From positions 16,906-80,905 of the forward strand of contig JBBHKE010000284.1 of the NCBI GenBank assembly GCA_037447655.1: DNA of 64,000 bases, in the 5' to 3' direction. Source of the DNA: Zygnema cylindricum (Eukaryota; Streptophyta; Zygnematophyceae; Zygnematales; Zygnemataceae). The notes under the pieces were generated by a model that worked only from the letters and a program-made list of their open reading frames with translations, was not told the origin of the DNA and made no database searches. This document shows, in pieces, positions 1 through 64,000 of this stretch (position 1 is the stretch's first letter; each line of letters starts with the position of its first letter). A program made the position numbers and the translations under genes.

Positions 1-690
1 TTTTTTAGTAGATGTGATTTAAACTAGTTATAACTTATCAACCATATTCAATATTGATCAAATTTAGTGTAGATGATTTTTTGTAGTATCTACACGAATT
101 GATATCTTTTAGTAAATTAGTGTGTAGGGCCGCCAATGAATGTAGACGTGATAAGAATCATCCGGATTTTTAGGGTATAGATATTTTTAGTGGACAATTA
201 TGGTCCAAACACTTAGATTTTGTCAGTAGGGTGTCTAGTGAACCATGTACATACGTTTTTTGATATTTTGTAGATCTTTTAGATGTTTTTTAGATCTTTT
301 AGATGTTTTCGAGATCTTTTAAGTATTTAGTTCAATTAGGATTGATCAATTCAACAGAGAATGTACATTCTACACAAGAATTAAGGAAATGAGATCACTG
401 AGTGCAAATTAAGGTGTTTTATGCTCTTTTGTCTCTAATTTGCTTGTAGTACATGTTTGTTTCGTTGAAATACCTCTTTCGTTTGGATTTACATATCTTA
501 CACTATAGATCTAGTCTTCTAGGCATATTTCTTTGGGTTTGCTTCCGCTAAAATGTCTGATAATGGCTCAGCTCCTATTGCAAGTGCTCCTATTAGCCCT
601 AGTGCTCAACCTGCTCCTGCTGGTGCAAGTGTGACTCCTAGTGGGAGTGGATCAGAGCCAAGTCTTAATGCCTATGACCTTGAACACACC
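1..690 (+). repeat. copia-A LTR, near-complete, sense strand
   Basis: This stretch aligns by eye with the LTRs at 6273-6984 and 11137-11847 (opposite strand) and with the solo LTR at 35011-35703. Its left end is diverged or cut by the window. Around 266-320 it holds tandem copies of a motif beginning AGATCTTTTAGATG. From 553 it encodes the N-terminus of Gag (MSDNGSAPIAS...), rich in Ser, Pro and Ala, ending near YDLEH. The family LTR normally ends in ACCTTCAACA; here the sequence becomes antisense gag at about 688-690, so the right end is a rearrangement junction, not an LTR-to-internal boundary. Confidence 0.8.
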
Positions 691-1078
691 TGCATTAGTA
701 CTCTGAAGAAACAACCTTTTCATAGCATGACAATGATCTGACATACTACCTCCAGAATACTTAAATTCAAAAATCTGAGTGGCTACGTTTTTCTACACTG
801 TAACATCTAGCTGAACATACATAGCACGTACACTAAACCAAACATCAGATGCTTTCTTCATCTCAAGATATGACATTACCAAATCTTTTGTCATAGACTG
901 CTTCAAGACGTTGAGGAAATGGAGATTCTTCTTTCTCCAATCCGGCACAGTCACATCCGCTGTTCCTTCCACAATGGGTGACAAGTCCCTCTCCTCGAAA
1001 TATGAGCTTAGCATATCTTCCCAATATAAGAAGTCAGTTCTATAAAAAATAGGCAATTTGGGCGGTGGGCCCATAACC
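691..1078 (-). pseudogene. copia-A gag fragment
   Basis: On the minus strand this reads MGPPPKLPIFYRTDFLYWED... and continues through a segment typical of the first 100-130 residues of copia Gag (UBN2/DUF4219-like region). It is nearly identical to the matching part of the element at 6273-11847 (about 10745-11136). It keeps the half-tRNA-type primer-binding site at 1064-1078 but has lost everything downstream, where it joins a sense-strand LTR. It is a scrap without coding capacity. The translated identity and the PBS are visible; the idea that it came from a nearby element by inversion is inference. Confidence 0.8.
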
Positions 1079-1315
1079 TATTGAAGGTCATGGGCATTAA
1101 GACTCGGCTCTGATCCACTCCCACTAGGAGTCACACTTGCACTAGCAGGAGTAGGTGGAGCACTAGGGCTAATAGGAGCACTAGCAATAGGAGCTGAGCC
1201 ATTATCAGACATTTTAGCGAAAGCAAGAGCAGGTGGAGCACTAGGGCTAATAGGAGCACTAGCAATAGGAGCTAAGCCATTATCAGACAATTTAGCGGAA
1301 GCAAACCCAAAGAGA
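1079..1315 (-). repeat. copia-A LTR 3' end, internally duplicated
   Basis: Antisense copy of the Gag-encoding end of the copia-A LTR. The segment encoding MSDNG...APISPSAPP occurs twice in tandem (about 1079-1222 and 1223-1300), so the open frame carries two copies of the N-terminal Gag peptide. The LTR stops abruptly at about 1315 and continues into a sense-strand copy of the same sequence. Confidence 0.75.
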
Positions 1316-1441
1316 AATGACTCAGCTCCTATTGCTAGTGCTCCTATTAGCCCTAGTGCTCCACCTGCTCCTACTAGTGCAAGTATGACTCCTAGTGGGA
1401 GTGGATCACAACCGAGTCTTAATGCCTATGACCTTCAACAA
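1316..1441 (+). repeat. copia-A LTR 3' end, sense strand
   Basis: The last 126 bp of a copia-A LTR, from the Gag-encoding segment to the terminal ACCTTCAACA at 1441, joined directly to the satellite. With the antisense segment to its left it forms an imperfect inverted repeat (fold-back). Confidence 0.8.
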
Positions 1442-4400
1442 ATTACACAAACAATTAGGGATAACAATATTTTTTACCTAAATTACAAAAACAATTAGCG
1501 ATAAGAAGAATTGTTACCTAAATTACACAAACAGTTAGCGATAACAAGAAATGTTACCCAAATAACACAAACAGTTAATTATAACAAGAATTGTTACCTA
1601 AATTACCCAAACAGTTAGCGATAACAAGAATTGTTACCTAAATTATACAAACACTTAGCGATAACAAGAATTGTTACCTAAATTACACAAACTGTTAGCG
1701 AAAACAAGAATGGTTACCTAAATTACATAAACTGTTAGCGATAACCAGAATTCTTACATATATAACACAAACTATTAGCAATAACAAGGTTTGTTACCTA
1801 AATTACACAAAAAGTTAGGGATAACAAAAATTGTTATCGTAATTAGACAAACACTTAGCGATAACAATAATTGTTACCTAAATTCCACAAACAGTTAGCG
1901 ATAACAAGAATTGTTACCTAAATTACAAAACAGTTAGCGATAACAAGAATTGTTACCAAAATTAGAAAACAGTTAGCGATAACAAGAATTGTTAGCTAAA
2001 TTACACAACCAGTTAGCGATAACAAGAATTGTCACCTAAATTACACAAACAATTAGCGATAACAAGAATATTTACTTAAATTACGCAAACAGTTAGCGAT
2101 AGTAAGAATTTTAACATAAATTACATAATTTTTTAGCATTATTAAGAATTGTTACCTAAATTATAAAAACAGTTAACGATAACAAGAATTATTACCTAAA
2201 TTACACAAACACTTTGCGATAACAGGAATTGTAACCTAAATTACACAAATAATTAGCGATAACAAGAATTGTTACCTAAATTATACAAACAGTTAGCGAT
2301 AACAAGAATTGCTACCTAAATTACACAAACAATTAGCAATAACAAGAATTGTGACCTAAATTACACAAACAGTTAGCGATAACAAGAATTGTTACCTAAA
2401 TTGCACAAACAATTAGCGATATCAAGAATTGTTACCTAAATTACACAAACAGTTAGCGATAACAAGAATTGTTACCTAAATTACACAAACAATTAGCGAT
2501 AACAAGAATTGTGACCTAAATTACACAAACAGTTAGCAATAACAAGAATATTTACTTAAATTACGCAAACAGTTAGCGATAAAAAGAATTGTTACATAAA
2601 CTACACAAACAGTTAGCGATAACAAGAAATGTTACCTAAATAACACAAAAAGTTAGCGATAACAAGAATTGTTACCTAAATTACACAAATTGTTTGCGAT
2701 AACAAGAAATGTTACTTAAATTACATAAACAGTTAGCGATAACAAGAATTGTTACCTAAATTACACAAACAGTAAGCGATAACAAGAATTGTTACCTAAA
2801 TATCAAAAACAATTAGCGATTACAAGAATTTTTACCTAAATTACACAAATTGTTAGCAATAACAAGAATTCTTACCTAAATTAAAGAAATAATTAGTGAT
2901 AACAAAAATTGTTACCTAAATTACACAAACTGTTAGCCATAACCAGAATTGTTACCTAAATTACACAAATATATGCGATAACAAGAATTGTTACCTAAAA
3001 TACACAAACAGTTAGCGATAACAAAAATTGTTACCTAAATTACACAAACAGTTAGCGAAAACAAGAATTTGTTACCTAAATTACACAAACAGTTAGCGAT
3101 AACAAGAATTGTTCCTTGAATTACAAAAACTGTTAGCGATAACAAGAATTAAGATCAAATTACACAAACAGTTAGCGATTACAAGAATTGTTACCTAAAT
3201 TACAAAAACTGTTATCGATAACAAAAATTGTTACCTAAATTACACAAACTGTTAGCCATAACCAGAATTGTTACCTAAATTACACAAACAGTTAGCGATA
3301 ACAAGATTTGTTACCTAAATTACACAAATATATGCGATAACAAGAATTGCTACCTAAATTACACAAACAGTTAGCAATAACAAGATTTGTTACCTAAATT
3401 ACACAAACAGTTAGCGATAACAAGAATTGTTCCTTAAATTACAAAAACTGTTAGCGATAACAAGAATTAAGATCAAATTACACAAACAGTTAGCAATTAC
3501 AAGAATTGTTACCTAAATTACAAAAACTGTTATCGATAACAAGAATTGTTACCTAAATTACACAAATTTTTAGCATTAACAAGAATTGTTACCTAATTTA
3601 CAAAAACAGTTAAGGATAACAAGAATTGTTACCTAAATTACACAAACAGTTTGCGATAACAGGAATTATTACCTAAATTACACAAACAGTTAGCGATAAC
3701 AAGAATTGTTACCTAAATTACACAAACACTTAGCGATAACAAGAATTGTTTCCTAAATTACACAAACAGTTAGCGAAAAACAAGAATTGTTACCTAAATT
3801 ACACAAATTGTTAGCAATAACAAGAATTGTTACCTAAATTACAAAAACAATTAGAGATAACAAAAATTGTTACCTAAACTACACAAACTGTTAGCCATAA
3901 CCAGAATTGTTACCTAAATTACATAAACTGTTAGTGATAACCAGAGTTTTTACATAAATAACAAAAACTATTAGCAATAACAAGGTTTGTTATGTAAATT
4001 ACACAAACAGTTAGCGATAACAAGAATTGTTATCGTAATTTGACAAACACTTAGGGATAACAAGAATTGTTACCTAAATTCCACAAACAGTTAGCGATAA
4101 CAAGAATTGTTACCTAAATTACAAAGCAGTTAGCGATAACAAGAATTGTTACCTAAATTACAGAAACAATTAGCGATAAAAACAATTATTACCTAAATTA
4201 CACAAACAATTAGCGATAACAAAAATTGTTACCTAAATTACACAAACACTTAGCGATAACAAGAATTGTTACCTAAATTACACAAACAATTAGCAATAAC
4301 AAGAATTGTTACCTAAATTACACAAACTGTTAGCGATAACAAGAATTGTTACCTAAATTACACAAACAGTTAGCAATAACAAGATTTGTTACTGAACTTC

Positions 4401-6272
4401 ACAAATTAGTAGTGATATCAAGAAATGTTTCTTCAATTACACAAACAAATGGCGATAACACAAATTTTTACTTAAATAAAAAAACAGTTAGCGATAACAA
4501 GAATTGTTACCTAAATTACACAAACAGTTAGCGATAACAAGAATTCTTACCCAAATTACACAAAAAGTTAGCGATAACAAGAATTGTTACCTTAATTACA
4601 CAAATTGTTTGCGATAACAAGAAATGTTACTTAAATTACATAAACAGTAAGCGATAACGAGAATTGTTACCTAAATTACACAAACATTTAGCGATAACAA
4701 GAATAATGACCTAAATTACAGAAACTGTTAGCGATAACAAGAATTGTTACCTAAATATCAAAAACAATTAGGGAAAACTAGAATTGTTAACTAAATTACA
4801 CAAACAGTTAGCGATAACAAGAATTGTTACTTTAATTATACAAAAAGTTAGCGATAACAAGAATTGATACCTTATTACACCTACTGTTAGCGATAACAAG
4901 AATTTTAGCCTGAATTACACAAAATGTTAGCGATAACAAGAATTGTTACCTAAATTACACAAACAACTAGCGATAACAAGAATTGATACCTAAATTACAT
5001 AAAATTTTAACGATAACAAGAGTTTTAACCTAAATTACACAAATTTTTAGCATTAACAAGAATTGTTTCCTAAATTACAAAAACAGTTAGCCATAACCAC
5101 AATTGTTACCTAAATTACACAAATAGATAGCGATAACAAGAATTGTTCCCTAAATTACAAAAACTGTTAGCGATAACAAGAATTAAGATCAAATTACACA
5201 AACATTTAGCGATTACAATAATTGTTTCCTAAATTACAAAAACTGTTATAGATAACAAGAACTGTTACCTAAATTACACAAACAGTTAGCAATAACCATA
5301 ATTTTTACCTAAATTACATAAACAGTTAGCAATAACAAGTTTTGTTAACTAAATTACCCAAATAAATAGCGATTATACAAATTGTTACCTAAATTACACA
5401 AACTGTTAGCCATAACAAGAATTGTTACCTAAACTACACAAACATATGCGATAACAAGAATTGTTACCTAAATTACAAAACATTTAGGGATAACAAGAAT
5501 TGTTACCTAAATTACACAGACAGTTAGCGATAACAAGAATTGTTACCTAAATTACACAAACAATTAGCGATAACAAGATTTGTTACCTAAATTACACAAA
5601 CTGTTTGCGATAACAAGAATTGTTACCTAAATTGCACAAACAGTTAGAAATAACAAGATTTGTTACCTTAATTACACAAATTAGTAGTGTTATCAAGAAA
5701 AGTTACTTAAATTACAAAATCAGTTAGCGATAACAAGAATTGTTACCTAAATTACACAAACAGTTAGCAATAACAAGAATTGTTACCTAAATTACACAAA
5801 CACTTAGCGATAACAAGAATTGTTATCTAAATTACACAAACAGTTAGCAATAACAAGAATTGTTACCTAAATTACACAAATAGTTAGCGATAACAAGAAT
5901 TTTAACCTAAATTACACAAATTTTTAGCATTAACAATAATTGTTACCTAAATTACATAAAAAGTTAGCGATATCAATAATTGTTACCTAAATTACACAAA
6001 CAATTAGCGATAACAAGAATTGTTACCTGAATTACTCAAACAGTCAGCGATCAAAAGAATTGTGACCTAAATTACACAAACAATTAGGGATAACAAGAAT
6101 TGTGACCTAAATTACACAAACAGTTAGCGATAACAAGAATTGTTACCTTAATTACACAAACACTTAGCGATAACAAGATTTGTTACCTAAATTACACAAA
6201 CACTTAGCAATAAGAAGATTTGTTACCTAAATTAAGCATACAATTAGCGATTAGAAGAATTGTTACCTAAAT
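1442..6272 (+). repeat. 40-bp satellite array, block 1
   Basis: About 120 head-to-tail copies of a 40-bp unit. One half of the consensus begins TTACCTAAATTACACA and the other is GTTAGCGATAACAAGAATTG. Units differ by a few substitutions and small indels. Each contains two overlapping dyads, GTTA-GCGA-TAAC and TAACAA-GAA-TTGTTA. There are no spacers and no gene. Short open frames (for example 4346-4531) only reflect the repeat. The block ends where the copia-A element begins at 6273. Confidence 0.97.
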
Positions 6273-6984
6273 TGTTGAAGGTCATGGGCATTATAACTCG
6301 GCTGTAATCCACTCCCACTAGGAGTCACACTTGCACCAGCAGAAGCAGGTGGAGCACTAGGGCTAATAGGAGCACTAGCAATAGGAGTTGAGCCATTATC
6401 AGGCATTTTAGAGGAAGCAAACCCAAAGAGAAATGCCTAGAAGACTATATCTATAGTGTAAGATATGTAACTCCAAACGAAATAGGTATTACAACCAAAA
6501 AATCATGTACTACAAGCAAACTAGAGACAATAGAGCATAAAACACCTTAAACTGCACTCAGTGCTCTCATTTCCATAGTTCTTGTGTAGAATGTACATTC
6601 TGTATTCAATCGATCAATCCTAATTGAACTTAATGCTCAAAAGATCTCGAAAACATCTAAAAGATCTAAAAAAACATCTAAAAGATCTACAAAACATCAA
6701 AAACTTATGTACATGGTTCACCAGACACCCTACTAACAAAAATCTAAGTGTTTGGACCAGAATTCTCCACTATCAATATCTATACCCTAAAAATCCGGAT
6801 GATTCTTATCACGTCTACATTCATTGGCGGCCCTACACACTAATTAACTTAAAGATATCAATTCGTGTAGATACTACAAAAAAACCAACACTAAATTTGG
6901 TCAATATTGAACAGTTGGTATTCTAAAAATATTCTAAGTCATAGACTCAAATTTCTAAGACTTACTAAAGCTTACTTTTCAATA
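6273..6984 (-). repeat. copia-A 3' LTR
   Basis: On the minus strand it runs from TATTGAAAAGTAAG to CTTCAACA. It matches 11137-11847 along its length. It retains the ATG of the LTR-encoded Gag N-terminus (near 6400) and the tandem AGATCTTTTAGATG-type repeats (about 6640-6700). The longer plus-strand open frame at 6624-6926 is antisense noise. Confidence 0.92.
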
Positions 6985-6994
6985 CTCCCCTTAA
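6985..6994 (-). promoter_or_regulatory. polypurine tract of copia-A
   Basis: The minus-strand sequence TTAAGGGGAG lies directly before the 3' LTR, the expected place for the plus-strand primer. Copia-B has an equivalent AAGGGGAG at 15234-15241. Confidence 0.8.
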
Positions 6995-7006
6995 GCTTTA
7001 GAAGAC

Positions 7007-7380
7007 TTACTCACTTAGACCACATGCTTTTCTGCAATACTCCAATTTAGGAGCGGGAAGGGCTTTTGTCAACATATCCGCAACCATTTTCTCATCAGGC
7101 AAATAACAAAGTTTTACCACTTTTGCAAATACTTTCTCACGTACCAAATGTAGCCGAATGTCCATATGCTTACTCTTAAAATGGTGACTTGGGTTTGTAG
7201 CCACAGAAATGGTTGCCTGATTGTCGCACCACATTACTTGCGTTCCGTGTTGTGTAAACCCCAATTCTTGAAGAAATGCCTTAATCCAAAGCAATTCCTT
7301 TAAGGCTGTGCTTGCAGCCATGTAATCGGCTTCCATAGTCGATTGTGCCATGACTTTTTTGAAATTTACTACTCCAACTA
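7007..7380 (-). pseudogene. copia-A RNase H domain
   Basis: Minus-strand translation shows the conserved copia RNase H series: MAQSTMEADYMA, WCDNQATISVA, HMDIRLHLVREKV and MVADMLTKALP, ending in a stop near the polypurine tract. It would degrade the RNA strand of the RNA:DNA hybrid. It is in a different frame from the upstream reverse transcriptase; the shift lies around 7360-7385, where the upstream frame loses the conserved pattern after GTCSWSSKFQK. The catalytic Glu (in EADYMA) and Asp (in CDNQA) are retained, but the frameshift separates the domain from the polyprotein. Confidence 0.88.
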
Positions 7381-8483
7381 CAAGTTCCACTTCCAATCTG
7401 AATGACATACCCAGTTGTAGACTTCCTACTAGGCACATCACCATAGCTAGCATCACTCCAAGTATTAATACTAACCTTGTCCCCTCCCAAAGTAAGCCAA
7501 AGATTCCTTGTCCCAACAAGATATCTTAAGACCCTTTTTGCTGCCTCCCAATCTCTCTTTCGTGTATTTTGTAGACTTCTACTCAACACACCAACAGCTG
7601 CAGCTATATCGGGCCTACTACAATTGATAAAGTAAATTAGACTTCCTACTACTTGTATGTAGGGTACTTGGGACATAAATTTTTGCTCTTCTGCACTTAG
7701 TTCCTCATCTATTATGACTCCAAACTCATGCTCCATTCCTTCAAGTTTTTGCTTATACTCCATAGGAGTTGCACAACCTTTGGCATCAGCCAAGCCAAAT
7801 TTTTCCAACATGTTTCCTATTGCTTCTTTTTGAGTTAGCCTAATGATTTTCTTTTCTCTATCTCTTTCAACTTGTATTCCAAGAATGTATTTAGCTTCAC
7901 CCAAATCCTTCATTTCAAATTTTGAATTAAGAGCGTGTTTTACTCTAGCAATTCCTTCTTTGTTCCTACTAATTAGCAGCAAATCATCAACATACACAGC
8001 AATGAATATCACCACATCAAAATTATCACCACACATCACATATACTAAATGATCTGAGCTAATTCTAGTAAACCTTTATCCTGTCAAGAACTCATCTAAC
8101 TTTCGGTTCCACTGCCTAGGGGCCTGTTTTAGGCCATACAATGATTTTAAAAGTCTGCACACAAGATTTTTTTTTCCTACTTCCTCATAACCCTCAGGCT
8201 GCTTCATATAAACGACCTCATCTAAATCACCATGCAAAAAGGCAGTTTTGACATCCATTTGGTGGATGTCAAAATCCTCTATAGCAGCTAATGTAAGTAA
8301 GATGCAGACAGATGGAAACCGTACAACCGGTGAAAATGTTTCTTCATAATCTATCCCCTCCTTTTGATTATATCCCTTAGCAACCAAGCGAGCCTTATAC
8401 CTATCTATAGTATTACCTGGGTTCAATTTTAACTTAAACACCCATTTACTTCCAATAGCCTTTCTTCCTGGAGGAAGTTCCAC
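7381..8483 (-). pseudogene. copia-A reverse transcriptase
   Basis: RVT_2-type copia reverse transcriptase in one frame. It starts at [18 protein letters not shown] (8483 downward), then [26 protein letters not shown] (catalytic Asp), [14 protein letters not shown], and, after a TAA stop at 8076-8078, the intact catalytic FIAVYVDDLLLIS in the lower segment, followed by KYILGIQVERD and SRPDIAAAVGVLSR. The first codon position (8490-8492) is a TAG replacing the Trp normally found in the TWELV motif. The active site is intact; the interruptions make it non-functional. Confidence 0.92.
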
Positions 8484-8489
8484 CAGATC

Positions 8490-9815
8490 CTAAGTTTGGG
8501 CCTCCATGATGGACTTCATTTCCTCATTGACAACTTCCACCCAATGTTCCCTTTCATTACTCGAAAAAGCTTTTTTCAATTTTAAAGGCTCTTCTATGTG
8601 TGCAGAATGAGCAAAGGTTGCATTTTCTCCCCTAAGTCGTGCACTTCGTCTCACTCCACCTGGAAATTCTGTCGCTAGTATAGATGGTTGGGTCCTCCTC
8701 CTTGATACATGTGATTCTTCTTGTGATTCAGTTTCAGCTTGAGGTAGAGGAGATTCTACAACTCCTTCGAGCATAACACTTCTTGTTTCTGGTGGAGAAG
8801 ATGATTCCAAGTCATTTTGAGTTGATGTAGATGCTTTTTCTGTATTTTTCTTGAAAAACATAGGATTTTCCTCTAAAAAGATATAATCAACACTTTTATC
8901 TTTCTTTTCATCGCTACATTGACTAACTACATCTACTCCTCTTCCCTCATCCTTCACTATGATGTTTGTGGCTACCACAACTCTATTTTTCTTAATGTCG
9001 TATACTTTATTACCCTTGGCATGATCATCATACCCTAGAAATATGCCTGGTATGCCTTTTGGCTCTAATTTCCATTTTTGTGGATCATTATCAAACATAA
9101 ATATCTTACTTCCAAAAACTTTGAAGTAACTTACATCTGGTTTTTGTCCTATCCACATTTCGTAAGGAGTTTTATCTTTTACTGCCCTTGTTTTCTAGCC
9201 TATTTCTCACATAAGCAGCACAATTCATAGCCTCTGCCCAAAATTTGTAATCTATGTCCATATCAGCCATCATTGTCATAGCACACTCTGATATGGTCCT
9301 ATTCATCCTTTCTGAAACACCGTTTTGTTCCGGAGAATAAGGAACGGTTAGTTGACGTGAGATTCCATGCAATTTTAGGAATTCTGCAAACTCATTAGAA
9401 ATGTACTCCCCTCCATTATCGGATCTGAATCCCGCTATATTTCTCTCATGTAGATTCTCAACCCAAGCCTTATACTCTTTAAATTTTGAAAAAACTTCAT
9501 CCTTACTTCTCAAAAAATAAACTGTAGTAAATCTACTATAGTCATCAGTAAAGGTAAGCATAAACTTTGCACCTCCCTCAGATGGATATCTAGATGGCCC
9601 CCATACATCTTAATAAATTAGTTCTAGGACCCTGCTACTTTTATGATCAGTTTGCAAAGGGAAAGGCAACTTATGAATTTTTCCCATTGCACAACCATCA
9701 CATACATTTGATGCTGGTTTTTGACTAATTTTTACACCTTCCACCATTTTTTGATTTACCATCTTTTCTAATCTATCATAATTCACATGTCCTAAACGTT
9801 AATGCCATAAATCAC
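8490..9815 (-). pseudogene. copia-A integrase
   Basis: The zinc-binding region (RLGHVNYDRL ... CDGCAMGK) spans about 9690-9815. The DDE core follows: FTDDYSRFTTVYF (first Asp), FRSDNGGEYISNEF (second Asp) and PYSPEQNGVSERMNRT (Glu). The C-terminal part reads KPDVSYFKVFGSKIF and IFLGYDDHAKGNKVYD, the copia GKGY-type region. A stop sits at the start of the zinc region (WH*RLGH) and another just before DVWGP. A one-base shift lies near 9160-9175. All three catalytic acidic residues are visible. Confidence 0.9.
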
Positions 9816-10310
9816 AATCACTGATTACACTTGAGTACATAACATCATTTTCATTATCATTTGCAAGACTCAACCGATACAAATTGTTTCCACTAGCAAA
9901 TCCCTTTGCAGCTATATTTCCATTTTTACTCACTGTTTTCTTTCCATTCTCAGATATAGTTTTAAATCCTTTCTTTTCTACCAATGACATAGAGAAAAAA
10001 TTTATTTTAAAAACTAGGACATGCAACACATCTTCTAAAACCCTTTTCACAGGTTTTCCATCTACATTCAACATAAGTGACACCCTCCCCTTTTCTTTCG
10101 ACTCAACAAATGTATCATCACTAAAATAAATTTTGATGGGTGAAATAGATTGAATACTCTCAAAAAGATGGCGATTGCGGCACATGTGTGCAGATGCACC
10201 GGAGTCCATTATCCATTCGTCTTCCTCCACGCCTTCCGTTGCTTCTGCCATCGCAAAGTATTTCTTCTCGTTGTTGATGGGAAAGCTGCTCACTTCCTCC
10301 TCTTTAAGTG
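9816..10310 (-). pseudogene. copia-A aspartic protease region
   Basis: Minus strand: EDEWIMDSGASAHMCRNRHLF carries the retroviral-type active site DSGA, followed by the usual protease C-terminal half (LEDVLHVLVFKINFFSMS) and the linker to integrase (DCDLWH). The protease cleaves the polyprotein. The open stretch begins at 10293, but the methionine there is internal to the polyprotein and is not a likely true start. Confidence 0.85.
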
Positions 10311-11270
10311 CATTGGAAAATGCTGTTGGGCATCCATTTGAGGTAGATGGAACTCGGCTTTCGTCCCAACCTGAGCGAAAATTTCTCGTAGCTTTGGCTT
10401 ATTTGTAGGCATTACACAACCTGAAAACATGGCCCTTCTCATCACAGTAGTAGCAAGTCAAAAGTGACCATCTAGGTCCACTACCTCTTCTACTGCCACT
10501 ACCACTACCACTGCCAATCTTAGTTAGCTAAAGTTAGAACAGACTAAAGTTAGCTAAAGCCTGAACAGACTTATTACTACCTCTTTGTGACACCTTGTTA
10601 GCTTCTTCACTCAAAATAAGTTTAATCGCTAAGGCTAAGTTTCATTGACGCTGTGTAATAGCCCTAAGCCTATCGATAGCTCCATTGTACTCATCAGGTT
10701 AAGTTCTCATCAATAACATTGCTTGCTGGGGGGCGAAAAGTCCCCACTTGCACTAGTACTCTGAAGGAACAACCTTTTCATAGCATGACAATGATCTGAC
10801 ATACTACCTCCTGAATACTTAAATTCAAAGATCTGAGTGGCTATGTTAGTCTGCACTGTAACATCTAGCTGAACATACATAGCACTTACACTAAACAAAA
10901 CTTCACAAGCTTTCTTCATCTCAAGATACGACATTACCAATACTTTTGTCATAGACTGCTTCAAGACGTTAAGGCAATGGAGATTCTTCTTTCTCCAATC
11001 CGGCGCAGTCACATCCGCTGTTCCTTCCACAATGGGTGACAAGTCCCTCTCCTCGAAATATGAGCTCAACATATCTTCCCAATATAAGATGTCAGTTCCG
11101 TCAAAAATAGGCAATTTGGGCGGTGGGCCCATAACTTGTTGAAGGTCATGGGCATTATGACTCGGCTGTGATCCACTCCCACTAGGAGTCACACTTGCAC
11201 CAGCAGGAGCAGGTGGAGCACTAGGGCTAATAGGAGGACTAGCAATAGGAGCTGAGCCATTAACAGAAAT
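10311..11270 (-). pseudogene. copia-A gag, broken
   Basis: N-terminal half open from 11192: VMGPPPKLPIFDGTDILYWEDMLSSYF, a typical copia Gag start. It then runs to about 10710, where stops interrupt it. A CCHC zinc knuckle, CYYCDEKGHVFRLC, is readable at about 10417-10460. Upstream of 11192 the frame continues into the LTR as far as the expected N-terminal peptide, but the initiation codon there is ATT in place of ATG. Between the two halves the frame is disrupted (about 10520-10710). The first methionine of the open stretch is therefore not the native start. Confidence 0.85.
11122..11136 (-). promoter_or_regulatory. copia-A primer-binding site (half-tRNA iMet type)
   Basis: Minus strand, immediately after the 5' LTR: AGTTATGGGCCCACC. 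It is complementary, apart from its first base, to the anticodon arm of plant initiator-Met tRNA (GGTGGGCCCATAACC). Drosophila copia is known to prime from the same region with a cleaved tRNA. It is also read as Gag codons (QVMGPP). Confidence 0.75.
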
Positions 11271-11847
11271 TTTAGCGAAAGCAAACCCAAAGAGAAATGC
11301 CTAGAAGACTAGATCTATAGTGTAAGATATGTAACACCAAACGAAAGAGGTATTTCAACCAAAAAATCATGTACTACAGGCAAATTTGAGACAATAGAGC
11401 ATAAAAGACCTTAAACTGCACTCATTGCTCTCATTTCCTTAATTCTTGTGTAGAATGTACATTTTGTATTCAATTGATCAATCCTAATTGAACTAAATGC
11501 TCAAAAGATCTCGAAAACATCTAAAAGATCTAAAAAACATCTAAAAGATCTAGAAAACATCAAAAACGTATGTACATGGTTCACCAGACACCCTATCAAC
11601 AAAAATCTAAGTGTTTGGACCAGAATTGTCCACTAACAATATCTATACCCTAAAAATCTGGATGATTCTTATCACGTCAACATTCATTGGCGGCCCTACA
11701 CACTTATTAACTTAAAGATATCAATTCGTGTAGATACTACAAAAAACTATACACTAAATTTGGTCAATATTGAACAGTTGGTATTCTAAAAATATTCTAA
11801 GTCCTAGACTCAAATTTCTAAGACTTACTAAAACTTACTTTTCAATA
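11137..11847 (-). repeat. copia-A 5' LTR
   Basis: Partner of 6273-6984. In the minus-strand sense it ends CTTCAACA at 11137, next to the primer-binding site. The Gag N-terminal peptide is encoded in its last 150 bp but the ATG is mutated. A further change gives APIASPPI in place of APIASAPI. Its outer end (11847) abuts degenerate satellite. Confidence 0.92.
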
Positions 11848-14233
11848 AATTTACCTAAACATTTAGCGATAACAAGAATTGTTACCAAAATTACACAAAC
11901 AGTTAACGATAACAAGAATTGTTACCTAAATTACACAAACAGTTTGCGATAACAAGAATTGTTACCAAAATTACACAAACAGTTAGCGATAACAAGAATT
12001 TTAACCTAAATTACACAAATTTTTAGCATTAACAAGAATTGTTATGTAAATTACACAAACAGGCAGTGATATGAAGAATTGTTACCTAAATTACAAAAAC
12101 AATTTGCAATAACAAGAATTCTTACCTAAATTAGAAAAACTGTTAGCGATAAAAAGAATTGTTACCTAAATTACACAAACTGTTAGAAATAACCAGAATT
12201 GTTACCTATAGCGAGAACAAAAATTGTTACCTAAATTACACAAACAGTTAGCGATAACAAGACTTGTTACCTAAACTACAAAAACAGTTAGCGATAACAA
12301 GAATTGTCACCTAAATTACCCAAAGAGTTAACGATAATAAGAATTGTTACTTAAAGTACACGAACTATTAGCGATAACAAGAATTGTTACCTAAATTACA
12401 CAAACAGTTAGCGATAACTAGAATTTTACCTAAATTACACAAACTGTTAGCGATAACAAGAATTGTTACCTAAATTACACAAACAGTTAGCGATAACAAG
12501 AATTGTTACCTAAATTACACAAACAGTTAGAGATAACAAAAATTATTACCTAAATTACACAGAGTTAGCGATAACAAGAATTGTTACCTAAATTACACAA
12601 ACTATTAGCGATAACAAGAATTGTTACCTAAATTATAGAAATAGTTAGTAATAACAAGATTTGTTACCTAAATTACACAAACTCTTACCGATAACAAGAA
12701 TTGTTACCTATAGTACACGCACTGTTAGCAATAACAAGAATTGTTACTTAAATTATACAAACAGTTAGCGATAACATGAATTGTTACCTAAACTACACAA
12801 GCATTTAGCGAAAACAAGAATTGTTACCTAAATTACACAAACAATTGGCGATAAAAAGAATTGTTACCTTATTACAAAAACAGCTAGAGATAACAAGAAT
12901 TCTTACCTAAATTGCACAAACAATTAGCGATAACAAGAATGGTTAACTAAATTACACAAACAGTTAGCGATAACAAGAATTGATACCTAAATTACAGAAA
13001 CAATTAGCGATAAAAAGAATTGTTAACTAAATAACAAAAATAGTTAGCAATAACAAGAGTTGTTACCGTAATTACACAAACAGTAAGCGATAACAAGAAT
13101 TGTTACCTTAATTACAAAAACAGTTAGCGAAAACAAGAATTGTCACCTAAATTACACAAATAGTTAGCTATAACAAGAATTGTTACCTAAATTACACAAA
13201 CTGTTACCGATAACAAGAATTGTTACCTATATTACACGAACTGTTAGCAATAACAATAATTGTTACTTAAATTATGCAAACAGTTAGCGATAACAAGAAT
13301 TGATACCTAAATTACAAAAACAGTTAGCGATAACAAGTATTTTAACCTAAATTACACAAATTTTTAGAATTAACAAGAATTGTTACCTAAATTACATAAA
13401 CAGTTAGCGATATCAATAATTGTTACCTAAATTACACAAACAATTACCGATAACAAGAATTGCTACCTAAATTACATAAACAATTAGCGATAACAAGAAT
13501 TGATACCAAAATTAGAAAAATTGATAGCCAAAACAAGAATTGTTACCTAAATCAATCAAACTGTTAGCAATAACCAGAATTGTTACCTTTAGTGATAACA
13601 AAAATTGTTACCTAAATTACACAAACAGTTAGCAATAACAAGAATTGTCACCTAAATTACCAAAATAGTTAACGATAACAAGAATTGTTACCTAAAGTAC
13701 ACAAACAGTTACCGATAACAAGAATTGTTACCTAAATTACACAAACAGTTAGCGATAACAAGAATTTTCCCTAAATTACACAAACAGTTAGCGATAAAAA
13801 GAATTGTTACCTAAATTACACAAACAATTAACGATAAGAAGAATTGTTACCTAAATTACACAAACAGTTAGCGATAACAAGAATTGTTACCTTAATTACA
13901 CACATTTAGCGATAACAAGAATTGTTACCTAAATTACACCAATTGTTAGCATAACAAGAATTGTTGCCTAAATTACAAAAACAATTAGCGATAACAAGAA
14001 TTGTTACCTAAATAACACAAATAGTGAGCGATAACAAGAATTGTTACCGTAATTACACAAATAGTTAGCGATAACAAGAATTGTTACCTTAATTACACAC
14101 ATTTAGTGATAATAAGAATTGTTACCTAAATTACACAAACAGTTAGGGGTTACAAGAGTTGTGACCTAAATTACACAAACAATTAGCGATAACAAGATAT
14201 GTTACCTAAATTACACAAACAGTTAGCGTTTAT
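11848..14233 (+). repeat. 40-bp satellite array, block 2
   Basis: About 60 copies of the same 40-bp unit as 1442-6272. The first unit after the copia-A LTR has a short internal deletion. The variant with TTTTTAGCATTAACAAG (about 12001-12040 and 13329-13380) recurs, as in the other blocks. No gene. Confidence 0.97.
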
Positions 14234-15233
14234 TGCAATTCTGTGTCCTCCATTGGACTACAAAATACAAGAAGCCTCTAGATAGTATTTAACTAACCCA
14301 CTTTAAGCCACGACCACTTCTGCCCAAGAAGGCAAACTGACGATTTGAGTGCACCTTTTTGTAGCCTGGACTCCCCTGAGTCCGTAGTAAAAAGAATCAC
14401 TGAAAACGGCCCACCAGGCGATAAGTTATGAGCCGGCAAAAATGCCAATTCATACAAAGCTCTCTTAAAGAGAGGTGTCTATCTACCAAATATTTCCTAA
14501 GTCCTAAATCCCTCTCACAACCCCTATCTACTAAAGTACGAACCAATCGTATTACTGTAAACTACAGAAAGGTACTATGGCCGATGTACTTTCTCTACGG
14601 CCGGTGTACGACAAGGCTCTTGAGTGGACGCGTGTCATTTTTCCACTTGTCCGTATTTCCTCCGGAATTCCCGTGACCGAATGTCATCCTTCCACGCGGC
14701 GCCACGTCATGCCACGTCCATAAAATCCAAAGTGACCATTTCGCGATCTCGGCGACGACGTGCGCCGTCGGATTAAATCCGACATTAAATGTCGACCGTT
14801 CAAAGTGTCTGTTTCATTTGTTTCGTGCGAAATGAGGTTCGCACTAAACCTTAACAAGTTCTATGTCGTTTCGTTTCATATTCCAGTTATATCATTTCGG
14901 TACTATACAATAGTTTATATATGAATGAAACCCTATATCATCTAACGGACTTCTACGACAGACTGGTTAGAGCTAACGGCTACGCCGCGCTCTACCGGTC
15001 GGGGGTTCGAGGCCTGCCGGACTCAACCTTTTGTTGAGAGTGACTTAAGTCACTCTTTAGTCCTTCCTATGGAGTTGAGGCAGCCATGGCTCCATCGCCC
15101 TCTCTCTCCTTCAGTGACAACAACAAGTATGGGGAAAAGAGAGAAGAGATGGAGGCAGGCTGCCATCATTTCTTATATATGTTTCCGCTAACTTATTTTA
15201 AACTAGAAAATACAAAAACTACTTATTTCAACA
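14234..15233 (-). repeat. copia-B 3' LTR
   Basis: Plus-strand ends TGCAATTCTG and ATTTCAACA; minus-strand ends TGTTGAAATAAG and CAGAATTGCA. It matches 19576-20576. It holds the palindrome GTCGGATTAAATCCGAC (14767-14783), a tRNA-like segment (about 14946-15028) and the palindrome GAGTGACTTAAGTCACTC (15038-15055). The G-box seen in the partner LTR is mutated here (GACGCGTGTC). Confidence 0.95.
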
Positions 15234-15245
15234 CTCCCCTTATTT
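15234..15245 (-). promoter_or_regulatory. polypurine tract of copia-B
   Basis: The minus strand reads AATAAGGGGAG directly before the 3' LTR start TGTTGAAA, the expected plus-strand primer. Confidence 0.8.
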
Positions 15246-15270
15246 TCTAGTCTATTTTCAATTTTTCTTT

Positions 15271-15740
15271 TTATCCACATTTTTCCCTGCAGTATTTTAA
15301 TTTTGGCGAGGGTACAGGTTTGGTCATCATGTCCGCTACCATTTCCTCATCAGATCTATATACAAGATTCATTATTTTATTCTCAACTTTTTCTCTTACA
15401 AAATTTAATCTTATGTCCATATGTTTAGCCTTAAAATGATCTTTTGGATTTGCTGCAATTGCTATGGCCGCTTGATTATCACAAAACACTTCATGCACTC
15501 CCTCCTTCATATACCCAAGTTCTTGCAGCAAGGACTTGACCCACATCAACTCTTTCACAGCAGAATAAGAGGCCATGTACTCAGCCTCCATGGTGGATTG
15601 AGCAACCACCTTCTGTTGCTTACTGCTCCAACAGCATGCACCTTCCCCAACGTATAACACATACCCAGAAGTGCATCGTCTCATAGGTGCGTCCCTATAA
15701 CCGGCATCACTCCAAGTAGTGATGTCAGTGTGCTCCCTCC
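15271..15740 (-). pseudogene. copia-B RNase H domain
   Basis: Minus strand: ITTWSDAGYRDAPMRRCTSGYV, VVAQSTMEAEYMASYSAVKEL, VFCDNQAAIAIAANP and HMDIRLNFVREKVENK, then VADMMTKPVPSPKLKYCREKCG and a stop. All expected RNase H motifs and acidic residues are present. It is one frame away from the reverse transcriptase; the shift lies in a G-rich run (GGGAGGG on the minus strand) near 15740, where the two frames encode the two halves of the same conserved stretch. Confidence 0.92.
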
Positions 15741-16736
15741 CAAATGCAACCATAACTCTCTGGTTCCTACCAGATATCTCATGACTCTCTTGGCTGCCTC
15801 CCAATCCCTCTTCCTAGGATCATTCATACTTCTATTGAGTACTCCAACTGCTGCCGCTATGTCCGGCCTGGTACAATTCATAAAATAGATTAAACTTCCT
15901 ACGACCTGTCTATAAGGGATAATTTTCATAAACTCTCTCTCTTTTGTACTCATTTGATCATCTAACATCATCACTCCTCCTTCTACACTCCCATCACTTA
16001 CTTCTTTCAAGTCCATGGGAGTGGTACAACTATTAGCATTTTCCATCTGGAATTTCTCAAACATATTACCTATTGCTTCTTTCTGAGTAAGTCTGATAAT
16101 CTTCTTCCCCCTATCTCTCTCCATTTGAATCCCCAAAATATATTTTGCCTCCCCTAAATCCTTCATATCAAATCTGCTTCTAAGATCTGTTTTTAACTTA
16201 TTGATCTTTTCCAAGGATTTACTCAACACAAGCAGATCATCTACATAAATTGCAATAAAAATGACACCATTCTCATCTTCAAACATATAGATAGAATGGT
16301 CAGAGTTGATACAGATATATCCCAGACTGGTAAGAAACTCATCTAGTTTCTTATTCCACTATCGGGGAGCCTGCTTTAGTCGATATAAGGACTTTATGAG
16401 CCTGCAGACTTTGCTCTCTTCTCCTTCTTCCACGAACCCCTCGGGTTGTCTCATGAAAATTTCTTCCTCTAACTCACCATTGAGGAAAGCAGTCTTAATG
16501 TCCATCTGATGTATTTCTATGTCTTCCGCTGCTGCCAGACTGAGGAGAATCCTTACTGATGGGAACCGAACAACTGGAGCAAAGGTCTCCTCGTAGTCAA
16601 TCCCCTCCTTTTGGGTGAACCCTTTCGCTACCAATCGAGCCTTATATCTCTCAATGGAATTATCTGGGTTCAATTTTAGTTTAAATACCCATTTACACCC
16701 AATAGGTTTTCTGTCTGGAGGACAATCTGCTAGTTC
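15741..16736 (-). pseudogene. copia-B reverse transcriptase
   Basis: The minus-strand frame follows on from the integrase after the TAG at 16737-16739. Motifs: [70 protein letters not shown], a TAG stop at 16359-16361, then WNKKLDEFL and the catalytic FIAIYVDDLLVLSKS, KYILGIQMERDRG and YFMNCTRPDIAAAVGVL. The catalytic YVDD is intact. Only the two TAG codons and the downstream frameshift prevent a continuous product. Confidence 0.93.
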
Positions 16737-16739
16737 CTA

Positions 16740-17882
16740 AGTATTTGCTTCCATGATAGAAGCCATCTCATCATTTATAACTCTAATCCATCTTTCATTT
16801 TCAGGACTATTCATAGCCTCCAAGTACGACTGAGGCTCATCAGGGTGAGATAGCTTAGTTACCTTATGAGCGGCTTGTTTTTCCTGTAATCTTTTGCTGC
16901 TCCTCCTTCCTCCCTCAAACTCCGAAGCAGGGATAGATGGAAGTCTTGGATTTCTTCTCACTGTCTCATCGGCTCCCCTGTCCATGGAAACCGGTTCTTG
17001 TCCTGCCTCTTCTATCTCCTCGAAGTCCATAGGAGTATGCGAGGTTTCCGTTGAGTCTCCTGTATCTTGGATCTCGCCTGAATCTGTAATCATGGTTTCA
17101 CCCATGTCCCTTTCGGGAACGATCGAGTTCTCCACACTTTCGGACTCAAATCTGATCCTTATCTTCTTTATATATTTGAAGGGGTCAAATGATTTCCCTT
17201 CATCCATGACAACTAAGTGTTTGACCAAAATGATATCTTTCTTTGCTAAGTCATAGACTCTATATCCCTTAACATCCTCATCATATCCCACAAAGTATCC
17301 AGGTTTTCCCTTAGCATTTAGTTTCCAGTTTTTCCTATCCGTGTCAAGACTGTAAACTTGGCTATCAAATACTTTAAGGTGTGAAATATCTGGTTTCCTT
17401 CCAACCCATCTCTCATAAGGTGTGACTCCCTTTACAGCTGAGGTAAGGACTCTATTCTTAATATAGTTGGCACAGTTCATTGCCTCTGCCCAAAATCTCT
17501 TTCCTATTTTCTTGTCTGCCAACATACTGCATGCACTATCTCCTTGTGTTCTATTCAACCTCTCAGCTACCCCATTTTGTTCCGGGTTATATGGTACAGT
17601 TTTCTCGTGTTGCACTCCCTCATCTCTCAGATATTCCTCAAACTGGTTAGAGGTATATTCCCCCCCATTATCACTCCTTATCCTCTTAATAGGGGTTTCA
17701 TGCAACTTCTCACTCCATGCTTTATATTCTTTGAAGTAAGTTGATGCTTCAGACTTATTTTTCAGAAAGTAGACTCTAGAGTATCTAGACCAATCATCAG
17801 TTATTGTCATCATAAACCTCTTTCCTCCAACCGAAGGTACATTTGCAGGTCCCCAAATATCTGTGTGGACCAAATCTAACAC
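16740..17882 (-). pseudogene. copia-B integrase core and C-terminus
   Basis: 381 codons open between two TAG stops. It reads LDLVHTDIWGP, TITDDWSRYSRVYFLKNKSE (first Asp), IRSDNGGEYTSNQF (second Asp) and VPYNPEQNGVAERLNRTQGD (Glu), then the copia C-terminal KPDISHLKVFDSQVY and GYFVGYDEDVKGYRVYD. An acidic, low-complexity linker (about residues 240-330) leads to the reverse transcriptase. The zinc-binding part of integrase (WHKQLGHVHSDRL, CSGCAQGK) lies upstream of the TAG, in the gag-protease open frame. The methionine at 17882 is internal to the polyprotein. Confidence 0.93.
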
Positions 17883-17885
17883 TTT

Positions 17886-19595
17886 CTAACCTCTATATGT
17901 GGCGGCTTTGGGAAAGGGAAGTCTGTGAGCCTTACCTTGAGCACAACCACTACAATCATCCATCATTTCATTATCCCCAAACTGAATGCCATCTACTTCC
18001 CCAAGCTTTTTCATTTCCCTCAACCTATCAGAATGCACATGCCCCAACTGCTTATGCCAAATCATCACCTTAGGAACACCAACATAGTAAGCATTCTTCT
18101 TTTCATTACTCAAGTTAAGCCTAAACATTCCTTGGCTACCCTTATCTGCTGTGAAGTAAACTTCATTCCCATACTTAGCTGTAAAGATTCCCTTTCTGGT
18201 GAAGGTATCAAACTCTTTGTCATCTAACACAAACGTAGAGACAATATTTTTACTCAGCTGAGGAATGTAAAGTACATTTGAGAATGTCAGTATAGAGGTC
18301 TTACCCTCCACTAAGAATTTCAGATCTACTGATCCCACTAGATCTGTAGTAACCACTCTCCCATCCCCATACTCTTTCTCTACAGTAGGAATCTTTCGTA
18401 GCTTAGTGAAGAGTTCTTTATCACGACACATATGCATGGATGCACCTGAGTCGATTATCCATCCTTCCTGTGGAGCTTCCCGAATTGCTCCAAGGGCACA
18501 CTTCTGCCTCCGAGGGATCTCCTTCTCCTCCAGACTCTCGTCAAGAAGAAGCTCCCCATCCTCCTCAGATGACTCATCCTCGGTTTCTCCTGACACTTTT
18601 GTAACCACAAGTGCCTTTTTCTTCCCTCCGAAAGAACCCCCTCCACGGTTTTCTTGGAGCCTCAGCTCTGACAACTTGACACAATCTGCAATAAAGTGTC
18701 CCGACTTTTTGCAATAATGACAAAGACCCTTTGGGGGCCTCTGTCCCCCATAATTATCTCTTTCCCCTCTATAAGGTTTCTTCGGATCCTTCCCCCATCG
18801 GTCCCCTCCTGCTGTTAGAGCTTGAATGCTCTTTCCTCCTCTCCTAATATCCATTGTGTTTTCCTGCACAAGTATCATCTTGACTACTGTGTTCCATTTC
18901 CATGAACTATCAGGCATTCCCTGTACTCGGTACACTATGTTTTCGAACTCATCTGGTAATTTCATGATAAGGTTGTTAACTTTCATTTTCATTGTACCTG
19001 TCCACCCGGTGCTTTCCATTTCCATATACAAACAAGAAAGATCATTACAGTAATCTAACATATTTCCTCCTTTGTAAGTGTAACTCAATAGCTTTTGCTC
19101 AGCCAACTGGAGCTCCTGAATAGTTCTAGCTCTATAAATCTCCACCAAACTCTCCCACAATTCCTCGGCCTTGTAAATATGAAGATGAGGAGTGGCCAAA
19201 CCTTGAGTGAGGTGCCTCAAAATGAAGTTCTTGGCATCCATGTTTACATCCTCCCACATTTGAGTATCGTTCTCCACGGTCTTCACGATCGCCGTTCCCG
19301 ATACTCTGGCAATAGGAGTGAGGGGTGTCTCCTTCCCTTTCTCCTTTTCGGACACACTGCTGTCCCCATCATCTGCCTCCTCCGCTGAGGCAGCCGTTGT
19401 TGCAGAAAACCTTACTCCCCCAAATCTTGGTGGAGTTCCCGAAGGTGGATGTTTCACTTGTCCACTGACGATACCCCAGTATCGTTTTTCACACAAAGCT
19501 CCCATCATCATGGCTTCCCAATAGATGAACCCAGATCCATTGAAGGTGGGCACCCTAGAGGGTGGGCCCATAACCTGCAATTCTGTGTCCTCCAT
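17886..19595 (-). CDS. copia-B Gag-protease polyprotein (open, 569 codons)
   Basis: The longest intact frame in the window. It starts at an ATG inside the 5' LTR (19593-19595; MEDTELQ) and reads through the primer-binding site (QVMGPPSRVP). Residues about 1-250 are copia Gag, including the conserved LAEQKLLSYTYKGGNMLDYC and MKLPDEFENIVYRVQ. A CCHC zinc knuckle, CHYCKKSGHFIADC, lies near residue 290. An acidic linker follows (ETEDESSEEDGE). The protease active site is GWIIDSGASMHMCRDKEL near residue 380. The frame ends with the integrase zinc region (WHKQLGHVHSDRLREM, CSGCAQGKAHRLPF). The TAG at 17886-17888 separates it in frame from the integrase core. It could still encode a particle protein and protease, but the element cannot make Pol without read-through. 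Confidence 0.9.
   Translation of the reverse strand: MEDTELQVMGPPSRVPTFNGSGFIYWEAMMMGALCEKRYWGIVSGQVKHPPSGTPPRFGGVRFSATTAASAEEADDGDSSVSEKEKGKETPLTPIARVSGTAIVKTVENDTQMWEDVNMDAKNFILRHLTQGLATPHLHIYKAEELWESLVEIYRARTIQELQLAEQKLLSYTYKGGNMLDYCNDLSCLYMEMESTGWTGTMKMKVNNLIMKLPDEFENIVYRVQGMPDSSWKWNTVVKMILVQENTMDIRRGGKSIQALTAGGDRWGKDPKKPYRGERDNYGGQRPPKGLCHYCKKSGHFIADCVKLSELRLQENRGGGSFGGKKKALVVTKVSGETEDESSEEDGELLLDESLEEKEIPRRQKCALGAIREAPQEGWIIDSGASMHMCRDKELFTKLRKIPTVEKEYGDGRVVTTDLVGSVDLKFLVEGKTSILTFSNVLYIPQLSKNIVSTFVLDDKEFDTFTRKGIFTAKYGNEVYFTADKGSQGMFRLNLSNEKKNAYYVGVPKVMIWHKQLGHVHSDRLREMKKLGEVDGIQFGDNEMMDDCSGCAQGKAHRLPFPKAATYRG
19561..19575 (-). promoter_or_regulatory. copia-B primer-binding site (half-tRNA iMet type)
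   Basis: Minus strand GGTTATGGGCCCACC, directly after the 5' LTR. From memory it is a perfect 15-base complement to the anticodon arm of plant initiator-Met tRNA. The usual 3'-end priming would need TGGTATCAGAGC, which is absent. The site is translated as part of Gag. Confidence 0.8.
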
Positions 19596-20289
19596 TGGAC
19601 TACAGAATACAGGAAGCCTCTAGATAGTATTTAACTAACCCACTTTAAGCCACAACCACTTCAGCCCAAGAAGGCAAACTGACAATTTGACTGCACCCTT
19701 GTGTAGCGTGGACTCCCCTGAGTCCGTAGCAAAAAGAATCACTGAAATTAGCCAACCAGGCGATAAGTTATGAGCCGGCAAAAATGCCTATTTATACAAA
19801 GCTCTCTTAGAGAGAGGTGTCTATCTACCAAATACTTCCTAAGTCCTAAATCCCTCTCACAACCCCTATCTACTAAAGTACGAACCAATCGTATTACTGT
19901 AAAGTACAGAAAGGTACTATGGCCGATGTACTTTCTGTACGGCTAGAGTACGACAAGGCTCTTGAGTGGACACGTGTCATTTTTCCACTTGTCCGTATTT
20001 CCTCCGGAATTCCCGCGACCGAATGTCATCCTTCCACGCGGCGCCACGTCATGCCACGTCCATAAAATCCAAAGTGACCATTCCGCGATCTCGGCGACGA
20101 CGTGCGCCGTCGGATTAAATCCGACATTAAATGTCGACCGTTCAAAGTGTCTGTTTCATTTGTTTCGTGCGAAATGAGGTTCGCACTAAACCTTAACAAG
20201 TTCTATGTTCGTTTTGTTTCATATTCCAGTTATATCATTTCGGGACTATACAATAGTTTATATATGAATGAAACCCTATATCATCTAAC

Positions 20290-20366
20290 GGACTTCTACG
20301 ACAGACTGGTTAGAGCTAACGGCTACGCCGCACTATACCGGTCGGGGGTTCGAGTCCTACCGGACT
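20290..20366 (+). repeat. tRNA-Arg-like segment inside copia-B LTR
   Basis: Antisense to the element. GGTTAGAGCTAACGGCTACG resembles a box A plus an anticodon arm with ACG, and GGGGGTTCGAGTCC is a good box B. The order and spacing resemble bacterial/plastid-type tRNA-Arg(ACG) (AGAGC...GGCTACG...GTCGGGGGTTCGA). The acceptor stem does not pair convincingly. It is a tRNA-derived or tRNA-mimic segment, not a functional gene. Copies lie at 14946-15028 and, reversed, at 62921-63000. Confidence 0.45.
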
Positions 20367-20380
20367 CAACCTTTTGTTGA

Positions 20381-20398
20381 GAGTGACTTAAGTCACTC
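20381..20398. promoter_or_regulatory. 18-bp perfect palindrome in copia-B LTR
   Basis: GAGTGACTTAAGTCACTC is its own reverse complement. It is immediately preceded by a smaller inverted repeat CTCAAC-CTTTT-GTTGAG. Both are preserved in the other LTR (15038-15055); the copy at about 62894 has a mismatch. It may be a protein-binding site or RNA hairpin; no function is shown. Confidence 0.6.
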
Positions 20399-20576
20399 TT
20401 TAGTCCTTCCTATGGAGCAGAGGCAGCCATGGCTCCATCGCTCTCTCTCTCCTTCAGTGACTCCAACAAGTATAGGGAAAAGAGAGAAGAGATGGAGGCA
20501 GGCTACCATCATTTCTTATATATGTTTCCCTTAACTTATTTTAAACTAGAAAATACAAAAACTACTTATTTCAACA

Positions 20577-23500
20577 GAATTGTTACCTAAATTACACAAA
20601 CTATTAGCGATAACAAGAATTGTTACCTAAATTACATAAACATTTAGTAATAACAAGATTTGTTACATAAATTACACAAATAGTTAGCGATAACAAGAAT
20701 TGTTCGCTAAATTACAAATACAGTTAGTGTAACAAGAATTGTTATCAAATTACACAAAGAGTTAGCGATAACAAGAATTGTTACCTAAATAACAGAAACA
20801 ATTAGTGATAACAAGAATTGATACCTATATTACAAACACAGTTAGGAATAACAAGAATTATTACTTAAATTACATATAAAGTTAGCGATAAACAGAATTG
20901 TTACCTAAATTACACAAACAGTTAGCGATAACAAGAATTGTTACCAAAATTACAAAAAACATTAGCGATAACAAGAATTATCACCTATATTACACAAATA
21001 GTTAGCGATAACAAGAATTGTTACCTAAATTACACAAACAGTTACGGATAACATGAATTATTACCAAAACTACACAAACACTTAGCAAAAACAAGAATTG
21101 TTACCTTATTACAGAAAACGTTAGCGATAACAATAATTCTTACCTAAATTACACAAACAATTAGCGATAACAAGAATGGTTAACTAAATTACACAAACAG
21201 TGAGCGATAACAAAATTTGACACCTAAATTACAAAAAAAGTTAGCAATAACAAGAATTAAGATCAAATTACACAAACAGTTAGCGATAACAAGAATTGTT
21301 ACCTTAATTACAAAAACTGTTATCGATATCAAGAATTGCTACCTAAATTACACAAACTGTTATCCATAACCAGAATTGTAACCTAAATTACACAAACAAA
21401 AAGCAATATCAAGATTTGATGCCTAAATTACACAAACAGTTAGCGATAACAAGAAATGTTACCTAAATTACCCAAATAGTTAACAATAACAAGAATTAAG
21501 ATCAAATTACACAAACAGTTAGCGATAACAAGAATTGTTACCTAAATTACAAAAACTGTTATCGATATCAAGAATTGCTACCTAAATTACACAAACTGTT
21601 AGCCATAACCAGAATTGTAACCTAAATTACACAAACAGTTAGCAATAACAAGATTTGTCACCTAAATTACACAAACAGTTAGCGATAACAAGAAATGTTA
21701 CCTAAATTACCCAAACAGTTAGCGATAAACAGAATTATTAACTAAATTACAGAAACAATTAGCGATAACAAGAATTTTAACCCAAATTACACAAATTTTT
21801 AGCATTAACAAGAATCGTTACGTAAATTACACAAACAGTTAGTGATATCAAGAATTATTACCTAAATTACACAAACAATTACCGATAACAAGAATTATTA
21901 CCTAAATTACAAAAACAATTAGCGATAACAAGAATTGTTACATAAATTAGAAAAACTGATAGCGATAACAAGAATTGTTACATAAATTACACACACTATT
22001 AGCAATAACCAGAATTGTTACCTATAGCAATATCAAAAATTGTTACCTAAATTACACAAACAGTTATCGATAACAAGAATTGTCACCTAAATTACCCAAA
22101 CAGTTAACGATAACAAGAATTGTTACCTAAAGTACACAAACAGTTACCGATAACAAGAATTGTTACCTAAATTACACAAACCGTTAGCGATAACAAGAAT
22201 TGTTACCTAAATTACACAAACAGTTAGCGATAACAAGAATTGTTACCTAAATTACACACAGTTAGCGATAACAAGAATTGTTACCTAAATTGCACAAATT
22301 ATTAGCATAACAAGAATTGTTACCTTAATTACAGAAACAATTAGCGATATTAAGAATTGTTACCTAAATAACACAAACAGTTAGCGATAACAAGAGTTGT
22401 GACCTAAATTACACAAACAGTTAGCGATAACAAGATATGTTACCTAAATTACACAAACAATTAGCGATAACAAGAATTGTTACCTAAATTACACAAACTA
22501 TAATCAATAACAAGAATTGTTACCTAAATTACAGAAACAGTTAGTAATAACAAGATTTGTTACCTAAATTACACAAATAGTTAGTGATAACAAGAATTGT
22601 TCGCTAAATTACAAAAACAGATAGCGATAACAAGAATTGTTATCAAATTACACAAACAGATAGCGATAGCAAGAATTGTTACCTAAATTACAGAAACAGT
22701 TAGTAATAACAAGAATTGTTACCTAAATAACAGAAACAATTAGCAATAACAAGAATTAATACCTAAATTACACAAACAATTAGCGATAAGAAGAATTGTT
22801 ACCTAAATTACAAAAACAGTTAGCGATAACAAGAATTGTCACCTATATTACACAAATAGTTAGGAATAACAAGAATTATTACCTAAATTACACAAACAAT
22901 TGGCTATAACAAGAATTGTTACCTAAATTACACAAAGTATTAGCGATAACAAGATTTGTTACCTAAATTACACACAGTTAGCGATAACAAGAATTGTTAC
23001 CTAAATATAGAAACAGTTAGCGATAACAATAACTGTTACCTAAATATCAATAACAGTTAACGATAACAAGAATTGTTACCTAAACTACACAAATAGTTAG
23101 CGATAACAAGTATTGTTACCTGAAAAACACAAACAGTTAGTGATAACAAGAATAGAAACCTAAATTACACAAACTCTTAGCAATAACAAGAATTTTAACC
23201 TAAATTACACAAATTTTTAGCATTAACAAGAATTGTTACCTAAATTACAAAAATAGTTAACAAGAATTGTTACCTAAATTACAGAAACAGTTAGTGATAA
23301 CAAGAATTGTTACCTAAATTACACAAACAATTAGCCATAACAAGAATTGTTACCAAATTTACACAAAAAATTAGCAATATCAAGAATTATTATTTAAATT
23401 ACACAAAAAATTAGCAATAACAAGAATTGTTACCTAAATTACACAAACAGTTAGCGATAACAAGAATTGTTACCTAAATTACACAAACTTTAAGCGATAA

Positions 23501-26500
23501 CAAGAATTGTTACCTAAATTACAGAAATAGTTTGTAATAACTAGATTTGTTACCTAAATTACACAAATAGTTAGCGATAACAAGATTTGTTCGCTAAATT
23601 ACAAAAACAGTTAGCGATAACAAGATTTGTTATCAAATTACACAAACAAATAGCGATAGCAAGAATTGTTACCTATTTTACACAAAGAGTTAGCAAAAAT
23701 AAGAATTGTTACCTAATTTACACAATTAATTAGCAATAACAAGAATTGTTACCTAATTACATAAACAGTAAGCGATAACAAGATTTCTTACCTATATTTC
23801 ACAAACATTTAGTGATAACAAGAATGGTTAACTAAATTACACAAACAGTTAGGGATAACAAGAATTGATACCTAAATTACAAAAACAGTTAGCGATAACA
23901 AAAATTGTTACCGAAATTACACAAAAAATTAGCAATAACAAAAATTGTTACCTAAATTACACAAACAGTTAGCGATAACAAGAATTGTTACCAAAATTAC
24001 ACAAACTGTTAGTGATAACAAGAATTGTTACCTAAATTACAGAAACAGTTGGTAATAACAAGATTTGTTACCAAAATTACACAAATAGTTAGGGATAACA
24101 AGAATTGTTCGCTAAATTACAAAAACAATTAGCGATAACAAGAATTGTTATCAAATTACACAAACAGATAGCGATAGCAAGAATTGTTAACTAAATTACA
24201 CAAACAGTTAGCGATAACAAGAATTGTTACCTAAATAACAAAAACAATTAGCGATAACAAGAATTAATACCTAAATTACAAAAACAGTTAGCGATAACAA
24301 GAATTGTTACCTAAAATACACAAACAGTTAGCGATAACAATAATTGTTACCTAAATTACAAAAACAGTTAGCGATAACAAGAATTGTCACCTAAATTACA
24401 CAAATAGTTAGGAATAACAAGAATTATTACCTAAATTACACAAACAGTTAGCTATAACAAGAATTGTTACCTAAATTACACAAAGTGTTAGCGATAACAA
24501 GATTTGTTACATAAATTACACAAACAGTTTGCAATAACAAGAACTGTTACCTAAACTACACACAGTTAGCGATAACAAGAATTGTTACCTAAATATAGAA
24601 ATAGTTAGCGATAACAATAATTGTTACCTAAATATCAAAAACAGTTAACGATAACAAGAATTGTTACCTAAATTACACAAACAGTTAGCGATAACAAGAA
24701 TTGTTACCTGAAATACACAAACAGATAGTGATAACAAGAATAGATACCTAAATTACACAAACTGTTAGCGATAATAAGAATTTTAACCTAAATTACACAA
24801 ATTTTTAGCATTAACAAGAATTGTTACCTAAATTACAAAAATAGTTAGTGATAACAAGAATTGTTACCTAAATCACACACACTTAGCGATAACAAGAATT
24901 ATTACCTAAATTACACAAACACTTAGAAATAACAAGTATTATTACCTAAATTACGAATAAAGTTAGCGATAACAAGAATTGTTACCTAAATTACACAAAC
25001 AGTTAGCGATAACAAGAATTGTTACCTAAATTACAAAAACAGTTAGCGATAACAAGAAATGTTACCTAAATTACACAAATAGTTAGCGATAACAAGATTT
25101 GTTAACTAAATTACATGAACAGTTAGCGATAACAAGAATTTTTACCTAAATTACAGAAACAGTTAGCGATAACAAGAATTGTCACCTAATTAGAGAAACA
25201 TTTAGCGATAACAAGAATTCTTACCTAAATTACACAAACAGTTAGCGATAACAAGAATGGTTAATTAAATTACACAAATAGTTAGCGATAACAAGAATTG
25301 AGACCTAAATTACAGAAACAGTTAGCTATAAAAAGAATTGTTACCTAAATTACACAAACTGTTAGCAATAACAAGAATTGTAACTTAAATTACACAAACA
25401 ATTAGCAATAGTAAGATTTGTCACCTAAATTACACAAACAGTTAGCGATAGCAAGAACTGTCACCTAAATTACACACTGTTAGCGATAACAAGAATTATT
25501 ACCTAAATATAGAAACAGTTAGCGATAACAATAATTGTTACCTAAATATAAAAAACAGTTAACGATAACAAGAATTGTTACCTAAATTACACAAACAGTT
25601 AGCTATAACAAGAATTGTTTTCTAAATTACAAACACTCTTAGCAATAACAAGAATTAAAATCAAATTACACAAACAGTTAGCGATAACAAGAATTGTTAC
25701 CTAAAATATAAAAACAGTTAGCGATAACAAGAATTGTCACTTAAATTACACAAATAGTTAGAGATAACAAGAAATGTTACCTAAATTACACAAACAGTTA
25801 GCAATAACAAGAATTGTCACCTAAATCACACGAACTATTAGAGATAACAAGATTTGTTACCTAAATTGCACAAACAGTTAGCGATAACAAGAACTGTCAC
25901 CTAAATTACACACAGTTAGCGATAACAAGAATTGTTACCTAAATATAGAAACAGTTAGCGATAACAATATTGGTTACCTAAATATAAAAAACAGTTAACG
26001 ATAACAAGAATCGTTACCTAAATTACACAAACAGTTACCAATAACAAGATTTGATGCCTAAATTACACAAACAGTTAGCTATAACAAGAATTGTTTCCTA
26101 AATTACAAACACTCTTAGCAATAACAAGAATTAAAATCAAATTACTTAAACAGTAAACGATAACAAGAATTGTTACCTAAATTACAAAAACAGTTAGCGA
26201 TAACAAGAATTGTCACCTAAATTACACAAATAGTTAGCGATAACAAGAAATGTTACCTAAATTACACAAACAGTTAGCGATAACAAGAATTGTTAACTAA
26301 ATTACACGAACTGTTAGCGATAACAAGAATTGTTACCTAATTACAGAAACAATTAGCGATAACAAGAATTCTTACCTAAATTACACAAACAGTTAGCAAT
26401 AACAAGAATGGTTAACTAAATTACACAAACAGTTAGCGATAACAAGAATTGATACCTAAATTACAAAAACAGTTAGCGATAACAAGAATTGTTACCTAAA

Positions 26501-29500
26501 TTACACAAACAGTTAGCGATAACAAGAATTGTTACCTAAATTACACAAACAATTAGCTATAACAAGAATGTTTAACTAAATTACACAAACAGTTAGCGAT
26601 AACAAGAATTGATACCTAAATTACAAAAACAGTTAGCGATAACAAGAATTGTTACCTAAATTACACAAACAGTTAGCGATAACAAGAATTGTTACCTAAA
26701 TTACACAAACAATTAGCTATAACAAGAATTGTTACCTAAATTACACAAAGTGTAAGCGATAACAAGATTTGTTACCTAAATTACACAAACAGTTTGCAAT
26801 AACAAGAACTGTTACCTAAATAACACACAGTTAGCGATAACAGGAATTGTTACCTAAATATAGAAACAGTTAGCGATAACGATATTGTTACCTAAATATC
26901 AAAAACAGTTAACGATAACAAGAATTCTTACCTAAATTACACAAACAGTTAGTGATAACAAGAATGATACCTAAATTACACAAACTGTTAGCGATAACAA
27001 GAATTTTAACCTAAATTACAAAAAAAAATTTAGCATTAACAAGAATTGTTACCTAAATTACAAAAATAGTTTACAAGAATTGTTACCTAAATTACAGAAA
27101 CAGTTAATGATAATAAGAATTGTTACCTAAATTACACAAACAATTAGCGATAACAAGAATTGTTACCTAAATTACACAAAAAATTAGCAATAACAAGAAT
27201 TATTACCTAAATGACATAAACAATTAGCGATATCAAGAATTGTTACCTAAATTACACAAACAATTAGCATTAACAAGAATTTTGACCTAAGTTACACAAA
27301 GAGTTAGCGATAACAAGAATTGTCACCTAAATTACCAAAATTGTTAGCGATAACAAGAATTGTTACCTAAATTACACAAACAGTTAGCAATAACCAGAAT
27401 TGTTACCTATAGCGATAACAAGAATTCTTACCTAAATTACACAAAAAGTTAGGGATAACAAGAATTGTTACCTAAATTACACAAACAGTTAGCGATAACA
27501 AGAATTGTCACCTAAATCACACGAACTATTAGCGATAACAAGAATTGTTACCTAAATTACACAAACAGTTAGCGATAACAAGAATTTTTCCTAAATTACA
27601 AAAACAGTTAGCGATAACAAGAATTGTCACCTAAATTACACAAATAGTTAGCGATAACAAGAATTGTTACCTAAATTACACAAACAGTTACCGATCACAA
27701 GAATTGTTACCTAAATTACACAAACACTTAGCGATAACATGAATTGTTACCTAAACTACATAAACATTTAGCAAAAATAAGAATTGTTACCTAATTTACA
27801 CAATTAATTAGCGATAACAAGAATTGTTACCTAATTACAGAAACACTAAGCGATAACAAGAATTCTTACCTAAATTTCACAAACAGTTAGCGATAACAAG
27901 AATGGACAACTAAGTTACAGAAACAGTTAGCAATAACAAGAATTGATACCTAAATTACAAAAACAGGTAGCGATAACAAGAATTGTCACCTAAATTACAC
28001 AAATAGTTAGTGATAACAATAATTGTTACCTAAATTACACAAACAGTTAGCGAAAACAAGAATTGTTACCTAAATTACAGAAACAGTTAGCTATGAAAAG
28101 AATTGTTACCTAAATTACACAAACTGTTAGCAATAACAAGAATTGTAACCTAAATTACACAAACAATTAGCAATAGTAAGATTTATTACCTAAATTACAC
28201 AAACAGTTAACGATAACAAGAACTTTCACCTAAATTACACACAGTTAGCGATAACAAGAATTATTACCTAAATACAGAAACAGTTAGCGATAACAATAAT
28301 TGTTACCTAAATATAAAAAACAGTTAACGATAACAAGAATTGTTACCTAAATTACACAAACAGTTACCAATAACAAGATTTGATGCCTAAATTACACAAA
28401 CAGTTAGCTATAACAAGAATTGTTACCTAAATTACAAAAACTGTTATCGATAACAAGAATTGTAACCTAAATTACACAAACTGTTAGCCATAACCAGAAT
28501 TGTAACCTAAATTACCCAAACAGTTAGCAATAACAAGATTTGTCACCTAAATTTCACAAATAGTTAGCGATAACAAGAATTGTTACCTAAATTACACAAA
28601 CAGTTAGCGATAACAATAACAGTTACCTAAATTACACAAACAGTTAGCGATAACAAGAATTGTTACCTAAATTACACAAACAGTTAGCGATAACAAGAAT
28701 TGTTACCTAAATTACACAAACAGTTTGCGATAACAAGAATTGTTACCTAAATTACACATAGTTAGCGATAACAAGAATTGTTACCTAAATTACAGAAACA
28801 GTTAGCGATAACAAGAACTGTTACCTAAATTACAAACAGTCAGCGATAAAAGAGATGTTAACTAAATTACACAAACAGTTAGCGATAACAAGAATTGTTA
28901 CCTAAATATCAAAAACAGTTAGCGATAACAAGAATTGTTACCTAAATTACACATTTAGTTAAGAATAACAAGAATTGTTACCTGCATTACAGTAACTGTT
29001 AGCGATAACAAGAATTGTTACCTAAATTACACAAATTTTTAGCATTAACAAGAATTGATACGTAAATTACACAAACAGTTAGCAATAACTAGAATTGTTA
29101 CCTATAGCGATAAAGAAATTGTTACCTAAATTACACAAACAGTTAGTGATAACAAGAATTGTCACCTAAATTACCCAAACAGTTAACAATAACAAGAATT
29201 GTTATCTAAAGTACACAAACAGTTACCGATAACAAAAATTGTTACCTAAATTACACGAACTATTAGCGATAACAAGAATTGTTACCTAAATTACACAAAC
29301 AGTTACCGATAACAAGAATTGATACCTAAATTACACAAACAGTTAGCTATAACAAGAATTGTTACCTAAATTACAAAAACAGTTATCGATAACAAGAATT
29401 GTTACCTAAATTACACAAACGTTAGCCATAACCAGAATTGTAACCTAAATTACCCAAACAGTTAGCATAACAAGAATTGTTACCTAAATTACACAAACTA

Positions 29501-32500
29501 TTACCGATAACAAGAATTGTTACCTAAATTACACGAACAGTTAGCGATAACAAGAATTGTTACCTAAATTACATAAACAGTTAGCGATAACATGAATTGG
29601 CACCTAAACTACACAAACATTTAGCGAAAACAAGAATTGTTTCCTAAATTACACAAACAAATAGCGATAACAAGAATTGTTACCTAATTACAGAAACAGT
29701 TAGCGATAACAAGAATTCATACCTTAATTCCACAAAGAGTTAGCGATAACAAGAATTAATACCTAAATTACAAAAATAGTTAGCGATAACAAGAATTTTA
29801 TCCTAAATTACACAAATTTTTAGCATTAACAAGAATTGTTGCCTAAATTACATAAACAGTTATTGATATCAAAAATTGTTACTTAAATTACAGAAACAAT
29901 TAGCGATAACAAGAATTGTTACCTAAATTAGAATAACTGTTAGCGATAACAAGAATTGTTTCCTAAATTAACCAAACTGTTAGCAATAACCAGAATTGTT
30001 ACCTATAGCGATAACAAAAATTGTTACATAAATTACACAAACAATTAGCGATACAAGAATTGTTACCTAAATTACACGAACTATTAGCGATAACAAGAAT
30101 TGTTACCTAAATTACATAAACAGTTAGCGATAGTTAACCTAAATTACAAAAATAGTTAGCGATAACAAGAATTGTTACCTAAATTACAAAAAAAAGTTAG
30201 CGATAACAGGAATTGTTTCCAAAATTACACACAGTTAACGATAACAAGAATTTTTACCTAAATTACACAAATTGTTAGCATAACAAGAATTGTTACTTAT
30301 AATACAGAAACAATTAGCGATAACAAGAGTTGTGACCTAAATTACACAAACAGTTACAAATAACAAGATATGTTACCTAAATTACACAAACAGTTAGCGA
30401 TAACAAGAAATTTTACCTAAATTTGACAAACTATTAGCGATAACAAGAATAGTTACCTAAATTACAGAAACAGTTAGTAATAACAAGATTTGTTACCTAA
30501 ATTACACAAACTTTTAGCGATAACAAGAATTGTAACCTAAATTACACAAACCTTTAGCAATAACAAGATTTGTTACCTAAATTACACAAACAGTTAGCGA
30601 TAACAAGAACTCTTACCTAAATTACACAAAGTTATCGATAACAAGAATTGTTACCTAAATTACACAAATAGTTAGCGATAGTTAACCTAAATTACAAAAA
30701 TAGTTAGCGATAACAAGAATTGTCACCTAAATTACACAAACAGTTAGCGATAACAAGAATTGTTTCCTAAATTACACACAGTTAGCGATAACAAGAATTT
30801 TTACCTAAATTACACAAATTGTTAGCATAACAAGAATTGTTACTTATAATAGAGAAACAATTAGCGATAACAAGAGTTGTGACCTAAATTACACTAACAG
30901 TTACAGATAACAAGATATGTTACCTAAACTACAGAAACAGTTAGCGATAACAAGAATTGTTACCTAAATTTGACAAACTGTTAGTGACAACAAGAATAGT
31001 TACCTAAATTACAGAATCAGTTAGTAATAACAAGATTTGTTACCTAAATTACACAAACTGTTAGCGATAACAAGAATTGTAACCTATATTACACAAACCG
31101 TTAGCAATAACAAGTTTTGTTACCTAAATTACACAAACTGTTAGTGATAACAAGAACTGTTACCTAAATTACACACAGTTAGCGATAACAATAATTGTTA
31201 CCTAAATACAGAAATAGTTAGCGATAACAATAATTGTTACCTAAATATCAAAAATAGTTAACGATAACAAGAATTGTTTCCTAAATTACACAAACAATTA
31301 GCGATAACAAGAATTGTTACCTGAATTACACAAACTGTTAGCGATAACAAGAATTGACACCTAAATTACACAAACTGTTAAGGATAACAAGAATTTTAAC
31401 CTAAATTACACAAATTTTTAGCATTAACAAGAATTGTTACCTAAATTACAAAAACAATTAACAAGAATTGTTACCTAAATTACACAAGCATTTAGCGATA
31501 ACAAGAATTGTTACCTAAATTACACAAGCAGTTAGCGATAACAAGAACTTTTACCTAAATTACACACAGTTAGGGATTATAAGATTTGTTACCTAAATTA
31601 CACAAATAGTTAGCATAACAAGAATTGTTACCTAAATTACAGAAACAATTAGCGATATTAAGTTGTTACCTAAATTACAAAAACTGTTAGCAATAACAAA
31701 AATTGTTACCTAAATTACACAAACAGTTTGCGATAACAAAAATTGTTACCTAAATTACACAAATTGTTAGCGATAACAAGAATTGTTACCTAAATTACAA
31801 AATTTTTTAGCGATAACAGGAATTGGTACCTAAAGTAGACAAACAGTTAGTGTTAACAAGAATTGTTATCTAAATTACACAAAATGTTAGCGATAACAAG
31901 AATTGTTACCTAAATTACACAAACAGTTAGCGATAAAAGGTGTTGGTACCTAAAGTACACAAACAGTTAGTGATAACAAGAATTGTTGCCTAAGTTAACA
32001 AAACAGTTAAAGATAACAAAAACTGTTACCTAAATTACACAAATAGTTAGCGATAACAGGAATTGGTACCTAAAGTACACAAACAGTTAGTGATAACAAG
32101 AATTGTTACCTAAATTACACAAAATGTTAGCGATAACAAGATTTGTTACCTAAATTACACAAACAGTTAGCGATAACAGGAATTGTTACCTAAATTACAA
32201 AAACTGTTAGCAATAACAAAAATTGTTACCTAAATTACACAAATTGTTAGCGATAACAAGAATTGTTACCTAAATTACACAAATTGTTAGCGATAACAGG
32301 AATTGGTACCTAAATAACACAAACAGTTAGTGATAACAAAAATTGTTGCCTAAGTTAACGAAACAGTTAAAGATAACAAAAACTGTTACCTAAATTACAA
32401 AAACTGTTAGCGATAACAAAAACTGTTACCTAAATTACAAAAACTGTTAGCGATAACAAAAATTGTTACCTAAATTACACAAACTGTTAGCAATAACAAA

Positions 32501-35010
32501 AATTGTTACCTAAATTACACAAACAGTTAGCGATAACAAGAATTGTTACCTAAATTACACAAACAGATAGCGATAACAAAAATTGTTACCTAAATTACAC
32601 AAACAATTAGCGATAACAAGAATTGTTACCTAAATTACACAAATAGTTAGCGATAACAAGAATTGTTACCTAAATTAAAAAAACAGTTAGCAATAACAAG
32701 AATTTTGACCTAAGTTACACAAACAGTTAGCGATAACAAGAATTGTCAACAAAATTACAAAAACTGGAAGCGATAACAAAAATTGTTACCTAAATTACAC
32801 AAACAGTTAGGGATAACATGAATTGTTACCTAAATTACACGAACTGTTAGCGATAACAAGAATTGTTACCTAAATTACACAAACAGTTAACGATAACAAG
32901 AATTATTACCTTAATTACACGAACTGTTAGCGATAACAAGAATTGTTACCTAAATTACACAAACAGTTAGGGATAACATGAATTGTTACCTAAACTTAAC
33001 AAACACTTAGCGAAAACAAGAATTGTTACCGAAATTACCCAAACAATTAGCGATAAAAAGAATTGTTACCTAATTACAGAAAATGTTAGCGATTACAAGA
33101 AATCTTACCTACATTACACAAACAATTAGCGATAACAAGAATGGTTAACTAAATTACACAAACAGTTAGAGATAACAAAAATTGATACCTAAATTAGAAA
33201 AACAGTAAGTGATAACAAGAATAGTTACCTAAATTTCACAAACAGTTAGCGATAACAAGAATTGTTCCCTAAATTACAAAAACTGTGAGCGATAACAAGA
33301 ATTAAGATCAAATTACACAAATAGTTAGCGATAACAAGAATTGTTACCTAAATTACAAAAACTGTTATCGATATCAAGAATTGTTTCCTAAATTACACAA
33401 GTTGTCAACCATAACCATAATAGTTACCTAAATTACACAAACAGTTAGCAATAACAAGATTTGATGCCTAAATTACACAAACAGTTAGCTATAACAAAAA
33501 TTGTTCCCTAAATACAAAAACTGTTATCGATAACAAGAATTGTTACCTAAATTACACAAACTGTTAGCGATAACAAGAATTGTAAACTAAATTAAACAAA
33601 TAGTTAGCAATAAAAAGATTTCTCACCTAAATTACACAAACAGTTAGCGATAACAAGAACTGTTACCTAAATTACCCAAACAGTTAGCAATAAGAAGAAT
33701 TAAGATCAAATTACACAAACAGTTAGCGATAACAAAAATTGATACCTAAATTAGAAAAACATTAAGTGATAACAAGAAAAGTTACCTAAATTACACAAAT
33801 AGTTAGCGATAACAAGAATTGTTCCCTAAATTACAAAAACAGTTAGCAATAACAAGAATTAAGATCAAATTACACAAACAGTTAGCGATAACAAGAATTG
33901 TTACCTAAATACAAAAGCTGTTATCGATAACAAGAATTGTTACCTAAATTACACAAACTGTTAGCGATAACCAGAATTGTAACCTAAATTACACAAACAG
34001 TTAGCGATAACAAGATTTGTCACCTAAATTACACAAACAGTTAGCGATAACAAGAACTGTTACCTAAATTACCCAAACAGTTAGCGATAACAAGAATTGT
34101 TACCTAAATTACACATACAATTAGCGATAACAAGAATTCTTTCCTAAATTACACAAACAGTTAGCGATAACAAGAATGGTTACCTAAATTACACACAGTT
34201 AGCGATAACAAGAATTGTTACCTTAATTACACAAACAGTTAGCGATAACAAGAATTGTTACCTAAGTTACACACAGTTAGCGATAACAAGAGTTGTTAAC
34301 TAAATTACACAATTAGTTAGCGATAACAAGAATTGTTACCTAAATATCAAAAACAGTTAGAGATAACAAGAATTGTTACCTAAATTACACAATTAGTTAG
34401 CGATAACAAGAATTGTTACCTGCATTACACAAACAGTTAGCGATAACAAAATTGATACCTAAATTACACAAACTGTTAGCGATAACAAGAATTTTAACCT
34501 AAATTACACAAATTTTTAGCATTAACAAGAATTGTTATGTATATTACACAAACAGTTAGTGATATCAAGAATTGTTACCTAAATTACACAAACAATTACC
34601 GATAACAAGAATTATTACCTAAATTACAGAATTAATTAGCGATAACAAGAAATGTTACCTAAATTAAACAAACAGTTAGCGATAACAAGAATTGTTACCT
34701 AAACTACAAAAAAAGTTAGCAATAACAAGAATTGTCACCTAAATTACCCAAACAGTTAATGATAACAAGAATTGTTACCTAAAGTACACAAACAGTTACT
34801 GATAACAAGGATTGTTACCTAAATTACACGAACTATTAGCGATAACAAGAATTGTTACCTAAATTACACAAACAGTTAACGATAACAAGAATTTTACCTA
34901 AATTACACAAACAGTTAGCGATAACAAGAATTAGTACCTAAATTATACAAACAGTTAGAGATAACATGAGTTGTGACCTAAATTACACAAACAGTTAGCG
35001 ATAACAAGAT
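20577..35010 (+). repeat. 40-bp satellite array, block 3
   Basis: The largest uninterrupted block, about 360 units. Higher-order structure is visible. A cassette containing GTTCGCTAAATTAC followed by GTTATCAAATTACAC recurs near 20700, 22600, 23585 and 24105, and the TTTTTAGCATTAACAAG variant recurs near 21790, 23215, 24805, 27030, 29815, 31410 and 34510. Neighbouring cassettes share private substitutions, as expected from segmental amplification and unequal exchange. No gene. Confidence 0.97.
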
Positions 35011-35703
35011 ATTGAAAAGTAAGCTTTAGTAAGTCTTAGAAATTTGAGTCTAGGACTTAGAATATTTTTAGAATACTAACTGTTCAATATTGACCAAATT
35101 TAGTGTAGATTTTTTTGTAATATCTACACGAATTGATATCTTTAAGTTAATTAGTGTGTAAGGCCGCCAATAAATGTAGACGTGATAAGAATCATCCGGA
35201 TTTTTAGGGTATAGATATTGTTAGTGGACAATTCTGGTCCAAACACTTAGATTATTGTCAGTAGGGTGTCTCGTGAACCATGTACATACGTTTTTGATGT
35301 TTTCTAGATCTTTTAGATGTTTTCGAGATCTTTTGAGTATTTAGTTCAGCTAGGATTGATCAATTCAATACAGAATGTACATTCTACACAAGAATTAAGG
35401 AAAAAAGAGCATTGAGTGCAGTTTAAGGTGTTTTATGCTCTATTGTCTCTAATTTGCTTGTAGTACATGTTTGTTTGGTTGAAAGACCTCTTTCGTTTGG
35501 AGTAACATATCTTACACTATAGATCTAGTCTTCTATTAGGCATTTCTCTTTGGGTTTGCTTCCGCTAACATGTCTGATAATGGCTCAGCTCCTATTGCTA
35601 GTGCTCCTATTAGCCCTAGTGTTCCACCTGCTCCTGCTGGTGCAAGTGTGACTCCTAGTGGAAGTGGATCACAGCCAAGTCTTAATGCCTATGACCTTCA
35701 ACA
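35011..35703 (+). mobile_element. solo copia-A LTR
   Basis: A single complete LTR with satellite on both sides and no internal region, so it arose by LTR-LTR recombination. Its ends are ATTGAAAAG and CTTCAACA. The repeat AAGATAT flanks it (35006-35012 and 35704-35710); depending on where the terminus is placed, 4-7 bp of this is the target-site duplication. The Gag N-terminal peptide starts at an intact ATG at 35570. It has two AGATCTTTTAGATG-type repeats where other copies have three. Confidence 0.92.
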
Positions 35704-38700
35704 AAGATATGTTACCTAAATTACACAAACAGTTAGCGATATCAAGAATTGTTACCTAAATTACACAAACTATTAGCGATAACAAGAATTGTTACCTAAA
35801 TTACAGAAACAGTTAGTAATAACAAGAATTGTTCCCTAAATTACAAAAACAGTTAACGATAACAAGAATTGTTATCAAATTACACTAACAGATAGAGATG
35901 GCAAGAATGTCACCTAAATTACACAAATAGTTAGCGATAACAAGAATTGTTGCCTAAATTACACAAACAGTTAGCGATAACAAGAATTGTTACCTTTATT
36001 ACACAAACAGTTAGCGATAACAAGAATTGTTACCTTTATTACACAAACAGTTAGCTATAACATGAATTGTTACCTATATTACAAAAACAGTTAGCGATAA
36101 CAAGAATTGTTACCTTAATTACACAAACACTTAACAATAACAAGAATTGTTACCTAAATTACACAAACATTTAGCGATAAAAAGAATTGTTACCTAAATT
36201 ACACAAACTCTAAGCGATAACAAGAATTGTTACCTAAATTACAAAAACAGTTAGCAATAACAACATTTGTTACCTAAATTACACAAATTTTTAGCGATAA
36301 CAAGAATTATTACCTAAATTACACAAATAGTAAGTGATAACAAGAATTGTTACCTAAATTACAAAAACAGTTAGCGATAAAAAAAATTGTTACCTAAATT
36401 ACATAAACAGTTAGCGATAAGAAGAATTGTTACCTAAATTATACAAACAATTAGCGATAACAAGAATTGTTATCTAAATTGCACAAACTGTTAGCGATAA
36501 CAAAAATTGTAACCTTAATTACACAAATTGTTAGGATTAACAAGAATTGTTAACAAACTTACAAAAACAGTTAGAGATAGAAGAATTGTTACCTATATTA
36601 CACAAACAGTTAGCGATAACAAGACCTTTTACATAAATTACACAAATTGTAAGCGATAATAAGAATTGTTACCTAAACTCTAAAAAGTGTTAGCGATTTA
36701 AAAAATTGTTACCTAAATTACAAAACAGTTAACAATAACTAGAATTGTGACCTAAATTACACAAACACTAAGGGATAATAAGAGTTGTTGCCTTAATTAC
36801 AGAAAGAGTTAGCGATAACAGAAATTGTAACCTAAATTACACAAACGGTTAGCGATAACAAGAATTGTACCCTAAATGACACAAATTGATAGCGATAACA
36901 AGAATTGTTACATAAATTACACAAACAGTTAGCGATAACAGGAATTGTTTACCTAAATTACACAAATAGTTAGCGATAACAGAAATTGTCACCTAAAATA
37001 CACAAACTGTTAGCGATACCAAGTATTGTTACCTTAATTACCCAAACAGTTAGAGATAAAAAGAAATGTTACCTATATTACACAAACTGTCAGAGATAAC
37101 AAGAAATGTTACCTAAATTACACAAGTAGTTAGCGATAAAAAGAATAGTTACCTAAATTACACAAATTGTTAGCGATAACAAAAATTGTTACCTTAATTA
37201 CCCAAACAGTTAGTGATAAAAAGAAATGTTACCTATATTACACAAACATTTAGCGATAACAAGAATTGTTACCTAAATTACATAAATTGTTAGCGATAAC
37301 AAAAATTGTTACCTAAATTACACAAACTGTTAGCGACAACATGAATTGTTACCTAAATTACACAAATTGTTAGTGATAACAAAAATTGTTACCTAAATTA
37401 CACAAACAGTTAGCGATAACAAGAATTCTTTCCTAAATTACACAAACAGTTAGCAATAACAAGAATTGTTACCTAAATGACACAAATTGTTAGTAATAAT
37501 AAGAATTGAAACCTAAATTACACAAATTGTTTGCATTAACAAAAATTGTTACCTAAATTACAAAAATAGTTAGCGATAAGAAAAACTGTTACCTAAATTA
37601 CAGAAGCAATTAGCGATAACAAGAACTATTACCTAAATTACAAAAACAATTAGCATTAACAAGAATTGTTACCTAAATTACAAAATTAACTAGCGATAAC
37701 AAGAATTGTTACCTAAATTACACAAACATTTGAGAATATCAAGAAATGATACCTAAATTACACAAACAGTTAGCGATAACAAGAGTTGTTACCTTAATTA
37801 CAGAAACAGTTAGCGATAACAAGAATTGTAACCTAAATTACACAAATTGTTAGCGATAACAAGAATTGTTACCTAAATTACAAAAACAATTAGCGATTAC
37901 AAGAATTCTTACCTAAATTACAAAAACAATTAGCGATAACAAGAATTAATACCTTAATTACACAAACAGTTAGCGATCACAAGAATTGTTACCTAAATTA
38001 CAAAAAAAGTTAGTGATAATATGAATTGTTACCTAAATTACACAAACGGTTAGCGATAACAAGATTTATTACCTAAATTACACAAACTGTTAGCGATAAC
38101 AAGAATTATAACCTAAATTACATTAATTGTTAGCGTTAACAAGAATTGTAACCTAAATCACAAAAACAGTTAGCGATAACAAGAATTGTTACCTAAATTA
38201 CACAAACTATTACCGATAACAAGAATTATAACCTAAATTACACAAAAAGTTAGCGATAACAAGAATTGTCACCTAAATTACACAAAGAGTTAGCGATAAT
38301 AGGAATTGTTACCTAAATTACACAAACAGTTAGCGATTACACAAATTGTCACCTAAATTACAGAATTTGTTAGCGATAACAAGAATTATAACCTAAATTA
38401 CACAAATTGTTAGCATTAACAAGAATTGTCACATAAATTACACAAACTGTCAGGGATAACAAGAATTGTTTCCTAAATTACACAAACAGTTAGCGATAAC
38501 AAGAATAATGACCTAAATTACAAAAACAATTAGCGATAAAAAAAAATGTCACCTAAATTACACAAACAGTTAGCGATAAGAAGAATTGTTACCTAAATTA
38601 CGCAAATTGTTAGCCAGAACAAGAATTGTTACCTAAATTACACAAATTGTTAGGGATAACAAGAAATGTTACCTAAATTACACAAAAAGTTAGCGATAAC

Positions 38701-38906
38701 AAGAATTGTTACCTAAATTACACAAACAGTTAGCGATAACAAGAATCGTTACCTAAAAATCAAAAACAGTTAGCGATAAGAAGAATTGTTACCTAAATTA
38801 CGCAAATTGTTAGCCAGAACAAGAATTGTTACCTAAATTACACAAATTGTTAGGGATAACAAGAAATGTTACCTAAATTACACAAAAAGTTAGCGATAAC
38901 AAGAGT
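35704..38906 (+). repeat. 40-bp satellite array, block 4
   Basis: About 80 units up to the assembly gap. The subvariant ACAAATTGTTAGCG becomes frequent here. The last 137 bp before the gap (38770-38906) repeat 38570-38706 at an offset of exactly 200 bp (five units). No gene. Confidence 0.97.
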
Positions 38907-38916
38907 NNNNNNNNNN
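38907..38916. other. assembly gap (10 N)
   Basis: Ten N characters. The true length of the missing satellite is unknown. Confidence 1.
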
Positions 38917-39189
38917 AACACATTAAATCCAGTGTTAAGAACAATAGCGATTGACAAACACATTAAATCCATTGTTAATAACAATAGGGATTGACAAACC
39001 CATTAATTCCATTGTTAAAAACATAGCGATTGTTAAACACATTAAATCCATTGTTAAGAACAATAGCGATTGACAAACACATTAAAACCATTGTTAAGAA
39101 CAATAGCGATTGAAAAACACATTAAATCTATTGTTAAGAAGAATAACGATTGACAAACACATTAAATCCACTATTAAGAACAATAGCGA
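38917..39189. repeat. satellite written backwards (mirror, not reverse complement)
   Basis: Seven 40-bp units whose consensus, with a core reading ATTGTTAAGAACAATAGCG, looks like a different satellite. Read from right to left without complementing, every unit becomes the ordinary satellite. The first three units (38917-39035) are the exact mirror of 39211-39329 apart from one mismatch (38917 pairs with 39329, 39035 with 39211), and the mirror continues through 39190-39210. No known process copies DNA in this orientation, so this is most likely a processing error next to the gap. Confidence 0.92.
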
Positions 39190-42100
39190 ATTTTTACCTA
39201 AATTACACAAATTGTTAGCAATACAAAAATTGTTACCTTAATTACCCAAACAGTTAGGGATAACAATAATTGTTACCTAAATTACACAAACAGTTAGCGA
39301 TAACAAGAATTGTGACCTAAATTACACAAACACTAAGCGATAATAAGAGTTGTAACCTAAATTATAGAAACAGTTAGCGATAACAAAAATTGTTACCTAA
39401 ATTACACAATCTGTTATTGATAACAAGAATTGTAACCTAAATTACACAAATTGTTAGCAATCACAAAAATTGTCACCTAAATTACACAAGTAGTTAGCGA
39501 TAACAAGAATTGTTACCTTAATTACACAAATTGTTAGCGATAACAAAAATTGTTTCCTTAATTACCCAAACTGTTAGTGATAATAATAATTGTTACCTAA
39601 ATTACACAATTTGTTAGCGACAACAAGAATTGTTATCTAAATTACACAAATTGTTAACGATAACAAAAATTGTTACCTAAATTACACAAAAAGTTAGCGA
39701 TAACATGAATTGTTGCCTAAATAACACAAATTGTTAGCGATAACAAAAATTGTCACCTAAATTACACAAACAGTTAGCGATAACAAGACTTGTTACCTAA
39801 ATTACAAAAAACAGTTAGCGATAACAATAATTGTTACCTAAATTACACAAACAGTTAGCGATAACAATAATTGTTACCTAAATTACACAAACAGTTAGGG
39901 ATAACAAGAATTGTTACCTTTATTACAAAAACAGTTAGCGATAACAAGAAATGTTACCTAAATTACACAAACACTTAGCGATAACAAGAATTGTCACCTA
40001 AAATACACAAATTGTTAGTGATAACAAGAATTGTAACCTAAATTGCACAAACAGTTAGCGATAACAAAAAATGTTACCTAAATTACACAAATTTTTAGCG
40101 ATAACAAGATTTGTTACCTTAATTACACAAATTTTTAGCATTAACAAGAATTATACCTAAATTACACAAAAAGTTAGCGATAAAAAGAATTGTTACCTAA
40201 ATTACACAAACTCTAAACGATAACAAGAATTCTTACCTAAATTACACAAACATTTAGCAATAACAACATTTGTTACCTATATTACACAAATTGTTAGCGA
40301 TAACAAAAATTGTTACCTAAATTACACAAACAGTTAGTGATAAGAAGAATTGTGACCTAAATTACACAAACAGTTAGCGATAACAAGAATTGTTGCCTAA
40401 ATTACACAAACTGTTAGCGATAACAAGAATTGTAACCTAAATTACACAAACATTTAGCAATAACAACATTTGTTACCTATATTACACAAATTGTTAGCGA
40501 TAACAAAAATTGTTACCTAAATTACACAAACAGTTAGCAATAACAAGAATTGTTGCCTAAATTACACAAACTGTTAGCGATAACAAGAATTGTAACCTAA
40601 AATACACAAAGTGTTAGGTAACAAGAATTGTTACCTAAATTACAAAATTATTTAGCGATAACAAGAATTGTTACCTAAATTATACAAATTGTTAGCGATA
40701 ACAAGAATTGTAACCTAAATTACACAAATTGTTAGCAATAACAAGAATTGTTGCCTAAATTACACAAACACTTAGCGATAACAAGAATTGTCACCTAAAT
40801 TACACAAATTGTTAGTGATAACCAGAATTGTAAGCTAAATTACACAAACAGTTAGCAATAACAAGAATTGTTACCTAAATTACACAAATTATTAGCTATA
40901 ACAAATTTGTTACCTTAATTACACAAACAGTTAGCGATAACAAGAATTGTTACCTCAATGACACAAACTCTTAGCAATAACAAGAATTGTAACCTAAATT
41001 ACACAAATTGTTAGCATTAACATGTTTTGTTACCTAAATTACAAAAATAGTTAGCGATAACAATAATTATTACCTAAATTACACAAACATTTAGCGATAT
41101 CAAGAATTGATACCTAAATTAACCAAATTGTTAGCGATAACATTAATTGTTACCTAAATTACAAAAACAGTTAGCGATAACAAGAATTGTTACCTTAATT
41201 ACACAAACACTTAGCGATAATAAGAATTGTTACCTATATTACACAAATTGTTAACGATAAAAATGATTGTTACCTAAATTACACAAACTCTAAGAGATAA
41301 CAAGAATTGTTACCTAAATTACACAAACAGTTAGCAATAACAGCATTTGTTACCTAAATTACACAAATTGTTAGCGATAACAAGAATTGGTACCTAAATT
41401 ACACAAACAGTTAGTGATAACAAGAATTGTTACCATTTTACACAAACAGTTAGTGATAACATTTATTGTTACCTAAATTACAAATAAAGTTAACGATAAC
41501 AAGAATTGTGACCTAAATTACACAAACCTTAAGCGATAATAAGAGTTATTACCTAAATAACATAAACAGTTAGCGATAACAATTTTTTTGACCTAAATTA
41601 CACAAACAGTTAGCGATAACAAGAATTATGACCTAAATTACACAAATTGTTAGCGATAACAAGAATTGTTACCTAAATTAAAAAAACAGTTAGTGATAAC
41701 AGGAATTGTTACCTAAATTACACAAATTATTAGCGATAACAAAAATTGTTACCTTAATTACCGAAACAGTTAGGGATAACAAGAATTGTGACCTAAATTA
41801 CACAAACACTAAGCGATAATAAGAGTTGTTACCTAAATTACTTAAACAGTTAGCGATAACACAAATTGTCACCTAAATTACAGAAACTGTTAGTGATAAC
41901 AAGAATTATAACCTAAATTACACAAATTGTTAGCATTAACAAAAATTGTCACCTAAATTACACAAACTGTCAATGATAACAAAAATGTTACCTCAATTAC
42001 ACAAAGAGTTAGCGATAACAAGAATTGTTACCTAAATTACAAAAACAATTAGCGATAACAAGAATTGTCACCTAAATTACACAAACAGTTAGCGATAAGA

Positions 42101-45100
42101 AGAATTGTTACCTAAATTACACAAACAGTTAGCGATAACAAGAATTGTTACCAAAATTACACAAATAGTTAGCGATAACAAGAATTGTGACCTAAATTAC
42201 ACAAATTATTAGTGTTAACAAAAATTGTTACCTTAATTACCGAAACAGTTAGTGATAACAATATTTGTTACCTAAATTACACAAACAGTTAGCGATAACA
42301 AGAATTGTGACCTAAATTACACAAACACTAAGCGATAATAAGAGTTGTTACCTAAATTACAGGAACAGTTAGCGATAACAAAACATGTTACCTAAATTAC
42401 ACAAACTGTTAGAGATAACAAGAAATATAATCTAAATTGAACAAATTGTTAGCATCAACAAGAATTGTCGCCTAAATTACACAAACTGTTAGGGATAACA
42501 AGAAATGAACCTAAATTACACAAGTAGTTAGCGATAACAAGAATTGTTACCTAAATTACACAAATTGTTAACGATAAAAAAAATTGTTACCTGAATTACC
42601 CAAACAGTTAGTGATAAAAAGAATTGTTACCTAAATTATACAAACAGTTAGCGATAGCAAGAATTGTTACCTAAATTACACAAATTGTTAGCGATAACAA
42701 AAATTGTTACCTAAATTACACAAAAAGTTAGCGATAAGATGAATTGTTACCTAAATTACACAAATTGTTAGCGATAACAAAAATTGTCACCTAAATTACA
42801 CAAACAGTTAACGATAACAAGAATTAATACCTAAAAAACAAAAACTGTTAGCGATAACAAGAATTGTTACCTAAATGACACAAATTGTTAGTAATAACAA
42901 CAATCGAAACCTAAATTACACAAATTGTTAGCATTAACAAGAATTTTTACCTAAATTACAATAATAGTTAGCGATAACAAGAATTGATACCTAAATTACA
43001 CAAATTATTAGCGATAACAATAATTGTTACCTAAATTACAAAAACAGTTAGCGTTAACAAGAATTATAACCTAAATTACACAAACTATTAGCGATAACAA
43101 GAATTGTTACCTAAATTCGAAAACAATTAGCATTAACAAGAATTGATACCTTAATTGCAAAAATAACTAGCGATAACATAAATTGTTACCTAAATTACAC
43201 AAACATTTGAGAATATCAAGAATTGATACCTAAATAACACAAACAGTTAGTAATACTAAGAGTTCTTACCTAAATTACAGGAACAGTTAGTGATAACAAG
43301 AATTGTAACCTAAATTACACAAATTGTTAGCGATAACAAAAATTGTTACCTAAATTACAAAAACAATTAGCGATAACAAGAATTGTTACCTAAATTACAA
43401 AAACAATTAGGGATAACAATAATTGTTTCCTAAATTACACAAACAATTAACGATAACAAGAATTGTAGCCTAAATTACACAAACAGTTAGAGATAACAAG
43501 AATTGTTACCTTAATTACACAAATTGCTAGCGATAACAAAAATTGTTACCTAAATTACAAAAATAATTAGCGATAACAAGAATTGTCACCTAAATTACAC
43601 ACATTGTTAGTGATAACAAGAATTGTAACCTAAATCACACAAAGAGTTAGCGATAACAAGAATTGTCACCTAAATTACACAAATTGTTAGCGATAACAAA
43701 AATTGTTACCTAAAACAATTAGCGAGATCAAGAATTGTTACCTTAATTACAAAAACAATTAGGGATAACAATAATTGTTTCCTAAATTACACAAACAGTT
43801 AACCATTACATGAGTTGTAGCCTAAATTACACAAACAGTTAGAGATAACAAGAATTGTTACCTTAATTACACAAATTGTTGGCATAAACAAGATTTGTTA
43901 CTTAAATTACACTATCTGTGAGCGATAACAAGAATTGTTACCTAAATTACACAAACCGTTAGTGATAACAAGAATTCTTACCTAAATTACACAAATTGTT
44001 AGCGAGAACAAGAATTGTTACCTAAATTACACAAACAGTTAGAGATAACCAGAATTGTTACCTAAATTACAGAAACAGTTAGCGATAACAAGAATAAACC
44101 CTAAATAACACAAACAATTAGCGATCACAAGAATTGTTACCTAAATTACAAAAAAAAATAGTGATAACAAGAATTGTTACCTAAAGTACACAAATGGTTA
44201 GCGATAACAAGAATTATTACCTAAATTACACAAACTGTTAGCGATAACAAGGATTGTAACCTAAATTACACAAATTGTTAGCATTAACAAGAAATAATAC
44301 CTAAATCACAGAAACATTTTGCGATAACAAGAGTTGTTACCTAAATCACAAGAATAATTAGCGATAATAAGAATTCTTACCTAAATTACACAAAGTGTTA
44401 CTAATAACAAGAATTGTAACCTAAATTACACAAACAGTAAGCGATAACAAGAATTGTTACCTAAATTACACAAATTGTTAGCGATAACAAGATTTGTTAC
44501 CTTAACTACACATATTGTTAGCATTATTAACAATTGTTACCTAAATTACACAAACTGTTAGCGATAACAATAATTTTTACCTAAATTACACAAATTGTTA
44601 GCGATAACAAGATTTGTTAGCTTAATTACACATATTGTTAGCATTATTAACAATTGTTACTTAAATTACAGAAACAGTTAGCGATAACAAGAATTAATAC
44701 CTAAATTACACAAACAGTTAGCGATCACAAGAATTGTTACCTAAATTACAAAAACAGTTAGCGATAACAAGAATTGTTACCTAAATTACACATACGATCA
44801 GCGATAACAAGAGTTATTACCTAAATTACACAAACTATTAGGGCTAACAAGAATTGTAACCTAAATTACACAAATTGTCAACAATAATAAGAATTCTTAC
44901 CTAAATTACACAAATTGTTAGCGAAAACAAGATTTGTTACCTTAACTACATATATTGTTAGCATTATTAACAATTGTTACTTAAATTACACAAACTGTTA
45001 GCGATAACAAGAATTGTTACCTAAATTACACAAATAGTTAGCCATCACAAGAATTGTTACCTAAATTTCACATACGATTAGCGATAACAAGAGTTATTAC

Positions 45101-48100
45101 CTAAATTACAGAAACTATTAGGGCTAACAAGAATTGTAACCTAAATTACACAAATTGTCAACAATAACAAGAATTGTTACCTAAATGACAAAAACAGTTA
45201 GCAATAACAAGAATTGTCACCTAAATTATACAAATTGTTAGCGATACCAAGATTTGTTACCTTAATTAAACCAACAGTTAGCAATAACAAAAAATGTTAC
45301 CTATAATACACAAATAGTTAGCGATAACAAGAATTGTTACCTAAATTACACAAACTGTTAGTGATAACAAGAATTGTAACCTAAATTACACAAACAGTTA
45401 GCGATAACAAGAATTGTCACCTAAATTACACAAATTGTTAGTGATAACAAGAATTGTAACCTAAATTACACAAATAGTTAGCGATAACAATAATTGTTAC
45501 CTAAATTACACAAATTGTTAGCATTAACAAGAATTGTTACCTAAATTACACAAACAGTTAGATAGAATATGATTTGTTACCTAAATGAGAGAAACTCTTA
45601 GCAATAATAAGAATTGTTACCTAAATTACACAAAATATTAGCGATAACAAAAATTGTTACCTAAATTACAAAAACAGTTAGCGATACCAAGAATTGTTAC
45701 CAATTTTACAAAAACAATTAGCGATAACAAGAATTATTACCTAAATTTCCCAACCGTTAGCGATAAAAAGAGTTGTTACCTAAATAACAAGAACAGTTAA
45801 TGATAACAAGAATTAATACCTAAATTACAAAAATAGTTAGCGATAACAAGAATTGTTACCTATATTACACAAACTATTAGTGATACAAGAATTGTAACCT
45901 AAATTACACAAACAATTAGCGATAACAAGAATTGTTACCTAAATTACACAAATTGTTAGCGATAACAAGATTTGTTACTTTGATTACATAAATTGTTAGC
46001 ATTAAGAAGAATTGGTACCAAAATAATAGAAACTGTTAGCGATAACAAGAATTGTTACCTAAATTACACAAACAGTTAGCGATAACAATAATTGTTACCT
46101 AAATTACACAAAATGTTAGCGATAACAAAAATTGTTTCCTAAAATACACAAATAGTTAGGGATAACAAGAATTGTTACCTAAATTACAGAAACAGTTAGC
46201 AATAACAATAATTATTACCTAAATTACACAAACAGTTAGCGATCACAAGAATTGTTACCTAAATTACAAAAACAGTTAGCGATGACAAGAATTGTTACCT
46301 AAATTACACAAACGGTTAGCGATAACAATAATTATTACCTAATTACAAAAATAGTTAGCGATAACAAGAATTTTTACCTAGATTTCACAAACAGTTATCA
46401 ATAACAAGAATTGTTACCTAAATTACACAAATTGTTAGCGATACCAATAATTCTTACCTAAATTACACAAACAGTTAGCGATAACAAGAATTGTTACCTA
46501 AAATACACAAACAGTTAGCGATAACAAGAATTGTTACCTAAATTACACAAATAGTAAGCGATAACAAGAATTGTTACCAGAATTACACAAATTGTTAGTA
46601 ATAACAAGAATTGTAACCTAAATTACACAGCATTTAGCGATAACAAGAATGGTTACCTAAATTACACAAATTGTTAACGATAACAAGATTTGTTACCTTA
46701 ATTACACAAATCGTTAGCATTAACAAGAATTGTTACCTAAATTACACAAATTGTTAGCGATAACAAGAATTCTTACCTAAATTACACAAACAGTTAAAAA
46801 TAACAAAAATTGTTACCTAAATTTTACCAATTGTTAGCGATAACAAGAATTGTAACCTAATTTACAAAAACATTTAGGGATAAGAAGAATTGTTACCTAA
46901 ATTATAGAAACAGTTAGTGATAACAAGAATTTATACCTAAATCACAGAAACAATTATCGATAATAAGAGTTACCTAAATTACACAAAGTGTTACTAATAA
47001 CAAGAATTCTAACCTAAATTACACAAACAGTAAGCGATAACAAGAATTGTTACCTAAATTACACAAATTGTTAGCGATAACAAGATTTGTTACCTTAATT
47101 ACACATATTGTTAGCATTATTGACAATTGTTATTTAAATTACACAAACTGTTAGCGATAAAAATTGTTACCTAAATTACAAAAATAGTTAGCGATAACAA
47201 GAATTGTTACCTAAATTACAGAAACAATTCGCAATAACAAGTTTTAAGACCTAAATTACAAAAATAGTTAGCGATAACAAGAATTGTTACCTAAATTACA
47301 CAAATTGTTAGCAATAACAAAAATTGTAACCTAAATTACAAAAACAGTTAGCGATAACAAGAATTGTTACCTATTTTAAACAAACAGTTAGTGATAACAA
47401 GAATTGTTACCTAAATTACAAAAACAATTAGCAATAACAAGAGTTGTTACATAAATTACAAGAATAATTAGCGATAATAAGAATTCTTACCTAAATTACA
47501 CAAATTGTTAGCGAAAACAAGATTTGTTACCTTAACTACACATATTGTTAGCATTATTAACAATTGTTACTTAAATTACACAAACTGTTAGCGATAATAA
47601 GAATTATTACCTAAATTACACAAATAGTTAGCCATCACAAGAATTGTTACCTAAATTACACATACGATTAGCGATAACAAGAGTTATTACCTAAATTACA
47701 GAAACTATTAGAGCTAACAAGAATTGTAACCTAAATTACACAAATTGTCAACAATAACAAGAATTGTTACCTAAATAACAAAAACAGTTAGCAATAACAA
47801 GAATTGTCACCGAAATTATACAAATTGTTAGCGATACCAAGAATTGTTACCTAAATTAAACCAACAGTTAGCAATAACAAAAAATGTTACCTAAAATACA
47901 CAAACAGTTAGCGATAACAAGAATTGTTACCTAAATTACACAAACTGTTAGTGATAACAAGAATTGTAACCTAAATTACACAAACAGTTAGCGATAACAA
48001 GAATTGTCACCTAAATTACACAAATTGTTAGTGATAACAAGAATTGTAACCTAAATTACACAAATAGTTAGCGATAACAATAATTGTTACCTAAATTACA

Positions 48101-48350
48101 CAAATTGTTAGCATTAACAAGAATTGGTACCTAAATAATAGAAAATGTTAGCGATAACAAGAATTGTTACCTAAATTACACAAACAGTTAGCGATAACAA
48201 TAATTGTTACCTAAATTTTACCAATTGTTAGCGATAACAAGAATTGTAACCTAATTTACAAAAACATTTAGGGATAAGAAGAATTGTTACCTAAATTATA
48301 GAAACAGTTAGTGATAACAAGGATTAATACCTAAATTACACAGACAGTAA
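39190..48350 (+). repeat. 40-bp satellite array, block 5
   Basis: About 230 units, rich in the subvariant with TTGTTAGCGATAACAA, a hairpin with 6-bp arms around GCGA. A block of about 645 bp at 44891-45535 recurs at 47481-48125 at a constant offset of 2590 bp. Shorter pieces of 46002-46110 and 46805-46935 recur at 48113-48345, so the right end is a mosaic of duplicated segments. The array ends at about 48350. No gene. Confidence 0.97.
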
Positions 48351-49082
48351 CTTTGACAGACTATAACATTTAGAAAAACGTCCCAATGGTTCTGAAATAT
48401 ACCACAGTGAAGATAACATACAAAAGAACACACACAGAAAATTTCAATGAATTCTGCTCACAGATTTGTGAGATATGCAGAAATGAAATTACATAAAAAT
48501 AAGTGCACAATTTTCATATCATTTGTTCCTAATGAATCAAATTCACTAAGTCCTACTTCTATACACCGAAACTACACTAAGCTGTACGGAGGCATTCTAA
48601 CCATATACATAACATTCTAACACAACAAATACTATAAGTATACCTATGTACTGAAGGTATGTCATTAACCACATTCTCAACACTAAACAACTAATTTACT
48701 ACATACAAATTTCTATTCTACCAAATATTTACACCGAAGTTCTGACAACGTAAAGTGATAGTGATCTAGTCACGCCTCGTCAGTATTTGTTAGCGATTGT
48801 TGTCAGCCATCCGATTAGAGGATTTGGCACCGTAGAACTGACTTCACGAAGTCGCGTGGTCCTGCCAAATTTCTGTACGTCCACGAAGGTCATACTCACG
48901 TATTTCTCTCAAGTATCGATGTGTGTCCCAAGTGTGAATGAACCGTGAACTCCCAACTTCACCGTCAAACTAATTTTGGTAACCACTGAAACGAACTCAA
49001 CCAAAAATAGCTTAAGTCCTGAATAGCTCTCTCTCCCTCACAGCTGAGCCATAGAGAGGACTAAACCTTTCTAAACACAACA
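48351..49082 (-). repeat. copia-C 3' LTR
   Basis: Non-satellite sequence between the array and the polypurine tract (minus strand GCTTTAGGGGAG at about 49083-49094). On the minus strand it begins TGTTGTGTTTAGAAAGG. The other boundary is uncertain (near 48354) because no second LTR is present. It contains TTGTTAGCGATTGTTG at about 48787, which shares the satellite core GTTAGCGAT. Confidence 0.7.
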
Positions 49083-49105
49083 CTCCCCTAAAGCTTTAGA
49101 CTCTG

Positions 49106-49500
49106 CTAGTCACTCAGTCCACATGCCTCTCTACAGAACTTCAATTTGGGAGCAGGTAAGGGTTTTGTCATCATATCAGGCACCACTTGCTCATCCGATA
49201 AATAACTCAATTTTAAGACTTTTCCCATCACGTTTTCTCTTACAAAATGTAGCTTGATATCAATGTGCTTAGCGTTAAAATGATGACTGGGATAAGAAGC
49301 AATAGCAATTGCTGCCTGATTGTCACACCACACTATTTGTGGTCCAAATTGCATAAAGAGAAGCTCTTGGGGAAGAGACTTTACTCAAAGTAACTCCTTA
49401 ACTGCCGAGCTGGCAACCATGTACTAAGCCTCCATAGTAGACTGAGCTTTTACCTTCTGAAAATTTGCTGCTCCAGCAGCAAGTTCCACTTTCGATCTTC
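49106..49500 (-). pseudogene. copia-C RNase H domain
   Basis: Minus strand: VWCDNQAAIAIASYP, FNAKHIDIKLHFVRENV, VPDMMTKPLPAPKLKFCREACGLSD and a stop. The upstream half (about 49360-49500; SSAVKELL-like and STMEA-like traces) is broken by stops and a frameshift. Confidence 0.85.
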
Positions 49501-49508
49501 AAATCTCC

Positions 49509-50833
49509 TTAGCTAGCATCGCTCCAAATATGAATGTTGACTTCCCCTCCACTGAGAGAGAGTCTAAGATTTCGAGTTCCTGCAAGATAACGAAGAACTC
49601 TCTTTGTTGCCCCATAGTCCGACTTCCTTGGATTTTGCATGCTTCGGCTCAAGGCTCCAACCGCTGCTGCGATGTCGGGATGAGTACAATTCATGAAATA
49701 AATGAGGCTTCCGACAATCTGCTTGTAAAGAATGTGAGACATAGAATCTGCCTCCCCTGAATCTAAGAAATCATCAACCAAAACACCACCATGCGTTTCC
49801 GTGCCTTCCAATTTCTGCCTTGATTCCATAGGAGTGGCACTCCCCTTTGCTTCTGACATGCCAAACTTTTCTAACATGTTCTTCATTGCTTCCTTTTGAG
49901 TTAAATAAATAATTTTATGTTTCCTGTCTCTTTTTACTTGAATTCCTAGAATATACTTAGCCTCACCCAAGTCTTTCATTTCAAACAAGGAATTCAAAGC
50001 TGATTTTATTTATTAATCTCATTGATGGATTTGATAATTAGTAGCAAATCATTTAGATAAACTGCCACATAAATCACTCTATCATCACCTTGCATTACAT
50101 AGACTAAGTGATTTAAACTGACCTTGGTAAAGCTAAGATTGGTTAAAAACTCATCTAATTTCATGTTCTATTGTCTCGGAGCCTGTTTCAAACCATACAG
50201 GGACTTCAACAGTTTACAGACCAGATTTTCTTTCCCTTTTTCTGCATACATCTCTGGTTGCTTCATATAAATTACTTCCTCTAAATCACCATGCAAGAAA
50301 GCCGTCTTAATATCCATCTGATGTAATTTCATATCCTCTATTGCAGCAAGAGATAGCAAATCTCTAACAGTAGGAAAGCAAACCACAAGAGAGAAGGTCT
50401 CTTCATAATCAATTCTATCCTTTTGGCTAAATCCCTTAGCAACGAGTCTAGCTTTATATCTCTCAATTGTTTTATCAGGATTCAATTTTAATTTGAAGAC
50501 CCACTTACAACCGACAGCTTTCCGGTTCGGTGGGAGCTCCACAAGTTCCCAAGTTTGGGCTTCCATAATTGACTTTATCTCTTCATTTGCAGCCGGGATC
50601 CAATGATCCTTTTGAGGAAAGGAAAAAGCTTCATGAATAGTAAGCGACTCCCTTGTGCTTGCACAAAAAGCACTCTCAACTCGGTCGCCTCGAAGGCGAC
50701 TGCTTTGCATTCTTCCCCCTGGAAAATCTGACGCGGGAACTGTTGGTTCCCTAGCTTGCCGCACAAGGCGTGTATTGGGAGGAGCATCGACAAACGTGTA
50801 ATGCCGTATCACGTCGCCTGCATTTAATCCCAT
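49509..50833 (-). pseudogene. copia-C reverse transcriptase
   Basis: Minus strand: [58 protein letters not shown] and [10 protein letters not shown], with a TAG at 50168-50170. After the TAG come traces of NMKLDEFL, the catalytic box as YVAVYLNDLLL (YVDD changed to YLND), and the lower segment FEMKDLGEAKYILGIQVKRD and NCTHPDIAAAVGALSR (49509-49997). Unlike copia-A and copia-B, this copy keeps the Trp of TWELV. The N-terminal [20 protein letters not shown] is the usual linker between integrase and reverse transcriptase. Confidence 0.88.
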
Positions 50834-50872
50834 TTAATTGCATTTAATCACATTTAATCACATTAATCACAT
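50834..50872. repeat. AT-rich simple repeat at element junction
   Basis: About four imperfect copies of CATTTAATCA between the truncated copia-C and the gypsy LTR. It may mark the breakpoint that removed the 5' parts of both elements. Confidence 0.6.
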
Positions 50873-51882
50873 GGAAACGGTCCTTTAACCCCGAGATCAC
50901 ACTAACTTGTATTTTAGTATGGTTGGGTGCTGATAGATCCGTACAAGTGTTTGTCAGGCGCTGTGAAACCTGCGAACAGATTCGAGTTCGTAACATGTAC
51001 TTTAGTCCGTACAAATGTATTTGTCCGGCGCCGGAATTTCCGCGAACCAATTTAAGTTGCTGTCTGGATGATTGGCGAACCGAAACGTCATCTCGGAAAG
51101 ATGTCAGTACCAGCGCGAATTCGAACGCGCATCTACGGCCACAAATGGTGTAGACGAACGAACGATCTAGATTCGGACTGCACGCAGGTCCATTTTAAGT
51201 CGTGGACCCTTGGAGGTCGCACGCATTCACATGTAGCATAGGGAGGGTTTGTATCCATAGGTTGTAGATTTTGTAACGTAAGGCATACGATTCTGGTCGC
51301 CTATTGGCTAGAATTCAAACTAGGCGCAGACAACTATATAGAACGTATGTATTTGCACTAGGTTAGACTCTCAGCTGAAGGTTTCAGACTTAGTCAATTT
51401 TAGACGAATTCTGTGCTGACAATTTCGAGAGCACAGGAATTCTTTTTGGGAGATTCAACCTAAACTTTTATTATTTTCTTGTGAAATTGCCAGGAAAGTT
51501 TTTAGTGGCTATTTTTCTTGCCATTTAAGCGTTTTGCTGCATAGCTCTTACTCCTTTCTCTGTAAATCTGCCTTGCAATTTAATCTACACGGCTCACGCA
51601 GAAGCCTAACCGGTTTCCCTTCACTACTTCCCTCTTCCTATCAAGTGGATTGCTGCTCAACCTTCTATCTCAGGCTGTTGCTGAACCCTGGATTGTGATT
51701 GGACAATTTTGGGTTTGCTTGTGTGGTCGCTTGGTGATAGGGGATTAGGGTTGACTCTCTTTATTTGTTTTGTTTGTGGTTAAATCTGGTTATTTCAGAT
51801 TTGCCCGTGGTTTTCTACACTTTCACTTTATGTGTTTTGATATTTAAGTTAGATCTTTATTTAATCAAACTCCTGTAAGGAA

Positions 51883-51888
51883 TATAAA
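51883..51888 (+). promoter_or_regulatory. TATA box of gypsy 5' LTR
   Basis: AATATAAACCGACC lies in a conserved block, with GAGCCTAGTGGC about 10 bp downstream. The matching block in the 3' LTR reads AATATAAATAGACC (61810-61817). Conservation in otherwise diverged LTRs supports a promoter role; transcription would start about 30 bp downstream. Confidence 0.6.
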
Positions 51889-51942
51889 CCGACCAAGGAG
51901 CCTAGTGGCTATCCTTTGGCATATTATTCATATGCTCTCGAA

Positions 51943-52190
51943 ATTGTCGGTTTTTTCTATTTTCTGCATTTTCAAATTGTCAGTTTTTCCCTATTTTCTG
52001 CAATTTGAAATTGTCAATTTTTTTTATTTTCTGCATTTTCAAATTATCAGTTTTTCTATTTTCTGCAATTTTAAATTTGTCTGTTTTTTTCTATTTTCTG
52101 CATTTTCAAATTGTCTGTTTTTTTCTATTTTTTGCAATTTGAGACTTTCAATTTTGCTCCATTTTTTGCAATTTGAAATTGTCAGTTTTT
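51943..52190 (+). repeat. minisatellite in the transcribed part of the gypsy 5' LTR
   Basis: About seven imperfect copies of a 32-36 bp T-rich unit containing TTTTCTGCATTTTCAAATTG. The 3' LTR has only one or two related units near 61860-61930, so the array expanded in this copy after, or independently of, integration. Confidence 0.8.
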
Positions 52191-52620
52191 CGAAGTTCCT
52201 TTATTCCTTGTGTCAATTGGTTGTTCTGTCTAGTTTTTGTCAATTTGTCTGCATGTTTAAATTTCTGCTATGCTTTATTTTCATTTCATTTGTTGTCTAG
52301 TTTGTTTTTGAGTTGTTGACTCTGAGATTGTTGAACTCTCCAGTATCGTTTTCTCTTCTTTTTTCCTACCGGATTAACTCAGTCAAAACACCTAGCAAAC
52401 TTAAACAAATAAAAACTTAAAAAAAAAAATCTCAATATATATAAATATATTAGGTTGCACAAATTATCACATAAAATTACCATTGCTTTATAGTCGGGCA
52501 AAGCGTGGCATAGTGTTGATACGCGTGCCCTAAAAGGCTACTAACTAAGTTGGTAATTGAGCTATGGTGTCTGCTCGACAATTTGGAAGTAGAGCCGGTG
52601 GAGCTGATCCGTTTTTTGGG

Positions 52621-53193
52621 AGCTTTGCAAAACTCCGGTTGTAGCAAACAACCGTAGTTCACCCTTGACAATCACTTGGTTGTTAAGAGTGATTTGTAAG
52701 TATTACTATGCATTGCGGGTGCAGGCGCGTGTCAGGATAGATTGTTGATCGTTTAGAGGGTACGTCATTGGATTGGGTTCAATCAGACCCAATTGTATTG
52801 AGCATCTGCATTGTCCACGCTTTCCATGCTTGCCATCTGGCCGTGAGTGGCCTTGTGTTCTTCCTGTTGTATGTTTGGCGTGGAATTTTCTGGTTAGATC
52901 TAGCCGTTGGTGGCCTTGTATATAACTATTTTCTGCCTGTGGAGCTTTAGATCTGCACCTCCGGGTGATTGTTTAGCAATTTTTTTGCTTTTATAGATCT
53001 CGCCCTTTGGCCTTGCCCACTTGTTTGCAGGGTAGAGGTTTGGGTACAAGCGGCTGCGTGAATAGATCAGGCCATCGTGGCCCGGCTAGAGACTTTTTGG
53101 ATTGGTGGTTACGTGTGTGGTGTGGTTTGGCATTTGGTGCATATTGTATAGGGTGTATCCGTTAGTCAATTAAGTTTTATCTCCGTCACTTTT
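52621..53193 (+). other. gypsy untranslated leader
   Basis: Between the LTR end and gag. No open frame of note. A primer-binding site should lie at the start; TGGGAGCTTTGC (about 52617) starts with TGG like many such sites, but I cannot match it to a tRNA. It contains an inverted repeat TTGGGTTCAATCAGACCCAA at about 52772-52791. Confidence 0.55.
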
Positions 53194-54702
53194 ATGCCCA
53201 CTGATTGGGATAATCTTGACTACTCATCCAGATCCACACGTAGCGGTGGAACTTTTCGTTCGCCAAATTCCGATCAACAATATTTGTTGAATTCTGTCCC
53301 TTTTCCATTAAGTCCCACAAGCGTATCTAGAGCGTCATCCACTCGTTCAGATTTGACCACCGTGTCATCTTTATCATCCATTTCATCCACCCTATCTGTG
53401 GAAGAGGTTGATAACGAAGAGGGACCCGTTTTGGATTCCCTTTCTTTTTGGTCTCCGTTAGTACCTAGTCAGGTATTGACTTCAACTCACGCATTTCCTT
53501 CGATGGCCTCTACATTGGAGGGCTTTCCAGGTAAACTTCATTTCTGTTTTTCCGGAATGAAGGACACCAGGAGATTATCACATTTTCGAATGCTATTTCA
53601 TACTGAAATGCGAGATCTCGCTTTCCGTTATCAAGACTCATTTGACCTTCGTGTCGCTTTCTCACTCCTCCGACTTTACCTTGGCGGTTCCGCCCTTACC
53701 TTGTATTCACGCAAGTATGATGGCATACTTGGAGTGACTTAATTTTCTCCACCATTTACCGGTACGCCTGAGGTTATAGGTCAAGCAGAAATTCCTTATC
53801 AAGCTGCTATTCCCGAGGTCTTACATGCACAAGGCAATGTTCTTTATGCCGCTCTCGCGGAGGTTCCCCATCAATATGCTGTTGCAGCACAAGTTTTTGT
53901 CCCGGCACGACCTGGGATGACCATTGCGTTACGAGACCCTCTTACTGTAATGTTTGATCTGTTACAAGAGGAGTATCGCATGCAGAACCCGAACCAAGTA
54001 AAGGAATTAATAAATTGTGAGCGTAAAAAAGGCGAAACTGCCCCCGCTTTACAAGCCCGCATGGAAACCTTGCGCGAAGCTTTACCCGATCTAATGTCAG
54101 ATGCCAAAGCTGTCCAAAAGTTTGTAGGACAATTTCCTTTTCAGTCTAAGAAATTCATTCAAAGCCACCTTACCCAAACATACGGTCTCAAATTCACGTT
54201 TGATCAAACAGCCCAGTACGCGGTTGAATACGAGATGACAAATTGTTGGTGGGAAGCTCACGATCGACCGAAAGCACCTCAAAAGGGACCTACTCCTTTT
54301 AACCCACAAAATCCTCGTAATCCAGGGCCAAATAATCGCCCACCGAGGGTTCCAGCTATGGGAACTCCACCCAATCAACCATCAAATCGCATTTGCTTTC
54401 GATGTGGCAAAACTGGACATGATGCCCGGATGTGTCCGGATAAATCTACAACCTGTACCCACTGCAAACAAACCGGCCATTTCGTATATTGTTGTCACAT
54501 CAAAAATCTTGAATTTTCATATCAAAATCAGATTCGAAATGGCGGAATTCCAGCTAGATATGCCAAGATAGTCCAACCAGCGAAAGAGCTAGAAAAAGAT
54601 TCTCCACCCAAAGTGTCTCAGAGAGAAAGAGAGAGAGAGGAAATGCAAACTCAAATGGCCGCCATGATCAAAGACCAGTTTGCACCCCTTATGTTCAAAT
54701 GA
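53194..54702 (+). pseudogene. gypsy gag with one in-frame stop
   Basis: 502 codons in a single frame from MPTDWDNLDYSS to PLMFK, interrupted only by TAA at 53740-53742. The first 80 residues are Ser/Thr-rich. Residues about 90-330 look like a retrotransposon Gag capsid region (SHFRMLFHTEMRDL, MTIALRDPLTVMFDLLQEEYR, QTYGLKFTFDQTAQYAVEYE). Two CCHC zinc knuckles follow a Pro/Asn-rich linker: CFRCGKTGHDARMC and CTHCKQTGHFVYCC (about 54390-54495). It would package element RNA into particles. The stop codon TGA overlaps the ATG of the protease frame (ATGA at 54699-54702). Confidence 0.88.
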
Positions 54703-55547
54703 AACCACCCACTCATCTAACCGGCATGGCCCGCACCGTTGTACACACGCCCACGTTGGCAGGTCGTATCTTACGAGATTCCACCGTCCAACAACGAGAG
54801 GTTATTTCGAACAATCAAAAATTGCGGGCAATAAAATCTAACACGATTCCGTTGTCATTCGCTAAAGAACCTTCTTCTCCCTTGCCTGAAACCTCTTCAG
54901 CCATCGGGGCTGAAGCTCTCAACATAGTGGACCGAACCATACATGAGGCACATCGCGTAAAAGAACGCTTGTGCATTCTATCAACCATGATTTCTGACAC
55001 TCCAAACTTCTCTTTTACCCCTGATAGCTCTGCTGCAGCTGCAGCTGCCGCTTTAGAAGCACTACAGCTGCACATAAATCTTGCGGCTGTTCGGCGTATT
55101 TCCGTAGAGGAGCGAGGTACCCTCGATCCTCATATCAGTTTTTTGGATAACGGGAAGGGTTCATTGTTCATCAATGGTATAGCCCCTTCCCTTCCTCTCA
55201 TGGATACGGGTGCAAAGCCGGTGATATTGGTCTCTAGGTTTGCACTCAAGCTTAGTCTAACCCCGGACAAGCTTGAGTCCACCTCTACTCGCTTGCTAAC
55301 CTCAGCGGGCACAACCGAGCCAGTCTTAGGAATCACTAAGGAACCTCTCGTTTTCCGGTTCCAAAACGGAATGGCCACGGAATGTGCTGAAATCTCGGTT
55401 CACTCTTTGGTCAGTAAATGTAGTGACTATGAATGTTTAGTGGGACACGACGTTATATTTCGTGTAGGGGGTGGAGCTGACATGCATGATCAGACATTTT
55501 CTTATAGGCCCACTAACTTCCAGAACGCAAAATTTGTCTTCCAATAA
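54699..55547 (+). CDS. gypsy aspartic protease
   Basis: 282 codons, intact. The first 100 residues are unrecognised. An Ala-rich run (SSAAAAAAALEAL) lies near residue 110. The active site is PLMDTGAKPVILVS near residue 165, followed by a beta-rich half ending YECLVGHDVIFRVGGG (near 245-260), which resembles the LLG-x-D strand of retropepsins. It matures the polyprotein. The start overlaps the gag stop by four bases, which would suit termination-reinitiation or a -1 shift. The frame ends 17 bp before the methyltransferase, which is in yet another frame. Confidence 0.85.
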   Translation: MKPPTHLTGMARTVVHTPTLAGRILRDSTVQQREVISNNQKLRAIKSNTIPLSFAKEPSSPLPETSSAIGAEALNIVDRTIHEAHRVKERLCILSTMISDTPNFSFTPDSSAAAAAAALEALQLHINLAAVRRISVEERGTLDPHISFLDNGKGSLFINGIAPSLPLMDTGAKPVILVSRFALKLSLTPDKLESTSTRLLTSAGTTEPVLGITKEPLVFRFQNGMATECAEISVHSLVSKCSDYECLVGHDVIFRVGGGADMHDQTFSYRPTNFQNAKFVFQ

Positions 55548-55564
55548 TTTCCGCTAGGAAACCC

Positions 55565-56878
55565 ATGCCTGTGATGGCACATTCGCCCACTTTCGTACTT
55601 GCATTTTCAGGGAATTCGGTGGGGGCCGAAATATTTCATTCATTGTCGGCGGAAGAAATTTTACCCGATAGTTTTTCCTTGCCAGAAATTTTCAGTGATC
55701 CCAGATTTCTTATAGATACGAGGGAATTTGACCGCATCTTTAACCAAACCTTGTCGATTCCACTTTCTTCGGTCCCTTTCCCAATTTCCATCCCTACATA
55801 TTCTTCCGGATTTCTTCCCATCAGTTGGAAACTGGTCAAATTGAGTCCTCATCGTGATGTATTGGTGATTTTGGACCTCTTCACTAAAATCGGCACTTCC
55901 CTCCTTTCTTGTCTGCGGAACGGATTATTAATCCGATTTTATTATTCTGTCGAGATTGATCCTTTAGCACGAAAAGCACAACTATATCATTGTAATCTGT
56001 TGCATTCCAAATACCCGGAATTGTTACCAACATCCGCATACGAACATATGCATACTACCCTCCCAGAAGACATCCGGATTGTGGGGAACCATCATTTACT
56101 AGAGATTGGGCCGGTCGATCTAGTTTTCGGCGGATGGGAATGCCAGGGAATGTCTCAAGCTGGGAAAGGTCGCGGATTAGCGGATCCCCGTACCAAATTA
56201 TTTTTTGAATTGGTTCGCATCCTCAATTTTCTGCAAACTTTAGAGCATCCTATGACGTATATCTTGGAAAATGTCACAGCTTACAACGATCCAAGACCTA
56301 CGGTCCTGGCTGATTATCAACGGATCGAACAATTAATTGGTCCGCCCCTTATTATTGACGCCGCTCGCCATGGTTCACTGGCACACTGGGTTCGCTCAAA
56401 ATAAACGAACCTGATTGATATTGGTCGACTCCATGAGGCTATCCTTTCAGTTTGTCCTCCTCCTACAAACATTCAGGCTGCCCTTCTTCCTTTCCATGAG
56501 GTGCAGCCTTGTATTCAAAAGGAGTGTCCCCCTAATTTCAATATCAATGTCCAGGGTCAACCTCTCAAGGTTCTTCCTACTTTAGTTTCTTACCCACATT
56601 CACATGCATTTTCTAATGACAGTCCTGGCATGCTCCAAAACATTTGTACCGGTGAGCTCGAAGAGCCTACCTCCATGGAGCGAGAACACCTCATGCATTT
56701 CATCCCTGGCACTACAGCGGCTCTTGGCCTTACCGCACGTCAAAGATGCACTTTATTAGGTCGTGTCATGGACCCTCAGTCTTTGTCCTTTGTTTTAGGT
56801 CTCGGGTTCGCAGCTGGTCGCCACTCTCAGGCACATCCGTCTCAACCAGCTGGGGGGAGGGCAGGCATCACAAAGTAA
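55565..56878 (+). pseudogene. retrotransposon-encoded C5 DNA-cytosine methyltransferase
   Basis: 437 codons in one frame, broken by a single TAA (56402-56404). It transfers a methyl group from S-adenosylmethionine to cytosine C5. Motif I is VILDLFTKIGTSLLS (residues 101-115), with Lys where the first Gly is usual. Motif II is YYSVEID (Glu130). Motif IV is FGGWECQGMSQAGKG (188-202), keeping catalytic Cys193 but with Glu for the usual Pro before it. Then GLADPRTKLFFE and motif VI YILENVTAYND (Glu235). A motif VIII-like SLAHWVRSK precedes the stop, which falls where related proteins have Trp before TNL. The C-terminal part has EREHLMHFIPGTTAALGL and RCTLLGRVMD, matching motifs IX-X. It lies between protease and reverse transcriptase. 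The product of the first 279 codons lacks the C-terminal motifs. Domain identity is firm; activity in this copy is unlikely. Confidence 0.9.
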
Positions 56879-58178
56879 ATCTTTTCGTCCCACTCTCAAA
56901 GGGACCACATTTCAATTTTTCCTCTTTCCTTCTCCAATTCCACCAGTCCCAAAAATCTCTATCTATGATTTCCTCAACCTTAGCCACATGTCCTGGTCTA
57001 TTCCCGCATACACGGCTGTCCAATCTGCAAGCTCCACACATAATCCACATACTTCGCATTGGACCGCGGCTTTTCCCACACGCAGTTGGAGTCATTGGGT
57101 GAATTGCCTTAAACAGGCACCTGTGGCTTACGAGTTAGGTCAAACGCTCATCGCAGATGAACAGTTGGCCTTCCCAAAAGCTATGGAGGCCATGACGACT
57201 GAGAATCCCGAGGCTCCTAAATGGAAATTCGGAACCAATCTTACAAAGGCCGAACAAGAATTATTGAATGACGTAGTCTTACGTAATATCGATGCCTTTG
57301 CTTTTTCAATGAACGATTTGGGTCATCACACCACGTATAAGATGTCGATAGATCTCGAAGATGACCGCCCTATATTTAAACCAAAACATCGTCTGTCAGA
57401 AACCGAATGGGAAATGGTAGACAAGCGATGTGCTGAGCTAGAGGAAGCTGGCCTAATCTATCGGTCAGACTCCACATTTGCAGCTCCCACCGTCATGCCT
57501 CGGAAAAAGGATTCCGAGGGTAATTTTACTGAACGTCGAATGTGCGGTGATTATCGTGAACTAAATGTTAGGACCGTTTAAGATCGTCATCCCATGCCCT
57601 TCGCCGAGGAAATATTTGACCACGTAGGCGGGGCGAAGTATTTTAGTATCATTGACCTCCGTCAAGGATTCAATCAAATTGAGATAGAAGAAAAAGACCG
57701 ACATAAATCTGCCTTTTGGGGTAGTAACGGCCGATGGGAATGGGTCGTAATGCCATTCGGACTTAAAAACGCTCCAGCGGTATTTCAAAAAGTCATGGAC
57801 TCAGTTCTCGAAGGTTGTAAGTTTGCTAGATGTTACATCGATAACCTCATCATTGCCTCCGCTACTATCGAAGAGCACGCAACTCACATCGAATGGGTAT
57901 TGACTGAATTAATAAAGGTTGGATTAAAGTGTCATCCCGCAAAATGCACCTTTGGATCCGAGGGAGTGCCTTTCCTTGGCCATTTTATCTTGGCTGAGGG
58001 GATCACTCCTCTCGAAGCAAAGGTAGAGGCAATCAGTAAATTGCCGGCTCCAACAGACCTCACAAGTCTGCGAGCCTTTCTTGGACTTGCTAATTATTAT
58101 CGTAGGTTCGTATCTAATTTCAGTACCATCGCATCTCCGTTAAACGACCTCCTCAAGAAGGAAGTTGCCTTCATATAG
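56862..58178 (+). pseudogene. gypsy reverse transcriptase
   Basis: Frame open from a G-rich run (about 56850-56862), so the methyltransferase and reverse transcriptase were probably one polyprotein joined before a frameshift there. The N-terminal 150 residues form a connector. The polymerase follows: PIFKPKHRLSETEWEMVDKR, STFAAPTVMPRKKD, RMCGDYRELNVRTV, a TAA at 57579-57581, KYFSIIDLRQGFNQIEI (first catalytic Asp), VVMPFGLKNAPAVFQKVMD, CYIDNLIIAS at about 57831-57857, and VPFLGHFI plus LRAFLGLANYYRRFV. The catalytic box YIDD is YIDN here (GAC to AAC at 57843-57845), which abolishes polymerase activity. It ends at TAG 58176. Confidence 0.92.
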
Positions 58179-58897
58179 GGTCCCGATCAGATTTCCGCAT
58201 TTCAAAAAAAAAAAATCGCTATATCGAGTGCTCTGATTCTCCGTTCCCCCAATCAAAAACTCCCTTTTTGTCTCCAAACTAATTTTGGAAAACTCGGGCC
58301 ATTTTGACATAAAGAGAGCTGAGCGGAGAGGAATATGTAGTTGTTTACGCGAGTAGAAGCAATAATTGTGCTGAATCGAATCATAGTAGTTACGAAAGGG
58401 AATGTCTAGCTGCGGTTTGGGGAGTCGTTCACTTCCGCCATTATTTGTACGGAAAGCCTTTCACACTTCTAACTGACCATCAACCCTTACATTGGCTGAT
58501 GACTAACAATAAGCTTTCAAGGAAGCTAGCGTGATGGGCTTTAATTTTGCAAGAATATGACGTTGAAATAATCCACCGACGCGGTCTGCTTAGTCTAAAA
58601 GCGGACGAAATTTCCCGAAATCCTTTGCCCCGAACGACGGATAACGGAGTTCGACAGGATTTCGATGATGACGATGTTCTCGTCATGTCAATGGGTTATT
58701 ATCTTGCTTACTGTCTGGCCTCTATTCCGAACCCTCGTCCCGCCACAGATCTTTGGCGTGATGGGCCTCTCATTCTTTTCCTATCCTCTCAGACCTTCAG
58801 GTCCGGCACCACCTCTGACAAAGAAGATAGAGTGAAAAAGAGAGACAAAAATTACCTTTGGCTCGGGGGGTATCTAGTTCGGTTGTTGGCAGATTGA
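58179..58897 (+). pseudogene. gypsy RNase H
   Basis: A frameshift separates it from the reverse transcriptase; the left part (58180-58370) is badly degraded, with stops and an A-run. From 58379 the frame reads YERECLAAVWGVVHFRHYLY and FTLLTDHQPLHWLM, a TGA at about 58531 (K-L-A-stop-W, where Arg is normal), then ILQEYDVEIIHRRG and LKADEISRNPLPR. These are standard gypsy RNase H motifs. The conserved Glu (in YERE) and Asp (in TDHQ) are present. Confidence 0.88.
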
Positions 58898-60030
58898 AGC
58901 CATAGGCACGTCCCTCGTCCTACCGAGATGCTTTCTCTTATTGAGCAGATTCACACCGAGCTTGGTCACTACTGTACTTAGCGGACGTTAAGCCTACTTC
59001 AGGCACGGTATTGGTGGTCAAGAATGCAAGCCGATGTTGCTGCTATTCTACACAAGTGTGCCACCTACGACCGTCTCCGAACTTCTTTCTCTAATTGACA
59101 GACTACTCTCCAACCTCTACCCATTAGAAGTTTATTTTATCGATGGTTGGTCAATTTTGCCGGACCTTTTCCCATCTCACGTAGAAAAAACAATACATCA
59201 TTGATTATATCAGTAAGTGGGTAGAAGTCATAACTCTACCTCACAAAACATCAAAGTTAACCACCGCAAACTTCAAGGAACATGTCCTTATGAGATACGA
59301 TGTCCCAGCCGAGGTCCTTACGGATCAAGGTACAAATTTCGGGGAGAATTTCAAGAGATGTTTGATGAGGCCCTCATTGATCACCGTCATACTAATCGCG
59401 ATCACCCTCAAGACGATGGCTTGAATGAACTGGCAGTCCAGACATTTAAGCGTGCCTTGCGTAAGCATTGCTTAGAGAAACACATTTTGGTTTGGGACGA
59501 GTCCCTTGGCTAAATAACCATGGGATATCGCATGTCAGTTCAAGCTAGTCTGGCTAACTTTAGCCCGTATTATATTTTATTTGGGCGACAACCGTTGCTC
59601 GGTCGTAATATTCAGAAAGCTGCAAGCTTTCCGTTTCCACTGATGTGTGACACTATTTTTTTTTAAGAACTCACTCGTCGTGCCTTGCTTTTTGCCCATA
59701 AAATGCCCAAGGCTTTTTATAATCTGCAGATTGCTCAACATCAGGACACACTCCGGTTTGCCACCACTCAAAACGGCAGTTACAAGCCCCAACAGAAGCC
59801 CTATCTGGTGGGAGACTATGTTTATCTTTGCATGCAATCTTTTGACACCTAGGACACGGATGTTTTTGCACACATCCTACGGATTATTGAGTAGGATCCA
59901 AACGGAATGTTGGGATTACAAGGAGCCGACATGCGGATGTTCTAAGAGCACTCCAAGAATTGTGCCCCATGTTATTTACCAGATTTGTTGCAAGATATGG
60001 ATCCTATGCGGATACCGATTACGGAGGCGA
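58898..60030 (+). pseudogene. gypsy integrase
   Basis: Zinc domain: IHTELGHYCT, a TAG, RTLSLLQARYWWSRM and KCATYDR, where the second Cys of the CxxC pair is Tyr. Core: WLVNFAGPFPIS (first catalytic Asp changed to Asn, AAT at 59153), then, after a shift in an A-run near 59185, YIISKWVEV-type sequence (as YIIDYISKWVEV) and VLTDQGTNF (second Asp, 59323). After another shift near 59335 it reads EMFDEALIDHRHTNRDHPQDDGLNELAVQTFKRALRK (Glu at 59427). The C-terminal part keeps MGYRMSVQASLANFSPYY, ALLFAHKMPKAFYNLQIAQHQ, VGDYVYL and LQGAD, the usual DNA-binding tail of these integrases. Multiple stops make it non-functional. Confidence 0.88.
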
Positions 60031-60036
60031 CAACAT

Positions 60037-60174
60037 GTACCTTCTGTCATTGATCGGACGGGGAAACTACCATGTTACTTTGTGATCATTGCAATCAGGG
60101 GTTTCACATGGAGTGTTTGGTGCCCCCATTGTTGGCGGTTTCGGATGGTCACTGGTTTTACCACGGATGATGCG
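60037..60174 (+). pseudogene. PHD finger at the integrase C-terminus
   Basis: Same frame as EHSKNCAPC...DPMRIP upstream. It reads CTFC, then GETTMLLCDHCNQGFHMEC, LVPPLLAVSDGHWF and a final Cys. This fits the C4-H-C3 PHD pattern, with CxxC, CxxC, H-xx-C and the Trp two residues before the last pair. Two CGA-type Arg codons appear as TGA stops (60052-60054 and 60169-60171), and the seventh Cys is Tyr (TAC after WF). PHD fingers bind histone H3 tails, often methylated or unmodified Lys4; here it would steer integration to chosen chromatin. A chromodomain sits in the analogous place in many other gypsy elements. Confidence 0.85.
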
Positions 60175-60219
60175 AGCTTCCGGTCGTGTTGGCCAGCTCT
60201 TCTGCCGGCTTAAGAGCTG

Positions 60220-60230
60220 GGGGGGAGAAT
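60220..60230 (+). promoter_or_regulatory. gypsy polypurine tract
   Basis: GGGGGGGAGAA directly before the 3' LTR start TAAACCGACC. The Pol frame reads through it (AGGEN). Confidence 0.85.
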
Positions 60231-62159
60231 AAACCGACCTAACCATAACCAGCTAAGTCGATGACCTTTTTTTTTCTTCCACCTTGCCTGTTGTTGTATT
60301 TTTCCATTTTCACTTTTATGTCTTATATCAGTCACAATATCTTGTTATCATTTGGGTTTAAGTGGAGCATAGCTCATGATATTGCATGCATCCTCACGTT
60401 ATCAGACACATGCACGACGGTTGTTATGGTGCATGTCGTCGGCCAATTTCCTTGTCTATATTTAGGGATTAGAAAGGGCAGCTGCCACACTAATTCGTAT
60501 TTGGGTGTTATTTGGGTTTTACAGAGACCGTACATACCCACATTTCGCTTTCGCGTCAACCGTACAATTTTTACATTGCCGTACGCGTCGTCCGTACGTA
60601 TTCATTTTTGGCCGTAACATGCGCCGACGATAAGTTGACCATACGACTCAGAATTCCCGGATTTTCTGTCGACGACGACTTCGACTGTACGACATACATT
60701 CTCCCGTGATTTCCGCCGACGGTGGATTTATTCATTTCGCGTCGTCCGTACCATATATATTCTGTGCGATTTTCGCCGACGGTGAATTCAAATTTTCACT
60801 TCGACCATACGACTTCTCTTTTCCAGAATTCCCGCGATCGTAAAGTGGACCGTACCTGGGGTCCTACTGTACCTGTGGTCCTATCGTACAAACTTTTATT
60901 CCCTTGGATCCCGGCCGACAACAAATGTTAATCATTTCGCGTGAAGTATTTTCTCGGCTGTCGACGTCGAGTATGCGATTTTTGTAACATCACATCTGGA
61001 CCGTTGACGCAAGTGATAGACAAATCGGATGTCACTTTTGACGAAGCAACGTGATTGGAACATTTTAATTCATGTTCTATTTGGAGGTTCACGCGTTCAC
61101 AAGTAGATAGGAAGGGTTTTAATCCGTAGGTTATAGATTTTGTAATGTAAGGCATAGGATTCGGCCTCCTATTGGCTAAATCCAAACTAGACGCAAATAC
61201 TTACATAGCACGCTGTACTCTTATTGGCTTGTTTTTGTTAGGCGTAGGCCTTGTTACTTAGTTGATTTTATATCATTTCCTGCACACAATTTTCAAGTGC
61301 AGGATTTATATATTTTTCAGTATTGGAGATTTTCTGCAACCATTTTTTTCCTTGTAAAATTGTCCGGACAGCTTAGAGGCGATTTTCTGCCTTAGCGTGA
61401 AGCGTCTAGTTTCTATTACATTATCAATCTCTTGTAAAGCCTTACATTTTAATCTATACGGCTTCGGCCAAGACCTACACAGTTTCCCTTCAACTCTTTT
61501 CTTCCGTTTCAGTGGATTTCGATCGAGTTCACACAACACAAACTTCTTTTCCCGAATGCGGCTGAATCTTAATTATTGTGGAGATTTCATGTTGGGAATA
61601 TTGTTGTGTTGTTTTGATTGCTTGTAACTTTGTATTTTTTTTTAGCTGGCTTGTGTGCATCTTTTGAGTTTGGTTATCTCAAACCTCATAAGTGTCGGGC
61701 ATATTGTCATTTTCAGTTTTTGTTTATCTTTCTCGGTTGTTTATGCTTTTATTTATTCTCTTTAAGGCTAAATTCAGATTTTCTCCGATAAGATAACTCA
61801 TGCAAGGAATATAAATAGACCGTGGAGCCTAGTGGCCATCCATCGGCTTAGTATTCTTGCACTTGAAAATTGTGTTCTCTTTTGCTTTCTCTATTGTTTT
61901 TTAAATTTCAATTTCAGTTTTCTTATATTATAAAAGATATATATATATAGCTTTAAATTTTTTAATTACCATTTGCTTGTTAGTTGACGTTATAATCTCA
62001 TTGGCTAATTTTCTGCCAATAATATACTACACTAACTTAAGTATTTGGTTTTTATTTCTTTCGCTCTCTTTGCTGATGTAAGGGGCACCTTTTTCTCACA
62101 TTGGGACCTAACTCGTAAAAGAGTGGAGTTAGTAGAGCGGATCCGTTCTTGAAAATTAA
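60231..62159 (+). repeat. gypsy 3' LTR
   Basis: About 1.93 kb, from TAAACCGACCTAACC to the point where the same start sequence recurs at 62160. Around 60585-60800 it has diverged sub-repeats built on GTCGTCCGTAC and TTCGCCGACGGTG. TATAAATA at 61810-61817 is the likely promoter. It matches the 5' LTR only moderately, so the two LTRs have diverged a long time or come from different copies. Open frames within it are noise. Confidence 0.85.
61810..61817 (+). promoter_or_regulatory. TATA box of gypsy 3' LTR
   Basis: TATAAATA followed by GACCGTGGAGCCTAGTGGCC, conserved with 51883 onward in the 5' LTR. Confidence 0.65.
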
Positions 62160-62348
62160 TAAACCAACCAAACATAACCAGCTAAGTCGTTGACCTTTCT
62201 TTTTCTTCCACCTTGCATGTTGTTGTATTTATCCATTTTCACTTTTATGTCTTACATCAATCACAATGTCTTGTTATCATTTGGGTTTAAGAGGAGCATA
62301 GCTGATGATATTGCATGCATCCTCACGTTATTGGACACATGCACGACA
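62160..62348 (+). repeat. start of a second gypsy LTR
   Basis: AAACCAACCAAACATAACCAGC through ATGCACGACACC repeats 60231-60420 at about 90% by eye. It follows the end of the first LTR directly and is cut at about 62348. The arrangement is LTR-LTR head to tail, truncated. Confidence 0.85.
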
Positions 62349-62710
62349 CCTAATGGAATTCTACCCTAAGTCGTTTTTCACATTAATATTGCCCATTTGT
62401 TTCGAACTAATGAATCATCATTTTGGTTCAAAATCAAACCGAAATGTTATCGAAATACCACTTATATATCTCGCAATGGTCATGGTGTGAATATTCATTT
62501 TTGAAATAACTCCTCTTATTCATTTATTTCGTTTCCCACTCACAAAATTCATGTTATATAAACGCATGGTTATTGTCGTTCTACAATGGATCTCTTCGGC
62601 TACTCTAATGCTAAAAATAAAAAACTTATGTTTATTTACGGAATATGTAAACAACTAGGGCGTTCTTGCAACAAGACAAATGGTACCGTACAAACAAACG
62701 CGTCAGACGC
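62349..62710 (+). other. unassigned AT-rich segment with a small open frame
   Basis: No match to the families in this window. It includes a TATA-like TATATAAACG at about 62553 and, 30 bp downstream, an ATG (62586) opening 81 codons (MDLFGYSNAKNKKLMFIYGICKQ...). The last third of that frame lies inside the neighbouring copia-B LTR, so its end is accidental. I do not recognise the first 42 residues. It could be a fragment of another element or of a host gene cut by the LTR insertion. Confidence 0.4.
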
Positions 62711-63742
62711 TGTTGAAATTATTAGATTTATATGGTATTTTCTAGGTCTAAATAATTCAGTACAAATAGGTAAAGTAAAAGGTGGACAGCCTGTCTCCAC
62801 CTCCTCTCGCTACCCACCATACTTGTTGTAGTCACTGAGGGATAGAGAGGGTGGTTTAGCCATGGCTGTCCTAGCTTAGCAGGCAGGACTAAAGAGTGAC
62901 TTATATCACTCTCAACAAAAGGTTGAGTCCGGCAAGACTCAAACCTCTGACCGGTAGAGCGCGGCGTAGCCGTTAGCTCTAATCACTTTGTCGTAGAAGT
63001 CCATTAGGATAGGTTTGATAATTATTTAAATGGTGTTTAGACCATGAATTCGATTAACACAATAACTAACAAAAGAACATAGAACCAAGTGTTATATAAT
63101 GCAAACATTATCTCACACAAAACAAATGAATCAGACATCTGTTTCGAGGCAGACATTTAATATCGGATTTAATCCGACTCCAGACATTTAATATCGGATT
63201 TAATCCGACGGCATATATCACTGCCGAAATCACGGAATGGTCACTTTGGCAGTTTTGACGCGACACGACGTGGCGCCACGTGGAGGTGTGACATTTGGTT
63301 GCAAGAATTTCGGGGAACATAATGACGAGTTTACAGTGGACACACGTCCACTCAATGGCCTTGCCGTACACAGACCGTACAGATTGTACATCGGCCGTAG
63401 TACCTTTTCTATACCCTACAGTCATTTGATTGGTACGTATGTCAGTAGATAGGATTTGTGAGAGGGGTTTAGGACTTAGACAATTTGGTAGGAAGTGACC
63501 TCTCTCCCTTTGAGAGTTTGTATAAACATGGCATCTTTGCCACCACATGATTTATCGCCTGGTTGGGCGTTTTCAGAGATTCTTTTTCCTACGCACTCAA
63601 GAGAGTCCATGTTGCATAGGGGCAAAGTCAAATAGTCAACGTGTTTTCTTGGGCAGCAATGGTTGCCATTGAAAGTGGGTAAGTTAATAACTATCTAGAG
63701 GCTTCCTGAATTTTGTAGTCCAATGGAGGACACATAATTGCA
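62711..63742 (+). repeat. copia-B 5' LTR of a second element
   Basis: Plus-strand relative of the copia-B LTRs, from TGTTGAAATTATTAG to ACATAATTGCA. It has the tRNA-like segment (62921-63000, reversed) and a tandem duplication of the ATCGGATTTAATCCGAC palindrome (63163-63209). It is clearly more diverged than the pair at 14234-20576. The open frames on either strand (63108-63548, 63237-63452) are non-coding. Confidence 0.9.
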
Positions 63743-64000
63743 AGTTATGGGCCCACCCTCTAGGGTGCCCATCTTCAATGGATCTGGATTTATCTATTTG
63801 GAAGCCATGATGACAGGGGCTTTGTGTGAAAAACGATACAGTGGTATTGTTAGTGGACAAGTGAAACGTCCACCCTAGGGAACACCACCGAGATTTGGTG
63901 GAATAAGGTTTTCTGTAGCAACATCTGCCGCAGCAGAGGAGGCAGCTGATGGGGACATCAATGTGTCAGAAAAGGTGTAAGAAAAGGAGATACCTCATAC
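63723..64000 (+). pseudogene. copia-B gag, broken and cut by the window end
   Basis: Starts in the LTR at ATG 63723 (MEDT), then a TAA where copia-B has Glu. It continues QVMGPPSRVPIFNGSGFIY and MMTGALCEKRYSGIVSG, a TAG after VKRPP, then GTPPRFGGIRFSVATS and a TAA after VSEKV. It is clearly homologous to the start of the frame at 17886-19595. The rest of the element lies outside the window. Confidence 0.88.
63743..63757 (+). promoter_or_regulatory. primer-binding site of the second copia-B element
   Basis: AGTTATGGGCCCACC directly after the LTR, as in the other copia elements. Confidence 0.75.

What the first reader, a model, noticed from the sequence alone, without database searches (positions are those of the whole stretch)
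55565..56878. A Ty3/gypsy element that encodes its own cytosine-5 DNA methyltransferase
Between the protease (DTGA) and reverse transcriptase there is a clear C5 methyltransferase: DLF..IGTS motif I, GWECQG motif IV with the catalytic Cys, ENV motif VI, and C-terminal motifs. An element that can methylate DNA could control its own silencing, mark its copies, or support symmetric-CpG maintenance. Related retrotransposon methyltransferases are known, as I recall, from a charophyte alga and dinoflagellates; the copy here may extend that to another host or a new subfamily. The position within Pol suggests it is made as part of the polyprotein and released by the protease.
Basis: partly seen in the sequence, partly recalled or inferred. 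Interest (0 to 1): 0.9.

Follow-up and report, generated by a model that had tools for sequence, protein, structure and literature searches.

The report
Retrotransposon family carrying DNA methyltransferase and PHD-finger
The window holds one dead copy of a jumping-gene family, present in many copies in its unnamed eukaryotic host, whose protein carries both an enzyme related to those that put methyl marks on DNA and a domain of a kind that reads histone tails; a similar family is known from one green alga, so this is a new branch of a rare kind and not the first case.

Summary
Confirmed: 55517-56875 encodes a C5-methyltransferase domain (PF00145, 47.5 bits, cut-off 22) between protease and reverse transcriptase of a degraded Ty3/gypsy element. 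This copy is dead: a stop inside the domain, motif I damaged, other stops in gag and pol. The family is not: in the host assembly (352.8 Mb, unnamed) 123 PF00145 matches were scored of 782 candidates, all over cut-off, and four examined copies keep methyltransferase and reverse transcriptase in one open frame. The domain resembles DNMT3 best among solved structures (1e-16) and is under purifying selection (omega 0.05-0.08). Two lineages exist, with GWPCQG and (the window's) GWECQG. Four copies checked have A-coding-B-A-B repeats, TGTC...GACA ends and 4-bp duplications. A gypsy element with DNMT3 in Pol and this repeat layout is published (KnitGypsy-Dnmt3, Klebsormidium nitens), so this is a new variant of a known kind. 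Enzyme activity is untested; the host was not identified.

The parts
51187..52052 (+). A-type repeat at the 5' side (A1); 62% identical to the A2 side of the same window, 63% to A1 of four other copies; 5' boundary uncertain
53194..54699 (+). gag with CCHC zinc knuckle (TAA at 53740-53742)
   Evidence: zf-CCHC 20.8-21.5 bits
54558..55544 (+). protease (LMDTGAK; DTGA at 55197)
   Evidence: Asp_protease_2 17.3 bits in the window, 20.1 in L027, 22.0 in L012, all under the cut-off of 24.3
55517..56401 (+). C5-methyltransferase, N-terminal part: motif I (damaged), motif IV GWECQG, motif VI ENV
56402..56404 (+). TAA stop inside the methyltransferase; the 18 other rows of the alignment are open at this codon
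   Evidence: 19 rows, window included
56405..56875 (+). C-terminal part of the methyltransferase (LPTLVSYPHSHAF, EREHLMHF, QRCTLLGRVMDPQSLSFVLGLG) and linker
56799..58178 (+). reverse transcriptase (stops at 57579-57581 and 58176-58178)
   Evidence: RVT_1 91.4 bits for 57594-58178
58313..58531 (+). RNase H
   Evidence: RT_RNaseH 77.2 bits
58982..59570 (+). integrase, broken into pieces in this copy
   Evidence: three pieces 65-86% identical to the integrase of L043; no Pfam match to the two window pieces tried
59946..60167 (+). PHD finger at the C-terminus of Pol (one stop inside)
   Evidence: PF00628 38.2 bits with the stop read as X; L012 40.2, L023 40.1, L043 40.5, L045 44.3 bits in open frames
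60213..60227 (+). polypurine tract (G-run) just before B1
60228..60418 (+). B1 repeat (92.7% identical to B2)
60419..61870 (+). A2 repeat, by alignment with the 3' side of other copies (with B1, 78.7% over 1698 positions in L021); a further stretch to 62157 is matched over most of its length only by L016
62158..62347 (+). B2 repeat, 3' end of the element (...CACGACA)

Best explanation
The window carries a degraded copy of a Ty3/gypsy-type retrotransposon family with Pol order protease - DNMT3-like C5-methyltransferase - reverse transcriptase - RNase H - DDE integrase - PHD finger. Most likely the methyltransferase is made inside the Pol polyprotein, travels with the reverse transcriptase and acts on the element's own new DNA before or at integration, while the PHD finger on the integrase tail reads a histone tail and so steers or times integration. 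Shown here: domain order, many copies, two lineages, open frames, purifying selection on the domain, a PHD-like finger in both lineages, 4-bp target duplications in the copies checked. Inferred: enzyme activity, action on its own cDNA, proteolytic release, histone binding.
For: PF00145 over cut-off. Profile of nine natural domains against solved structures: DNMT3A E 1e-16, DNMT3B from 1.5e-13, then HaeIII 3e-7, DNMT2 1e-6, DRM2 1e-4. Methyltransferase and RT in one open frame in L021, L032, L033, L039. At least 26 of 32 examined reverse-transcriptase places, the window included, have the methyltransferase at the expected distance. Omega 0.073-0.077 over nine sequences of both lineages, 0.046 over five of the window's lineage; between its subfamilies dN 0.10-0.16 with synonymous changes saturated. 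Same deep split in methyltransferase and RT trees, 100/100. PHD finger.
Against: No activity was or could be measured; the published KnitGypsy enzyme gave no methylation in yeast, which its authors call inconclusive (PMC5890265). In the window's lineage the proline before the catalytic cysteine is glutamate, which may harm catalysis. RT is more strictly conserved than the methyltransferase (omega 0.026 and 0.008 against 0.073-0.077 and 0.046), and close copies give pairwise ratios of only 0.12-0.35. L012, L020, L021, L023, L025 and L027 are not CpG-poor (0.91-0.97), so there is no strong footprint of long-term CG self-methylation. The PHD match in the second lineage is 21.4 bits in the one copy tested, under the cut-off of 24; by tblastn PHD was found in 13 of 21 copies, one of the misses (L015) having an integrase.
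Confidence: 0.62

Rival explanations
1. The domain in the GWECQG lineage is no longer a methyltransferase: with E in place of P before the catalytic Cys it serves as a DNA- or SAM-binding part of the polyprotein (packaging, targeting, chaperone), while only the GWPCQG lineage methylates.
For: E replaces P in 6 of 7 sequences of the window's lineage aligned (L014 has V) and in L032, L035-L038; the other lineage keeps PC in 4 of 4 aligned and in L039. CpG observed/expected is 0.62-0.67 in five GWPCQG pieces but 0.73-0.97 in 21 copies and 0.86-0.90 in five pieces of the other lineage, as if only one lineage were CG-methylated for long.
Against: Cys, motif I, ENV and the motif VIII arginine stay conserved in better copies and the domain is under purifying selection in this lineage too (omega 0.046); the CpG contrast could come from host targeting, composition or age.
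Confidence: 0.27
2. The methyltransferase mainly acts on the host: it spreads CG methylation over host DNA, as proposed for Symbiodinium.
For: High copy number (782 first-look candidates); the argument made for Symbiodinium in PMC5890265.
Against: No methylome here; private changes in the copies show raised C-to-T at CG and CHG (36 and 32 per 100 sites against 18 at CHH), a plant-like pattern and not a CG-only one.
Confidence: 0.06
3. The domain was captured from a bacterial, phage or giant-virus C5-methyltransferase and only looks DNMT3-like.
For: 334 phage records match; the 20 listed rows show 27.7-36.0% identity, best E among them 2e-12 in Vibrio phage 1.275.O; NCBIfam dcm matches with 55.8 and 44.3 bits, under its cut-off of 100.65. 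No phylogeny with full DNMT sets was possible.
Against: Among solved structures DNMT3A leads HaeIII by about 30 bits and the lowest DNMT3B chain still by 16; the C-terminal TEMER...LLGRSW stretch of DNMT3A is aligned too, though with a negative score. The published analysis of the like-built KnitGypsy domain places it with Dnmt3.
Confidence: 0.12
4. Chance insertion, host gene next to a transposon, or assembly artefact.
For: The window copy alone would not exclude it; nothing else found points to it.
Against: Expected position in at least 26 of 32 examined RT places on many contigs; methyltransferase and RT in one open frame.
Confidence: 0.01

Closest known systems
KnitGypsy-Dnmt3 of Klebsormidium nitens (de Mendoza et al. 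2018, PMC5890265; parts 1-4 of 7 read)
   Same: LTR Gypsy element; DNMT3-like domain inside the Pol ORF; repeats in the DIRS-like A-coding-B-A-B order; purifying selection on the domain (Ka/Ks < 0.2 there).
   Different: Its main text never mentions a PHD finger (0 occurrences); its figures and sequences were not held, so PHD finger, GWECQG and termini could not be compared. Its authors say K. nitens has fewer copies than Symbiodinium; here there are 782 first-look PF00145 candidates.
SymbioDIRS-Dnmt3 and SymbioLINE-Dnmt of Symbiodinium (same paper)
   Same: Retrotransposon-borne C5-methyltransferases; in the DIRS ones in one ORF with the reverse transcriptase; many copies; two SymbioDIRS-Dnmt3 enzymes methylate CG in yeast.
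   Different: LINE or tyrosine-recombinase elements; here a DDE integrase, with 4-bp target duplications.
DNMT3 de novo methyltransferases of animals and plants
   Same: Motif order not rearranged; best match among solved structures.
   Different: No PWWP or ADD match in the scans; the window's lineage has WEC in place of PC; a PHD finger sits far away at the end of Pol.
Chromoviruses (recalled) and Ginger1 transposases, one of which has a PHD finger (PMC2836005, passages read)
   Same: Extra domain C-terminal to a gypsy-type integrase; that paper gives TGTNR ends for Ginger1 and Gypsy and 4-bp target duplications for Ginger1, as in the copies here.
   Different: Here a PHD finger in a retrotransposon that also carries a methyltransferase.

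Membership tests
C5 cytosine methyltransferase (PF00145) | Significant match to the family model | tested here: met
   47.5 bits against cut-off 22 in the window; 45-52 bits in L032, L033, L034, L039
C5 cytosine methyltransferase (PF00145) | Catalytic PC dipeptide in motif IV (its near-universality is recalled) | tested here: not met
   WEC in the window's lineage (6 of 7 aligned, one WVC); Cys kept. Met in the second lineage (WPC in 4 of 4)
DNMT3 family | Closest to DNMT3 among DNMT classes | tested here: inconclusive
   DNMT3A/B/C lead among solved structures, but no tree with full DNMT sets could be made
DNMT3 family | Unrearranged motif order (unlike DRM) | tested here: met
   Motif I at 55868, IV at 56129, VI at 56264, then the C-terminal motifs
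Ty3/gypsy | Order RT-RNase H-integrase with RVT_1, RT_RNaseH, rve | tested here: met
   L012 and L023 open frames: RVT_1, RT_RNaseH, Integrase_H2C2, rve in that order
KnitGypsy-Dnmt3 | Gypsy with DNMT inside the Pol ORF | tested here: met
KnitGypsy-Dnmt3 | A-coding-B-A-B repeats | tested here: met
   Both repeat pairs in L020, L021, L025 (A pair only in part), L027, the four copies whose two sides were fetched; B-A-B order at the 3' end also in L043 and L045 (read)
KnitGypsy-Dnmt3 | Sequence relationship | not testable with these tools
   No K. nitens sequence at hand; protein database switched off
DIRS/Ngaro | Tyrosine recombinase, no target-site duplication (the latter recalled) | tested here: not met
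   rve integrase; 4-bp flanks identical in 3 of 4 copies, 3 of 4 bases in the fourth

The most novel reading that the evidence does not exclude
These elements are writer-plus-reader retrotransposons with an unusual life cycle: the DDE integrase cuts not at the ends of the reverse-transcribed repeats but at an internal junction (GACA-GC-TGTC between B and A) of a circular or permuted intermediate, giving A-coding-B-A-B copies with TGTC...GACA ends and 4-bp duplications; the DNMT3-like domain marks this intermediate and the PHD finger couples it to chromatin state.
Probability: 0.18. Interest if true: 0.85.

Novelty: new variant of a known kind. Interest (0 to 1): 0.6.

Why it matters
Transposons are normally the targets of DNA methylation; a family that has carried its own DNMT3-like domain through several subfamilies under selection makes the question 'what does a transposon gain from methylating DNA?' testable. 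Two lineages with PC and EC catalytic loops in one genome form a natural comparison. The PHD finger behind the integrase suggests chromatin-guided insertion. If the repeats reflect integration at an internal junction, a textbook step of LTR replication differs here.

Tried and rejected
Chance or single-copy insertion: rejected by the copies. Separate ORF for the methyltransferase: first suggested by L012, L023 and L027, where it ends an upstream frame; rejected because each has its own 1-nt deletion at a different column of the alignment while other copies keep one frame.

Clean methyltransferase-free variants: 6 of 14 tested RT places lack the domain in the 701-base piece looked at; four of these pieces match Copia elements of the window or stretches beside them, one an A-type repeat, one nothing. 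No clean variant was shown, and none is excluded; 8 of the 40 scored RT places were not examined.

Structure prediction of a window piece (single sequence): mean pLDDT 36, useless; not searched further. Viral contigs gave three matches at 28-29% identity, phages 334 records, all under 60%: distant only.

Host identity: not solved. Assembly size and Copia richness of the window resemble Zygnema cf. cylindricum SAG 698-1a_XF (359.8 Mb, 3,587 scaffolds, Copia 29.8%; passages of PMC11096116) against 352.8 Mb in 2,689 contigs here; that is a guess from size only. Searches with RF01960, PF00016 and PF01698 never got a usable answer.

Literature: apart from PMC5890265 and PMC12344493 (passages read: some DNMT3 members sit in retrotransposons, named there as LTR Copia and DIRS, of streptophytes and dinoflagellates), no other report of LTR elements with a methyltransferase was seen in the titles and abstract starts listed (open-licence library only; the listed papers were not otherwise read, except passages of PMC6453930). 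PHD fingers in gypsy integrases were searched (listing only).

Full report
WHAT IS THERE. The frame at 55565-56404 matches PF00145 with 47.5 bits (E 2.2e-12, cut-off 22). In the same frame the domain runs on to about 56806 behind a TAA at 56402-56404. The window lies in a 352.8 Mb unnamed assembly.

THE WINDOW COPY IS DEAD. Besides the stop, motif I is damaged and a conserved arginine is lost; the frames of gag, reverse transcriptase and integrase are broken too. B1 and B2 differ by 7.3%, against 0.5-1.0% in L020, L021 and L027, 3.2% in L025 and 21% in the part compared in L013.

THE FAMILY. A 505-base methyltransferase probe gave 40 scored matches (86-90% identity besides itself) from 219 candidates. 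PF00145 gave 123 scored matches from 782 candidates, all 123 over the cut-off; these may include host genes. Twenty copies were fetched at 9.6 kb, shorter pieces later. Methyltransferase and RT share one open frame in L021 (990 aa), L032, L033 and L039; one search reports an open frame of 2,395 aa at one PF00145 match. L012, L023 and L027 each have a private 1-nt deletion between the two domains. Converse test: of 40 scored RT places (365 candidates), 18, the window included, lie at the expected distance from a methyltransferase match (tables compared by eye); of the 22 others 14 were looked at and 8 have the domain, 6 do not (mostly other transposon sequence there), 8 were not examined.

TWO LINEAGES. 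One, with the window, has GWECQGMS; the other has GWPCQGYS and is 42% identical to L032. Both sit between protease and RT. Methyltransferase and RT trees split the same way with 100/100 support (10 and 11 rows, midpoint root), which fits one old capture. In the first lineage the PHD finger scores 40-44 bits in four open frames (L012, L023, L043, L045); the one copy of the second lineage tested, L044, scores 21.4 bits, under the cut-off of 24. By tblastn PHD was found in 13 of 21 copies, window included; seven of the eight misses have no integrase match either, the eighth (L015) has one.

KIND OF ENZYME. The profile of nine natural domains finds DNMT3A at 1e-16 and DNMT3B from 1.5e-13, HaeIII 3e-7, DNMT2 and HhaI 1e-6 and DRM2 1e-4 among solved structures; no chain named DNMT1 or CMT is among the 54 hits. 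This is a ranking, not a phylogeny. Replacement of the motif IV proline by glutamate in the window's lineage is unusual (that PC is near-universal is recalled, not looked up).

SELECTION. Codon-model omega (kappa reported as 1): methyltransferase 0.073-0.077 over nine sequences, 0.046 over five of the window's lineage; RT 0.026 over ten and 0.008 over six. Pairwise counting gives saturated synonymous change with dN 0.10-0.16 between subfamilies of the window's lineage, and ratios of 0.12-0.35 between close copies. So the domain is kept, though less strictly than RT.

FOOTPRINTS OF METHYLATION. Private changes in three regions with 13, 18 and 16 aligned copies: transitions per 100 sites 36 at CG (39 at 108 sites), 32 at CHG (20 at 63), 18 at CHH (98 at 550), 8 at A/T; transversions 11, 14, 11, 9. 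The copies thus look methylated at CG and CHG, a plant-like pattern, by whatever enzyme. CpG observed/expected is 0.73-0.97 in 21 copies of the window's lineage, 0.62-0.67 in five pieces of the second, 0.39-0.60 in three Copia-bearing stretches of the window. The contrast is suggestive only.

TERMINI. In L020, L021 and L027 A1 and A2 are 99.1-99.6% identical over about 1.4 kb and B1 and B2 99.0-99.5% over about 190 bases. In the four copies with both sides fetched (L020, L021, L025, L027) the element begins TGTCATGCC and ends CACGACA; the 4-bp flanks are identical in L021, L025 and L027 and agree at 3 of 4 bases in L020. Inside, B1 meets A2 as GACA-GC-TGTC in these four and in L043 and L045. 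B1 starts right after the G-rich tract. If B-A is what reverse transcription makes (from tract to primer site), the inserted form is a rotation of it, as if a circle had been opened at the B|A join. That is inference; no primer site was identified. In the window the A repeat at the 5' side is only 62-63% identical to the 3' side and to A1 of other copies, and about 290 further bases lie between A2 and B2, so its ends may belong to another subfamily or insertion.

AGAINST WHAT IS KNOWN. KnitGypsy-Dnmt3 of K. nitens is a gypsy element with Dnmt3 in the Pol ORF and DIRS-like repeats (PMC5890265; parts 1-4 of 7 read). The present family is like it in the features that could be tested; sequence kinship could not be tested. 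The PHD finger is not mentioned in that main text, but figures were not held, so it may be shared. The same paper found CG activity for SymbioDIRS enzymes and an inconclusive negative for KnitGypsy in yeast.

VERDICT. Additional here are the second lineage, the EC catalytic loop, the PHD finger, and gypsy-type termini with 4-bp duplications on a DIRS-like repeat layout.

Noticed in passing
1440-6273, 11857-14228, 20576-48348: Large arrays of a 40-bp satellite (about 700 copies in the largest), about 27-28% GC over most of their length, with Copia elements between the arrays; possibly centromeric (guess).
   Followed up: no
6980-11192, 14230-19595, 49078-50833, 62710-63994: Ty1/copia elements or parts of them, coding frames on the minus strand in the first three; CpG observed/expected 0.39-0.60 in the three stretches measured.
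   Followed up: partly
56847-56861: G-run between methyltransferase and RT, preceded by AGCTG like the tract before B1, and varying in length between copies: a possible central polypurine tract.
   Followed up: no
L033, L034, L039, L040, L041: Pieces of the second methyltransferase lineage (GWPCQG) are CpG-poor (0.62-0.67), unlike the window's lineage.
   Followed up: partly
51940-52191: Tandem array of a 34/67-bp T-rich unit inside the 5' repeat region of the window element.
   Followed up: no
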